A stretch of 64,000 nt of DNA from positions 23,066,001 through 23,130,000 of the forward strand of contig OU612073.1 in the NCBI GenBank assembly GCA_914767715.1, given 5' to 3'. Positions 1-64,000 of this stretch are shown here, piece by piece (position 1 is the first letter of the stretch; each line of letters starts with the position of its first letter). The notes beneath the pieces are model-generated. The model had not been told where the DNA came from. It did no database searches and worked only from the letters and a program-made list of their open reading frames with translations. This DNA is from Membranipora membranacea (taxonomy: Eukaryota > Bryozoa > Gymnolaemata > Cheilostomatida > Membraniporidae). Position numbers and translations under genes: made by a program.

Positions 1-960
1 GAATAACTATAGTAAGCATTTTTCGCCGTTTTTTTGGTTTTGTTGTCCAGATAATTATGAAAGCATTCCTGCTCAAAGAGAATTCAAATTTTATACTAAT
101 TTATAATAATGCAGGTATGTATATATATACTTTTATTGTCATTCTACATCATCTTTAGGAATGCAGTATGTAGTGATTTTTTTGTCTTAATTCATCAGTG
201 TGATAATGTAATAGGTTTTAGAGCTAGCTGGAATAAAGCCTTCCAAAAGAAAGTCAGGTGCAATCAAATGCAAAATTTGACTACAAGCAGAGTCTATATA
301 CTTACTTAGACCTCCATTAGACAACTTAAACCACAAAATAGCAATAAACTTTAATATTTTACCCTTTTCATTGAGAAGCACTCTTACTTTGAGTATGTTT
401 AAGAAAAGGCTAATGCAACATTTTTTCAGTTTATTGACATAGTCTTATTTTTTTGTTGAATCTTTGTTTGTATCATTTTTTGCTTTTTTGCCATTTATAT
501 CACATCATGAAAAACATTTGAATTAATGAATTGTTGCTGACAATAAAAGTATATATATATATATATATATACAAACTATAAATGAGTCATGATGTTGGAA
601 TGTGGGAATTCCAAAAACCACCCAAATTGGATTTCCCATAATATGATTTCCTGACTGTTTATTGGACAATGGTAATCATGGATGCCAAGACCAACACAGC
701 TACGGTAATGCTATGATGGAAACTGATCTCATAATCAAAATTGAGGGAGCTGACTATCACTACTCACAGAGCTGCCGATCTCCTATGAATTGGTAAGGAT
801 TCTTTCATTTTACATGCTGCTAGCAGGTCTATATTAGGGTGAATAATATACTCTGATGTAAGCCAACACCCACAGGTTAGATTATTCTTTTCAAACTGCC
901 AGCATCTCAACATTTCTTACATGCAACATTTGTCCTTTGTAGAGGTTTGATGTGAGGCTG
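1..960. other. Intergenic, no gene recognised
   Basis: AT-rich sequence with a (TA)n microsatellite near 549-572. Short open stretches exist but none shows splice-consistent neighbours, codon bias or a recognisable domain. The last ~40 bases contain TATA-like runs immediately before the start codon at 999 and may be the promoter or 5' UTR of the RING gene. Confidence 0.5.
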
Positions 961-998
961 AGCTGAATGTATACACTATATATACACTACCGCTTATA

Positions 999-3900
999 AT
1001 GTCTATATGTCCTATATGCTGTGAAGAGGATAGGCTTTTGAAGGAGCTGTCATGTTGTCAGGCAGGCCTATGTGTTGGATGTCTTGAGAAACTAGTAGCT
1101 AGTAACGCGTATAGGTGTCCATTCTGCAATGAGGTTGGTTATGAATCATCTCTCTCAAACAGCTTTATATGCCAGTCCTCTCTCTCTGGCTCATCACCCT
1201 GCTGTGTGCATTGCAAAAAACTTGGGGTATTTACAAGCATAGTCTCACTATAAATTCAGCCATGGATCTATCTGAAACTCCCAGAGGTTTAAAATGTCTA
1301 TGGTTACCTGAAGTTTCGGGAAACTTTAATGATCTGTAGCATTGACATTTCATTCGTTGCTGTTTCGATTGTAGGAGACTGTGCTTCCGCCAGGTGGAAC
1401 CCAGAGACTACCAGATGCAGATGTACCCACCGTTGAACCATGTAAGTCTAAAGCAATCTACGGTGAGTGGGGAATCACTCATCAATTGCATCAAACCACA
1501 TGATTACCCTACTGTCTGAAATATTACTAAATGGATAGTATTTTTATTCGCATACCATGAACTCCCTACTGTTCTTTAACCGATTATTTCTCTACTCATT
1601 CAACATGGATTACAGCAGATCATTCAGGTTTATCACACACAGACACTGGACAACTGCTCGACCTAACGTTACATAAAGCAAGGGATACACTCAGATTGGC
1701 TGAGCAAAAGGTAGGTTCTAGCGGATCTGTCTGGGTACGGTAAAAGTGAAAGTTTTGGACCTGAGTGTAATATCAGTAACATCAGCTGGAGAAATATGTA
1801 TCAAAAGCTAATTAGCCATTGCCACCACCAACTTGGATCGACAGGAATCACCTCTAGTGAAATTTGGGTTAGAATGTTATTTTCAGCTTGCTATTTGAAA
1901 TTGAGGATTTCCATAAACCGGCCCAGTCTTTTAAAATATCTTATCACATACTGGGTATAATCCTTACTCAGATTGGAAGATGCTCTTTGCAACAATGCCA
2001 GTTGAGACAGGAACAAGAGCAAATTGAAGAAAGAATTTATGAGAGTATGGGGAATGTCACTAATGATGACTATCTAAACTTGGAAAACAAGGTATATATT
2101 GTCACTTTTTTATCTAGCCTAGGTCAGATTCCTCAAAAGTCTGTCATTCTTGAAGACAATAGAAAGATTTAGGAATATTTATTGTGATCATTGTGTTGCT
2201 ACATTGCTAAGTTCATTCTGTGAGGGTTTTATAGAATTTTTTCACTTTATTGTTTCAAGATTGATGCCATTGGTCTTATGACCACTATGAAACAAGAGAC
2301 CAGTGCCAAGAGGGAGAAGCGGCTAAAATCTGCATTTGTTCGACTCAAGGAGCAGGTTTCAATTGTGTCATCAAATGGTAAAGACCTATCAATGAAGAAA
2401 CTGAAGAAAGTTAAGAAGGGTATTGAGAGGAACATAGCAGACCTGAGTTGTCTCTTATCCCCACCAGGTAAATATACTCAGATTATCTAACAAAAATTAA
2501 AGTCATCCCTAAAGATTGTATTATTGTTTAAGTGATTCTATATTTTACTCACTGGAACTTGTTAGGTGCAAAAATTAAAGATCATTGGCGAGCTAATTGC
2601 GCTGACATGCCATACAGATTATCAAAGTATCGGAGCTGTGCACTGTTGACAAATAGTTGGACAACAGAACAAGTTATCAATTTTAGAAAACGTATTCAAG
2701 GCTGGAGACCATGTTACACTCAGTCTGAGTTCAAATCAGCTTACAGATGAGTTCTTGCAGACAAAATTGACACATGCCAGTGTTGGTTATATTTACTGGC
2801 TAGATAGAAACCAGGACAAGGTAAAACATCATTTATATTTCCAGACATAGCGTTGATTATTGGAGAATACAAATAAATATTTTATTTAGCTGACCCACTA
2901 TCAATACTCAAGGTCGAAATCATGTGGTATTGATTGATTGATAAATTCGAACCACATTCATTTTCACTGTTGGGATATTAAACTTCAATTTCCATTTCAA
3001 TTCGAATTCAATTTATTTTGAAGTGCCAAGTAATTTTTGAGGAACATTCTCACTGGGAAGGCCAAACCTCACAATTGGAGAGCACAAAACTGCAGCACAA
3101 CCTGCCCACATTTCTGAGCAAAGTGACTCTCAAATCATCGGCACATGAACCACACTTTGGCTGGCAAGGCATCAGCCCTAACAGGTGATATATTATAATG
3201 ATTGTGGCAGGATCTGACTAAAATCATACAGTTAATGTTTTTGATCAGTACCTCCTTTAGTCAATTTTTTGCTAATTTCAAAAGCTTACCTCCAATTAAT
3301 GGAGCCTGTAAGTGAATTGGTTTCGTTTATTTGGTAGCCTGGGAATAGTGACAAAGTTCACTGACGACTCTCTCAGCCACCAGCGGGTGATAGAGGTTGA
3401 CTTTTCAGAGAATCATCAGTGGCGAGGTTTGCTTGACGAGTTTATTGTAGCTCAAGAAGATTCTCTCCAGGTTTGTTATTTCAAAATAAACTCATAACAT
3501 CCTTAGGAATATATCAATCAAAGTAAACAAACATATTCTTGTTGGCTAGTCACGTTGGTTTCTGAAATAAGATAACCAAGAACTACATTTTTTTTCAAAT
3601 AAAAGAACCAAGGGAGACACTAACTAATATTGAGAGAAAGTTTCATTATGTTCACCGTACAAATTCTGTGTCTCAGTTTTATTGTAGAAAAAAGCAAGCA
3701 TGCCAGCGAGGCCTGATCATCAGATTAATTGTTCCATAGCACAAATTGCTGGGCACTTCAACTACTCCATCATATGTCATATCATTTAGATAGGAGATCT
3801 GGTATCCATTAAGTCCGATTTGAAGGAGCCAGTTGGTGGATGGAGAGGATTTGGCCATTCTGTGGACGGGGTACTCAAATATCTGTACAAATGTGGAACA

Positions 3901-4709
3901 AAAGTTGTAGTCGAACTTCCTAATGGTGGACAATGGACTGGAAGGAAATCAGATCTGGAGAAATCAAGGCCAATCACTGTAGGAGATCTGGTGCAGGTCT
4001 GTTAATATAAATTGGCTCTCGCACTCGGAGCGGTCTGAGAAACTAGCTTACCTGAAAAGATTCAAACATCGCGCATGTTGTTGAGACAGCAAATAGTTTC
4101 TTCCCATATCCTCTCCAATAATAATTCATCAACAATATGCCGCATACTTTTTATCATCCTATAGGGGAAAGGTCAACGTGGGCGTGACAGTGAAACATCA
4201 GTTCAAGGCTATGTATTGGAAGTACACAATCACAAAGATTATGGTGAGTATGATCGGTGATCACTCTCTTCTCAATCCTGGATTCAACGTATAAAAAAAA
4301 ACAATGACCAATCACTCTAAAAAATACTCCTATAGCACCAAAACAAGGAGTTTCCCTGGGAAGTTCCGTTCCTTTGTTGCATTGTGGGAATTTCTAGTTT
4401 AGTTGTAATTTTCTAGGTGAGACTGCGACGCTGACACTTCGGAATCCATATCTAGGCATATTTGAAATTCCTGTATCTGAATTGGAACTGATCGAGCGAT
4501 GCTGTAATGTGTTCAGGTTCTGGAGGCAGAATAATGGATATCAAGTGCTGGCTCCTTATCAGTTAGTGTGCCCATTTGACCTCAGGCCGTTTGTATACCC
4601 AAAATGTGTATGCAGACACAGAACTTGTCATGAGCATTCTTTCATTGTTTGTGTCATTTTAATTATTGTAATGCTCATATTTTTATTCATATATACATAC
4701 TTTGTCTAA
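999..4709 (+). CDS. RING finger, coiled-coil, Mind-bomb-type SH3 repeat protein with C-terminal membrane tail
   Basis: Eleven exons join in frame: 999-1226, 1375-1441, 1616-1710, 1972-2091, 2260-2467, 2657-2820, 3024-3184, 3338-3470, 3790-3996, 4165-4243, 4417-4709 (584 aa; the starts of exons 4 and 7 are least sure). Residues 4-43 form a RING-like zinc finger (C4-x2-C7, C19/C20, C25-x2-C28, C40-P-x-C43) with no His at the usual place. About 130-240 is Gln/Glu/Lys-rich and probably coiled coil. About 318-461 holds two Mib/KEG-type SH3 repeats: GWQGIS then VIEVDFSENHQWRGLLDE, and GGWRGFGHS then KVVVELPNGGQWTGRKSDLE followed by VGDLVQ. After a Cys-rich stretch the last ~22 residues are a purely hydrophobic helix, so the protein looks tail-anchored. 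In known proteins this repeat binds ubiquitin-ligase substrates; E3 activity is inferred from the RING. The downstream gene is a tandem paralog. All phases agree and I see no lesion. Confidence 0.78.
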
Positions 4710-5640
4710 TGAGCTTTTTGATCCCGTGATTCAGTGATAGACCGATTCCCCAGCCTATAGAACACATGGCGCCAATACAGCAAAAGGCCTGTAGTGAGAT
4801 TTTACTGCTCAATCTGCAGAACAACATGCGAATATTTCAAATTTATTGGTCAAGCTAAGTTCTATATATATGGATTATATAGCTGTTTACACATTTATTG
4901 ATGAATCTTATAATGAAAATACACAGGTCTAAGTGTCAATTTGACATTCATAATGTGCAGAAGTAGACAGTCCATTACAGTTTACTAGATTGATTTTGTA
5001 TTGTGTCGTTGACTGTCAAGAAATGTTTGTGTTTATTATAAATTATATTGTTGTATTTGTAATTTTTTTCCTTTTGGATGTTGAACAGTGAAAGTTCATG
5101 AATTATTATAATTATGCATGAAGTCTTGAAGAAGGAGAGGGAAAGCTTTACAGCTCAATCATCTGTTGCAAATGATTTAAAAGGCACAATCTGGGACTTC
5201 CAAAAGCCACTGTTGGTATTTCCTATTACTAGAATCTTGGATTTCCCAATGAGTAAATTCCCCTATTAGATCATGCTCAGTCACTATCATGAACCAATAA
5301 ATACCGCATTGTTTATCATACCAAAGTGTGTAACGCACTGATGCATTCCCTGCAATCAGAAGGGCAACATAGCTTCGATTTGCACACATCTGATTCACGC
5401 AAGCACTTGTTACTCGCAAGCAAGCTACTCATCATATATTTGTGTTGTGTTCTGACCAATGAGAGAGAAGTGACTCATCTGAGCAACGCATTTGGCGGGT
5501 GCAGAAGCTGCGCAGCCAAGCCGCGATTACTTGGTTCATACGCAGCTTCACATCTTCACCACAACAAACACAAACCACACACACACAAGGCTGCAACTCA
5601 TCAAATCAACTGTCAGTGACCCGCTGTCTGTGGTTTGACA
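4710..5640. other. Intergenic; putative promoter and 5' UTR of the next gene at its end
   Basis: No coding exon recognised. From about 5470 to 5640 base composition becomes richer in CG dinucleotides and includes a CA-rich run, resembling a 5' UTR or promoter before the ATG at 5641. Confidence 0.35.
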
Positions 5641-8600
5641 TGCCGGAGAATGACAGCGATATTGAGGTATGTTGTGATGATGAGGATATTGAACTCAAGT
5701 TGCTCCCAAGATATGTGTTGAGTGTTCGCTGCGCCTCTAGGATGTAAACCATGGGTGCTCAAACTTTTATGCCAGTGGGCCACTTTTTAAAAGTTAGCAT
5801 ATTGAAGTGGGCCAGACTTTTTTTGCGCCAAGCAAACAGGCTTCAGACTGGGGCATAATGAGTTTATTATTGAACCCCAGATCTGCGTGAAGCCAGAAAA
5901 AAATTTTGGATCTGGGGTTCGCGAGTAAAAATCTGGGGTAGAAAAGATCTGGGGTTGAGCTCATTGATCTGGGGTTGTGAAAAAAGGAGAGTGCCTTCTC
6001 TTCTACTCAGGAGATAACCCTTATTATGGTTGGTAGGGCATCAAACCAGGAAGGTAAGCCGATCGGATTGATAATCTTCACATTATAATATATATACAAT
6101 TTTGTTCTGTTATTTTGATAATTTGAATACCTTATACTTGAGTATGCTATATGCAGGCATAGGGACATGGATAGGTGTGCTTCGATGGGCACAGGTATGT
6201 TGCCTCAATGAGTGGCGTAAACAGAATTCAGGAATTCCATTTGTTACTTTCATATAACGTATTGGTATTTGGCCAAAAAGATGGAACAAACTAGAGTGGA
6301 TTCAATTAATTCATAAGACATTCATAAGTTTACAGGAAATGATTTGTTCTCAAATTATAGGAATAATGTTATTAAAGCTCTTCAGCATTGCCTGATGTCT
6401 TACAGGGTTGGAATACTCACACAGCTTCTAGGAGAGAAGGTCGGTAATCAGCGTATTGTTGAGGTCCATTTTGAAGAAAGACAATCTTCAGTGGAGAGGA
6501 TTGTTCAATGAGCTTAAAATCTCACCCCCTGAGAGACTGAAGATGACTTTATTCTGTGAACGAAAATATACAATTAATTAATAAAATTTATAAATACATG
6601 AGTAATTTCATTTATAACCATAAACTTTTTGTCGAAAAAACCACCCTAATGGGAGGTTGCGCTTCCATGGAGTTTGTTGAGGGTCAGCTCCAGCTCAATG
6701 CCTCGTCTCCTGTCGTCACAGCCTGCTGTCACACCTTCTGGTAGTTGTTAATACAGCATGATCTCACAGAACTTTAAATCATGTCCTGCGACATTACTGC
6801 ATCCTTTATATTTATTTGAAAACCAATGAGAGTCAAAGTATCTCTAGCATCGAATGGGCATCACCGTGAAGTTACTTCTCTTGTTTGTTTATAAAGGCGA
6901 TAAAGTTTCGATAAGGTTAGATATGATCGAACCTGAAGTTGGATGGAATAATATAAGCCATGCAGATGAAGGGAAGCTACTGTCTATAAAAGGACAGAAT
7001 GGTGAGAAGACTGTAGTGAACTTCCCTAACTGCTGCAGTTGGAAAGGCTTGTTATCTGAGCTCGAAAAAGTCAGACAAATCACTGTAGGGGATCTAGTGC
7101 AGGTAAGCTCTTAGTTCTCTCCATGGTTTATCCAGATCACTAATCTAGTGCAGGTATGCAAACAGTTTGCTCTTTTTCCTACACATGATTTATTCCAATT
7201 ACTCATAACTTTCATGAATTCTCTGAACCTCTCCATTCCTGTTATGTTTGCCTGTCCTCATCCAGGTATACACAGCTGATGATAAAGCCCCTGAGACTGA
7301 CGATCCCTCTGATAACTCGGCTGACCTGGTGGAGGGCTTCATTACAGCTGTCCACTATAATGCTGACAATGGTTAGTGTGCTATCAATCCCAGGAGTTTG
7401 GCATTCAAGGACATTGGTGTATAATCATTTTCCACACCTAATTGAGAAACGCATTACATTTCTATGGCTCCTATGAATCAGCCATTCCGCACTATCCCTG
7501 CGAAGCCACCCGTAAAGCACACCGGGATTTTGAAATTTGCTTTTGGAATACCCATAATGCACCAGTGAATTTATACCTCATAATAAACTATTCTGCACAA
7601 CATTCAACATTCATATTAATATATATCAGCATATCTTTGAGTGAAGCGTATTTTACAAACAGAAATGTTCAGTCGATATACACTTGGTCTTGATCTCTAC
7701 TTGAAGGTATCATCACATTTTTGTTACTGGTACATGAATCATCCTGACTTTACTTGACTTTACTTGGCAATTAAAGTACATTTTGGACTGATAAACTATC
7801 ACAGTAATACCCTTTTGTCCATACACTTGGTTATTAATCTTCATTATTTTTATATCGCAGGTAAAATCAAACTATTTCACATGATGTCACTACTGTATGT
7901 TACCACATTTGAAGACTTCTCAGTTACTGGCATATCAACAACCACAGCTGTAGCATCAACTATAGCACCTCATCATACAGTGTCATCTCCTGGGCAGGCT
8001 ACCACCACTCAACATCCATCCTCTATCCAAACCACAACCGATGTTGTTCGAACCTCTACTGAAGCCCTGACTACAACTACTAGGCTCACAACTGTAGTAA
8101 CACCAACAACTGAATCAAGCCCTACTTTGGCTGCGCACATCCAAACTACAACACCACAAATGCAAGTCCCAACTACAACTCATAAACCGACAACAGCTGT
8201 CTCAGAAACGACAACGACTCCAAGCCAACCAAGTACGGCTAGGAATATACTGACTTCAGCTGCGAAACAAACAACCACTGCCTCTAAGTCCACCGCTCTG
8301 ACAACGGCCGATGGCACAACCGCAACAACAAGCAGAGCAACCACTGTTGAACAGCCAACATCACCCTTTATACTGCCAACAAACCCAAGTACACCGGCAA
8401 TCACAACGACAGCTGATGTATCAACCACCATGACGTTGCCACCAACCTCTACTCAATCATCATCACAACCATCGACAATCTTAACAACACTCCCAGTCAC
8501 AACAACACAGCCACTACAGGGGACAATGAGTACCACAACACCAGCTAATACACAAAGTACTACTGGTGCTAACGCTAACCTAGCTCTAGTGTCAGAGGGT

Positions 8601-9161
8601 GGTGATACCCAGACTCAAAAATAATACTCACTGCAATAACTGGGACTAATGGCAGGCATTCCATTTGCAATAGCTCTTATGACTATACTGATAGGGATCG
8701 CAGTTGGTGTATGCATTGCCAGACAGGTATGGGATCAAAATAACTTGCCAAATCATTTCTATGGACAGATTTTGTATACCACATCTGCAATTTTATCCAG
8801 TGAAAACTTTTGCTAAATCTTGAATCAACTGGTGTAAATTCAAAGATTGGAAGCTTCACGTCAAACAGAGGTTGATATTAAAGAGAACACATGAATAATA
8901 AATAATAATAGCAAAGTACAGTAGTAATGTGTTCAGCTTGCGCATTAAAAATTGCGAGTGCCTTTATTTGCAATTCGTGATTATTATTGTACAATTTATT
9001 TACTTTAGAGATATAGCAGGCAGAAAAGAGTGGAACCAAGGTACATACAAGTAGAGAGTATTGAACCTGATCAAAGAGATCAAAACGTTGAAGCTAACCC
9101 GCCTAAAACCAAACGATATCCTCGTAGATTTCCCAAGACTTCCAATGAGAAGCGGTGGTGA
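5641..9161 (+). CDS. Mind-bomb-type repeat protein with Thr-rich stalk, transmembrane helix and basic tail; 5' part damaged
   Basis: Tandem paralog of the gene at 999-4709. A possible first exon is 5641-5667 (MPENDSDIE then GTATGT). Exon 6406 onward encodes VGILTQ...IVEVHFEE, matching repeat 1 of the upstream gene, but shifts frame near 6478 before continuing as QWRGLFNEL; an upstream fragment near 6155-6190 has a stop where the paralog has the Trp of its GW motif. Clean exons follow: about 6897-7103 (repeat 2, ending ITVGDLVQ), 7266-7371, 7861-8601, 8656-8726 and 9009-9161. The 7861 exon begins with the paralog's KIKL...FEDF block and then runs into ~230 residues dominated by Thr, Ser, Pro and Ala, a mucin-like stalk. 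A 54-nt intron (8602-8655) removes two in-frame TAA codons and joins the stalk to a hydrophobic helix (IPFAIALMTILIGIAVGVC) and a ~50-residue Lys/Arg-rich tail. No RING was found. Either the 5' half is decaying, or the assembly has errors, or a shorter protein is made. Confidence 0.55.
5750..5985. repeat. hAT-like MITE end followed by clustered ATCTGGGGTT motifs
   Basis: 5750 onward reads CATGGGTGCTCAAACTTTTA with a GTGGGCC repeat, resembling the CAGGGGTG-type ends of hAT elements. It is followed at 5870-5985 by several irregularly spaced copies of ATCTGGGGT (and CCCCAGATC on the other strand). I could not find the partner terminal repeat. Confidence 0.35.
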
Positions 9162-9339
9162 CTTTGATGCGAATTTTTAAAGGTCAATAGTTTCATAAGT
9201 TAGCGAAATTTACAATTCAAGAGAGAAACTAAAGGAGGTTAACTTCAGATAAATTGTGTGACAAATAGAAATTTTACTGTCTGCTACGCCACATGACATT
9301 AACTATTAAATAGGTTAAAAGTTTATTATATTATATATA

Positions 9340-9372
9340 AATAGATATATATATATATATATATATATATTA
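9340..9372. repeat. (TA)n microsatellite
   Basis: Pure AT dinucleotide run in the AT-rich 3' flank between the two convergent genes. Confidence 0.8.
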
Positions 9373-9596
9373 TTATATTATGCCAAGAAGGATTATGTCA
9401 AGAATAATTCTTATAATTAATTATTTTTGTAACTTCATTTTTAAAAACAGCAAAAAATCTCTGAGCACTTACATCTCTTTTGACATTGAAGTCTGAATGC
9501 TACACATTATTGCAAATCCTTGCTAGTGTAGACTAGCCTTGTCACGTAGCTACTAATTTTATTTAGATGTTAACAGAGAAGAAAAAGTAATTAATC

Positions 9597-12453
9597 CTAT
9601 TTTCTTGGGTTCTGATCAATGGCGATGCATCTACTACACTGTGCCGTTCTACGTTCATGGTGCTGGCCACATGATGAGCATTTTTTACCCTCATTATCAA
9701 ATGGAATGTAATCTCTTCTTGACACGGTGAGCTGGGGAACTATCCTCAGTGGTAGTCGTGGATGTCCGAAATAGCAGCTTCCTTCCACATAGGCGTCTGT
9801 AACACAGTGAATATGACAGTCATTACAGTACTGAACAGGTATGGTGACTATACTGAACAGATTTCAAAGCAATGCTGCCATTCAGAATTTCAAACAAATG
9901 TTTTGCTTAAACAAATTTTTGTAACCAAAGGATGTTAACACCTATCAAGCCGCCTCACCGTTATCTCTAGCAAAGTCAGCGTATCTCTCAGAAGCGTATT
10001 TAGTGACACCGATAGCCTTACTCAGAGGCATCCCCTGAGAGGTGATTTTACTCAGAATCCTCTCTTTTAACGGTATCAGGTAGAACACATCTGTAAATAG
10101 AGTATATGGTGATCACAGTCTCATTTTCTATGATACATAATTGTGAGTAACTTTCCCTCTAACTAAAGGGAGATAATTCACACAGGAGTATAAATTATGG
10201 CAATAATAATGATATAAACTCTCGAAATGCTAATCTACTGATTAATGGTGTTGCCATATCTATTCATACCATTGAACCCGAATGAATATATTCTAAAAAA
10301 GATATGTTTGTTTAAAATATTCTATCCAGGGTTAACACATACTAGTTTAGCAATGGCAACAAAATGGCTATTTTTAATTCATTTAATCAGATAATAGTGG
10401 GCCATCGGATAATCAGTATCATTATATGTAGCCTACTTTATCATAAATCGCACATGGTACCAACACTGTTCCTGGGACAACTTGCGTTGGCTATCTTTGC
10501 TGGTAACAGCAAGCTAACAGCCAGCAGTTAGTGTTAGCTGATATTGTCTGCAACTTTTAAGTGTAGGCTCTTTCTGACACGCTCTACCTTACCTGTTGCT
10601 GCGTACTCCAGATAACTTTGTTTCAGAGGCCTACGGGTCCATAGCTCCTTATCATAGGCAAAAGCTCTATGCATCTCCTCTTTATCTGACTCAGAGAAAC
10701 CACACCCTGTGCGAATAATAATTGAAGATCAGAGGATAAGCGGTGTGATTGATGACTTGCTCACTTACTGTATTTCATGATCACTAATACTCGAAATCAA
10801 TTGAGATGCAAAACTGGCGCAGAAATGTTATCATGGATATTTACCTGTTTTCTTTCCAGGTGTATAATTTTGCTGATACAGAATAACTTTTTATTTGCTT
10901 ACCTCATTGAGTTTGATTGTGTTGTATTTTATTCTTATTGCATTTTAACAATTACAGACATTTTTAGCGCATAGGTATGACTATACACTATGTCATGAAC
11001 AGAAACTATTCCTCAAATTTCCCCATCTAATTGTAAATTTCCCCCATAATATTGTATTTGAACAATGTGATTTATCATGAAAGCAAATATAACAATAATA
11101 ATTCAGCGATCAAATTAACCTTAACAAACCTGTGAGGTTGGACTGCATTGCTTTTTTCAGTCCGCATACAAAGTCTGTACGTTTTCTAGCCAGTGATCCC
11201 TGTACAATGATCATAAGCTGAACATCCATGATGCCTGCAGAGATAGAGGGAAAGATGAATTCTGTATATTGCTAGTTCTGTGAGCATAAGCATCATTTTC
11301 AAATTATTTTTGATCGATCGTATTCGCTATCACTAGCTATAAAAGTTATGAGAAAAATGTTGCTGGTACACATACTCTGCTTTTAAAAATAGTTACATTT
11401 CATGCAAAAAATAGGTTAAGAAAAGAGTATTGTTGATGAATCACTGAATCGGTGGTTTCAATGCAACAGATAAAAAAGACTCCCTCATCGGTCATTCCCA
11501 ACTCATGCCAAAGTAAGGTTCAAAGTACTAAATGTGTATTTCATATTCATATAAATAATAACATATCAATGGTTTAGGTTGTTTAAAGGAATTTAACACT
11601 GTATTTGCGTAAACCATCAGTGACTCTATTATAAGGGCATATCATCACTGTGTATCCCACAATGCAGTTTTTCTCTATTTCCTGGTGTGATCAGTTAAAT
11701 GAAGGTATATTATGGGGCGTTTTTGGCATGGCACATTCTGCAACATGGCAAGTAGATTCAATGGAAGGTGCGGTTGTAATACGAGGCTATTAACTTATTC
11801 TGAGCATATGATACACTTCACAATTATTGATATATATGTAACACCTATCTGAATCAAGAAAATGTATTTTTACCTTCGACATCAACATCATACTGATATT
11901 TGAGAGAATTGCAATCTTCTCGGCAGTCAAAGAAAATTTTTGTTATGCTGACATCCTCAAGTATGTCTCGTAAACCTGCAGCAAGAATATATTATAGCAT
12001 CGAGATGATCGTGATCAAGGAAGGATGGAGAACACATTATTCATATTTGCTCCCAAAAAACAGGATGAAGTCATGCTTCAATTGGAGGCTAAAAGAGGGC
12101 CACTCCTCAGCGATTATTTTTAAACAAATATAACTGTATGACAGGTGATTTAAAAGACAAATATACATAGATGTGATAAGGGTGTAGTCCTACTCTGAGA
12201 TATGAAAGAACAAGATATGTCTCAGGGAGTTCTTACCTTGGTCAAACACTTTTCTACCCAGTGTTATCACATCGAAGAGGAATACTTTTGTCGTAGTTGA
12301 GACTTGTACAAGGCATAATTTCCCTGTTCTTGATAAACTCACACCCTCACAGTCAACTGCTAGCTCCTTCTCCCCTTCTAATTCAGATATTGAGTTCCGC
12401 AAGGAATCGATGTTATCAACAAGCTGAAAGTTAATGCCTTTAGATCTAGCCAT
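9597..12453 (-). CDS. EXD1-like DEDDy 3'-5' exonuclease with C-terminal zinc-knuckle-like motif
   Basis: Six minus-strand exons, all in matching phase: 12237-12453, 11874-11975, 11130-11234, 10593-10706, 9959-10090, 9597-9796 (289 aa). The start gives MARSKGINFQLVDNIDSL, the usual length before Exo I. Exo I is AVDCEG (D34, E36). Exo II is IFFDCREDCNSLKYQ (residues 86-100; D89/D93). Exo III is YLEYAATDVFYLIPL, giving Y-x3-D across the exon 4/5 junction, so all DEDDy residues are present. The C-terminus adds CSSCGQ...CSRC (CxxC-CxxC), a possible zinc knuckle. Known relatives: the RNase D/EXD1 fold; animal EXD1 acts in piRNA biogenesis, in some lineages as a catalytically dead adaptor. Here the sites look intact, so RNA exonuclease activity is inferred. 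No signal or membrane segment: nuclear or cytosolic. A dead paralog lies at 15.0-15.3 kb. Confidence 0.85.
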
Positions 12454-12459
12454 TTTAGA

Positions 12460-13186
12460 TTGTGTGCTCTCTCCTGCCCTTCAATGTTGTAGTGCATTGA
12501 GGGATGAATGGGAGACTTTTTATAGCACAAAAAAGGTTTCCAATGACTCATGATCATTATAATCAATACTTTATCAGCAACAAAAGTTCTGCATTTAGAC
12601 GGCTGTTGAAAAGAAATGATCTTGAAACATTGGGACTTCCCCTTCAGAACTCCAGATGGAAATTTTCAGCAGTTGTTTCCCTTGATAAGAGTTTCCTCCA
12701 ATGATTTCAAGGGAGCTTAATCTTTCTTGCTGTATCTAATCACAGTCATAGAAAAGGGGTTCCCCTTTGAATTGACTTAACAAGCTTTAGGCATCACAAT
12801 AATAAGTACGGGACATTCAACAATCTCTAGGAAATAACAACAAAATAACAAGAAGCTCACAATACTGAAAGTGAGCTAGTGACCAGGACAGTCCTTGTAT
12901 TCTCTACAGGAGCAAATGTTAAATAGAATTTAGTTTAGCTAGACAGGTTGCTTCAAATTTAGTTGCCTATTTCAAGCCTCTTCAAAATTTGAAAAAAATT
13001 CCTCCTGTAATACTTTACCTCTCTAGGATATAGGGAGTCAGAAGCTTGAAATATATGAGCTTCATTATTGTCTTGGGAGATCTGGGCGGCTGCTCTATAC
13101 TCTATTCATAGATTCCGACACTAATAATCAGCTAATCATCTATCAATACACAGTTCACTGTTTGTATTATTTGACTTCATAATTGG
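12460..13186. other. Upstream region of the exonuclease gene, no other gene recognised
   Basis: AT-rich, with no open stretch supported by splice sites. It should contain the promoter of the minus-strand exonuclease gene; no specific element stands out. Confidence 0.4.
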
Positions 13187-13473
13187 CAGGTAAACGCAGG
13201 TAAACGCAGGTAAACGCAGGTAAACGCAGGTAAACGCAGGTAAACGCAGGTAAACGCAGGTAAACGCAGGTAAACGCAGGTAAACGCAGGTAAACGCAGG
13301 TAAACGCAGGTAAACGCAGGTAAACGCAGGTAAACGCAGGTAAACGCAGGTAAACGCAGGTAAGCGCAGGTAAGCGCAGTAAAACGCAGGTAAACGCAGG
13401 TAAACGCAGGTAAACGCAGGTAAACACAGGTAAACGAAGGTAAACGCAGGTAAACACAGGTAAACACAGGTAA
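13187..13473. repeat. 10-bp minisatellite, about 28 units of GTAAACGCAG
   Basis: Nearly perfect tandem array; variants are GTAAGCGCAG, GTAAACACAG, AAAACGCAG and GTAAACGAAG, clustered toward the right end. Because 10 is not a multiple of 3, the minus strand is open in two frames as a ten-residue repeat (LRLPAFTCVY); this is a by-product of the repeat, not evidence of a protein. Each plus-strand unit junction reads CAG|GTAAAC, a consensus 5' splice site. Confidence 0.95.
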
Positions 13474-13479
13474 GCAGTT

Positions 13480-14290
13480 CCTCAACTGGATAGATATCAA
13501 TGATAAGGTTTGACTCAAATTCGACGCTTTTATAGTGATTGAAAAAAAAGATAGACGCATACGTTCACTAAAAGGATTCAAAGGTCCTAAAATTCACAAA
13601 AAAACTAATTGAACTTACAACTAATATACGCCTAATAATTCACCTTTTAAAAAGGTGTAGCACTATCCACTTGATTTAATCACTCATACACAATGGTGTT
13701 TGACTTTTCCACATAATGACTATTCTTGTTTAGCGGTTGTGTCTCGCACAGTCTGAACACAACTCTCACATTTTAAATCTTTGACCATATAGAACGGCTT
13801 CCACAAGTGGCACAATTATCAAAATCAGTCTCATCAACAGGATAAAAAGTTGTTCTGTAGGACCAGGGAGAATGGTCGGGCACACAGCTCAGCGGACCCT
13901 CTGCTGGTTTAGTAGTGTTAAAGTACGTAAATTATAGAGATAGGTAGCCAGTAGTTCTCTAACTCTTGTGGTTTTGGAGGACCAATATTTAAAAAGCTGT
14001 ATATCAAAGAGCACACTATTACCTAGCCTGTCTCGAAAAGCTTTGGTCTGTTGCAATGGGAACAAGGTTATCAACCCGATCTCAAGAGGAGACAACTTTA
14101 ATCGAAGAAGCGAGACATCCGCAAGCTTTGTCCCCCCCCCCCCCTTTCCATCAAACAAGGCTTGTTATGACAGGCTAACTGTTACAGAACTTTTGTTATC
14201 TCACTTTGCCAGTTAAGGGATCAAATTTATTCTAGGTCTTACGTGTCGCTGTGTAAGTTTAATCCTAGGAATTGAAGGCGAGTTACCTTG
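13480..14290. other. No gene recognised; contains a 12-C run
   Basis: Contains a homopolymeric C tract at about 14132-14143 and short open stretches on both strands without domain similarity or plausible splice partners. Confidence 0.4.
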
Positions 14291-14298
14291 GACATTAA

Positions 14299-14674
14299 AG
14301 GGCAACCAAGGTTTCGCAGCAATGCCTTAATGGGTAGCAAATAATGTGCTGGGCAGCATCAGCTTTGTGCATTACGCGATGCAAAACTCAAAGTAGTTGC
14401 TGACTCTAAGCTGGGTAACACTTCAGTTTAGGGGAGGTTCCAAGACTTTGCTGTAATAATTATAGAGCACAGGCTGAATAATAACAGGAACAGGAAACTG
14501 CTATGTGTATTCTCTTTTAGCTGAGTTTGAGTACCTGACGGAAGAAACGTTTCACAAGAATTCTGGCTGAATAATCATCCGAATTATATTTTGTCTTTTT
14601 CCCCATGCAGAAGGTGCAATCTGCTATTAATCAATGGCCATCAATGAGAAGTTGTTTGAAACCTTGGTTGCCCT
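14299..14674. mobile_element. Small MITE with 17-bp terminal inverted repeats
   Basis: The left end reads AGGGCAACCAAGGTTTC and the right end its exact reverse complement GAAACCTTGGTTGCCCT. It is flanked by TTAA on the left and TCAA on the right, a possible decayed TTAA-type target duplication. The ~376-bp interior has no coding capacity. Confidence 0.55.
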
Positions 14675-14999
14675 TCAATATGAAACCAGTGAATCAGAGC
14701 GTTGCACTGCTACCTGCAATCGTAAAGCAGCTGTGTGATTTCTTTCTCTCTACCAAACAGATGGGTTAAATCTTTTTTAGACTGTCAGATTGTTTTTAAA
14801 TGCTTCATATTGATAATTTTTTCATTTATTTTGGAAAGCTGAATGTCCTCCAGCTAGCTTTTGAAGGCAGTTTGAAAGGTGATAAAATAGTTTAGGATAT
14901 ATGTAAAGAGTTAGCGCTTGGCAATGATTAGAAAGCGATCATAAAACTACCCTTTCACAAACAATGTTTCACCATATTTGAGTATATCAGAGATAAAGA

Positions 15000-15278
15000 T
15001 CTCAGTTGCGGTTCTTAAAATCAAGAGTCACAACTTTCCAGTTCTAGACAAGTTAACCCCTTGGCATTCACAAGCCAGAGTTGATTTGCCTCTCAATTGT
15101 GACATGACTCTGAAGCTTTGTCATCGATGAGAAATTCGGTCCTAGAAGGTTCCTTATCTCTCTTAGGCATTGCTATGCCATTTGTTTTCTTGGGTGTCAG
15201 TTTCTTCTTCGCTTTAGTCTTCTCTTTAGCTGTTGGCTTTGGCCTGGTTGTACCGTCTAGAGCTTTGCCCTCAATCAA
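15000..15278 (-). pseudogene. Dead EXD1-like exonuclease fragment
   Basis: Reading the minus strand from about 15278, a Lys-rich leader (about 61 codons, including PKKTNGIAMPKRDKEP) ends in TEFLIDDKAS, equivalent to NFQLVDNIDS of the intact gene. A frame shift near 15100 is then needed to continue as MSQLRGKSTLACECQG and NLSRTGKL, matching the intact gene's ISELEGEKELAVDCEG and SLSRTGKL. The catalytic D and E are replaced (ACECQG for AVDCEG) and a TGA follows immediately. No further exons were seen. Confidence 0.7.
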
Positions 15279-15299
15279 GGTGCTCCCATTTTTCTAAAA

Positions 15300-16725
15300 A
15301 CTTTTTCTCCCATTTTTGTGAAAAATTTGTCTTCCAACTGATTATCATTTCTGTCCATATCTATGAATAATTTTCTTTCTTTTTTGTTTTGTTTATGAGG
15401 TCGAAAAGTTGTTATTTTCCTTTGTTTATGACATACTTATACATATGAAAACCTCAATAAAAACACAAAATAATAAAATAATAAAAAATTGATAGTATCG
15501 TGACTAGTTTTGTTTTGCTGATTAATCGCCTGATTATTGTGTCTCAGTATTCCAGCTAACCTTCTGCTGATGGCCAACATAAGATACGTTTTGTGGCATT
15601 AAACATCACACAAAGTTTTCCTGTAACAAGAAATGTAATTTGCACAATTATTATAGATCAAAACATAGTAGGTGACATAAAAATAGTGGGGACAATTTTT
15701 CTGATTTTTATGCTGCCCAATATTTCAAGGGCACCAAAAAAATTAGTATGATTTGGTTATGCTGTAGACATTTTGGTTATGGTGTTTCTTTTCTTCTGTT
15801 AGTCAGATTCCCGCAAAAATGGCACAGAGTTTAGATACACATGCCTGCATAACTTCCTGAGACAGCGAATTTCAAATGAGTTTTCACCTGCCAATCTCTG
15901 AATATTAAAGTTAATTTGCCATCGATAGATAAAGAATAAATAACTTACTGCTTAATTTTACATTAACTAAAATACATTGAAAACATATAGGCAACAATGG
16001 GCAAAATGAACAGGTCGAACCCTTTTAGGTGGTTGTTCCGCTGAAGTTATGAGAAATGATTAATTTAATTAGAATCAAATGAAAGGTCCTGTGTTGAATA
16101 GTAATTTTCAGCATTATGCCAAAATTTGATTTTACTAGCAAGGGGACTGCGCAGTGTTATCCAGATTATAGAAGCCCAATTGACTTTCTTTTTTTTGTTA
16201 AATTGCTGCTAAAGCGGAATCTTTCCTCAAATAAGCTAATAAAGAATTCTCTGATCAACACTTTTATGGTCAGGAGATAAGTGTAATAGGTTATGGATGG
16301 CTTTATTAGGATTTATGTAGAAATCTTGGTCAGTTAAAATAATATGCTTGAGTTTTTGTCCTTGTACAGTAATTTTATATTTATTTTCTTTTTTCGCTGT
16401 TTAAACTTTGCATGACTGCAGTATTTCTAGGCACTCAACTACAAAATGCTGCTTATATGAGTGGCTCGGGTCCCATGAAATTCAGTAAAAAAGTATTGGT
16501 GTGATTGGATATCACAAAATCACCTTTTTTCTTCACCAAAGGAAGTGAGCGAAGTTGTAAGGTTTAGTTTGGGAAATTTCACACTAAACGTTAGTTATTT
16601 CTTTGCCATACAAAGGCTATCTGTAGAGTGAGAGAGCGACGAAATATCAGGTTGTGTAAAATAGTCACAATCTTACGTTTTAATTCTGTCTTGAAAATAA
16701 AATATACTTACGTGAGTTACATTGT
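15300..16725. other. No gene recognised
   Basis: AT-rich sequence with frequent stops in all frames. No exon chain, repeat array or transposon ends noticed. Confidence 0.4.
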
Positions 16726-16728
16726 GGA

Positions 16729-17326
16729 TTACGCTCTGGGTCTTATTCCTGTACAGGGCATTATGTTTTATCTTTGGTGAATCTATCTGTAATGGAAGGG
16801 CCAATTATAGAATCATATCAAAGTGAACGGCTGTTAAGTACAACATGAGAGTTAAATGAGATTTCAGCTATTGCAACTATACAATTATACACAATTTTGA
16901 TACATTTTAAACTAGTAATTGAGCATATTTATACATGATAAACTTGGCAATAGAAACAAGGTATGCTAGGATTGAATCTTTGAATAAGACACTAGGGAAT
17001 TTGAGACCATTATATCTTGAATACTCATCTCTAGTTTTTATGGGTGAAGATCAACAAGGAGAGTAGGTAGTGCACCTAAAGAGGGAAAATTATCAACAAC
17101 ATCCTACCTTCAATTCTTCTGATGGCCGCAGAGTAGTGGTTCTTGTATTTGTGACGGAGTATCACTGCCACAAGAACCAGAGGGACAAAGACAACTATTG
17201 GCATCGACATCCACAGTGCTATACGCAGTATTTCCTGTCTTGATGACTCGATGGGTATAGGGGAGGTGTTCGCCACTGGTAAGATTTCATGGGTCTCAAT
17301 TGCTGTGCGATCATTCTCATGATAAT
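16729..17326 (-). CDS. Orphan C-terminal exons of a single-pass membrane protein
   Basis: A minus-strand exon at 17108-17326 is bounded by a TAG acceptor and a GTAGGA donor. It encodes an acidic juxtamembrane stretch (YHENDRTAIETHEILP...), a ~22-residue hydrophobic helix (MSMPIVVFVPLVLVAVIL) and a basic stop-transfer segment RHKYKNHYSAAIRRIEG. Splicing to an exon ending at 16748 in the same phase adds GIRPRA and a stop at 16729-16731. This is the usual layout of a type I receptor end. No upstream ectodomain exon was recognised between 17.3 and 19 kb, so the gene may be a remnant or have distant exons. Confidence 0.4.
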
Positions 17327-17329
17327 CTA

Positions 17330-18690
17330 GAAAATATTGAGACTATGTTGCCTGAATGGAAGAGCAACATCCTACCATATTGTTAATCTTCTATTCACTT
17401 TAAATTTCTTCTACCCATTATTCAGCCATCCCTATTGATATTGATACACAGTCTGACAAAATCAACACATTGAGTTATTGTTGTGAGGGAATTCCTGCTG
17501 TTGAAGAAGATACAGCTTCTTTAATAGATTGTATTTTCAAGTCTCATGAGTAAGGCTTGGTTAGAAAATTGATCTCAAGAGCAAGTACAGACTGGGTTTT
17601 GTTTAAACCTCAATTTCTAGACAGAACCAACACAAAATGAATGCTTGTGAGTATGAGCAGATATTTCAATGAATTATTATCCATTGATAGAATTATTATC
17701 AGAGACTATACATATCCACAGTCCCTCATTTCATTGTGACAGACAATAATTTCTAATACTTAGGCATCTAGTACTCTATAGCGATTTGAAATGGCACACT
17801 TAGGGCATTATTATTTATGAAGCGCTGTGCCATTGGTTTTACGCTTTCTCTAAATGAGAGTTTTTTTAACCATTCAACACAAAATGATGGTATATCTACA
17901 AATACAATAATATATACAATCAGAAAGGAACTATAGCATGTTACCTAGATTTTGTTATTACTGTTATTACTCATCTGATGGATACCATGCTTTTAGTAGC
18001 TGCTCAATTAATTTAATTACATAAAGACTTATCATTTATCTGATCAGATTTATTCTACAATATGTATACGTTTTAAATGGTGTCAGTTTGTCAGTATTTG
18101 TCTTGCTATTCAGTGCCAGGCGATTGGTGTCGCAGGAGTAGGGGGTTCAAGTCCCACCTGGGGAGCATTCAAGGAGGACTTCTTCAGCCCCATGTACACT
18201 TGGGTGAATACGTCTCCTAGGTAAGTAATATTAATGTCTATCGACGTAAAGCTAGCCTTGTCGCCCTGCAACAAAAATGTGACTGCCTGTGACAAGGTTG
18301 CATCCTATACACTCATCTTCTAATCATGTAATTATAATCACCATCGGTTTATTAGAAGTGATTGGCTTTATCATCATCCTAGTGTTTCAGCTGACTCTTC
18401 TGATTTTTCACCACTAAAATGGAAATTCTCCCTGACTCACCAGACTTTACAATACAAATATTTAAATATCAACAAACTGACTGATCTCATTTTGACTCCC
18501 CAACCCAATCAGAAATGAAAATCCTCATCATTACTAGATGAATTTTACATCCGTGAACCTAAAATATTACCCTCTGCCCCGTTTGCCTCATCGCGCAGTG
18601 ACCAACATTGAGTTGTAATCAAAAACATATACTATCTAGCCTAATGACAAACCGAGACTTCTTCTACCACAGATTCAAAGTTTCGGTTAT
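17330..18690. other. No gene recognised; weak tRNA-like B-box sequence near 18140-18165
   Basis: No exon recognised. Around 18150 the sequence GGGTTCAAGTCCCACC resembles a pol III B box, but no matching A box or tRNA fold could be built, so at most it is a degraded tRNA-derived repeat. Confidence 0.3.
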
Positions 18691-20120
18691 GCTTGTCTTT
18701 AAGAATTCCATTCGCTGTGCATAAGAGCAGTGGACAATAAGCATAAGCTACATACGAAACAGCTAGAATTTGGAAAAGAACAAGTCACCACTAGTTCACC
18801 ATATAGGATTAAAAATATGCATAAATAACCCGATGTTTGTGAACCCAAAAGGGTTCTGCCCACACCATGCATATGACAATGCTGAGCAAAACTGACCTTC
18901 AGGTGGTATTTTAGACATTCATTCCAGTGATATGTTGTTCTCAATTTTTATCAATGTCAAAGCGGTCTGAATATGGAATTATTGTCATTGTTTTGATATT
19001 TGTACAGCTACTTTACCTCAACAATTAGTAAAAGTCAAACACTAATATTTCTCTTTGATGCAAACAGATGAAAATACTAATACCCAAAAACAGGAAATAT
19101 ACACGAGAAAACAGCGCTCCGAAACTCAATACCTAATGCTTATTTTTAGCTTGCTTTGTCGCCTTGAGAAGTTTCGGATGGAGTTTATTTACAGAAAACA
19201 TCAAGTGTAAGACTTATGAATTTCGATTGATATATTATTCTGCCCTATCTTCTGATGTTCAGCCACTACTGTATAAACTTTGCTATTCATCTTTTCAGAT
19301 TAAATTACAAAGAAAATACATGAGATGGCCACAATGTCACAATCTTAGTGATAGGATGAATTTATTACTTTGTGATCTGAAGTCAACTGCACAGGCAATG
19401 AATCTTGTCTGATCCAGTAAAGATTATGATGTATCACAAGAAGTAAGCATATTATTTTCTCAATATTTTACTCACTTCGTTTATTTTTCTTTTTGTGCGG
19501 ATCTCTTCATCTAATGTATTCACTGCTCAATATGTCTTGTATTTTCAGAATTATGTTGATGCACATTGTATTTCTCTGCGGTATTGTGAGCATCGGTGAC
19601 GGGCTTGTACCTGATCGGGAGATAGAGGTGAAGAATAATAAGATGTTGGAGAATGAGGTAGAAGAGTTAAGATCTGGGTTCAGTAAACTCGTATCGGCAA
19701 TAAAAGTAAGCTTAGTTAACTATTCCTCTATTCAACTAGTGGGACAAAAATACCGATCTCTTTATATACCTGTTGTTATCGGTCAATGAAACTATAATCA
19801 GTGTTACTGTATAACTCTGATAGTGTAGATATCGGATAGTTTATTGGGAGAAGCCAATAGATGTCAGGAATTGATTGAAAAAACAAGAAGATTGGACAAC
19901 CCGTTATCAAGTTAGTTTCCCGGCCGCGAGGCCCTTGAATCTTCCTGAGGTAATAATAAATTGTGAGGATTACAAAGCTCATATCTGATAAATCTCTGGA
20001 TTTTCAAACATCCATTATATCAGTTTGGTCTGACATCAAGCACCCTCCTGATATATATATATATATATATCTATAGATACATATATATATATATGTCTGC
20101 CTTTTTCTTCTTTAAACTGT

Positions 20121-20393
20121 TACAAGTTTTGGTCAACAGTAGTATATCATTGAGAATCCTGTTACATGTTGGTCAGCAGTAGTATATTATTGAGAATCCT
20201 GTTACAGGTTGGTCAGCAGTAGTATATTATTGCGAATCCTGTTACAGGTTGGTCAGCAGTAGTATATTATTGAGAATCCTGTTACAGGTTGGTCAGCAGT
20301 AGCATATTATTGAGAATCCTGTTACAGGTTGGTCAGCAGTAGTATATTATTGAGAATCCTGTTACATGTTGGTCAGTAGTAGTATATTATTGA
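20121..20393 (+). repeat. 40-bp minisatellite, about 7 units, left copy
   Basis: The unit begins GTTACAGGTTGGTCAGCAGT and continues AGTATATTATTGAGAATCCT. It lies in the intron after exon 1 and is shared with the inverted copy at 58.2 kb. Each unit carries CCTGTTACAG|GT, an intron-acceptor-like sequence. Confidence 0.9.
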
Positions 20394-20769
20394 GATAAAT
20401 TAGTCATTTTGAACAATCAATGCCTCACTCACAGATAAAGCAGAAAGCACTGAATAAAAACTATGATTTATGCTGTATGTAGTTTAAGGGCTCGAAATTT
20501 GCCGGTTTGTGTTTGTAATTATCAACCACTTTCCCATCATTTGACCATGAACTGCCCTACTACCACCAACCCATAAGAAGTTTTTTTCATATTCACCTCC
20601 ATCAACCATTTTAATGATTTGACAAAAGTTTTATAAAGCTCTATATTATAGGCCTAAAGGAAGCAAATGAGAGTTTTTGTTGTCAAAGCTCCTAAATTTC
20701 ATTCAGTTAACGCAATTGATCTCTTACTTGGATATACAAACACTGGACTGATACGCTGAAAGAACCTTG

Positions 20770-20830
20770 TTACAATTTATAAGTTATACCCATAGATTTA
20801 AAAACAGTTTTAAATCTATGGTTATACCTC
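20770..20830. repeat. Short perfect-stem palindrome
   Basis: CCATAGATTTAAAA and TTTTAAATCTATGG, each flanked by TTATAC/GTTATA sequence, form a hairpin of about 20 bp with a tiny loop. Probably a MITE remnant; no coding role. Confidence 0.5.
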
Positions 20831-21119
20831 AATACGATAAAATATTAAAACCTGATCAATGAAATTAAGTTTTGGTAAGAAAGGTTATGTGATAGAAGCA
20901 GTCAATTGTTTTGAAAACAAACAAGATATTTTTGAGTAGGTCATTTAAATTGGTTGGTTGGCTTATTTTGTCAAAAACTCTAGGTATGCTGCGAGATTGA
21001 GTTTAAATACTGTTACATGAGTAGGGTACACAAAAAGGAAATATAAAAAGTGGATTAAGAAATATATTTTAATTTCAAAATCAATAATGTCTGAGGAAGG
21101 AGTCTTTACCCCAAGAAGT

Positions 21120-21720
21120 TCTGTATTTAAGGCTGGGATATCTGCCTAAGAAAAGGTTCTGAAGAAAATTGTAGGAAAATGTTCATCGTCATGTTTTTTT
21201 TGAAGGGCAAAGTTGTTAGTCAGTTTTGATATGACAGAATCTGGGCCCGCAATATCGAGACCTAGTCGTTCACCCTGTTTAAAAAACGTCCTCAGAGTTT
21301 TCTTGTCTCCCGTGATTGCTAGTGAACAAAATAGGTAGGCAGTAGGTGAAAATGGATACATTAAAGCTCTTGAATAACATGCAGGCTAAAGGCTTTGTAC
21401 TCTGATACTGAAAGCTTCTGATGACAATCATCCTCTGATTTGCTTTTGTTATAGTGTTATTGACATGATTTTCAAAATGTAATTTGTTATCAAAGAGAAC
21501 GCGAAAATATTTAACATTGTCACAAAAATCTAATTTTACACGATTTAATTCTAGGGCTGGACTGTCAGGTTTATTTCGTTTAATGGTGAAAAGCATATCT
21601 TGTGTCTTTGTAGGATTAAGTTATAAGTCGAGATCATCACATAGATATATACAATTATATATAGACTTACTTAGTATTGCATTAAAATCAAGGGTATTGC
21701 AATAGTACTTGCAAGCCTAA
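21120..21720 (-). mobile_element. LINE reverse transcriptase fragment (3' half)
   Basis: The minus strand encodes, across frame changes, LNPTKTQDMLFTIKR and then LDFCDNVKYFRVLFDNKLHF, RSFQYQSTKP and SIFTYCLPILF. This is the region after the catalytic loop of non-LTR reverse transcriptases (LNPxKT; YLGVxxDxxLxF; LpYCxxxW). It is truncated and frame-shifted, and lies in the first intron region of the left collagen copy; the right copy lacks it. Confidence 0.65.
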
Positions 21721-22156
21721 AAAATAATCCGGCAGTAATGCTTAATTGTTTTCGTCAAGTTTTTAGTATACATTGTTGATGTTTCTTTCTTGCAGTAGTT
21801 TTATAGTTATTTCTTTTTCTCTCGCAGACCTTGTTGGACTACTGAAGGGGAGAGATGGTAAGTGTACTATAAACAATAAAAAGCCAAATTATTTGTTCTG
21901 AAGCATATCTCTTTTTGAATGGTTCTAGTATTCACATTAATCGGACTGTAGGTTTTGCAATCTCTATATATTATTTTGATATTAATTTTTTATATAATTA
22001 TGCTATGATTGTATTAAATCTTAGGTAGAGACGGATTGCCTGGAGCTGATACATGTAGACATGTTTCCCAGAGCTATGAGGAAAATGTGAAACATTAAAT
22101 TCTTCCCACAGACAATGCATGTTATGGTCAGATATGCACGCTAAAAAATTCAATGT

Positions 22157-22369
22157 TCTACCTCGCATGAATTATTCATGGTGGAAAGACTGCCTCCTAT
22201 ATGGGAAGGTAACTCCCATTCTCCGCATGATGATGTAACTATGTACATGAATTGGTTGTTTCTTGTATTGGACATCCTGTTCATGGTGACATCATAATGC
22301 AAGGAATGAGAGTTACCATCCCTTATTGGAGGCATTCTTTCCACTCAGAATAATTCATGCAAGGTAGAG
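22157..22369. mobile_element. Fold-back MITE with ~90-bp inverted arms
   Basis: The left arm starts CTACCTCGCATGAATTATTC and the right arm ends GAATAATTCATGCAAGGTAG. Similarity continues for about 90 bp on each side (GTGGAAAGA, TGCCTCC, GGTAACTC, ATGATG all mirrored). It is inserted in the left collagen copy upstream of the FTAGGYHS exon and has no counterpart in the right copy. Confidence 0.7.
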
Positions 22370-23949
22370 CGTTTAACCTTTTAGCATTCAATTGTGACGT
22401 CACTTTATCCGAAGTAACTTCCTTTCTATAACATATATTGGTCTTTGGGTTACAGAAATCAGATATTTTTTTATTCTTCATCTTATTTTTGATTCACAGG
22501 ATTTACTGCTGGAGGTTACCATTCTCATAGTGGAGGTGGTGTTAATTACCAATGTCTGCCATTCAATCCTCAGTTTGATCAGTACACCCATACAGGAGGC
22601 TATTATTCCTGGATATACGGTACTGAGTATCAGACTTATGGTTACCCTAGCACAATTCCATCTGCAGCTCACGATCAGAATGTACCATGCGCTCGCTGCT
22701 ACTTGACACGCTCTGCTGTTTTGATGATCCCGACTCGCCGTGACTGCCCATCAAGCTGGTCTATGGGATATCATGGTGAGTTTATGGAAAGCAGACCATA
22801 GGTTCTATGATATATAAATTATTGTGTATGATTAACAGCTGGAAACTGCTGCAGTAGATACAATAATTCTTCTTTTACTCCTTGCAGGATATTTGATGAG
22901 TGCTTATTACTGTCACACCCATCCAGCTACTTATGAGTGTGTCGATGGATCACCTGAGTATGTAACGGGTCAGCAGGGGGATGTCCATGGTGCCTTATTC
23001 TACTTTGTGAAGACAGCATGTTCAGGAAGTGGTGCCATTGGCCATTGCCTTCCTTACGCAGACAACAAGTGGATACAATGTGTTGTTTGTACTAAATAGG
23101 TCAACGGAGAACCAAACCTGGGATCTTTTACAATATCGGGCTTTCTAACACTATATAATCAAACAGAATTAAAAATTTTCCATTATTATTCATTATTATT
23201 GTTGTGAGGAAGTTTTAACTATCAAGGTTGTTCCTGCCTTTCAATAATGATGAAACACTTGGCTTAAATAAGAGATTTCTCTGTTACACTAGCTTTGAAT
23301 TGTATTCAATATTATTCTATCATGAAATAAATGATCTTTCTGGCAAAATTTGCAACAACATTTTGCTGCAGCATCATCCATTGAAATGACGCAGGTTGTC
23401 ACGTGAAATGTTATCATTAAACTGACTTTCTCTCTAGGGCTGTTCCATGATGAAAACTTAGTGCTGCAAATAACAAGATGGATACGGCCCTTAGTAATAT
23501 CACCAATGCTTGATCCACAAGCTTGCATTAATGCAGATTTGCATTGTTCCTTTCTAAGGTGTTCGGTTGTTAGACAGGTTCTCAGGCAACTCTTCTTTCA
23601 TGTAAAGTTTCTCAAGACAAGTTAGTGGTTTGGAGCTGTATTTGTGGATAGCTCAGGATGTTGAAACTGACTACGTCATAAACATCTACGCCAAAGGGCC
23701 TTCTTGGGGTTGAATAAGATACATACATCTTTTAAAAATCAGTTGCAAGTGAAGTTGTTTACAAGTGAGCATAAATTTGACCTCAGACTGACTGGATGAG
23801 CTAAGTAGGGAGCTTGGGTATGGTAAATCACATGATTTGGATTCAGCGCATTCTCTTACTGCAGTATTTCCAGCCACTGTGCTGCACAGGATTGTTTTCA
23901 GTGTAATCAGCAATCAAATTTTGACTGCATCCCTTGGTTCCCGCTCTAG

Positions 23950-24170
23950 ATGACACAAACTTTATGGCACAACGTTATACCTCACTGAGATCTCCTGATA
24001 GGGTAATCAAGCATGTCAGAAAAGAGGGATATTGTAAATCTCACATCTACAGCCCAGAAATATCTACCTGTTCTCTGTCCTCAGAAGCTAAAGTAGTACT
24101 GAGTGACCAACCTGAGAAGGCAGCTTCAGTGAAAATGTGGTTTAGGAGAAAATTAGAGGTTGAATATGAA
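23950..24170 (+). pseudogene. PAN/apple-domain exon fragment
   Basis: After a TCTAG acceptor the frame reads DDTNFMAQRYTSL, HVRKEGYCKSH, then STCSLSSEAKVVLSDQPEKA and VKMWFRRKLEVEYE, clearly related to the PAN exons at 29.2 and 51.6 kb. It lacks the block with CAVNSSCAAYSYN, so three framework cysteines are gone, and the Thr-rich part is absent. No signal-peptide exon was seen upstream. Confidence 0.65.
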
Positions 24171-24555
24171 AAAACTTTTCAACGACTCCAACTACCGAAT
24201 GGAAGATTGGTCATTTTCTATAACCAAGACCTGAAGTTTTTATTTACATTCTATCATTTTCTGCAGATAAAACTGTGGGTTAATTGATGATAAACAATAT
24301 ACTCCACAGCATAAGATCTGTGGGGAAGGGAGGCAGTGGTCAATAAGCAATATGAGAAAAATGTAGCTTGATTCAATTTTTCAACACTGAAATTATAATA
24401 TTTGTAGACACTTGAAGATTTAGTAAAGTGGTATGTTGCATTGAGCTTACAGTTGATGTTGTTTATCAGTTGAGGCTGGTATGCCTGACACTCATTACCT
24501 ATCGCTAACAGTAATAGCTCAATAATTCCGCAGATATCATGCCAACTTTTTTTTT

Positions 24556-26424
24556 TACTTAGGGTGTTTCAATAGCCCTTCATTTTCCTCGTCAGTGTGG
24601 TTTGAAATCGCCCACTCTTGTGTTTCTCCTCTAGCAAATATCATAAATATTATTGCACCTACCATGAAGATTGCGGCCCAGATGTAGAACACCATCCGCC
24701 ATTCTTCTATTGTACCCTGTCAAACAGAACACATTTTCATGAAAAGAATTAATTTGTCCAGATGCCTCCTATAAATCAATCATTTCTGAAAATGAGAGCT
24801 GATTGGCTAGATCTTGCAGCGTGATGACATTTTGATAAACAAAGATAACAACAATTCGAGTAATCAAGTCATTTACGTTAGTGCCCCATGGGTTATGTAT
24901 ATCTTATTGAGTCTTTAATTTCCGAGTTGTCACCTCATGAAAAAAAATGTTGGCAGCAAAATATTTGGAAAACATGGGAGTGAACTGGTGACATTTAGGA
25001 AATTGATATCTCCACTTAATCATTTAATTTCTCCTCCAAATTTTTTCAATATTTTTCTGCAAATATTCTGCCTGTTTGCTGACTATTCTGAGATCCAAGC
25101 TTCATTCAGTAATCTGTGAGCTATACAGAATTCAATGATCATAACATTCTCAGGCTTGCAGCAGTGGTTAAAGGTTTCCTATTTCCTGGCTTTCCATTTA
25201 CTGCTTAGTGAATTTCAGCTTTATCAAAGAGTTTACATACAAAGCTGTTTGACCTTTGTTCTCTAGGGGTTTCCATTGATAGTAAACCGAACGAGTGATT
25301 GTGATATAATATTCTGTGTAGAACCATTGTAAGTAAAATTACCTACATACCTGTGGTGTAAGAGCATTGATAAGAGAGGGGGCTATCATCCCAGTTAGTG
25401 CTGAGAATGTGTTACAAACTCCGAATATTTCACCTGAGTATCTGTGAAAAAGAGCTTTTGTTTATCACTGTGGTCTACACCATCGCAATATTTTATGGCT
25501 AACGTAATTTAGAAACAGAATGCTCAATATGATATATAATGCATAGGATACCCTCGTAAAAATTTATGAGCACTGTAAGCGAACATAGTATGGTGAGCTT
25601 GGATGATACATACCTTGCTGCTATGTCCTGCATGTTGGAGCAGTAACCAGACGACCTTAAGCTCATCAAACTAACAGCTATTGTCATGAATACTATACCT
25701 AGATAGTTATGATTGCACGGGATGAATCCTGCTCCCACAAAAAATCCAACAGGAACTACCAAGGCTGCAGGGAATAAAGAGAAGTTTAAATGGTAAATAA
25801 TTCAGTTCAACCACTTCTATATGGCATCTTTGGGTATCCCAATTTTTCACATTGGGCATCTTTCAGGCACTGCAAATAATTTCTAAGGTTGCTAAGGTTC
25901 TTTGTGGTCACATTTTATCTGTTCTTCAATTATAATACTTGGATGTAAACACAAGACAACACAAGAAACTAACAGTATTAATATCGGTAGCAACGGGTAT
26001 AAGAAGCATGTATTTAGTGTGCTTCTTACCGACTTGATGTCCAAGCCTAATACCTCCTTCATATATGCTGGTAGTTTTGTATTTGCAGCATAGAAGCCAA
26101 AGTTTGTGCACATCATACAAACAGAGATAGCCCACACAGCCGGCGACAGCATTATCTGTCTCCAAGGAACTCTGATATTCTGAATTTAAACAGTCAAGGT
26201 AACCAATCTATTGTATTAAATACTGTAACACTGATAATAACACAAAACAAGACGTTTGAAGTATTTTGTTGTTCCTGGGAAGTCCTTTACAGTATACTGT
26301 CAACATTAAAACATCTATTTGAAAACCATTACAAAACCCAGTTCAGATAGTTGCGTTCATGCGTTTTATTACCTTTACACTGCCAATTTCGCAGTCGCTG
26401 TGCCGCTTTAGGTATTCAAGCTCC
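24556..26424 (-). pseudogene. SLC17-family transporter, C-terminal half, separated by inversion
   Basis: Minus-strand exons: 26373-26424 (ELEYLKRHSDCEIGSVK), 26030-26179 (NIRVPWRQIMLSPAVWAISV...LPAYMKEVLGLDI), 25614-25764 (ALVVPVGFFVGAGF...GYCSNMQDIAAR), 25351-25441 (YSGEIFGVCNTFSALTGMIA) and 24556-24716 (EEWRMVFYIWAAIFMVGAII...ARGETQEWA). These are classic SLC17 features: PW..I..S..VWAI, LP.YM..VLG.DI, GYxxNxxDIA.RYSG, W..VFYI...F and the terminal FARGETQEWA. Exon 26030 ends in phase 0 but exon 25764 opens in phase 1, so an exon (normally the NG.LSALPY / RK region) is missing between them. The 5' end stops at a MITE; the matching N-terminal half is on the plus strand at 31.7-34.2 kb. SLC17 proteins carry organic anions, often with Na+ or H+. 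Confidence 0.85.
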
Positions 26425-26840
26425 CAGTGGCGTATATTAGCACTCACGGCCCACGGATTTCCGTGAGTGGCTGAATAGCTCAGTGTGTAGAGCGTCCGCT
26501 TTATAATCACTGAAACTAAGATTGTCCTGGGTTTGAATCCCATCCAGGTCAGTTTTTTTTTCAAATGGGTGCTTTATAACTGGAGCATTTTTACCGTAAT
26601 CTTCTACTGCTATTGAGTTGTTTTCTGAAAGTACCCAACAGCTCAGTGAGCTATTGAAATACCTCTCTGCTTGCACTATTTTGCTACCGATACGCAAAAA
26701 TTTCCGTGGTGGGAGGGCGCTTAAGCGCCCCTCCCACACCCTCCCCGCCACGCCTACAGCGTGTGGATCGGGCTGCGCCCGATTATTATGCTCATCTCTG
26801 AAAAGTCAGTGAGTGAAATTTTTTAGAATATACGCCCCTG
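26425..26840 (+). mobile_element. hAT-like MITE copy 1 carrying a tRNA-like module
   Basis: The left end is CAGTGGCGTATATTA and the right end AATATACGCCCCTG, imperfect terminal inverted repeats of about 14 bp. About 416 bp, non-coding, near-identical to the inverted copy at 34165-34574. On its left lies CAAGCTCC, the reverse complement of GGAGCTTG found beside copy 2. CAG-type ends and 8-bp duplications are typical of hAT elements. Confidence 0.85.
26469..26550 (+). other. tRNA-like module within MITE copy 1
   Basis: GGCTGAATAGCTCAGTGTGT followed by AGAGCG matches a tRNA 5' part with D arm (GCTC...GAGC) and A box. GGGTTTGAATCCC matches the T arm and B box about 50 nt further. The acceptor stem pairs only partly and the sequence between anticodon and T arms is long, so this is a tRNA-derived pol III promoter rather than a functional tRNA. 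Confidence 0.6.
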
Positions 26841-28380
26841 GCTTATATTGGAGGTTCACTTCAATATCCAAGAAATTGGGAATAAGTCTCAATTCGATTT
26901 CCTTTCAAAATGTAATGCCAAAGTGAAAAAAATTTCTATTGCAATACTCAGCCCTAATCTGAGGGAAAAAATCGCATTTAATTCACTGTGAATGTATTCA
27001 ACTATGTGAATAAGAACTTATCAATGACATTAGTAAGATTTTGTTATTGTAATTTCAGCCATATTCTAATTTTAAATGTTCTTAGAAATAAGACACAGAT
27101 CAATTTTAATTATTTGTATGGAAGTTCTATTTCCAGCGGCTAAAAATTTGATTCCATGTTGTGAAAGTGGAACGGTATTTGTAGCAAAACCAAAATCTGA
27201 CTATTTACTTGCGACTAACAATCCGGGAATATGTGCCCAGACTGAGACCATACTAGATCTTAGTGTAAATGACAAGTTCCTACTGACTATACCTTTCCCG
27301 ACACGACAGCATTGAGTTATTATATTCACAATGCTAAAAATTGTACCAGTACTTCTTTTTTTTGACAACACTATTGCTACAATTTTTAACTATTTACCAA
27401 TTCACATAAGATCAAGTCCATCCATACCACATTTTAAGAGATCTTCCAGGTTATATTTCTCAATTATGCATCAACATCTGTATTTTTTTCTTCAAATATT
27501 GATCGGGTTATTATGAAAAACATTCTCAACAAATGAGTATTTTCCTGAAATAAAATAAACATTTGAATTGCGCATTCAAATTTATTTTTTGAGTAACTCT
27601 AGGCATTTCATTCTCTGGCAGTCAGTCGAAAATCTTTCCTTGTTTTACCAATAACGATAAGCCAAAATCTCAACCGCAAACACATCATTGTGATAAAATC
27701 GGAATTACCTGGCTACATACCTAACAAGTATCCCTAATTTTCGTTGGCTCCTAGTTTTTAGGGTTGATTCCCATCTCCTCCCTACTTCTTTTTTCATCCC
27801 TATTTTCAGCTTCATTCGCTCAGAATTCTTTTAAAGCCTCCTCTTGCAAGGGAAGCTGTGTTTTCCTACCCCTTACCGCCCACACCTATGTATCTGCTTA
27901 TTACCATTACTGCCTAGAGAAATAACTTTCGCCGATGATTTTGAGTACTGCATTGTATACTCTAGAGTAAATAATAATTCAACACAGGCACAAGAAGGCT
28001 TAACAATTGCCAGCTGTACAGTTATACTTTCAATTCAGTTTGCAGATTCGCTGATACTTTTGACTCATTTGTCTCCTCACATAAACGGTCCTCAGAAACT
28101 CCCTTATGCATCTTAAATTATCCAATATACCTATAACTATCATAAACTACCCGGGGGATTAGCGCACTGCTCACTCATTTGCTCAATTACCCCTTGAACG
28201 CACTCACCTCAATTGGATATGCAGTATTCGACCAAATCAAAGCTCACAAAATTCAAGGCCACTTGAATCAGCATAAAGAAATTGCTTGACCGACATCTCA
28301 ATATGTTTCTTTTTAACGTTGTTGATAACTTTGATAGTGGCGTAACCCTTGATATCTTTTTTTTGTCGATTTGTTAAAGG
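26841..28380. other. No gene recognised (inside the inverted segment)
   Basis: Some open stretches, for example 27076-27315 on the plus strand, but no recognisable domain and no splice-consistent neighbours. Confidence 0.35.
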
Positions 28381-28389
28381 TTTTTGATT

Positions 28390-28665
28390 TAAAAGCGATA
28401 AAAAAATCTTTCAAAATGACCATTGATTGGATTTCTATTTGGCTTCAAAACGGAGACCTTGCATTTTCTGCAGATGGAACTAAGTCATCTTGTCCCCCAA
28501 AGGGGGGCTGTCATGGTTTACTTCTATTTTCAGTATAAATATTAAATTATATGCATGACAGAATGATACGTTTGTATGCTGATGATTCAATACTCTACAA
28601 ACTCATTCATAAGCCATCATATGAAAAACTTCACAAAGATCAAATGAAATTTGATGTCACAAAAT
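28390..28665 (+). mobile_element. LINE (CR1/jockey-like) reverse transcriptase fragment
   Basis: Reads WISIWLQNGDLAFSADGTKS, then CPPKGGCHGLLLFSV, a stop, and MIRLYADDSILYKLIHKPSY. This matches the consecutive RT motifs W...FL..R.Q.V..DG..S / SGVPQGxVLGPLLF / RLYADDxxLY with one stop. Only ~90 codons survive. Confidence 0.7.
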
Positions 28666-29243
28666 TTTAGCATTCTAGGCCCTACCAATTTTTCAGCAGT
28701 TCAATTTTGAAAAAGACACTCAAATTGCCATCAGTATTAGGAAATTAGGTTGACTCTATTCATGCTCATCGTCAATAAGGAGTAGGGCTATTGTCTTATT
28801 GAGAGGAAATATGAAGGGTTTATACTGATAAAATTCATTGTCAACAAGTTCATGACACTTCACCCTAAAAAGTATTCTGGTTCGAAATGTTCACATTTCT
28901 CTTTGTTGATCAGTGAATTTAAAATTGCTGTCAATTTTTCCAAAAAAGAAACTGCCTATTTTTCAAAAGAGCGAAGGGAAGGCCTCACGGCGCCCCTTTT
29001 TTGTCCACCCTGCCTGTCCTTACCACTTGAAAACTAATGGATACAGCCAAGATAGCACTTCTGGTTAAAAGAATTTTAGTGTTAGAAATTCACTCCTGTT
29101 GGCTGAATAAAATGAAATACTCACTGTATTATTACAAAGAAATATGAAAAATTCCTAATTGCAATGCTACACCTTTTTGCAACTATTCAACACATGCTGT
29201 TAATGTTATGATTATTTAAAAAAACCAAAGACTTATTGCTAAC

Positions 29244-30043
29244 CTGCAGTAGTTGTCTCATTTGCAGATATTGTAGCTACATCCTCTGTATTTGACTGGA
29301 GTGTAGTTGCCTCTGCTGTAGTTTCCGCTGCTGTAGTTGCTTCTGCCGGAATATCCTCTGCTTCAGTTGTCTTTAGTGTAGTCGCATCTGCTGTAATTTC
29401 CACTGTCGTAACTATTGGAGTTGGCGTGATATTTTCATAATCAATGACTAATTTATGTTTAAATGACATTTTTACTGAAACTGATTTAACAGGATGATCA
29501 CTCAGTTCTACTTTAGCTTCAGAGGACAGAAAGCAGGTAGATGTGTCTGTGTTGTAGCTATAGGCAGCACATGATGAGTTTACTGCACAGTGTGTTTTAC
29601 AGTAGTCCTCTCTTCTGACATGCTTTATTTGTTTATCTGAGGATTTCAGGGAAGTGTAACGTTCTGAGATGAAATTTGTGTCATCTAGGTGGAAAGACAG
29701 GAGAAACAAATATCATGATCAATTTTTTCAAGACCATCCTGGTTGTGAGTGCAGCTGCATTGAAATATCAAGTACATCAACAACAAAATAAATTAACTAT
29801 GAAGATTATCTTGTGTCAACTTTCATCAACGGAATCCATGAAACGATGCACAAATACTATACCAGAAAGCATTGAAACGACACATTTTTGTTTTCTTAGC
29901 TTGATTCAGTGTATCCACCGACATACAATTATAAAAAAATGATAAATGTTAATGCGAATAACCAGATACTCACAGCAAAGTGCCTCTCCATTCACCATAA
30001 AAGATATATACACCAGAAGGATATATGATTTGATGAGAAGCAT
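29244..30043 (-). CDS. Secreted PAN/apple-domain protein with Thr-rich tail; 3' exons not found
   Basis: Exon 1 (29974-30043) encodes a signal peptide, MLLIKSYILLVYISFMVNGE, then ALC. Exon 2 (29244-29684) follows in phase: DTNFISERYTSLKSS, a PAN/apple-like core (YCKTHCAVNSSCAAYSYN...STCFLSSEAKVELSD) and a ~65-residue Thr/Ala/Glu-rich linker. The donor is CAG|GTTAGC in phase 1, the phase at which the complete relative at 50.2-53.5 kb splices to its C-type lectin exons. No lectin exon was found downstream (lower coordinates) as far as the MITE at 26.84 kb, so this copy is probably truncated. It lies within the inverted segment. Confidence 0.65.
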
Positions 30044-30189
30044 AGTTGCTACCGCCAGAAAGAGAAGTATTATCTATCAATCCTCAAATGCACGCTATGA
30101 CTTCAGTATCCTGCGCATGTCACATATTCGACGTGATTAAATTGCATTCTCATGTCAGAGCAATTGGACCAAGTAATGAAATTATCCAA

Positions 30190-33100
30190 TATCAGTTAAT
30201 TTAAGTTCAGTGGTATACCCCTGGGAAAACTTATAAAATTGAAGCGCAAAAACTTCCCACACACCCTTCAAACTACTGACAGGAATTATAAAAGACCTGC
30301 TGAGAACCTAAGCCATCATTAATCTTCCATCAATAATGTGACAAAGGATTGAATAGAATAAACAATTAATTTAAGTTCTAAGCATTTATGGCAACTCAGT
30401 CTGCTGCCACATTCAGAGCTGCTTCTATGGTAGTTGATTTGTTTGTTAAAAGCAGACACATTAGTCACACTTACTGTGAAAACTTGACAGTACCCTGATA
30501 TTCATGATAAATCCTATTTATGCTAAAATACATGAAGGGCTATAAAGCTCATGTTGCAATGATATAAATATAACTTCTGCTTACCATTGGGATTTGTCTG
30601 CTTATCATGTAGATCAGGGCAACTCCTTGACCATTAAATCCCTTGATTTCTTGTACAAATTTTCTGCCCTATTGTTGTCTGATAGTAAGCCTTATATAAA
30701 TGGTTGTAAGCTATTGCTATTGTGTTACTTCCAGGCATTGCTCTCAGGCTAAGCGTCTCTGTTCTCAGGCTAAGGGTCGATTCTGAACACATGCCCAGAC
30801 CTGTTGATGCTGGGATTTTCTGTTATCTGAACCTTTGATCTGCTTATAAATTGTATGTTTGTATGAATTGTTTTCTTCTGTTTCATTTGTGTTCTGGATA
30901 TTCAAATACCATCATCACAGAGGCAGCTTAAATAAATGATCAATTTATTGTTGTAATTATGGGTAAATTTCAATTATCTCAACCAAAACATTAAAACAAA
31001 ATATTTTTTATCTCGCACCATGTTAACACCATTTCATCATTTGTGATATATTAAGGTTGCCAGTTCTTTGGAAAATACAATCTTAAACATCTTAAACTTT
31101 TTATCTCCATGTCTGATGGCGTTCTCAGTTTAAACATCAAGTGATAACGATCATGGTATTCAATGACTTCATGATTAAGAAAGGGGACCAAATTGAATTC
31201 TTCAAGCTCTGCCATCAGGATACCCGCAAAGCATCCTGGGTAAAGGTTCTCAACGGCATTAAAAAAAACTTCCCCTGTCAATTACTGCTGCAGGATGATA
31301 AGTTTTCTGTCCTATGAGATTCGAATAAACCACAGGTATGTTTTACACACCACTATTATTTGTTGTGTGTTCTATAATATCTGTTTGATACAACCTGTCT
31401 GGTGGACTCATGCCAGCAGATCTAAAACTAAGGAATGCAATTATGTAGTTAGCCAGTTTTGCTGGTATTGTTTAAGAGCATGCAAATACCTCATGCCATG
31501 TTATTGGACCTGGGTATGGCTCATAGAAATGTTGTGTATTTAATTATAGTAAGTTACAATTCGCTTGTAATGTAACTCATCTTGTTTCCGGCTCTGAAAG
31601 TTTGAGTTCAGTCAGGATTGTCCCCACAGATGATTTTACCAACAAGGGATCACAGAAAGTTCCTCACTTAACTTATATCTCTACTGAGAATGATGAGTAA
31701 AGATGAGGAAGATACAGGCGTCAAAATGCACCAAAAAAAGATGTATGGAACAGAATCAGCCAATGGAAGTACAGAGTATGTAGGTGAGTTAACGTATTCT
31801 GTTACTAGCAATCAGCAAAAACCAAAAACTGATATGTTGTCGCAATACACTCATAATACATCTGGGAAAGTTAGCATGAGGATCGTCATACCAATAACTC
31901 TTCAAAATATACCATGATATATTCATATTATGGAACGGTTTTTGATGTCGAAGCTATGCACGGTAAATTATCTCTCTTTTCTCCTAGATAATTATAAAGA
32001 GAGCACATTTGAGATGTTGGCGTCATCAAGATGGATAGTTGGCTATATGAGTTGTCTATGCTATGTTCTGATGAATGCAATGAGGAACAGCATGACTATA
32101 GGCATAGTTTGTATGGTCAAGGCAACTAATCTTAGTTCTCACTCTGAACATGGACATTCAAGGATGGGTGGAGCATGTTTTAATCGGCAGCAAAACAACA
32201 CAACAGTGATAAAGGTTCAGATGAGAAATTAAATGATAGAGTTGATAATATGATCTGGCATTGGCTACAAGATGAACAGATGAGTTTTTAGAGTCGCTGC
32301 TAGTAGATTGTTCAATCAACATGTATTTTCAACTGCGGAAGCTGCAGGAAGCCAAGAATAGTCCCGCAGCAATCAGTTTTCTACCCTCAAACTGAAGTGG
32401 TGTGAAAGTTGCACCTTTTTCAACTTCTTGGTTAGCCAATTGTTATGAGTCTTGTAATTATGCACATGCTTTATTGTGTATCAGATTTATAGTCTGTCGT
32501 TTCATGCAGATCATTGCATTTTCAGTAGGCAACAAAGCATGTAATGAGACATTTATCACAGTTTATAGATATCAACTTAATCCCTAATTTATTGAGACAT
32601 TGACAATGATTGGGTTGTAGAATTTTGTTACTATGCTTTTCCCTCGTTTGATCATATTTTAGTATTTTGTTTGGTCTTAGTCAACGATGTTCTTTTATAT
32701 TTCATATAAAACTTTCAAAAAGAGATCTTATTTTCAGAACAGCCAATCACTGGGGGAAATAGAATGGGACAAGGCTACACAAGGCTGGGTACTGTCAGCT
32801 TTTTACCTGGGATACCTGTTAACACAGTCTATTTCTGGTGTACTCGCTGGCAGATACGGAGGGAAGAGAGTTCTGATGGTTGGAGCTTGTGTGTTCACAG
32901 TCTGTATCCTTCTTACTCCTACTGCTGCTAGGTAATTAGAAATTATAGGGAATCTGATTAGGACAGACTGACCTGTTGGGAAAATCTTCACTGTTGAACA
33001 AATAATAAAAAAAACCTGAGAAACATGTACAACATGTCCACTTTCACTTCTCAGGATGGATAGTAAGAGCTCGAACATATCTGCAATTCTCGTAATCATA

Positions 33101-34030
33101 CTGAGAGTAGTATCTGGTATGGCGAGTGGTGCAATTGCACCTTCAATAGCTAATCTTCTGGGTAGATGGCTGACTGTATATGAGCGAAGTAGGATGGTCA
33201 CTTTGGTATATTCTGGTCAACAGGTGAGTTATATGATTATGTTCTATACTGTCAAAAAAAAATTGTAGGAATTGACTGAACTACTGCAGCTGGTGATGAT
33301 ACCTCAGATTTTTTTCAGGGCTTCAAACATGACACTCAAATAACGGCAGGCGCAAAGAAAAATTTAAAAATTCTTTGACTAGAAATATAAAAAAATAACA
33401 ATAATGTTAAAGACAACAGAAAGGCCATGGCAATATAAAGTTCAGCAGCTAGGACTGCAGCAGTTTTGCGATATTTTGACACTGAAAAAATTCATAGCAC
33501 GCCTGGGTAAGGATTACGTGTGGCATTAGAAATTGCCCCTCTTTTTCATTTAGGCGTCTAGGAGGTTTTGAAACCTAGTGCTGTACCACCAACAAATGCT
33601 ACAACTTCCAAATATTTTTAATTACTTATTATTTCCAAATAGTTTAAAAAATAAATATATTTTCAGTTTCAGAAACATAATACAATACTAGATAACTGAG
33701 TCCATCAACCTTCACAGCTCGCTAAAGTTGATACAAGTGGTAGCATATTGCGCTGGCATAGCAGCAAGTTTTAATATCTCACAGATGCAATTGATGGAAA
33801 AGGGGGAAAATTCCCAACACTACATATAATCTTTACCAAGAATGCTATGAGTTTCTTCAGCGTCAAAATATTGCATAACTAGTGCAAAAATAGCTGCAGA
33901 CTATATATTGCTTTGGTCCTTCTGTAACCTTTATGATTGAAAATAATATAATCATATATTTCACATTATGTTTTGAAATTAAGATGGGTAACATACTGAT
34001 ATTGAGTGCAGGAGGTGCAATGTGTGAGTG
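30190..34030 (+). repeat. Direct duplication, copy A
   Basis: Paralogous to 38370-43330 in the same orientation, including non-coding blocks (ATACATGAAGGGC at ~30530 and ~38610; GATTCACAGAAAG-type flanks) and the SLC17 5' exons. Copies differ by many substitutions and several insertions, so the duplication is not recent. Confidence 0.75.
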
Positions 34031-34164
34031 GAGGGCTTTTGATGGTGGATGGCCCAGCTTGTTTTATATAACTGGAGGTTTAAGCATCATCTTCTGTCTT
34101 GCCTGGTGGCTTACAGTCTATGATTCACCAACTGAGCATCCCAGAATTTCACTCAAGGAGCTTG
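31690..34164 (+). pseudogene. SLC17-family transporter, N-terminal half, interrupted by a MITE and inversion
   Basis: Plus-strand exons: 31690-31783 (start MMSKDEEDTGV), 31988-32220 (WIVGYMSCLCYVLMNAMRNS, TIGIVCMV), 32738-32931 (DKATQGWVLSAFYLGYLLTQ, GRYGGKRVLMVGA, LLTPTAAR), 33055-33223 (ILRVVSGMASGAIAPSIANL, ERSR) and 33984-34164 (MGNILILSAGGAMCE, GGWPSLFYITGG, VYDSPTEHPRISLKEL). These are SLC17 hallmarks in order: GW.LSAFY.GYL.TQ, R.GGK, LTP.AAR, P...L..RW....ERSR, GWPS.FY..GG and YDSP..HPRIS. The donor after exon 2 is ATGAGA where copy B has GTGAGA; an upstream GTTCAG could substitute in frame. The last exon stops within codon GAA at the MITE; the continuation E-YLKRHSDCE lies on the opposite strand at 26.42 kb. 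Confidence 0.85.
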
Positions 34165-34574
34165 CAGGGGCGTATATTCTAAAAAATTTCACTCACTGAC
34201 TTTTCAGAGATGAGCATAATAATCAGGCGCAGCCTGATCCACACGCTGTAGGCGGGGAGGGTGTGGGAGGGGCGCATAAGCGCCCTCCCACCACGGAAAT
34301 TTTTGCATATCGGTAGCAAAATAGTGCAAGCAGAGAGGTATTTCAATAGCTCACTGAGCTGTTGGGTACTTTCAGAAAACAACTCAATAGCAGTAGAAGA
34401 TTACGGTAAAAATGCTCCATTTATAAAGCACCCATTTGAAAAAAAACCGGCCTAGATGGGATTCGAACCCACAACAATCTTATTAACTGTGATTATTAGA
34501 CGGTCGCTCTACACACTGAGCTATTCAGCCACTCACGGACATCTGTGGGCCGTGAGTGATAATATACGCCACTG
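34165..34574 (-). mobile_element. hAT-like MITE copy 2, inverted relative to copy 1
   Basis: The ends are CAGGGGCGTATATTC and AATATACGCCACTG. About 410 bp, near-identical in reverse complement to 26425-26840, including GC-rich GGGAGGGGCGC and the tRNA-like module (34449-34530, minus strand; B box GGTTCGAATCC is canonical here). It is immediately preceded by GGAGCTTG, part of the SLC17 coding exon. Confidence 0.85.
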
Positions 34575-36240
34575 TAATCGACGATGCTCGGATAAAGGAA
34601 ACAATTTTTTAATTTTCATTTTAATGGGAGTTGTTCCCTCACAAATTAAAATAGGATTACTCATAACTATTTTTCTACATCTTCTTTATGAGATAAAATG
34701 TTATGGTAGATAATAAGTCCATTCTCCTTGGTTGGACATGAATGAACCTTGGTTACAAGCAGATGCACATGAACTACCATCTGAGAGCCCCGAGCGTGTT
34801 TTTTGTGAAGTTTGATCCATGGAAACAAAAACCTGTGTGCCTAGACAATATGGTGTGCCATGTGAATATTTTGTCTTATATATATATACACACACATATA
34901 TATCAATGCATATATTTATTTATATGATGTAGGCATTGGCAAACAAGTTTGATTTATTTAACACAATGGATAATCAGTAGAATATGGCTACAGCAGATCT
35001 ACTTAGCTCTTTTTTATTTTATTCGTTGACCCCTCCTTAATACCATAGGTAGTAGGCAGCCCACTGTATGTATAGATAGATACTGTTTCACCTGCTGGCT
35101 AGATGGAAAAAAGAAGGTTACGTTTATAGAGGTAGGATAATGGCTTTTGGGTACCCAGGCATAGTTATAGTTATTTTATTAATTGATTTCATTACTAAAA
35201 AGGCAAATCATGATAACTCAAAAAATTCATCTGCTGGCTCCTTACCCTGTCTTGACAAGCTTTGCGGGCGTTTGCCATGCTCGTTCAAGACAAAGCACTT
35301 TGAAGACATCTATTTCAGAGAGTAAACAATAACAAATCAATAAAATTTTAGAGGATAACGGATCCCATAATGCATATCTATGGAATTCCCAAACCAAAGT
35401 ATTGAGAATTTAGAATTTAACTTAAATTTTATAAGGAAACTCATATATTATGTAACCATGGCCATTAACAATGAGCCCCTTGGTAACAAAGCGATATTAA
35501 ATTCTGTAAATTTGCAGTTGCACTATCATAGACCTGCAGTCCACAGTCAAGGTCCCTGCCAATAACTCAAATTTATTCGACCAGGATTTGAGTTTAAAAA
35601 CTGCATTTCAGTCTACAACCTATCGTGGTACATTCAAATTTTTATAAGGCTGTAAACATTGAAAAACGACAAGCTCAAAATCTTGTTCAAGGGTGCTCGG
35701 GCACTCTAGATTACACAGTGATGAAAAAACAATTGCCATTACGCAATGCAATGTTCTAAAGTCGCCACCTATTGTATGCTAATGATTCATATGGTATCCA
35801 TTTTTGGTTTTATTATCATCAAATTTATATGAAAACCATGAAGTTTCATCTTGGGAAAAGCTCCTTAGTCAGTAGATAAAGAATAAGTCATAAAGAGATG
35901 AAGCGGTTCATGCATAAATGATTTAATATTTTTCCCCATTTCTGATATTCCAAGTAGTGTAAAATCATACTTCAAGCATAGCCTATATCAAACATGACGG
36001 TATATTTCAAGCTTGACATGTAGAAGCATCCCGTATAAGACAGCAGTAATGAACTCTGAGGTTAAAAGTTTTATCATGATCCTAGGAAGTTCAAAGTTTT
36101 TCTCTGATAGAAATTGGTTCAATATCCTTAATATTTCAACTCCCGTAGTGTTTTGAAACCTGTATCCTCTACCAATTGGTATGTCACTATATCTGCTAGA
36201 TGTTGATTAACGTCCATTTTATGACAGCGTTGCTTTTTTT
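34575..36240. other. No gene recognised
   Basis: AT-rich sequence with a short TA/CA microsatellite at about 34876-34905. No exon chain seen. Confidence 0.4.
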
Positions 36241-36249
36241 TTATGTGTG

Positions 36250-37990
36250 TTTATTGCTTACTATAAAAACTAGAATGAGTAAAACGGTATCAAAGGTATA
36301 TAAAAAGTTAAAAAGCAATGGGACAGTCAGATAGCACGAAGCTAGAGCAGAGACTGCCCAACTAGAACTCTCGACGCCACACTCGCCCGCCGGAACGACA
36401 GAGCGAAACATCCGCAACCTGCACACAATCAAACCCCCTCCCACAGGCGCGCCGCCAGGCCACCCAAAGAACCAGACTGAGTACATGTCTCCACTCCCAT
36501 AAGGTACACGTTGTACAGGTTGACACCATGGCACAACAGGGACCTCTCACCTCGCTTGTTTTTGGCCTTTGTTCGTAAATTATTTAATCTTGTGTTATAA
36601 TCATGTTCTGATTTGAGAGAGTTGATAAACTCATTCGAAAATGTTCTTAAGAATAGTTTTAAAGAGCAGTATTGGAATAGCATATTCGAAGGCATTATAT
36701 TTAAAGTCTTAAAAAGGGTTGAAACATGATCTCTGGTTTTTTCTTTAAAATCACTCTTACACAAGCTTTTTGGAGGACTATTACTCGTTTAAGGTCATTT
36801 TCAGCAGCATGGCCCCAGAACTCTATTCCATAGAGAAGGTGCGGGTAAAATAATGAGTAATATAGTTCGATCATTGTTTTTTCGTCAAAATATGGCCTCA
36901 CTACACGCATCATTATTACAACCAAATTTAATTTTTTGCACAATTCATTTATATGCGACTTAAAAGTAATATTTGAAGTAAGGATAATACCTAAAAATTT
37001 AGTTTCATTTTTCAGTTCAATGGTGTTTGTATTCAGTTGGATAACATGATCATCGGCACTGATAGCCTTTCTTGGGGATTTAAAAATTACCTGAAAGGTT
37101 TTTGAATAGTTAAGTACTAGTTTATTAGCTAAGCACCAATTTTCAACTTTGTTTAATTCTTGACTTAAAATAGCATGGTCTACAGGCGCTGCAGTCAAGA
37201 GGTCGTTTATGTAAATCTAAAATAAAAGCGGCCCAAGGTTTGAACCTTGGGGTACTCCAATGTTGATGTCACGGTACTGAGATACAGCATTATTTACAAT
37301 AACATATTGTTTACGGTTTTTGAGGTAATTTTCGATGAGAGATGTGGCACAGGATAAAAATCCATTAAACGGTAGCTTTTTGACTAAAATTTCATGATTA
37401 ATAGTATCAAACGCCTTTGAAAAGTCTGAAAACATGCCAAATGTGCTGTTGCAGCGATTAAAATTTTCAAACAATTGTTCCATGAGCTTGTTTATAGCAG
37501 TGGTGGTATTTCTGCCTCTTCTAAATCCAAACTGGCAGTCGGTTAAAATTGAGTTGGTCTCTAAAAAATCAATTATCTGGTTACTAAGAATTTTTTCAAC
37601 AATTTTAGAAATAGTGCTTAAGATTGATATTGGGCGATAGTTATTAGTACTTGTTTGTCCCCTTTTTTAAAAATGGGTGTCACTAGTGCAACTTTTAAGC
37701 AGTCTGGGAACACAGAATTTTCAATGACCAAATTTACAAGATATGCCAATATTGGGAGGATAATCAGCTTGTTTTCTTTGATCGCTCGTGACGAGATTTT
37801 GTCCGGACCAGTGGCTTTTTTGGCTTGGAGATTATCCACAATGGGCAGGATATCAGTGATATCAACAACATAAAAAATGAATTTGGGTCTAGAATCCCAC
37901 TCAATTTGAGGGGCAAAATAGTAAGCAAAGTTAGCGTTTGTGGGAGGCAATTTGTCGGCAAGATCCGCATTAATTGATTCTGAGGTAACA
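36250..37990 (-). mobile_element. LINE with defective reverse transcriptase
   Basis: The minus strand encodes RT motifs in order: LQAKKATGPDKISSRAIK, TPIFKKGDK, SDFSKAFDTINHEILVKKL, IGVPQGSNLGPLLF, a stop (TAG), IYINDLL, and then directly VENWCLANKLVLNYSKT, TKFLGIILTSNITFKSHI, PHLLYGIEFWG and finally the HDYNTR motif of the C-terminus. The catalytic (F/Y)ADD segment, expected between IYINDL and the LNxxKT block, is deleted, and there are frame shifts. It cannot encode an active RT. No 5' ORF1 or endonuclease was recognised. Confidence 0.85.
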
Positions 37991-38164
37991 ATAAAAAAAG
38001 TGAAAAAAATGATTCAAATAACCTGAAAAATACTCAACAATTATCCATAGCACATTATTAAACCGTTGATATTCAACTCCCCACCGTGTTTTTAAGTTCG
38101 TAGGCTCCTCTCTACATCCAGCAACATATCAACATCACCAATTTGCATCAAATGAGAAGACAAC

Positions 38165-38345
38165 TCAGCATTTTAATTGAGTTGCGACATTTGCGACGTT
38201 AGTGGGTTCGAGCTATTGCCACGTTTAAAAAATTGCGACGTTTGTTGGTTTGCGACGTTATAAAAACCCTTCGTTGCGACGTTTTTGGTATTGCGACGTT
38301 AGTGGAATGCTAGATTGCGACGTTTTGACATTTGCGACGTTTGTG
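38165..38345. repeat. Cluster of irregularly spaced TTGCGACGTT motifs
   Basis: About eight copies of TTGCGACGTT or close variants (TTGCGACATT, TTGCCACGTT) within 180 bp, often followed by TTTG or AGTGG, with unequal spacing. CpG-rich against an AT-rich background. It lies at the left edge of duplicated copy B. Confidence 0.85.
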
Positions 38346-40776
38346 GGTTCAACACACCCCTTTCACTATTGACAGGCAAATTAAGATGGAAAACATAAGA
38401 GCATCATTCATCTTCCATTAATAATGTGACAAAGGATTGAATACCATAAACTAACTATAACGGTTCTAAGTCTGCTGCCAGGGTCACAGCGGCCTCTATG
38501 GTAGTCAATATGATTGTTTGGAGCTGATATAATGTCTACACTTATTGTAAAAGATTGACAATATGTTCATAATGTTCCCTATACTTTGTTGCCCTAATGC
38601 TAGTAATACATGAAGGGCCATAAAATTCCTGATGTACAGGATGCACAGGGCAATTCCTTGATCGCAAAATATTCACTCTGACTATATGTACTATCGATAT
38701 TCTAGGATTACAATCCCTTGATTTTGTATATAATTTTGCTGGTCTACCCATGGTTTGATAAAAGAGCTGTATATAAATGTTTGTAAGTTATTTCTAGGCA
38801 CTTCACTTACGAGCTTTAATCTCAGGCTAAGGGTCTGATATGAATGTGAACTCTTTATTAGTCATCAATCTTGTGTTTATAATCAAAACAAATTTCTTCG
38901 TTATCTTATGCTGATGTGTCTCAGGTTGGAGGACTCTTCTGATCTGTTATTGTCTTATGGCCTGTGAGAGTGAAAGATGCTGAAACACTTCAGCAGATAA
39001 AATCAGTTTGAACATCGAGCCATACTGATTAAGGAATTAATTAAATTCATAACTAAGAAAGGGAACCAAAGTGATTCGTTCAAGCTCTGCCAACAGGATA
39101 TATGTAAAGCATTTTGGGTAAAAGTTCTCACTGGCATTAAATGAACAGTTCTTCTGTTCAATACTGCCGCAGGATGATGGAAGTTTTGTGTACTATGGAT
39201 TAAGAATTAACCACACAAATGTTTTACACACTATTATGCCTATGTGGAATCATTTTGTGTCTGTTGAAACCAATGTATTTAGAATGGCCAAGAGTGGCTA
39301 AATATTCTGATGTGTCATTCTCAGTGCAAAATAAATTTAAGTTGGCACCATCGACATACAATTTGAGTAGAATTAATCTGCTTCACCATATACATGCTAT
39401 CACCTAATCCCCTATCACTGGTGTCATTGGCATGCTCTGGTGATAATCATCAAAATTAATCAACCTTAAATCCGTTCTCATCACTGCAGTGTTAGGCTGT
39501 ATATATATAACCATAATAATATGTTGATGATGTGCTTTCATGCATGATGTCTTTCTGGTCAGCTTGAAAAAACTTAAGAAGTCCATTGGCGAGGCACTGT
39601 AATGTTAAACTAACACATCGACAGATTGATCATAAATACACTTTTTTCATTTCTAAGTCACCTTTGAACAGACTAATAATTACATCAAGTAGCATACCAT
39701 CACACATTATTTCTAAATATTCTAATACAGTTTTTATATGCAGGTTTTTCATAATATCACATGTGATAGGGGAAGGCTAGTTGCCTGTAACTTCGGTATG
39801 TGATGGTATATATAATTGGCTGTTGTTTTGAAGAATTGCAAGCGCAAGCAGATTATAAATATGCTGGAGGGTTTTGAGCTTGTTGGTGCTCATGACCTAA
39901 ATATAATGTAATGCAAAATTTGATAAAGACTACAATATAAGTTCTTTATCAGCACATGCAACAACCCCTTATCAGTTTCCTGCTTTGATTCCCTTGTTGA
40001 GGAGAAATATGTGTCTACGCCCCTTGATCGCGGTCAGTAATGTCTACTGTAAGTGTTGACTTTACTAACATTGCAGTATTTGTTGTGTTCTATAATATCT
40101 GTTTGATACAACCTGTCTGGTGGACACATGCCAGCAGATCTAGAACTAAGGAATGCAATTATATTGTTAGCCAGTTTTGCTGGTATTGTTTTTGAGCATG
40201 TCAATACTTCATGCCAAGTGGTCAAGTATGTTATTGGTCCTGGGTATGGCTCATAGGAGTGTTGTGTTTTTAATTATAGTAAGTTACATTTCGCTTGTAA
40301 CGTAATCCATCTCACTTCCGGCTCTGAAAGGTTGAGTTCAGCCAGTATTGTCCTCACAGATGATTTTGCAACCAGGGATCACAGAAAGTTTATAACTCAA
40401 CTTGAATCTCCACCTAGAATGATGAGGAATGAGGAAGATACAGGCGTCAACATGCACCAAAAAAAGATATATGGAACAGAATCAGGCGATGGTAGTACAG
40501 AGGATGTAGGTGAGTTGGCATATCCTGCTACTAGCAACCAGTAAAAAACCAAAAACTTATATGTTGTTGCAAGACATTTATAATACATCTGGGATAGTTA
40601 GGATGGGGATCGTCACACCAATAACTCTTTAAAGTATAGCATGATATGTTCATATTGTGGATTTGTTTTTGATGGCCATGCTATTCATGGTGAATTATCT
40701 CTCTTTTCTCCCAGATAATTATAAAGAGAGCACATTTGAGATGTTGACATCATCAAGATGGATAGTTGGCTATATG

Positions 40777-40937
40777 TTGGTTAAAATGTTGGTTAAAATG
40801 TTGGTTAAAATCCCAATGGTTAGTCACTCTCCACATTGTGGCGGTGAAATAGTGTGCCTTAAGGGTGAGGCTGCAATGTCTGCGCCAATTTGCTCTCAGT
40901 TTGTAGGCAGGTCGGAGCACACCTGGGGGCCAACATG
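40777..40937. mobile_element. 161-bp insertion in a coding exon
   Basis: Relative to copy A, 161 bp are inserted after TATATG, starting with TTGGTTAAAATG twice and a third TTGGTTAAAAT, and ending CCAACATG. The final ATG duplicates the target ATG. TTGG/CCAA ends are weakly inverted. No coding potential related to transporters. Confidence 0.6.
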
Positions 40938-42583
40938 AGTTGTCTATGCTATGTTCTGATGAATACAATGAGGAACAGCATGACTATAGGCATAGTTTGT
41001 ATGGTCAAGGCAACTAATCTTAATTCTCACTCTGAACATAGACATCCAATGATTGGTGGAGCTTGTTTCAATCGGCAGCAAAACAACACACCAGTGATAA
41101 AGGTTCAGGTGAGAAATTGAAATAAAAATTGATGAGTTTTTAGAGTCGCTGCTAGTAGATCGTCCAATCAACATGTATTTTCAACTGTGGAAGCTGGAAG
41201 CTAAAAATAGTCCCTCAGCAATCAGTTATTCTACCCTCAAACTGCTGCGCCTTTCATAGCTTTTCGGTTAGCCACTTTTCATTAGTGTTGCAGCCATGAA
41301 CATGCTTTCTTGTCTACCAGATTTAGAACCTGTTGTTGCACACACACCATTGCATTTTCAGCAGGTAACGAAGCATGTAATGAGCCATTTATCACAGGTT
41401 ATAGATAACAAATTAATCCTTATAGAATGATCGGGTTGTAGAATTTTGTTACAATGCTTTTCAAACTTTTGATCATATTTTAGTATTTTGTTTGGTCTTA
41501 GTCAACGGTGTTCTTTAATATTTCATATTGTTACCCTCATTTATTATCAAGGGGCATCTCATTTTCAGAAGAGCCAATCACTAGGAGATATAGAATGGGA
41601 CAAGGCTACTCAAGGCTGGGTACTATCAGCTTTCTACCTGGTATACCTGATAACACAGTCTATTTCTGGTGTACTCGCTGGCAGATACCGAGGGAAGAGA
41701 GTGCTGATGGTTGGAGCTTGTGTGTTCACAGTCTGTATCCTTCTTACTCCTAATGCTGCTAGGTATTTAGAAATTATAAGAAATTTGATTAGGACAGCCT
41801 GACCTGTTGAAGAAATCTTGACTGTTGAACAAATAATTAAAAGACCCTGTTTATCATATCCACTCTAGATTCCCGGGATGGATAGTAAGAGCCCAAACAC
41901 TTCTGCAATTCTCGTAATCATACTGAGAGTAGTATCTTGAATGGCGAGTGCTGCGATTGCACCTTCAATAGCTAATCTTCTGGGTAGATGGCTGTCTGTA
42001 TATGAGCGAAGTAGGATGATCACTTTGGTATATTCTGGTCAACAGGTGAGTTATATGATAACAAAGCGCATACAAATAAAACTGTAAGACTTGACTGTAC
42101 TATTGCTGGTGATGATATCTCAGAGATTTTTCAGGGTTTTAAACATGACACTCAAATAACGGCAGCGCAAAGAAAAATTTTAAAATTCTGTGACTAGAAT
42201 TATAACAAAATAATATGTAATATAATATGTAATTTATATAAGGCCATGCAATATATAGTCCAGCACAGGACTGTAGCAGTTATGCAATATTTGGACACTG
42301 AAAAAATTCATAGCACTCCAGGGTAAAAATGTGTGGCATTAAAAATTGCCCCCCTTTTTCATCGATGGCGCCTAAGAGGTTTTGAAACATAGTGCTGTAC
42401 CACCAACAGATGCTATAACTTCCAAATATTTTTAATTATGATTTCCAAATAGTTCAAAATAAATATATTTTCAGTTTCAGGAACATAGTACAATAGTAGA
42501 TAACTAGGTCCATCAACCTTCACAGTTCGCTAAAGTTATGCACAAGTGGTAACATATTGCGCGGGCACAGCAGCAAGTTTTAA

Positions 42584-43117
42584 AGTGGCAGACAACCCTG
42601 GTTGCAATAAATACGAATCAAGATGCAGTTCACTTTCATCGGTAGACAATATACTCAACAGTAAAAATCCGAGGTATAATCTCTGGTTCTGCACAACAGG
42701 GCAGTCAGCAGCCCCTTAACCCCATGGCTGCAATAAACTGAATTAAATTGAGAAGCTATGTTTTGTTTATAATCTCTAAATAAATGCTTTGTTTTTTTAT
42801 TGTAAGCAATAATATTGGTTTTGTAGATTTTGTAACTGAGATGACTTTTTTTTGTATTAAGATTGACACTAACAAAAGACAACTGCTTCAATTCTTGAAG
42901 ATAGTTCCTTTATATATCTTTTTTCCAATGATATATTTTTTGGAGAGTGTGGCTATTGCAGTTACTGAAACAAAATGGTGGAAGAGAGCTTGCAATTGAA
43001 ATAATTAATATTTTCTAATTTAATATTTATTTATAACAAGCAAATTTAGAAGGAGCAGGTAGCCTACATCGTTACGCATCATATATCAAAATATAACTTA
43101 TGTGGTTGTCTTCTACT
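42584..43117. mobile_element. TTAA-flanked MITE with a preserved empty site
   Basis: A 534-bp element has ends AGTGGCAGACAACC and GGTTGTCTTCTACT (12 of 14 positions complementary), flanked on both sides by TTAA (42580-42583 and 43118-43121). The equivalent position in copy A (33771-33774) has a single TTAA with matching flanks. TTAA duplication is typical of piggyBac-like elements. Interior non-coding. Confidence 0.85.
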
Positions 43118-43334
43118 TTAATATCTCACAGATGCAATTTATGGAAAAGGGAGAAATTCCTAACACTAAATATAATTTTTTACAAAGAGTGCTATGAGTG
43201 TTTTCATAATATTGCTTTGGTCCTTCTGTAGCCTTTAAGCTTGAAAATGATATAATCATATATTTCACATTATGTTTTGAAAGTAAGATGGGTAACATAC
43301 TGATATTGAGTGCAGGAGGTGCAACGTGTTATTC

Positions 43335-44535
43335 ACTGTACTGGTATATAATACCATCTGCTGGATTTACACCGATCGTTAGGTTGTCAACGGAGCATGT
43401 GGAGTTGAAGTTATTTGTTTATATTCTTCAAGAACTCGTGGCCTAATAAATCACAATAAATATGAAATGGTGTTAACATGGTGCGAGATAAAAAAGGCAT
43501 CATGATTAAAAGTGTTGAAAGAGATAATTAAATTTTATAATTGAAATTACAATAATAGGTTATTCAATTATTTAAGTTGCCTATGCCAATATGGCAATTG
43601 CAGTTCCAGACCAACAATAAACAATAGAGAAATATGAGCCGATCAGAGGTTTAGATAACGGAAAATCCAAGCATTAACAGGCTTGGTGAGTGATGAGGCA
43701 TATGATGATATCAGCCAACTTGTGAAAAATACATTGTTGTATATGATACATTGTATTGCTGCTAAGAATTTAACTTTCACCAATTGTCATATAAATGATG
43801 TAATAATTACCAATGTCTAACAGCTCAATTGTATAGTAACACAAGCAAGACATAGGTCATTGAAATAGAGTTAACATGACAAAAATAATACATATATGCA
43901 CTTTCATGACTCCATAAAACGGTTTGACTAGAAGTCAAGTTAATCCTGGAGAAAAGTTTATATGCTGTAGAAAAGTTGCCACAGAGAATGTAATAGTGGC
44001 CTTATTGGCATGGCTGTATCCTCAACACTGACATAAAGATTCTCATTAATATGAGTTGTGCTCAAATAGAACAAAAGGAAAGCTGTTGTGCATTTCAGCT
44101 TGTTAAAGCTATCTATACTTGATTATAGGTTATGATGGCAAATCTAAATGTGTGTTAAAGTCTTATTTTACTCGGTCATAGTCATTGCGTCAATATTCAA
44201 TTATATTAAAAAAACCTGGAATTAAATGTCCTTAAACACTCCTACCCATGGGGTTGATGCAATAACAATTCAATATCGAACTACGGTGTCTGTGAAAAAA
44301 ATATATTAGTTGGAAACAGCGCGTAATTTCGCATTTTTGCATTTACTTAAAATCGCTCAATCAATGTCCTCCTCAGGTTGAACCACACCCCCAGGACCCA
44401 AACCCCACTAGGACCTAGTCAGACCCCTGACACCGGACCGGAACCAATAAGGTTAGTCTCTGATCACTTATAGTAACGGTTCTCTCACTATCAGACCCAT
44501 GATACTCGGTTAACCCTTCACATTTTCTGAAGTTT
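43335..44535. other. No gene recognised
   Basis: AT-rich interval between the SLC17 copy B and the BEL/Pao element. A possible LTR or untranslated part of the retroelement could lie near 44380-44535 (GC-richer, CCCCAGGACCC), but I found no second copy of it. Confidence 0.3.
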
Positions 44536-44539
44536 TTGA

Positions 44540-47500
44540 ACACTACAGAAACGGTCCTGACCTTCCATCAGGCCCAGGAAAAACCGCTTTCCCTTTAGCG
44601 ATAGTGAACTGATCTCTCAGAGAATTAGAATCAGAAATGAGAACTATGTCACCATAACAGAGGTTGGGGGAAGATTTTACCCACTTTGACTGTTTGACAA
44701 TGGATGGTATATAGAGCTCTATCCATCTTTTCCAGAAATTTTGGGTGATTTCATTCACAAGGCTACTGTCATAACTTTTTGTCCCATACAAGTGACCTGG
44801 GTTTTCTGATAAAGACCTACCCAAGAGTAAACAATAAGGAATCAGAAGGTTTATCACAGAGTCACTACTAGAGAGAAAACCAATATGCCTTTCATTTAAC
44901 ATATTAGCTACCTGATAACAAATGGCGTTGAACTCAGATGGTGACACTTTTCGGTTATCAAGTGAGAACTTGAAGCCTCTCTTAGCTGTTTTGATGAGTG
45001 ACTCCACAGCACCCTGCCTCCATGGGCAATCTGAACCTCCAAAGGTCCATTTCGTTCCCTTGATGACTGAGGTCTTCAGAATCCCCTCTATTCATCTTCT
45101 TCCAGGCTTCTGTAAGCTCCCGCTCCGCTCCTATAAGCTGACTACCAGGATCAGAGGAGATGGTATCTGGCCATCCATGTAGACTGGTGAATCATGGGAG
45201 TGCATACATGAACGACTGTGTATCATAGCCATACCCTGGTTAGATATGTACTGCGCGAGAGCATAAATCCATAAAGTGCACTGCCCAAAGTTTTCCTGAA
45301 GTTCTCCTCTGAATTTCACCCTTTACTGAAGTAGTCTAACATAACCTTGTTGAATGGAGGAGCGGGTTTCAACCTGTCTGTAGGGAGTTTTGCCATTTCC
45401 TGTCTGAGTAGTGTAGGATCCCTGAGCTTAAATTTCTGACAGCTGAATTTCACTGAGTTAGCGAGTCTTGATCCTTGAGGAGTCCGAAACTTGTAACGAA
45501 ATCTGGCAAGAGTAGAGTCCCGTCCTCTATGTCCACATTCTATATGTGCCGTGACCATAGCTAATCTGGTGTATGGATGGTCAGAAGGTAATAGAGTTTG
45601 AAGATCGTCAGAAGAGTCACAACTGAAAGGATTGTATCCAGATAATCATCCTCCTATCACCCAAATCCCACGCTCATTCATAACTGGCTTCAGCTGTTTG
45701 TACTTTCCTTTAGACTTAGTTCACAAATCCAACATGGTTGATTGAACGCCCCCGAATGATGGCTTCCCTTGCCTGTTGAAGGATAGCTGGAGTGACTTGA
45801 ATACCAGAATCCTTCTTGAATCTACTTTTCACAACTGAAATGACTTTTGCTAGGGTCCACAAATGTCTGCTGTGCGAACTGAAATTCTCATTAGCTATCA
45901 GTGGTGCAGATTGCAACTTAGCATATGTAGTTGTAGTATGAACTTTCTCTCCCGGGAGGGAGGCTACTGGATTCAGTTCACTGTAAGACTTGATAGGCCA
46001 GTCTGACATCGGATGAGAAAGGAAGTTAGGTCCGTTACATCATATTGAATCTGTTTCTATCTCGGCTGGAGACTTTGGTCTTGTGAGCCAGTCAGCAATG
46101 TTCTACTTTCCCTCCACCCAGTACCAATCAGACATCTGTCCATTGCAGGCAGCTTGCAACTCTCCAACACACACACCTTCATACAGTTTAAGCGAGTTGA
46201 GATGTTGTTCAGCATAAACAATCTTCTCAAAGTCGTATCTCACTTTCTTTTTTGTCGATCACCTTCTTAGCTCTCTTTGCCAAAACTGCGCCGTTCAGCT
46301 CCATCTGTGGTATAGTAATCTTTTTGATAGGTGCTATACAATACAATTCAAGGAAATATCAGTTGGCTCCAGAACTTTTCATTAGTCAGCTTCCATTTGA
46401 TGAATACAGCTGCTCCAAATGCTAACTCACTTCCATCATAGAAGACAATCAGCATTGATTTTCCATCCGGGTTTTCAGGTTTCACACATCAGTCGTAACG
46501 AAGATCAGATACTGTAGCCAGTTGAGTGAAGAGTTTAACCCATCTCTTATACAGATCCTCAGGTAGCGAGTCATCCCACTTCGGCTGGTGAGTCCAGGTT
46601 TCTCTACTTTGGGGCTACCAAGAATGGACTCAAAAGCCCAAACGGGTCAAAGACCTTCATAACTTGCTCTAAAACCTTGTGATAGTATTAGGAAGAGACA
46701 TAGGAATAGAATCGAGTGGAAGATTAGGCTCAGTATAAACTTTCCCTTTCTTCTTTAAGAAGTTGAGTGCGACATGGAAAGCTATTTGGTTTTGAGAAGT
46801 TTCCCAGCAAACTCCAAGTACTCTAGTCAGATTTTCTCTAGCTTCAGATGGCAGAGATTGGATATCTACCCGCGTTGCAGATTCATAGCTTAGCTGCGAG
46901 TGTTTTATCTTAAATCCAGTTTCTCCCAAGACCAGGTTTGTATTTACTGTGCTAATGATAGAGCAGAGCTTACAACAGGCACCGAGTCGATAACATCATC
47001 CACATAGGTTGAGTTGAGAAGTAGCTTGGCAACATCTGGATATTTTGCCCTGAATAACTCGCCTGTCTTGTAGAGAGCCTCCGTACTAATGGCGCCAGCA
47101 GGACGATCTCCCATGTTCACTCGTGAAATGACATAGATGTCCGGATCTCGATCCTCCATTTCTCTCCAGAGAAATCTGTGTTTTGCTGCTCCAATTCATC
47201 TATGAAGATACTGTTATACATCTTTCGGATATCAGCAGTATCCCAATCTTGTTCTCCCTCCATCTGAGTAGCATCCCCAGGAGGTTGTTTAAATATGCAT
47301 CAGGTACTTTTGCCAGAGATCAATTGAGTGATGTTCCCTGATTTACTTGGCTGCTATTAAACACTATACGCACTGGAGTAGATGTAGATTTAGGGTTTTT
47401 AACAGCTAGATGGCTAATGTAGAAGACTGGGCCATTCCATTGCTGTAGATCTGTTTTGGTGAGCTTTCTACAAACCTGCCGATTCACCATGTCCAGTATT

Positions 47501-48540
47501 TGATCTGAATAGATCTTAGACCATGTTTGGTCCTACCTGAGAGTTTGCTCTGTGTTTTTCAGCATGGCTAACGCTGAGCAGTAGTTGTTCACCCACGGAT
47601 ACTTAGTGATCCAGCGTTTATTCTCTTTGTCATAGGTTAGGTTCTGTCTGATGAGATCAAGCTCTTGTTCCTCAGTGAATGTGAATGAGTGCCCAACAAT
47701 TGGACATTTGGAACATCTGCAGCCTCCACACTTAGGTGTGATCTCCGTACCCAGCTCATCCCCAATGGTGAAGTTGTAAGCGATGTCATCATTCCTGGCT
47801 GTCATTCAGTTTGAAGGTGGATTGTAAAACTCTTCATGGGTAACGGTGAACAAAGAGAAAATGATGTAGGTGTTGCTGGTGTCTATCAGTAGTGTTGTGC
47901 ACGCTGTAAGGTCAGGATGTACTCCTTGCACATTTCGTCCGAGAAGTCCTTCCAGAAACCTCAGATTATCATCTGCTTTTGCTAAAATCTCCTCGGGGTG
48001 CAGCCCCAGGTGGTCATTGCCCAGAAGAATATCTACCTTGGTTGAATCTCGTTTCAGTGAATCCAACTTCTGACGAGGAAGAGTTGAGAGTATCCAGATC
48101 CAGTAATAGTATCCATTCCAAATGCTCGTACTCTTCTCAGCTCTCCATCTGTGGCTGTAACATGAACTTCATACATGCAGGTGTTATACTGTGTATCAAC
48201 GCCTCCCATAGTCAGGATGTTCAGAGGTACACGCTTCAATTTTCTGGCTTTAATCGTAGTTGCAGCAGAGTGAGTGATGTAAGATGAGTCAGAACCTCCA
48301 TCATAGAAGATAAGTACCTGGTTTGTACTGTCTGGTGCTTGAACTTCATTCAGAGCATAGATGGAAGCAGGATCACGCTTAGTTTTGTTACTTTCTGCGG
48401 TGATGGTTGACTTACTTACTTTACTTGCAGGGGAAACTTTAGCTGATGCACAGTTTTGATAATATTTGTTAGATGTATACTTAGCATTGAGGTCAACAAA
48501 ATGATGTTTGTTTGGGTCATGCATCATATAAGATAACACA
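44540..48540 (-). mobile_element. Decayed BEL/Pao-type LTR retroelement, pol region
   Basis: Minus-strand fragments lie in canonical order. Aspartic protease-like at 48054-48539 (IFYDGGSDSSYITHSAA). DUF1758-like continuation at 47806-48066 (VDILLGNDHLGLHP). A linker with CGGCRCSKCP and NYCSALAMLKNTEQTL at 47533-47805. RT at about 46670-47500 with the YVDD catalytic motif near 46997-47008. RNase H region at about 46050-46600. Integrase H2C2 zinc finger at 45316-45558 (AHIECGHRGRDSTL...) and an integrase C-terminal part at 44543-45007 (DIVLISDSN). Multiple frame shifts and stops separate the blocks, so it is inactive. No LTR pair could be identified by eye. Confidence 0.85.
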
Positions 48541-50220
48541 CCATGAAACTAATCATAATAATATACATTCAGATACTGAAATTCTTAATATCGTTGCGTT
48601 ACGTTGAGTTATGTCATCATGCTACAAGAACCGACAACTCGGATACTGCATCATACATTTTAATTGATTGAAATAATTATGATGCACTCGGATAAACCAA
48701 AATAGGCAACATAGATCAATCCAAAGAAGACATTGACATAATACAAAACAATACATCATAATGAAACTGAAATATTGGCGCAACAAAGCTGAGCTTTCTG
48801 GTCATTAAAAACTGTGATGGTTAATTTCCTAAACCTCCAGTAATTTCATCCCAGAAGGGTTCAATTTTTGTTACCTGAGCTGCCAACTTTGACAAAACAA
48901 TTAAAAATTTCAAATTCCACAACTTTTTTATGCCACAAGTAAAGCTCACTCATGTGATGAAAGCCTAAATTTGCACCTAAAAACCTCACGAACAACAATA
49001 ACAATATCAGTTATCAAAGAAACAAGACAAGGCAGCTCTTTGTACAACACATAGCTATAGATAATTCTGGCTGATTAAAAAAGAGAATAAATATGGGTCT
49101 TTTAGTGTTGGAAATTGACTCAAAACATTTTGTTATACACTGTGTACATAATTATCCACTCTGATGAAATGTTGAGTCATACCATATAGTTTTACATGTG
49201 ATAATCCTTTAAAATAATATGGTGTATAACTACATTTGAAAAAAAGCTGGAAATCAGTGTTTATGTAGCACACAAAAGGAGTTATCGACCACAATGGTTA
49301 AGTAAAGCAAAGCCATTATAATTTTTATAATAAGTAAAATTCGCATGTTTATGATATAGCGATAGCCCCTCATGGAGACAAGAACTGCTGCCACCATGAC
49401 TATCATTTAAGTGTACCTATGGATACCCATTCTCTGCGGTTGCTATTTTACAATTTATTGTCATTCTACGATGCAGTAGCATTGAGAGGGACAAGAGCAA
49501 GCGACCATTGAATAGTTACATCACCAAACAAGATTGTTCCTGGAAAATGCTACCATGGATTAGTAACATCGCCATGAAAAAGCGACCATGGAGAAGTGTT
49601 ACCATCGAGAACAAATCTACCTGGAGAAAGAAGAAACAAATTATTGAACAAAAATGATGATATTTTGCCAACTCAAAATTCAACCTTATTTTTCTGGTTA
49701 AAATCATACAAACTGAGAATTGATATTTGTGCAGAATTTCAAATAGAAGCTTGAAATTTAAACTTTATTTTCAACATAGTTAATATAGCAAACATCTCAT
49801 ATGCCATGTTTATGGAAACCACCAAAAGCAATGTTTTAGCAAGAAATCGAAACACAATATGATGAACAGGAATAGGCCTATATTATTGTAATAGCTTGTT
49901 TTTCGCCTTTGTTCAAACTTCTTTTTCTATATTTGACCTGCGGCTTATCAGTTTAAAATGGCCTAGGGTAGACAGTAGCAGTTCCTCATCCAGCACACAT
50001 TCATGGGTGGGCTGTGGGGATAATATTACTTTCAACAAATCAGACCAACTCCATGTAAATCCTGTTGACAGTTTAGATTACCGAGGTCCTGTGTGCAAAA
50101 TTGCTTCAAAACACTGAAATTGAGTGATGATCAGGGTGAGGCTAAAGATTTTAATCTATTTTCAAAATAACAGAATGAAACACTCATTGCCATTACACAC
50201 CTCTGGAATTAGTCTCGGGC
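48541..50220. other. No gene recognised
   Basis: AT-rich; may include the decayed gag or 5' part of the BEL/Pao element but nothing recognisable remains. 49490-49610 contains repeated ACCATGGA/CCATCGA-type short motifs. Confidence 0.35.
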
Positions 50221-50224
50221 GCCT

Positions 50225-53200
50225 CTATACTGGTGTTTGCTTGTCTGTAGCTTCCTCTGGTGTAGTTGACACAGTTGAAGCTGCCTCAAACAGTTCACAG
50301 ACTGCCCATCTATCATTGCTGCTACATTTCCAGTCATAGCCTTGAAGAATAGGATCCTCAGCCTTCATGATTATACACTGCAGCTCATTGTCTGATATGT
50401 CATTTGGCTGAACACCAAAGTTTAATGACCAAAAGTCAGGCTCATCAATTGTTGTTCCATCTACCCATATGAAGCTGGATGACCTCAGTCCTGTTTGGTG
50501 ACCTCCGACCCATACATACTTGGAGTTAATACCTGTTGGAAATATGGAACATGTATCTCTTAAGGATTGTACAATGGCAGAAATGCCTTTCATTTTAATC
50601 ATTTAGCAGTAATTTTTGTCTATAGTTGAAGTTAGGAGAAGTTAGTGAAAAGAGTCATTATCAAAAAAATACCACATACATCCTTCACATTCCGTTCACT
50701 CAAGGACAATCCTTTGAAACTTGTACACAAGCGATATCTTGCTGTGATTTTGTCTCAAACTTTATAGTCCTTCCTTAAATGGCCAAATTTAGTGAGTGTG
50801 TGAGGCAGGCTCAATATCTTCGCCAAAAAATTAATCCACACACATCTACGATCAAAATAAATATTGTATGTGTTTTCTGACACTATGCTATGGTAACTGT
50901 ACAGATTGAGGCAGCTTGTACTGCCAAAAATAGCTGAATAAGTGTGTTTTTCACAATTGAAAATGAAAATTGTAACGCTTACACCAAAGGAAGAATTGCG
51001 AAGTATGAAAGACAAATAGCCAAGGCAACGCAACCCGAAATAACTATAAACATTATGCAGGAGCTGTAAATGTAAAATCTATACTTTCTCTTTTCTGTGT
51101 ATTTCTTAATATTATTCCAAAAGTCGTTGATGTGTTGGAAACGTTGGTTTCTCATCCTCAAGTCTAGTACTCTTTTTTTCTCACTACTCAAATTAATTCT
51201 TATGTATTGAGAACCTTACGAAGTCCTATTAGCATAGCATCAGACCTATACAAAATATAATAAAAAGGCATAATCAGAATTTTACCTTCCTGCTGTAACA
51301 GAGTTCGCAAATTTTGACGTTCTTCAGGACTTGACACCACTGCCAAATCAAAATTTGTATTGTGTGCTCTGCATAAAGCTCTTGAGTCCGACCAGTTATT
51401 TTCTGACTTTATGAAAAAAAAGCAGTTTCCTCCATCACCACGGACGCCTGGGCAAGCTACAAGAAGATAATACTTAATCAGCAAACGTGTCATTTAGGGA
51501 TAAGTGTAAGAAGAATTATGAACCCAAATTGAGCTTCAGTCACACAGTTAGGGATGAGTGATAAACATCGGTCTTACTGATAGAAAATAGTGCAGTATCC
51601 AATCTTACCTCTAGTAGTTGTCACTGATGCCAATGTTGTAGTCGCCTGTGTTTTAGTTGTTGGTGTTGTAGTTGTTGGTGTTGTGGTTACGGGAACTGGG
51701 GTAACGTTGTCATATTCCACCACTAGTTTACTTTTGAAGGCCATTTTCACTGAAACTGATTTAACAGGTTGGTCACTCAGTCCTACTTTAGCTTCAGAGG
51801 ACAGAAAGCAGGTAGATGTTTCTGTGTTGTAGCTATAGGCAGCGCATGATGAGTTTACTGCACAGTGTGTTTTACAGTAACCTTCTCTCCTGACATGTTT
51901 TTTTTCTATATCGGAGGATTTCAGGGAAGTATAACGTTCTGAGATGAAATTTGTGTCATCTAAAGCATGTTAATGAGAGGAAAGGTAAATACCAAACATG
52001 TTTAATTGTCATATAAAATAAGTGTATAGGTGCTCAACATATGATGCACTTTGTGTAAAAGAATAATCTAGTATCCAAAATAATAAGCCCCCATCATGTG
52101 TATAATATTTAATAATCTTGAAATGTTCTTCTGCTGTTAGAAACAGATAAAATTGTATACTCATTTATCGATACAGAGCAAGCATTCTTAGTTTCCCAGA
52201 AAAGCTTCAATTATGCTCAGTTTATACATGAAACGTTATTTACCAGATTATGCAAGAAACCTTTGAACAACATATCTCTGCACAACCATGATATTACATC
52301 TGGTACCCATCAACTGCATAACTGTCCCAGGAACTCATCTGCGATCATGGACGACCACTTGTGCATTGCTGAATTTGGTGGGTACAAAATACACAGAGAT
52401 CGTGTGTTTACAAATACCTTCGCACAAAAGTAGAATTGATTCTAATTTCGTGCGATATGTTGTGCTGCATTTTGTGGTACCCACAAATTCTTTGATGATT
52501 GCCAGTGCAAAATCTTAGAAATTCCTGAGATTAAACGAGCACATTGTTGGGTACAAGGCTTTAGTGCATCAACACTGCGATTGTAAGGATCCACATAGAA
52601 TATCCATTGTAACATCTGGATATAATTACATGGGATATCAGATTGTTTATGGTTTTTGCTCTTGCAATCTGTGATGAGAATGCAGCAACCTAAATATCAT
52701 TAAGAGGATCTAATCACAGAGTAAGGATATACAGAGCGGACACTTCAATGATCGTTATAGTGTCTGCGGTTTTTGATTAACTGGGGGAAAATTGTGCACA
52801 GCTGGATGCCGAAAAACTCATTATCTCTATATGTTATAATGTCATTTTTCTTGCAGACATCTCTACCTTTGATGGGCTATAATCATTCTGTATTTATCCT
52901 AAAGACTGAATTCTAACTTTGTTAGGATGTCCAACCTTCAAGCTATACACCATATTATTGTCATTCTTTGCTAGGATACATAGGCTATGAGCTATCTGTG
53001 TTTTTAAAATGAGTTATATCTTATAGATTTACATGTGGCCTGGGTCAATACACGGACATTTCCTTATTTTTATGACCAGAAGTTTATCAATTGTTAGAAT
53101 TCAGTCTTTAGGATAAATACAGAATGAATTATGGCCAATCAAAGGTAGAGATGTCTGCAAGAAAAATGACATTATAACATATAGAGATAATGAGTTTACG

Positions 53201-53542
53201 GCATCCAGCTGTGCACAATTTTCCCCAAGTTAATCAAAAACCGCAGGCACTATAACAATCATTGAAGTGTCCTCTCTGTATATCCTTACTCTGTGATTTC
53301 ATATAGCCTTTTATTAGCTTCCCCTTATAAAATGTGTGATAAGGCCATGTACAGCTCATACATTTTGGAAAGTAAAATTAATGGCTCTCATGGAAGCATA
53401 TTTTTGTCTCTCGAGAACCTGGATTAAAGAATAAAATTTGAAGCAATTATGAAAGCTACTTACAGCAAACAGCCTCTCCTGATGGCATGTCAAAGATAGT
53501 CCAGTATATAACCAGCAGGATAGATGGTAGGGTAACAAACAT
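50225..53542 (-). CDS. Secreted PAN/apple and C-type lectin protein
   Basis: Four minus-strand exons splice in matching phase 1: 53464-53542 (signal peptide MFVTLPSILLVIYWTIFDMP, then SGEAVC), 51609-51959, 51286-51456 and 50225-50532 (302 aa, clean stop). Residues ~27-103 form a PAN/apple-like module (YCKTHCAVNSSCAAYSYN...STCFLSSEAKVGLSD). Residues ~110-143 are a Thr/Pro-rich linker. Residues ~144-285 form a C-type lectin domain split over two exons: CPGVRGDGGNCFFF, W-S-D-S-R-A-L-C, then KYVWVGGHQTG, FIWVDGTTIDEPDFWS, ELQCIIM and DWKCSSNDRWAVCE. The WVDG core and the last cysteines are present; a clear EPN or QPD Ca-binding triplet is not (GVQPND is nearest), so sugar binding is uncertain. 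There is no transmembrane helix, so it should be secreted; recognition or matrix roles are inferred. A fold-back element lies in intron 1. Confidence 0.85.
50979..51191 (-). other. Intronic open frame with a transmembrane helix
   Basis: Within the intron splitting the lectin domain, the minus strand is open for 70 codons: a basic N-terminal half (MSSEKKRVLDLRMRNQRFQH...) then a hydrophobic helix with SSCIMFIVISGCVALAICL. This resembles a type II signal-anchor exon. No consensus splice partner was established; it could be a remnant first exon of another lectin gene or chance. Confidence 0.25.
52715..53295. mobile_element. Fold-back element with ~200-bp inverted arms
   Basis: The left arm (52715-52917) starts CACAGAGTAAGGATATACAG and the right arm (53092-53295) ends in its mirror CTGTATATCCTTACTCTGTG; inner ends are GAATTCTAAC and GTTAGAATTC. 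Arms are ~95% complementary, spacer ~175 bp. It lies in intron 1 of the PAN-lectin gene. Non-coding. Confidence 0.85.
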
Positions 53543-53559
53543 AGTTACTTTTATATGAA

Positions 53560-54390
53560 ATGATTTTTATTAGTTTTCAGACTGTCAGAGAAACACTTCA
53601 AACACAAGGAGATGTAACCTTGTTCTCTGTGATAAAAGCATAACATTGCATTCATTATGAAATCAATATGCATGGCTGATCATTCAAATATATAATTTTC
53701 AAATGACTTTTTGTTGAGTGATTTATGCATAGGAATCTGATATTTCAATAAACAACTCCACAACATCAAGAATCTTATTGTTTCATGTGTAATCAAGTTT
53801 CCCAGAGGGAAATGGCAAAAGTTATTAACTTGAATGTGGCACACAGCCCCAGAAGCATTCACAATGGATAAAAATACCTCAGGGAAAGAGGAAAATGAGT
53901 GTTTGATGTGAAATATTTATGTGTTTAATTTCATATTGAAATGCTATCATCAGTGTGATACAGCACTAGTGGCATTTGAGGTGTGCTAACCCTGCACAAA
54001 GCACCCTTTGCGCCACGCACTGTTCCCACCTCGGCGTCACTATGATTGGGAGCTGTCTGTCTGACTTGTCTTCTTGAACTGACTATAGCCTGAAACCCTA
54101 CCAATCCTAGTGACTGACAGTACAGGTCAGTTCAGTCACAGACCTGCTCCTATGATCGATACTTAATATGACACTAATTTAGTTGACAGACATTTTTCTC
54201 CTATATATCGCACGGAAATGAGATCATACTCCTATCTGAGATTACCATATAGTATAAATCAGATGTGTTTTACATGCAAACCCGAGCTATGTCAAGCCAG
54301 TTATTTTGCTGAAATCATTGAGACTGGCCAATATCAACTGAATTGAGGCTAATGAGTCAATTATTTGCCAGCGATTCTTTGGATGTCCAA
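53560..54390. other. No gene recognised
   Basis: Upstream of the PAN-lectin gene on the minus strand; probably includes its promoter. No specific motif stands out. Confidence 0.35.
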
Positions 54391-54399
54391 TGGTGCCCT

Positions 54400-55230
54400 C
54401 TCATATACAACATACTAAATGTTTACTTTGCTCGCTTTGAGAAAGATATCACAACACAAACAACACCAAAGTGAAACAATGAAGCACCCAAAATCCTTGA
54501 GATGACAGTCTACAATGTCAGAAGAAAAATCAAAGGCTTGAGCACCAGAAAAGCCTGTGTACCTGATAATATCACACCAAAACTTCTAAAGACGTGCGCT
54601 AATCAGCTAGCTGGACCGATAAAACAGCTGTTCAACATATCAATAGCAACCAACACTGTACAATGTCAGTGGAAAACTGCAATGATAAAACCTATCCCAA
54701 AGACCAGTTAACCCTCAGCATTGAAAGATTATTGCACAATTGCCCTCACAAGTTGTATCGGTAAGCTGCTTGAGAGATTTGTCAAGGAGTTTATGATACA
54801 GAACACACCACTAGATCCACTCCAGTTGGCCTACCGCTCGCAGAGATCAGCAGATGATACCATCCTGTACCTGACCACTGCTGCAACGAGTTTTATTGAT
54901 AAAAAAGTAGGTAACTAATAACTGTGATTGCTGCGCGTTCCTTGTCTTTTCGTCAGCGTTTAACACCATCAGCGCCCAGCAGCTAATAGATAGGTTGTCT
55001 CATTTAGTTTACAATATTTTTAGATGGATTTTTAGTTTTTTATCAAATAGGCTTCAGTTTACAATCGTTGATAGTAGGAACTCCCAGACCATCGTCACAA
55101 ACACTGGCACATTTCAGGGGCCTATGCTGAGCTGTGTCCTTTTCTCCATTTACCCACACACTCAAGACCACAAAACAGCAATGTGCATATCCTCAAATAT
55201 GCTGATGATATGTGTCTTATAGGTTTAGTC
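54400..55230 (+). mobile_element. LINE reverse transcriptase remnant
   Basis: Plus strand, in several frames: STRKACVPDNITPKLLK, IKPIPKTS, DYCTIALTSCIGKLLERFVK, DPLQLAYRSQRSADDTILYL, SSAFNTISAQQLIDRL, FQGPMLSCVLFSIY, and near 55193-55225 LKYADDMCLIGL in another frame. These are the RT motifs (PD.I.....L; PIPK; YRPIALTSC..K..E; FAYR..RS; F.SAFNTI; G.PQG; YADD) with frame shifts and stops. A different lineage from the LINE at 36-38 kb. Confidence 0.8.
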
Positions 55231-55997
55231 TAAGATGCCAGTGATTTTGAAAAATAATTTTATGATACCCATTTAATTGTTGACAAGTGTGCTGAAATTG
55301 ACCTACTAATGAATGCAAGTAAAACACACAAAATGCCAGCAAACAGCAAAAGGTAACAAATAGACACGAAACTCCAAAGCACTAACTTGGTTCATGAAAC
55401 TTTGCTGCGAAGAAGAATTTCCTGAGAACCTGGTTAACAACCAAACACCATATAGAAAGGAAAAATGCTCGTCTGAGCTAGTGCATCTCAAGCATTGTGC
55501 TGTTACTGTGTCTATGAATTGAGTCAAACACATGACTATGAATTTCCTGACACAGGCTCCTCTAGCATGATATTACTAGGGGTGATATCTAGCAAGTTCT
55601 CAAGGGTTTCAGATCAATTTCTGTTATTTGCTGCACAAAGTTTCAACTAGGAAACAGCAGAGAGAGTCAGTTTAATGATAACATTTCAGGTAACAAGTTA
55701 CAACCTGCGTCATTTCAATGGATGATGATACTGCAGTAAAACTTTGTTGCAAATTTTGCCAGAAAGATAATTTATTTCATGATAGAATAATATTAAATAC
55801 AATTCAAAGCTAGTGTAACAGAGAAATCTCTTATTTAAGCCAAGTGTTTCATCATTATTGAAAGGCAGGAATAACCTTGATAGTTAAAACTTCCTCACAA
55901 CAATGATAATGAATAATAATGGAAGATCTTTAGTTTGATTATATAGTGTTAGAAAGTAGGTCATTGTGAAAGATCCCAGGTTTGGTTCTCAGTTGAT

Positions 55998-58900
55998 CTA
56001 TTTAGTACAAACAACACACTGTATCCACTTGTTATCTGCATAAGGAGGACAATGGCCAACGGCACCACTGAAACATGCTGTCTTCACATAGTAGAACAAG
56101 GCCCCATCGGCATTCCCCTGCTGACCTGTTATATACTCAGGTGATCCATCAACACATTCATAAGTAGCTGGACTGGCGTGACCGTAATAAGCACTCATCA
56201 AATATCCTACAAGAAAAAAGGGAAGAATTATTGTATCTACTTCTGCAGTTTACAGCTGTAAATCGTACACAATAATTGTCATGAATCATAGAACCTATTA
56301 TGGTCTGTTCCTCATATACCTACCACGATATTCCATAGACCAGTTTGATGGGCAGTAACGGCGAGCTGGAATCATCAAAACAGCAGAGCGTGTCGAGTAG
56401 CAGCGAGCGCATGGTACATTCTGATCATGAGCTGCAGATGGAATTGTGCTAGGGTAACCATAAGTCTGATACTCAGTACCGTATATCCAGGAATAATAGC
56501 CTCCTGTATGGGTGTACTGATCAAACTGAGGATTGAGTGGCAGACATTGATAATTAACACCACCTCCACCATGAGTGTAGTGTCCTCCAGCAGTAAATCC
56601 TGTGAATTGAAAATGTAGTTAAGAATATGCGGAACAATTTTTTTATAACTCAAATATCATAAATCAATGATGCTTCGAATTTTCATCTGGCATTTTGAAA
56701 CAGGATTACAATATGCATTAAGTCTACAGTATAGGGATAATTTTGACGAAACTCATTTTCTCATTATGACTTTCTGTCTGCCCTTGTTATGAGTTATAAT
56801 CACTGGGTTTAGACTGGAGCTCAGCACAAAAAGCATAATGCAAGCAGATTAGCCTTGACAAGGCTACAAGCAGATTAGAATAAATGAATGCTAACCTTCA
56901 TAGAGCCTAATGGAGTTGCTCCCACAGGATTTCCGTCCCCATCTTGTGTAGACCGAGCCACTTAGAGCTGCGTTTCCTGATGCGCCAGTACTACCCTTGA
57001 TCCCATTCTGACCTGTCAAGCCCATTGGACCTCTTTCCCCGTTTACCCCGGGTTCTCCTGTACTACCCTCCACTCCCGGCTGACCTCTCAAGCCTCTCAA
57101 GCCTCTCAAGCCTCTTTCGCCTTTTGCCCCATGTTCCCCTGCACTTCCCTTAACTCCCGTTTGACCTGTCAACCCTCTTGGCCCACTTCCCCCATTTTCC
57201 CCAGGTTCTCCTGCACTACCCTTCACTCCTGTCTGTCCTATCAAGCCCCTGGGCCCTGTATCACCTATAACCCCTTGTTCTCCGGGTGCCCCTTTAGAAC
57301 CATTAGTACCACCTATACCAGGTGCTCCCTTAGGCCCAGAGTCACCATCCCTTCCCGGCAGACCAGGCAATCCGTCTCTACCTAAGATTCAATATATAAT
57401 ACATTATGTATTATGTACATATCAACAATATACAAAGTTCTGCTAACGTGAGTACTAGAAACATGTAAAAATTAATCTGCTTCAAAATTAATCATCTGGC
57501 TTGTATTTGTTTATAATACACTTACCATCTCTCCCCTTCAATAGTGCAACCAGCTCTACAAGAAAAAAAAATAACTGTCAAACTAGTGAAATTTATTTTA
57601 TAACACCTTCCTTCCTGGCACATAATTTCATTGTGATTGATGAGGTTTTAATATTTTAATGAATTGATATATAATTCAGAATCAAATAAAAATAATTACT
57701 TTTGGATGTTTCTTTCAGCATATCAGTTTATTTTTAGATTTCCAAGTAAGGAGATCATTTGCAGTATAATGAGCTTTGAGTTAAAAAAATTGTCATCCGC
57801 TTCCTTTATGGCTCATTTTGAACTTTGCAAAAGTTTTGTCACATCTTCAAGTGGTCAAGGGAGGTAAATGTTAAATTAAACACCGCAGATATTCATGATT
57901 GCTTCGATCACTTTAACCATAAGATGTTTCAGAACTATTCACTTACAATCCTGAAGAATTGCATGTATGTAATTAACTGTTACTGCTCAAACTTCCCATG
58001 CATTGGTGTTAGTATAGCATTTCATTATCAATTTTTAGCACTTAAACTACATACAGCACCAAGAATCATAGTTTTTGGCCTGCTTGATAGAAAATTCATG
58101 TGTGAGAGAGGCATTGATTGTTCGAAATTGCTGGTTTTAAAACTCACCATCCACAGAAATATTATCCAGAGAAGTTTCTTCGGTCTCTTCAACTGGTGTT
58201 CTCATCTTATTGCTACTCACAACCTGTAACAGGATTCTCAATAATATACTACTGCTGACCAACCTGTAACAAGATTCTCAATAAAGTACTACTGCTGACC
58301 AACCTGTAACAGGATTCTCAATAATATACTACTGCTGACCAACCTGTAACTGGATTCTCAATAATATACTACTGCTGACCAATGACCAATGACCAATGAC
58401 CAAAGTCCAATTATTTTTTTCCTCTGAATTTGGGAGCTATCTATTTCAATTTGAGTAGAAATGCTGTTTTAAAATTTGTATGTACACAAAAAGGATCTGT
58501 TGGTAGGTGATTCCCATGTCATTGCTTGCTGTATATAAATTTTATTTGAAGTTAGCTAGGCCTACAGCTTGCCTCTGTTAGGATGGTTGGTTCTTATTGT
58601 ACCCGTTGTCCAGCACAAAAATGAAGCTTGGTGCGTAATCAAGGCTTAATGCCCTCACCAAGGACTTGGAGGTTGCGAATATCACAACAAATATAACATT
58701 CAAGATGCGGTTTTCACATATTTTGACTCTTTGTTTTGTAAAGCTTAAAGGTTAAAGGTAAACAGAATTTTCAAATGCGAAAAGTCACTTCTTTGGCACG
58801 ACATTTCGGGGGTTGTATATTATGCTAACTTGTTAAAAGATTTCAGATTGTGATAAATAAATACATCAATCAACTCTCTGCATTGTATTGAGACAAAAAA

Positions 58901-59872
58901 ACAGCTTGGAATAGATGAAAAATGCCACAACATAAGAATCCTAGTATACCCTTTGAGCATGTGCAATAAAACAGGAAAAGGAAGTAAGAGTTTAGATTAT
59001 CTTTAATGTGAGAATCAATCATCATGTATAACACGCCCTGTAGCAGTGAACACTTACTCAACTGTTATGCACATCATCAAAACTGCTTATTTATAACACT
59101 GCTTTTTTTCTGACCTTAATATTTTCTTGGAATTTTGTGACTTAAAATATACTCAAGATACTTATTCAATGGAATATATTATGGTCTATGGATATCATTA
59201 GTAAATGTGTTTTTCAAGGTATGGCTGCCCATTTTTGCGCAGCAGACGAAAAGGTGTTCCGAAACCTCTGATTATCTTTAACATAGAAGTCAACCACAAA
59301 CTTGATATTATGATATTTGATGCATGAGTAATCACTTCTTCAAGGTTTTTACGTTAAAAGTGAATAAATAATTTTGGAAATATTGAATTGTTCCAATTAC
59401 AAACTTTCTTTGACCATGTTCTTCCAGTAAGTGAGTTATATACCCAAGATGATTGGCAGGGCTTTCTATTCATTTTTTCTATGTTATTCAAAGGAAAAAA
59501 GGTTATTACCAGTTTTCCAATGCATTTTAAACCTTTATATGCCATATCAGCGACACCAGACATCTATTGGCTTTTCCCAATAGACTAAACTGAAAGCCAA
59601 ACAATCAGAGTTATACAGTCACATTTATTATAATTCTATTGACCGATAACAACAGGTATATAAAGAGATCGGTATTTTTGTCTCACTAGTTGAATAGCGG
59701 AATAGTTAACTTAGCTTACTTTTATGGCCAATACGAGTTTACTGAACCCAGATCTTAACTCTTCAACCTCATTCTCCAACATCTTATAATTCTTCACCTC
59801 TATCTCCCGATCAGGTACAAGCCCGTCACCGATGCTCACAATACCGCAGAGAAATACAATGTGCATCAACAT
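55998..59872 (-). CDS. Short-chain collagen C4-like protein (intact copy)
   Basis: Six exons with matching phases: 59720-59872, 58148-58223, 57526-57555, 56896-57381, 56324-56599, 55998-56206 (409 aa). Residues 1-17 form a signal peptide (MLMHIVFLCGIVSIGDG). Residues ~25-51 form a heptad-like coiled coil that could nucleate trimers. Residues 52-76 are an acidic spacer (TPVEETEETSLDNIS). Residues ~85-225 hold more than 40 Gly-X-Y triplets (GRDGLPGLPGRDGDSGPKGA...) with GERGLRGLRGLRG near the middle. Residues ~228-409 form the family's C-terminal domain: YTRWGRKSC, LYEGFTAGG...GGGGVNYQCLP, YGTEYQTYG, VPCARCY...LMIPARRYCPSNW, GYLMSAYYG, YECVDGSPE, GALFYYVKTAC and the terminal CVVCTK. Such proteins are extracellular matrix or spongin-associated collagens in sponges. 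Exon 2's acceptor is supplied by the first unit of a 40-bp minisatellite. Confidence 0.88.
58221..58380 (-). repeat. 40-bp minisatellite, 4 units, right copy
   Basis: The plus-strand unit begins AACCTGTAACAGGATTCTCA. The first unit overlaps the splice acceptor of collagen exon 2 (minus strand CCTGTTACAG|GTTGTG). Followed by a short GACCAAT triplication. Confidence 0.9.
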
Positions 59873-61039
59873 AATTCTGAAAATACAAGACGTATTAAGC
59901 AGTGAATGCATTAGATGAAGAGATCCGCACAAAAAGAAAAATAAACGAAGTGAGGAAAATATTGAGAAAATAATATGCTTACTTCTTGTGATACATTATA
60001 ATCTTTACTGGATCAGACAAGATTCACCGCCTGTGCAGTTGACTTCAGATCACAAAGTAATATTCATCCTATCACCAAGATTGTTACATTGAGGCCATCT
60101 GACATATTTTCCTTTGTAATTTAATCTGAAAAGATGAATAGCAAAGTTTGTACAGTAGTGGCTGAAAATCAGAAGATAGGGCAGACTAAGATATCAATCA
60201 AAATTCATCTGTCTTTCACTTGATATTTTCTGTAAACAAACTCCATCTGAAACTTTTCAAGGTGTCAAAGCAGGCTAAAATCAAGCATGAGGTGTTGAGT
60301 ATCGGAGCGCTGTTTCCTCATGGATGTTTCCTGCTGTTGGGTTTTATTCTTTTCATTTGTTTGCATCAAAGAGAAATATTAGCGTTTGACTATCCTAATG
60401 GTTGAGGTAAAGTAGCTGTACAAATCAAAACAATGACCATGATGCCATAATCAGACTGCTTTGACACCGATAAAAATCTAGAACAATATATTACTGGAAT
60501 AAATGTCTAAAATATCAACTGAAGGTCATTTTTGCTCTGCATTATCATAGGCATGGTGTGGGCAGAACCCCTTTGGGTTCATGAATTTCGGGTTACTGCT
60601 CTCTGCAGCAACTTATTTATGCATGTTTTTAATCCGATATGGTGCAATAGTGGTCACTTGTTATATTCCAGATTCTAGCTGTGTCGTATGTATTGTGGTG
60701 CGGGGGCTGTGAATATTCACTCACTGCAGGTTTTAAACAAGAAGGGATATCAAATGAGAACATAACAAAGAAGCCCTTTAGCATCAAATCTTTTCTGGTA
60801 GACGCTCAATCTGTTCACCACAAACGTGACAATATATTTATGGTCATTGATGGAGTCAATACAAAGACACCCCACAACTTTGAACTTTTTTAGCACTTTT
60901 ACCCGGAGGCTCAATTGAACTGAGAGGGATACAGGCACAGCTGAAAACTGATCAGTGCGCTCAGTATAATGCACCTGGAGCAGCGTAACTGAAGAATTGA
61001 ATAACAACATTGGTTTAATACTTCATGTACCGACTGCAG

Positions 61040-61115
61040 GAATATTTAATGCTGATGGGAGTGTCGAGGCAGACATAGACCAAGCTATATCACGTCTGAG
61101 AGGGAGCATATAAAC
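61040..61115 (+). mobile_element. LINE remnant (short)
   Basis: Reads AGIFNADGSVEADIDQAISR then LRGSI and a stop, resembling the conserved ...G.I..DG....EI..RI..A... block near the C-terminus of RTE/other LINE reverse transcriptases. Too short for certainty. Confidence 0.4.
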
Positions 61116-61119
61116 TGAG

Positions 61120-62450
61120 ACAGATTCAGATCAATCTTGGCATTGGCCTTTATGACCAGTAGAAGTAATTGTAAATTTAAAATACCGAAGAACAGAAACA
61201 CCTCTATTTACAGGCAAAAATGATGAAGCAGTCTGGCAGAAGCAACATTACATCTAATTTAGAGACAAATGAACTTTTGAGATTAGATGTTGCACTGGAA
61301 ATAATATTACTAATGACTGCCCATCATTATTTGCAGCGAAATGCGCAGAAAAATTTGAATAGTAGTTTTGCTTAGTGATAGTTATATACAGCTGATAAAA
61401 AAGGTTTTTTTGCAACAGCTACTGATGTTTCTCGGCATTGAAAACATAATCCACTAATTCTGACATGGTCACATTTTTTCGGTTTTAAAACCATCTCATT
61501 AATTTTGATCACTCTCCTTTTCTATGCAATTAGCAGCTAGTCTTATTTGATGAAAGGGAGTGAGATAGATGACGGAATCAATCAGTCAGAATACAGCCGA
61601 TGTCTGGCTGTTGGCACCCATTGAGATCGGAGGCCAGCAAATTAATGAAGGTTCATTATCTCCATTGTGATCAGGTCGAAAAACTCTACCGGAGACAATT
61701 AGTTTACCCTATACAGTCAAGCCTTTAAGTGAAGCAGCATTTCTATCCTTTTTTTGCCACAGGACTAAACTGGCATTGCTGAGCCTGAAACTCTACCTAC
61801 CAAGTTTAAACTCAATGTTATATCAAATTGAAAAGAAGATTCAAGGCGCACTTAATCTTTCATTTATTATATTTCTGGTTTTTTTCCAGTCTGTTGACAA
61901 GAAAGATTAACATCATTGTATGAAACTTTGCAGTGTTTATTTTTCTATATCTTTTCATATGATGTATGCCCACAGCAAAAAATATATACCGTTGTATTTA
62001 AATTAATTATGTGTCACCTCAAATTGTATTTGAGAGCATTGGAAGTTTTGTCTTGGAGGTACATGCAGCATGTCCTATGGAGCAGCGGTAAAAACAGCAA
62101 CACCATGTGTCCATCTCTAACCATAAAAATCTGTCTGGTCCAGTGGAGTGGAATTTATGTCTTATAGTATGGATCTGGCTGTGCTTAAACTAATGCATGA
62201 TGTCACATGACACTTTGTTTTGTTTGTTTCAGCGTCTGGATGAAATTGCAGAACTAAACATGGCTTTGTGTAATCATAACTTTACCCTAAAGAATAAAAG
62301 AATAATAACAATATTATTACCATAGAATGCTACCCTCTTCGCAGGTATTCAAGACGCCTTTGTTTTTCTTTTTTTATTTTTAATGCGTTTGATCAGGGAG
62401 AATGGTTTGATCGACTGCCGCAATAAAATTTGCCTTAAAAAAAAGATTTT
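61120..62450. other. No gene recognised
   Basis: AT-rich. A possible small exon after TTTCAG at ~62233 reads RLDEIAELNMALCNHN before stops; its neighbours are unclear. Confidence 0.3.
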
Positions 62451-62458
62451 AGTAGAAC

Positions 62459-62872
62459 AATCCTCTGAGTACAAACTCTGAGCTCTGGATATGGAGCTCA
62501 GCCCGTGATATAACATCAGCATTTGATGGCGAGATAATTCATATAACGGATAATGATGGGAGCAACACAGAATTCTTTATTGTATCATTCAGTGACGCAC
62601 CTAAAGGCAGGTCATTGATATACTTCACAGCAGTGTTTCGATTTTCAAGGATTGTGAACCTCAATATATACAACCTTATCATGTGTGTACCAATCAAAAC
62701 TGTGAATCGTGTTCTCTCTAAATTTCCAAATGACACTTCATTCGTTGTTCCATTGTATGTCAGGTGGGCAATTAATGGCCAAGTAAAGCGTTGTAAGCCT
62801 AAAATGGTAATAAATAGTATGGGTGCGGGTAAAAAAATTGTATCCAATCCAAACAAATATGTTGGCATTTGA
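62459..62872 (+). CDS. Unrecognised open exon
   Basis: After a possible TAGTAG acceptor the frame is open for ~137 codons: NNPLSTNSELWIW, ARDITSAFDGEIIHITDN, FFIVSFSDAPKGRS, VPIKTVNRVLSKFPND, VPLYVRWAINGQVK, then a stop. The alternating hydrophobic pattern suggests a beta-rich globular domain, but I recognise no family. Length in this AT-rich background argues it is or was coding. A further short exon-like piece at ~62926-62993 (GSEGDSGLPCDQSNN) could belong with it. Confidence 0.35.
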   Translation, partial: NPLSTNSELWIWSSARDITSAFDGEIIHITDNDGSNTEFFIVSFSDAPKGRSLIYFTAVFRFSRIVNLNIYNLIMCVPIKTVNRVLSKFPNDTSFVVPLYVRWAINGQVKRCKPKMVINSMGAGKKIVSNPNKYVGI

Positions 62873-63614
62873 TATAATAATAGTATAGTCATAATAATTA
62901 AATTTCTTATTTCTCCTTTTCTAGATACCGGGTCTGAAGGCGACAGCGGCCTTCCATGCGATCAATCAAATAATAGCTTCTGTACAAGATGAAATCATTA
63001 TAATAATCTCCATAGTCCCTTATAAGAAGAAACACAACTCAGTGGACTGTAGTTAGATAAATTACAATAATTTGAGAATGGAGGAAGACCTGACAGGAAA
63101 CACTCAAAATTTGGTGCTTCAATCAACTTACTTTTTTACTCTTTAAGCTCAGAGTCTACAGTCTGGAGACTCTTCTTGATAATAGGCCAATCTAGAATAT
63201 TTTTTCCATTTTTGCATTATCAATTCATCATTTCAAGCCTAACAGCTTTATTTCACAAATTAGATGCAGTCACCTTCCTCCTCACATGGCTGACATTTTT
63301 ATACACTTGTGTGACTGCATTGTTGGTCCAATGAGGCTACGCAACGTACATTGAATGATTATGGCAAAAGGTATTGAGACACAAAAAAATAATAGAGATA
63401 AACATATCATTGTATACGCCATGCTTGTACAAATTTCCACTAATTCTTGCAAATAATATTTTGTACTAATATCACTATCAACCTGCCACACAGGATTGTC
63501 ATCTCTGAAATTCGAGACTCACGATTTCAGAGTGTAAGCCTCCTCAGATAATCTAAGTCATAATAGTGAAATGAAACTAAAATTCAACGAAAGAATTATG
63601 ATGAGGCGTAGCTG

Positions 63615-63802
63615 TTACCCCTTGTCAATACCAATTCGTTCAGTGATAGGAGATTCAGAACATGTGGAACTGAGGCTCAACCATCTCTTTATAATTGTCA
63701 TTGTAACCCTTCTCCTGCTCGCTCCAGATCCAAAATCATTGAGTAGCTCTGCATATTTATGGTCCACTCCACCTTGATACCCAAAACTGTCAACATAGAT
63801 AC
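63615..63802 (-). CDS. Unrecognised possible exon
   Basis: After a CTCAAG acceptor on the minus strand: GRIYVDSFGYQGGVDHKYAE, LLNDFGSGASRR and further to a stop, with a possible GTTACA donor after the Arg run. No family recognised; no partner exons within the window edge. Confidence 0.25.
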
Positions 63803-64000
63803 GGCCTTGAGTTTTCAAACAAATCAGACAGCCAATCAGTTTGCATTTCGTCAAAATGTTTACTATTTGGATTTTTGCATCATTAGCTACAAGACCTCAC
63901 AAATTTGTGGGAGCCCCAATTTACCTGAAATATTTCGTGAAAATTTCTTCGAATCATGATAAAACAACTCCTTATGTGTTCACCTGCAGGCTCTTGATGT

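Follow-up and report, generated by a model that had tools for sequence, protein, structure and literature searches.

An SLC17 transporter gene split by an inversion between two hAT-like MITEs in the bryozoan Membranipora membranacea, probably by reversed-ends transposition

The window analyzed here, 64,000 nucleotides of Membranipora membranacea DNA (assembly GCA_914767715.1, contig OU612073.1, positions 23,066,001 to 23,130,000), contains an SLC17 (sialin-like) transporter gene in which a single exon is interrupted, with the two halves on opposite strands and each adjoining a MITE. The N-terminal half occupies 31690..34164 on the plus strand (exons 31690-31783, 31988-32214, 32738-32931, 33055-33223 and 33984-34164) and stops at 34164. 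The C-terminal half, delimited by splice sites, translation and homolog alignment, occupies 24555..26424 on the minus strand (exons 26424-26373, 26179-26030, 25764-25614, 25441-25351 and 24716-24555) and begins at 26424; the identical 8-mer is present on both. When the halves were fused at a single copy of this 8-mer, the reading frame was kept. The fused protein was 42 and 44% identical to two sialin-like proteins of Watersipora subatra and matched the MFS_1 profile PF07690 (E 5.4e-44), which places it in the SLC17 / major facilitator family. Homolog alignment and paralog comparison revealed that a 44-residue exon, present in the paralog, is missing from the C-terminal half between 26030 and 25764. 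A full-length transporter is not encoded at the split locus.

The paralogous locus, 2.3 Mb distant (C9:25421001-25437000), is collinear with 27020-34164 read forwards and then with 26424-24555 read backwards. Paralog positions PP 12656-12878 correspond to 33940-34164 (plus) and PP 12871-13274 to 26424-26017 (minus), so that the two matches overlap by precisely the 8 bases of the target site; twelve additional matches obey the same collinear order. The paralog thus represents the empty site, and the 7324-bp segment 26841..34164 is therefore inverted. Alignments to eight other SLC17 matches in the genome likewise span the cut, reaching at least query residue 303. Paralog collinearity and the preserved frame show, at the level of the assembled sequence, that one SLC17 gene was cut within an exon, that segment 26841-34164 was inverted and that an 8-bp target duplication was split between two MITE-ended breakpoints. 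The sequence-only reading had proposed a true inversion of one gene with MITEs at both breakpoints, and had noted that joining the gene sides at the shared 8-mer restores the frame; both points were confirmed.

A second, decayed SLC17 upstream region and N-terminal half lies at 38352..43329 (plus strand), with one stop codon, a 158-bp insertion in exon 2 and an end 42 bases into exon 5. This N-half, at 40.1-43.3 kb, is presently in direct orientation relative to the first, and un-inverting 26841-34164 makes the two mirror images, although one copy of a PAN exon does not fit a simple mirror. The arms further out, at 18.7-24.2 and 51.7-60.7 kb, are part of a wider duplicated family that has another member at 86.0-95.3 kb (window coordinates). 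Because of this wider family and the misfitting PAN copy, we took the mirror symmetry as support only. Between the two N-half copies, dN/dS was 0.56 and identity was 94.3% in exons versus 81-86% in introns, a pattern that is indicative of constraint in the past and says nothing on the present.

Repeats of about 0.4 kb, such as those at both breakpoints, are much shorter than HiFi reads. Their presence, with a second N-half close by, would suit an assembly artefact or an origin of the halves from two different genes. We consider either extremely improbable, as there is no N within the surrounding 264 kb, the paralog matches overlap by exactly the 8-bp site, un-inverting restores the mirror symmetry of the N-halves, and the assembly was built with HiFi long reads at 66-fold, according to the cited passages of its description (PMC10290214).

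MITE1 (element E_a; 26425..26840, plus strand, 416 bp) has its L end, CAGTGGCG, against the C-half and its R end, CCCCTG, against a dispersed repeat, R. MITE2 (element E_b; 34165..34574, minus strand, 410 bp) has its R end against the N-half and its L end against another dispersed repeat, Q. The mutually inverted copies are 93.3% identical, i.e. 6.7% different. MITE1 shares variants 91A, 103C, 122C, 130T and 270C with family copy L002, while the more diverged MITE2 has a 5-bp deletion in common with L049 and L050, and 17T, 301T and 347A in common with L051; because these variants are shared with different family copies, MITE1 and MITE2 are different elements. The make-up of MITE2 is itself mixed: L049 and L050 are without most of its other variants, and L051 resembles it at both ends and is without the deletion. 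Comparison of the MITEs for chimerism gave no clear swap of halves, with the last 59 columns free of differences, where a crossover would be invisible. At column 335, which lies in a CpG, both carry a rare base found in 1 of 38 other copies, perhaps by chance, possibly through exchange.

The 8-bp target duplication was perfect in 34 of these 38 copies; two matched at 7/8, one had a 7-bp repeat and one (LX) had none. The sample, in which near relatives of MITE1 and MITE2 predominate and which is not a random draw from the family, comprised 27 of the 39 non-self matches listed, 10 from a second list of 39, and LX from the surrounding 264 kb. A target duplication of 8 bp is as expected of the hAT superfamily. 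Of 150 genomic matches to the hAT dimer domain that were listed, six loci were examined, and none had an autonomous hAT element with the same ends (CAGNGGCGTATATT). The MITEs had also been described as tRNA-bearing, which is generous: of the two, MITE2 alone was listed with a tRNA match (33.6 bits against a cut-off of 29), and none of six other MITE copies reached the cut-off with faster filters. ARAGORN gave no tRNA anywhere in the window, nor in any of 12 further MITE copies.

The two copies of the target-site duplication, GGAGCTTG on the coding strand, lie directly against the MITE ends, at 26417..26424 (minus) and 34157..34164 (plus). They touch opposite ends, the L end of MITE1 and the R end of MITE2, and eight bases at a given position would agree by chance with a probability of about 2.6e-5 at this base composition. 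The same geometry and a split target duplication would follow from insertion of a hybrid element formed from two sister copies of one MITE, as passages on the Galileo transposon describe (PMC2775673). In that case the MITEs should be identical and stem from a single donor site, whereas these MITEs are 6.7% apart, share variants with different family copies and abut different repeats. We rejected it on these differences, and its probability is close to negligible.

The outer MITE flanks were confirmed to differ, with GTCGATTA and GCTTATAT equal at 3/8 positions. TE-mediated ectopic recombination would have exchanged both target duplications; here one was exchanged exactly and the other matches at 3/8. 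Since the 8-bp duplication is perfect in 34/38 other copies, a missing one is unusual. Outside MITE1, repeat R is represented by its right part (26841..26993, plus strand), cut off at the MITE1 end, in which GCTTATAT (26841-26848) would be the former target. Outside MITE2 stands the right part of repeat Q (34575..36230, plus strand, right limit approximate), cut off at the MITE2 end, with TAATCGAC (34575-34582) as the presumed former target. Copies elsewhere run on leftward beyond the points equivalent to 26841 and 34575 in 10/10 examined for R and 10/10 for Q, all picked among matches at or near the query start, with copies starting further in left out. The left parts of R and Q had no match in the surrounding 264 kb, and neither repeat had a match in the paralog locus. 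The neighboring lectin-type gene, which we take to be a C-type lectin, is also incomplete: copy B retains a PAN exon (29365..29688, minus strand) and lacks the two exons that follow it in the paralog and in copy C. A second set of these two exons had no match in the surrounding 264 kb. Pfam gave no match at 50225-50602. The outer flanks of the MITEs would accordingly belong to two separate insertion sites, both of which appear to have lost their inner halves.

These flanks bear on the order of events put forward in the sequence-only reading, in which a MITE entered the exon and a second, inverted copy then recombined. A two-step history of this kind, with one MITE in the exon, one elsewhere and a single crossover between them, would split the 8-bp duplication and leave inverted MITEs at both breakpoints. 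It demands that the flanks of the second MITE form one insertion site, but they are one-sided remnants of two different repeats that do not match, with their other halves and the DNA between them missing, and this history would need a further loss placed exactly at a MITE end. We therefore regard it as very unlikely. Simple recombination, about which that reading had itself been doubtful, was dropped because the R and Q flank data contradict it.

We think it probable that a single reversed-ends (alternative) transposition of two MITE ends produced the inversion. At the start, two directly oriented MITEs of one family would have stood upstream of SLC17, E_a within repeat R and E_b within repeat Q, separated by a segment, S, holding the rest of R, two exons of the lectin-type gene and the rest of Q. 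A transposase acting in trans, probably of hAT type, would have treated the facing ends (L of E_a and R of E_b) as one element, cut them free from S and integrated them 7.3 kb away, in the SLC17 exon. With neither MITE detached from its outer flank, the stretch from E_a to the target would flip, GGAGCTTG would be duplicated at both junctions and S would be lost. This one event would account for the truncated R and Q and for the absent halves and exons. Exon insertion and flip are better read as a single event, in which the second MITE's own duplication was lost with the intervening DNA. In the model as given in the cited passages (PMC8225341), joined facing ends of directly oriented elements leave L and R ends against the duplicated target, and the same geometry is seen here, with MITE1 meeting GGAGCTTG by its L end and MITE2 by its R end. 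Both breakpoints carry element copies in opposite orientation with the correct ends on the target, and a target duplication of family length is split between them, with the empty site identified.

A three-step history was also weighed, in which direct MITEs in R and Q recombine and delete S, so that a single MITE stands between what is left of R and Q, a third MITE enters the SLC17 exon, and a crossover between inverted copies flips the segment. It too accounts for the truncated R and Q, the missing exons and the split 8-mer; the mixed make-up of MITE2 and the common column-335 base would suit its exchange, and natural Drosophila inversions made by recombination between transposon copies are described in the cited passages for BuT5 (PMC3355041) and Galileo (PMC2775673). 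However, it requires three MITE insertions and two recombinations inside one 8-kb region, and the MITEs show no clear half-swap, though their last 59 columns are uninformative. We judge it unlikely. Counted against a one-step reversed-ends event were the identical final structure that three steps yield, the lack of a duplication at LX, an ordinary family copy (1/38), the mixed make-up and shared column-335 base, and the six hAT loci with no matching transposase.

Reversed-ends transposition as a genome scrambler is known mainly from maize experiments, and the bryozoan case, if true, would be a natural animal example. The mechanism can be deduced from sequence in this case because the target is a host exon whose empty site is known from a paralog, and because two dispersed repeats break off at the MITE ends. 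Looking for a single shared duplication together with two truncated outer targets is a test applicable to any MITE-rich genome and would apportion rearrangements between transposase and recombination. More speculatively, and in our view improbably, abundant pairs of non-autonomous hAT-like MITEs might routinely undergo reversed-ends transposition in this lineage, producing small gene-breaking inversions and deletions that add to the reported unusually scrambled gene order of bryozoans.

Inversions by alternative transposition have been dissected in maize through Ac/Ds alleles and in rice through a transgenic system (PMC3470690), and, according to the cited passages, reversed-ends transposition of the hAT elements Ac/fAc in maize gave, for example, the p1-wwB54 inversions (PMC8225341, PMC9910405). 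As described there, the maize system resembles our locus in its direct element pair, its use of facing ends, the inverted flanking segment, the 8-bp duplication at the endpoints and the loss of inter-element DNA. The bryozoan case differs in being natural, in an animal, built from two short non-autonomous elements and deduced from the end product. Natural transposon-flanked animal inversions are attributed to recombination in the passages cited (PMC2775673, PMC3355041, PMC12368964). Galileo inversion 2z3 of Drosophila buzzatii (PMC2775673) is likewise natural, with opposite-orientation transposon copies at both breakpoints, but exchange of the duplications and chimerism of both copies are reported there, whereas here one duplication is exchanged, chimerism is not clear and target halves are lost. 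The BuT5 MITE inversion 2s of D. mojavensis (PMC3355041) similarly has MITE sequence at both breakpoints and an exchanged duplication; in that account exchange extends to both 9-bp duplications, the outcome expected of recombination, and just a footprint is left of one copy, in contrast to the single exchanged duplication in M. membranacea. Atlantic cod inversions (PMC12368964) share with ours the hAT-group MITEs at breakpoints of natural animal inversions, but they are large-scale, involve tandem hAT-MITE arrays and are read as recombination, and the terms 'TSD' and 'target site duplication' are absent from the text of that paper.

The two halves of the split SLC17 gene each comprise five exons, with the N-terminal half at 31690-34164 on the plus strand and the C-terminal half at 26424-24555 on the minus strand. 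Splice sites are ordinary in both, except at the cut. The cut lies within a single exon (...HPRISLKEL / ELEYLKRH...), and the joined halves make an SLC17-type transporter (PF07690, E 5.4e-44), confirming the sequence-only reading that they belong to one gene. The joined protein is closest to two sialin-like proteins from the bryozoan Watersipora subatra (42 and 44% identity). As also proposed, the gene sides of both MITEs carry the same 8-mer, GGAGCTTG, on the two edges of the cut. When the reading frame of the N-half was continued into MITE2 (34165-34574, minus strand), a stop was reached after 11 more residues. The C-half lacks a start and also a 44-residue exon (218 bases in the window versus 597 in the paralog). 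With this stop and these missing parts, the locus does not encode the full-length transporter.

We took the nearest SLC17 paralog (C9:25431976-25436703) and compared its surrounding locus, PP (C9:25421001-25437000), with the window. Ten plus-strand matches (27020-27275, 27274-27323, 27611-27715, 27920-28774, 28959-29335, 29384-30630, 32479-32977, 33024-33237, 33269-33398 and 33940-34164) were followed by four minus-strand matches (26424-26017, 25798-25325, 24938-24859 and 24762-24555), all collinear on PP. The two matches at the cut share exactly 8 paralog bases, GGAACTTG, versus GGAGCTTG in the window. Collinearity together with this exact overlap demonstrates the ancestral order, a single target site and an inversion. 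PP also matches the second N-half and other PAN copies of the window, and the paralog itself contains stop codons. The second N-half (40.1-43.3 kb) is at present in direct orientation to the first; turning 26841-34164 back makes the two mirror images of each other, in agreement with the inversion. Thus both the proposed flip of this segment and the proposed division of an 8-bp duplication between its breakpoints held.

Several other features were observed nearby. Exon 2 of the second N-half is interrupted by 158 bp (40777-40934) that have GTTGG/CCAAC-like ends and a 3-bp repeat (ATG); this insertion may be a further case of a small transposon within an SLC17 exon. This second copy ends at 43329, 42 bases into the exon that the MITEs struck in the first. 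The sequence past it (43329-51200) resembles a retroelement, presumably BEL/Pao-like, and matches DUF5641 at 44543-45091. The Q remnant described below is separated from the second N-half by a reverse transcriptase fragment (36701-38013, minus strand; RVT_1 match 37217-37666), which we take to be LINE-type. The SLC17 copies are flanked by an inverted pair of gene blocks, 18749-24172 and 51707-60692 (a collagen-like gene and a PAN/lectin-type gene), with pieces about 70-96% alike; a further collagen-block copy lies outside the window at 86.0-95.3 kb in window coordinates. A 40-bp tandem repeat common to the duplicated blocks (20117-20395, 58220-58382) is greatly expanded in the outside block (about 88.9-91.2 kb).

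The outer flanks of the MITEs, two cut repeats with their halves missing, decide the mechanism. From 26841 onward the flank of MITE1 (26425-26840, plus strand) derives from one dispersed repeat, R, and from 34575 onward that of MITE2 derives from another, Q; in each case only the right part is present. Elsewhere, all 10 R copies and all 10 Q copies examined extend leftward past the matching point, and over the last 90 alignment columns the missing parts have mean pairwise identities of 0.847 and 0.865, respectively. In the window, both end precisely at a MITE end. The window and 100 kb on each side contain no N, and the missing parts had no match within 264 kb. These cut repeats show that MITE1 once sat within R, at GCTTATAT, and MITE2 within Q, at TAATCGAC, two different sites, and that the intervening DNA is gone. 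In PP, the PAN exon (5974-5648) is followed next by two exons (3604-3458, 2838-2560) that we take to be lectin-type; Pfam gave no match for them. Window copy B of this gene keeps its PAN exon (29365-29688), and its two lectin-type exons are expected just beyond 26841. Within 264 kb these exons were found once, in copy C (50.2-51.5 kb), and their absence from copy B supports loss of DNA between the MITEs.

The MITE family was sampled by scoring 40 of the 1332 candidate places in the genome for MITE1 and 40 of the 1203 for MITE2. Its ends are CAGTGGCGTATATT / AATATACGCCCCTG, and its 8-bp target duplication is perfect in 34 of 38 other copies examined. Two more have imperfect 7/8 duplications (L009, L054), L007 has an out-of-register 7-bp repeat, and LX has none. 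LX (L047; 145715-146122 in window coordinates, outside the window) is nearly full length, with flanks CATCAACG / GGCTTGAG, and could be a further rearrangement junction. The tRNA-like stretch of MITE2 (34448-34530, minus strand) scores above the Rfam tRNA cut-off, reached by none of six other copies examined; one possibility is that the family picked up a tRNA gene or a SINE of tRNA origin, which later decayed.

Relative to the consensus, MITE1 has 8 substitutions and MITE2 has 17. Five variants of MITE1 recur in L002. The 5-bp deletion of MITE2 recurs in L049 and L050, but most of the other MITE2 variants are absent from these two; L051 has three rare bases in common with MITE2 but not the deletion. 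MITE1 and MITE2 are separate family members. No clear exchange of halves was detected between them, although the last 59 columns have no differences and the make-up of MITE2 is mixed. If two inverted copies had recombined, the duplications should be exchanged and the copies chimeric (PMC2775673, PMC3355041). Only one duplication is exchanged in the window, and the second flank pair, derived from R and Q, is not two sides of one site, so the earlier order of insertion into the exon followed by a flip using a second, inverted MITE copy is not supported. A three-step history, in which direct MITEs recombine to give a deletion, a third MITE inserts and an inversion follows, would end in the same structure but requires more events, and we therefore place it lower.

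We favor reversed-ends transposition, and infer that the whole rearrangement was a single such event. In the un-inverted order, as we reconstruct it, the MITEs point the same way, and the lost segment would lie between the L end of one and the R end of the other; it is these two ends that are now attached to the two exon halves. The 8-bp duplication and CA...TG ends suggest a transposase of hAT type; no autonomous partner with the MITE ends was found at the 6 loci examined of 150 hAT-domain matches listed in the genome (339,339,785 bases, 18 contigs).

Extensive rearrangement is described for bryozoan genomes (PMC13326412), and MITE pairs may contribute to it. Within the excerpts of literature searched, those animal inversions that were looked into, including the hAT-MITE inversions of Atlantic cod (PMC12368964), were attributed to recombination. 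Those excerpts contained no natural animal example of such a signature, though printed cases may exist. Reversed-ends or alternative transposition appeared there for maize and transgenic rice, and non-standard transposition was also named for impala in Fusarium and Sleeping Beauty in mouse transgenes (PMC8225341). In maize, reversed-ends transposition inverts a flanking segment whose two ends then carry an 8-bp duplication, and the inter-element fragment is lost (PMC8225341, PMC9910405). The window matches the product so described in its inversion, in the 8-bp duplication at both ends and in the loss of the fragment between the MITEs.
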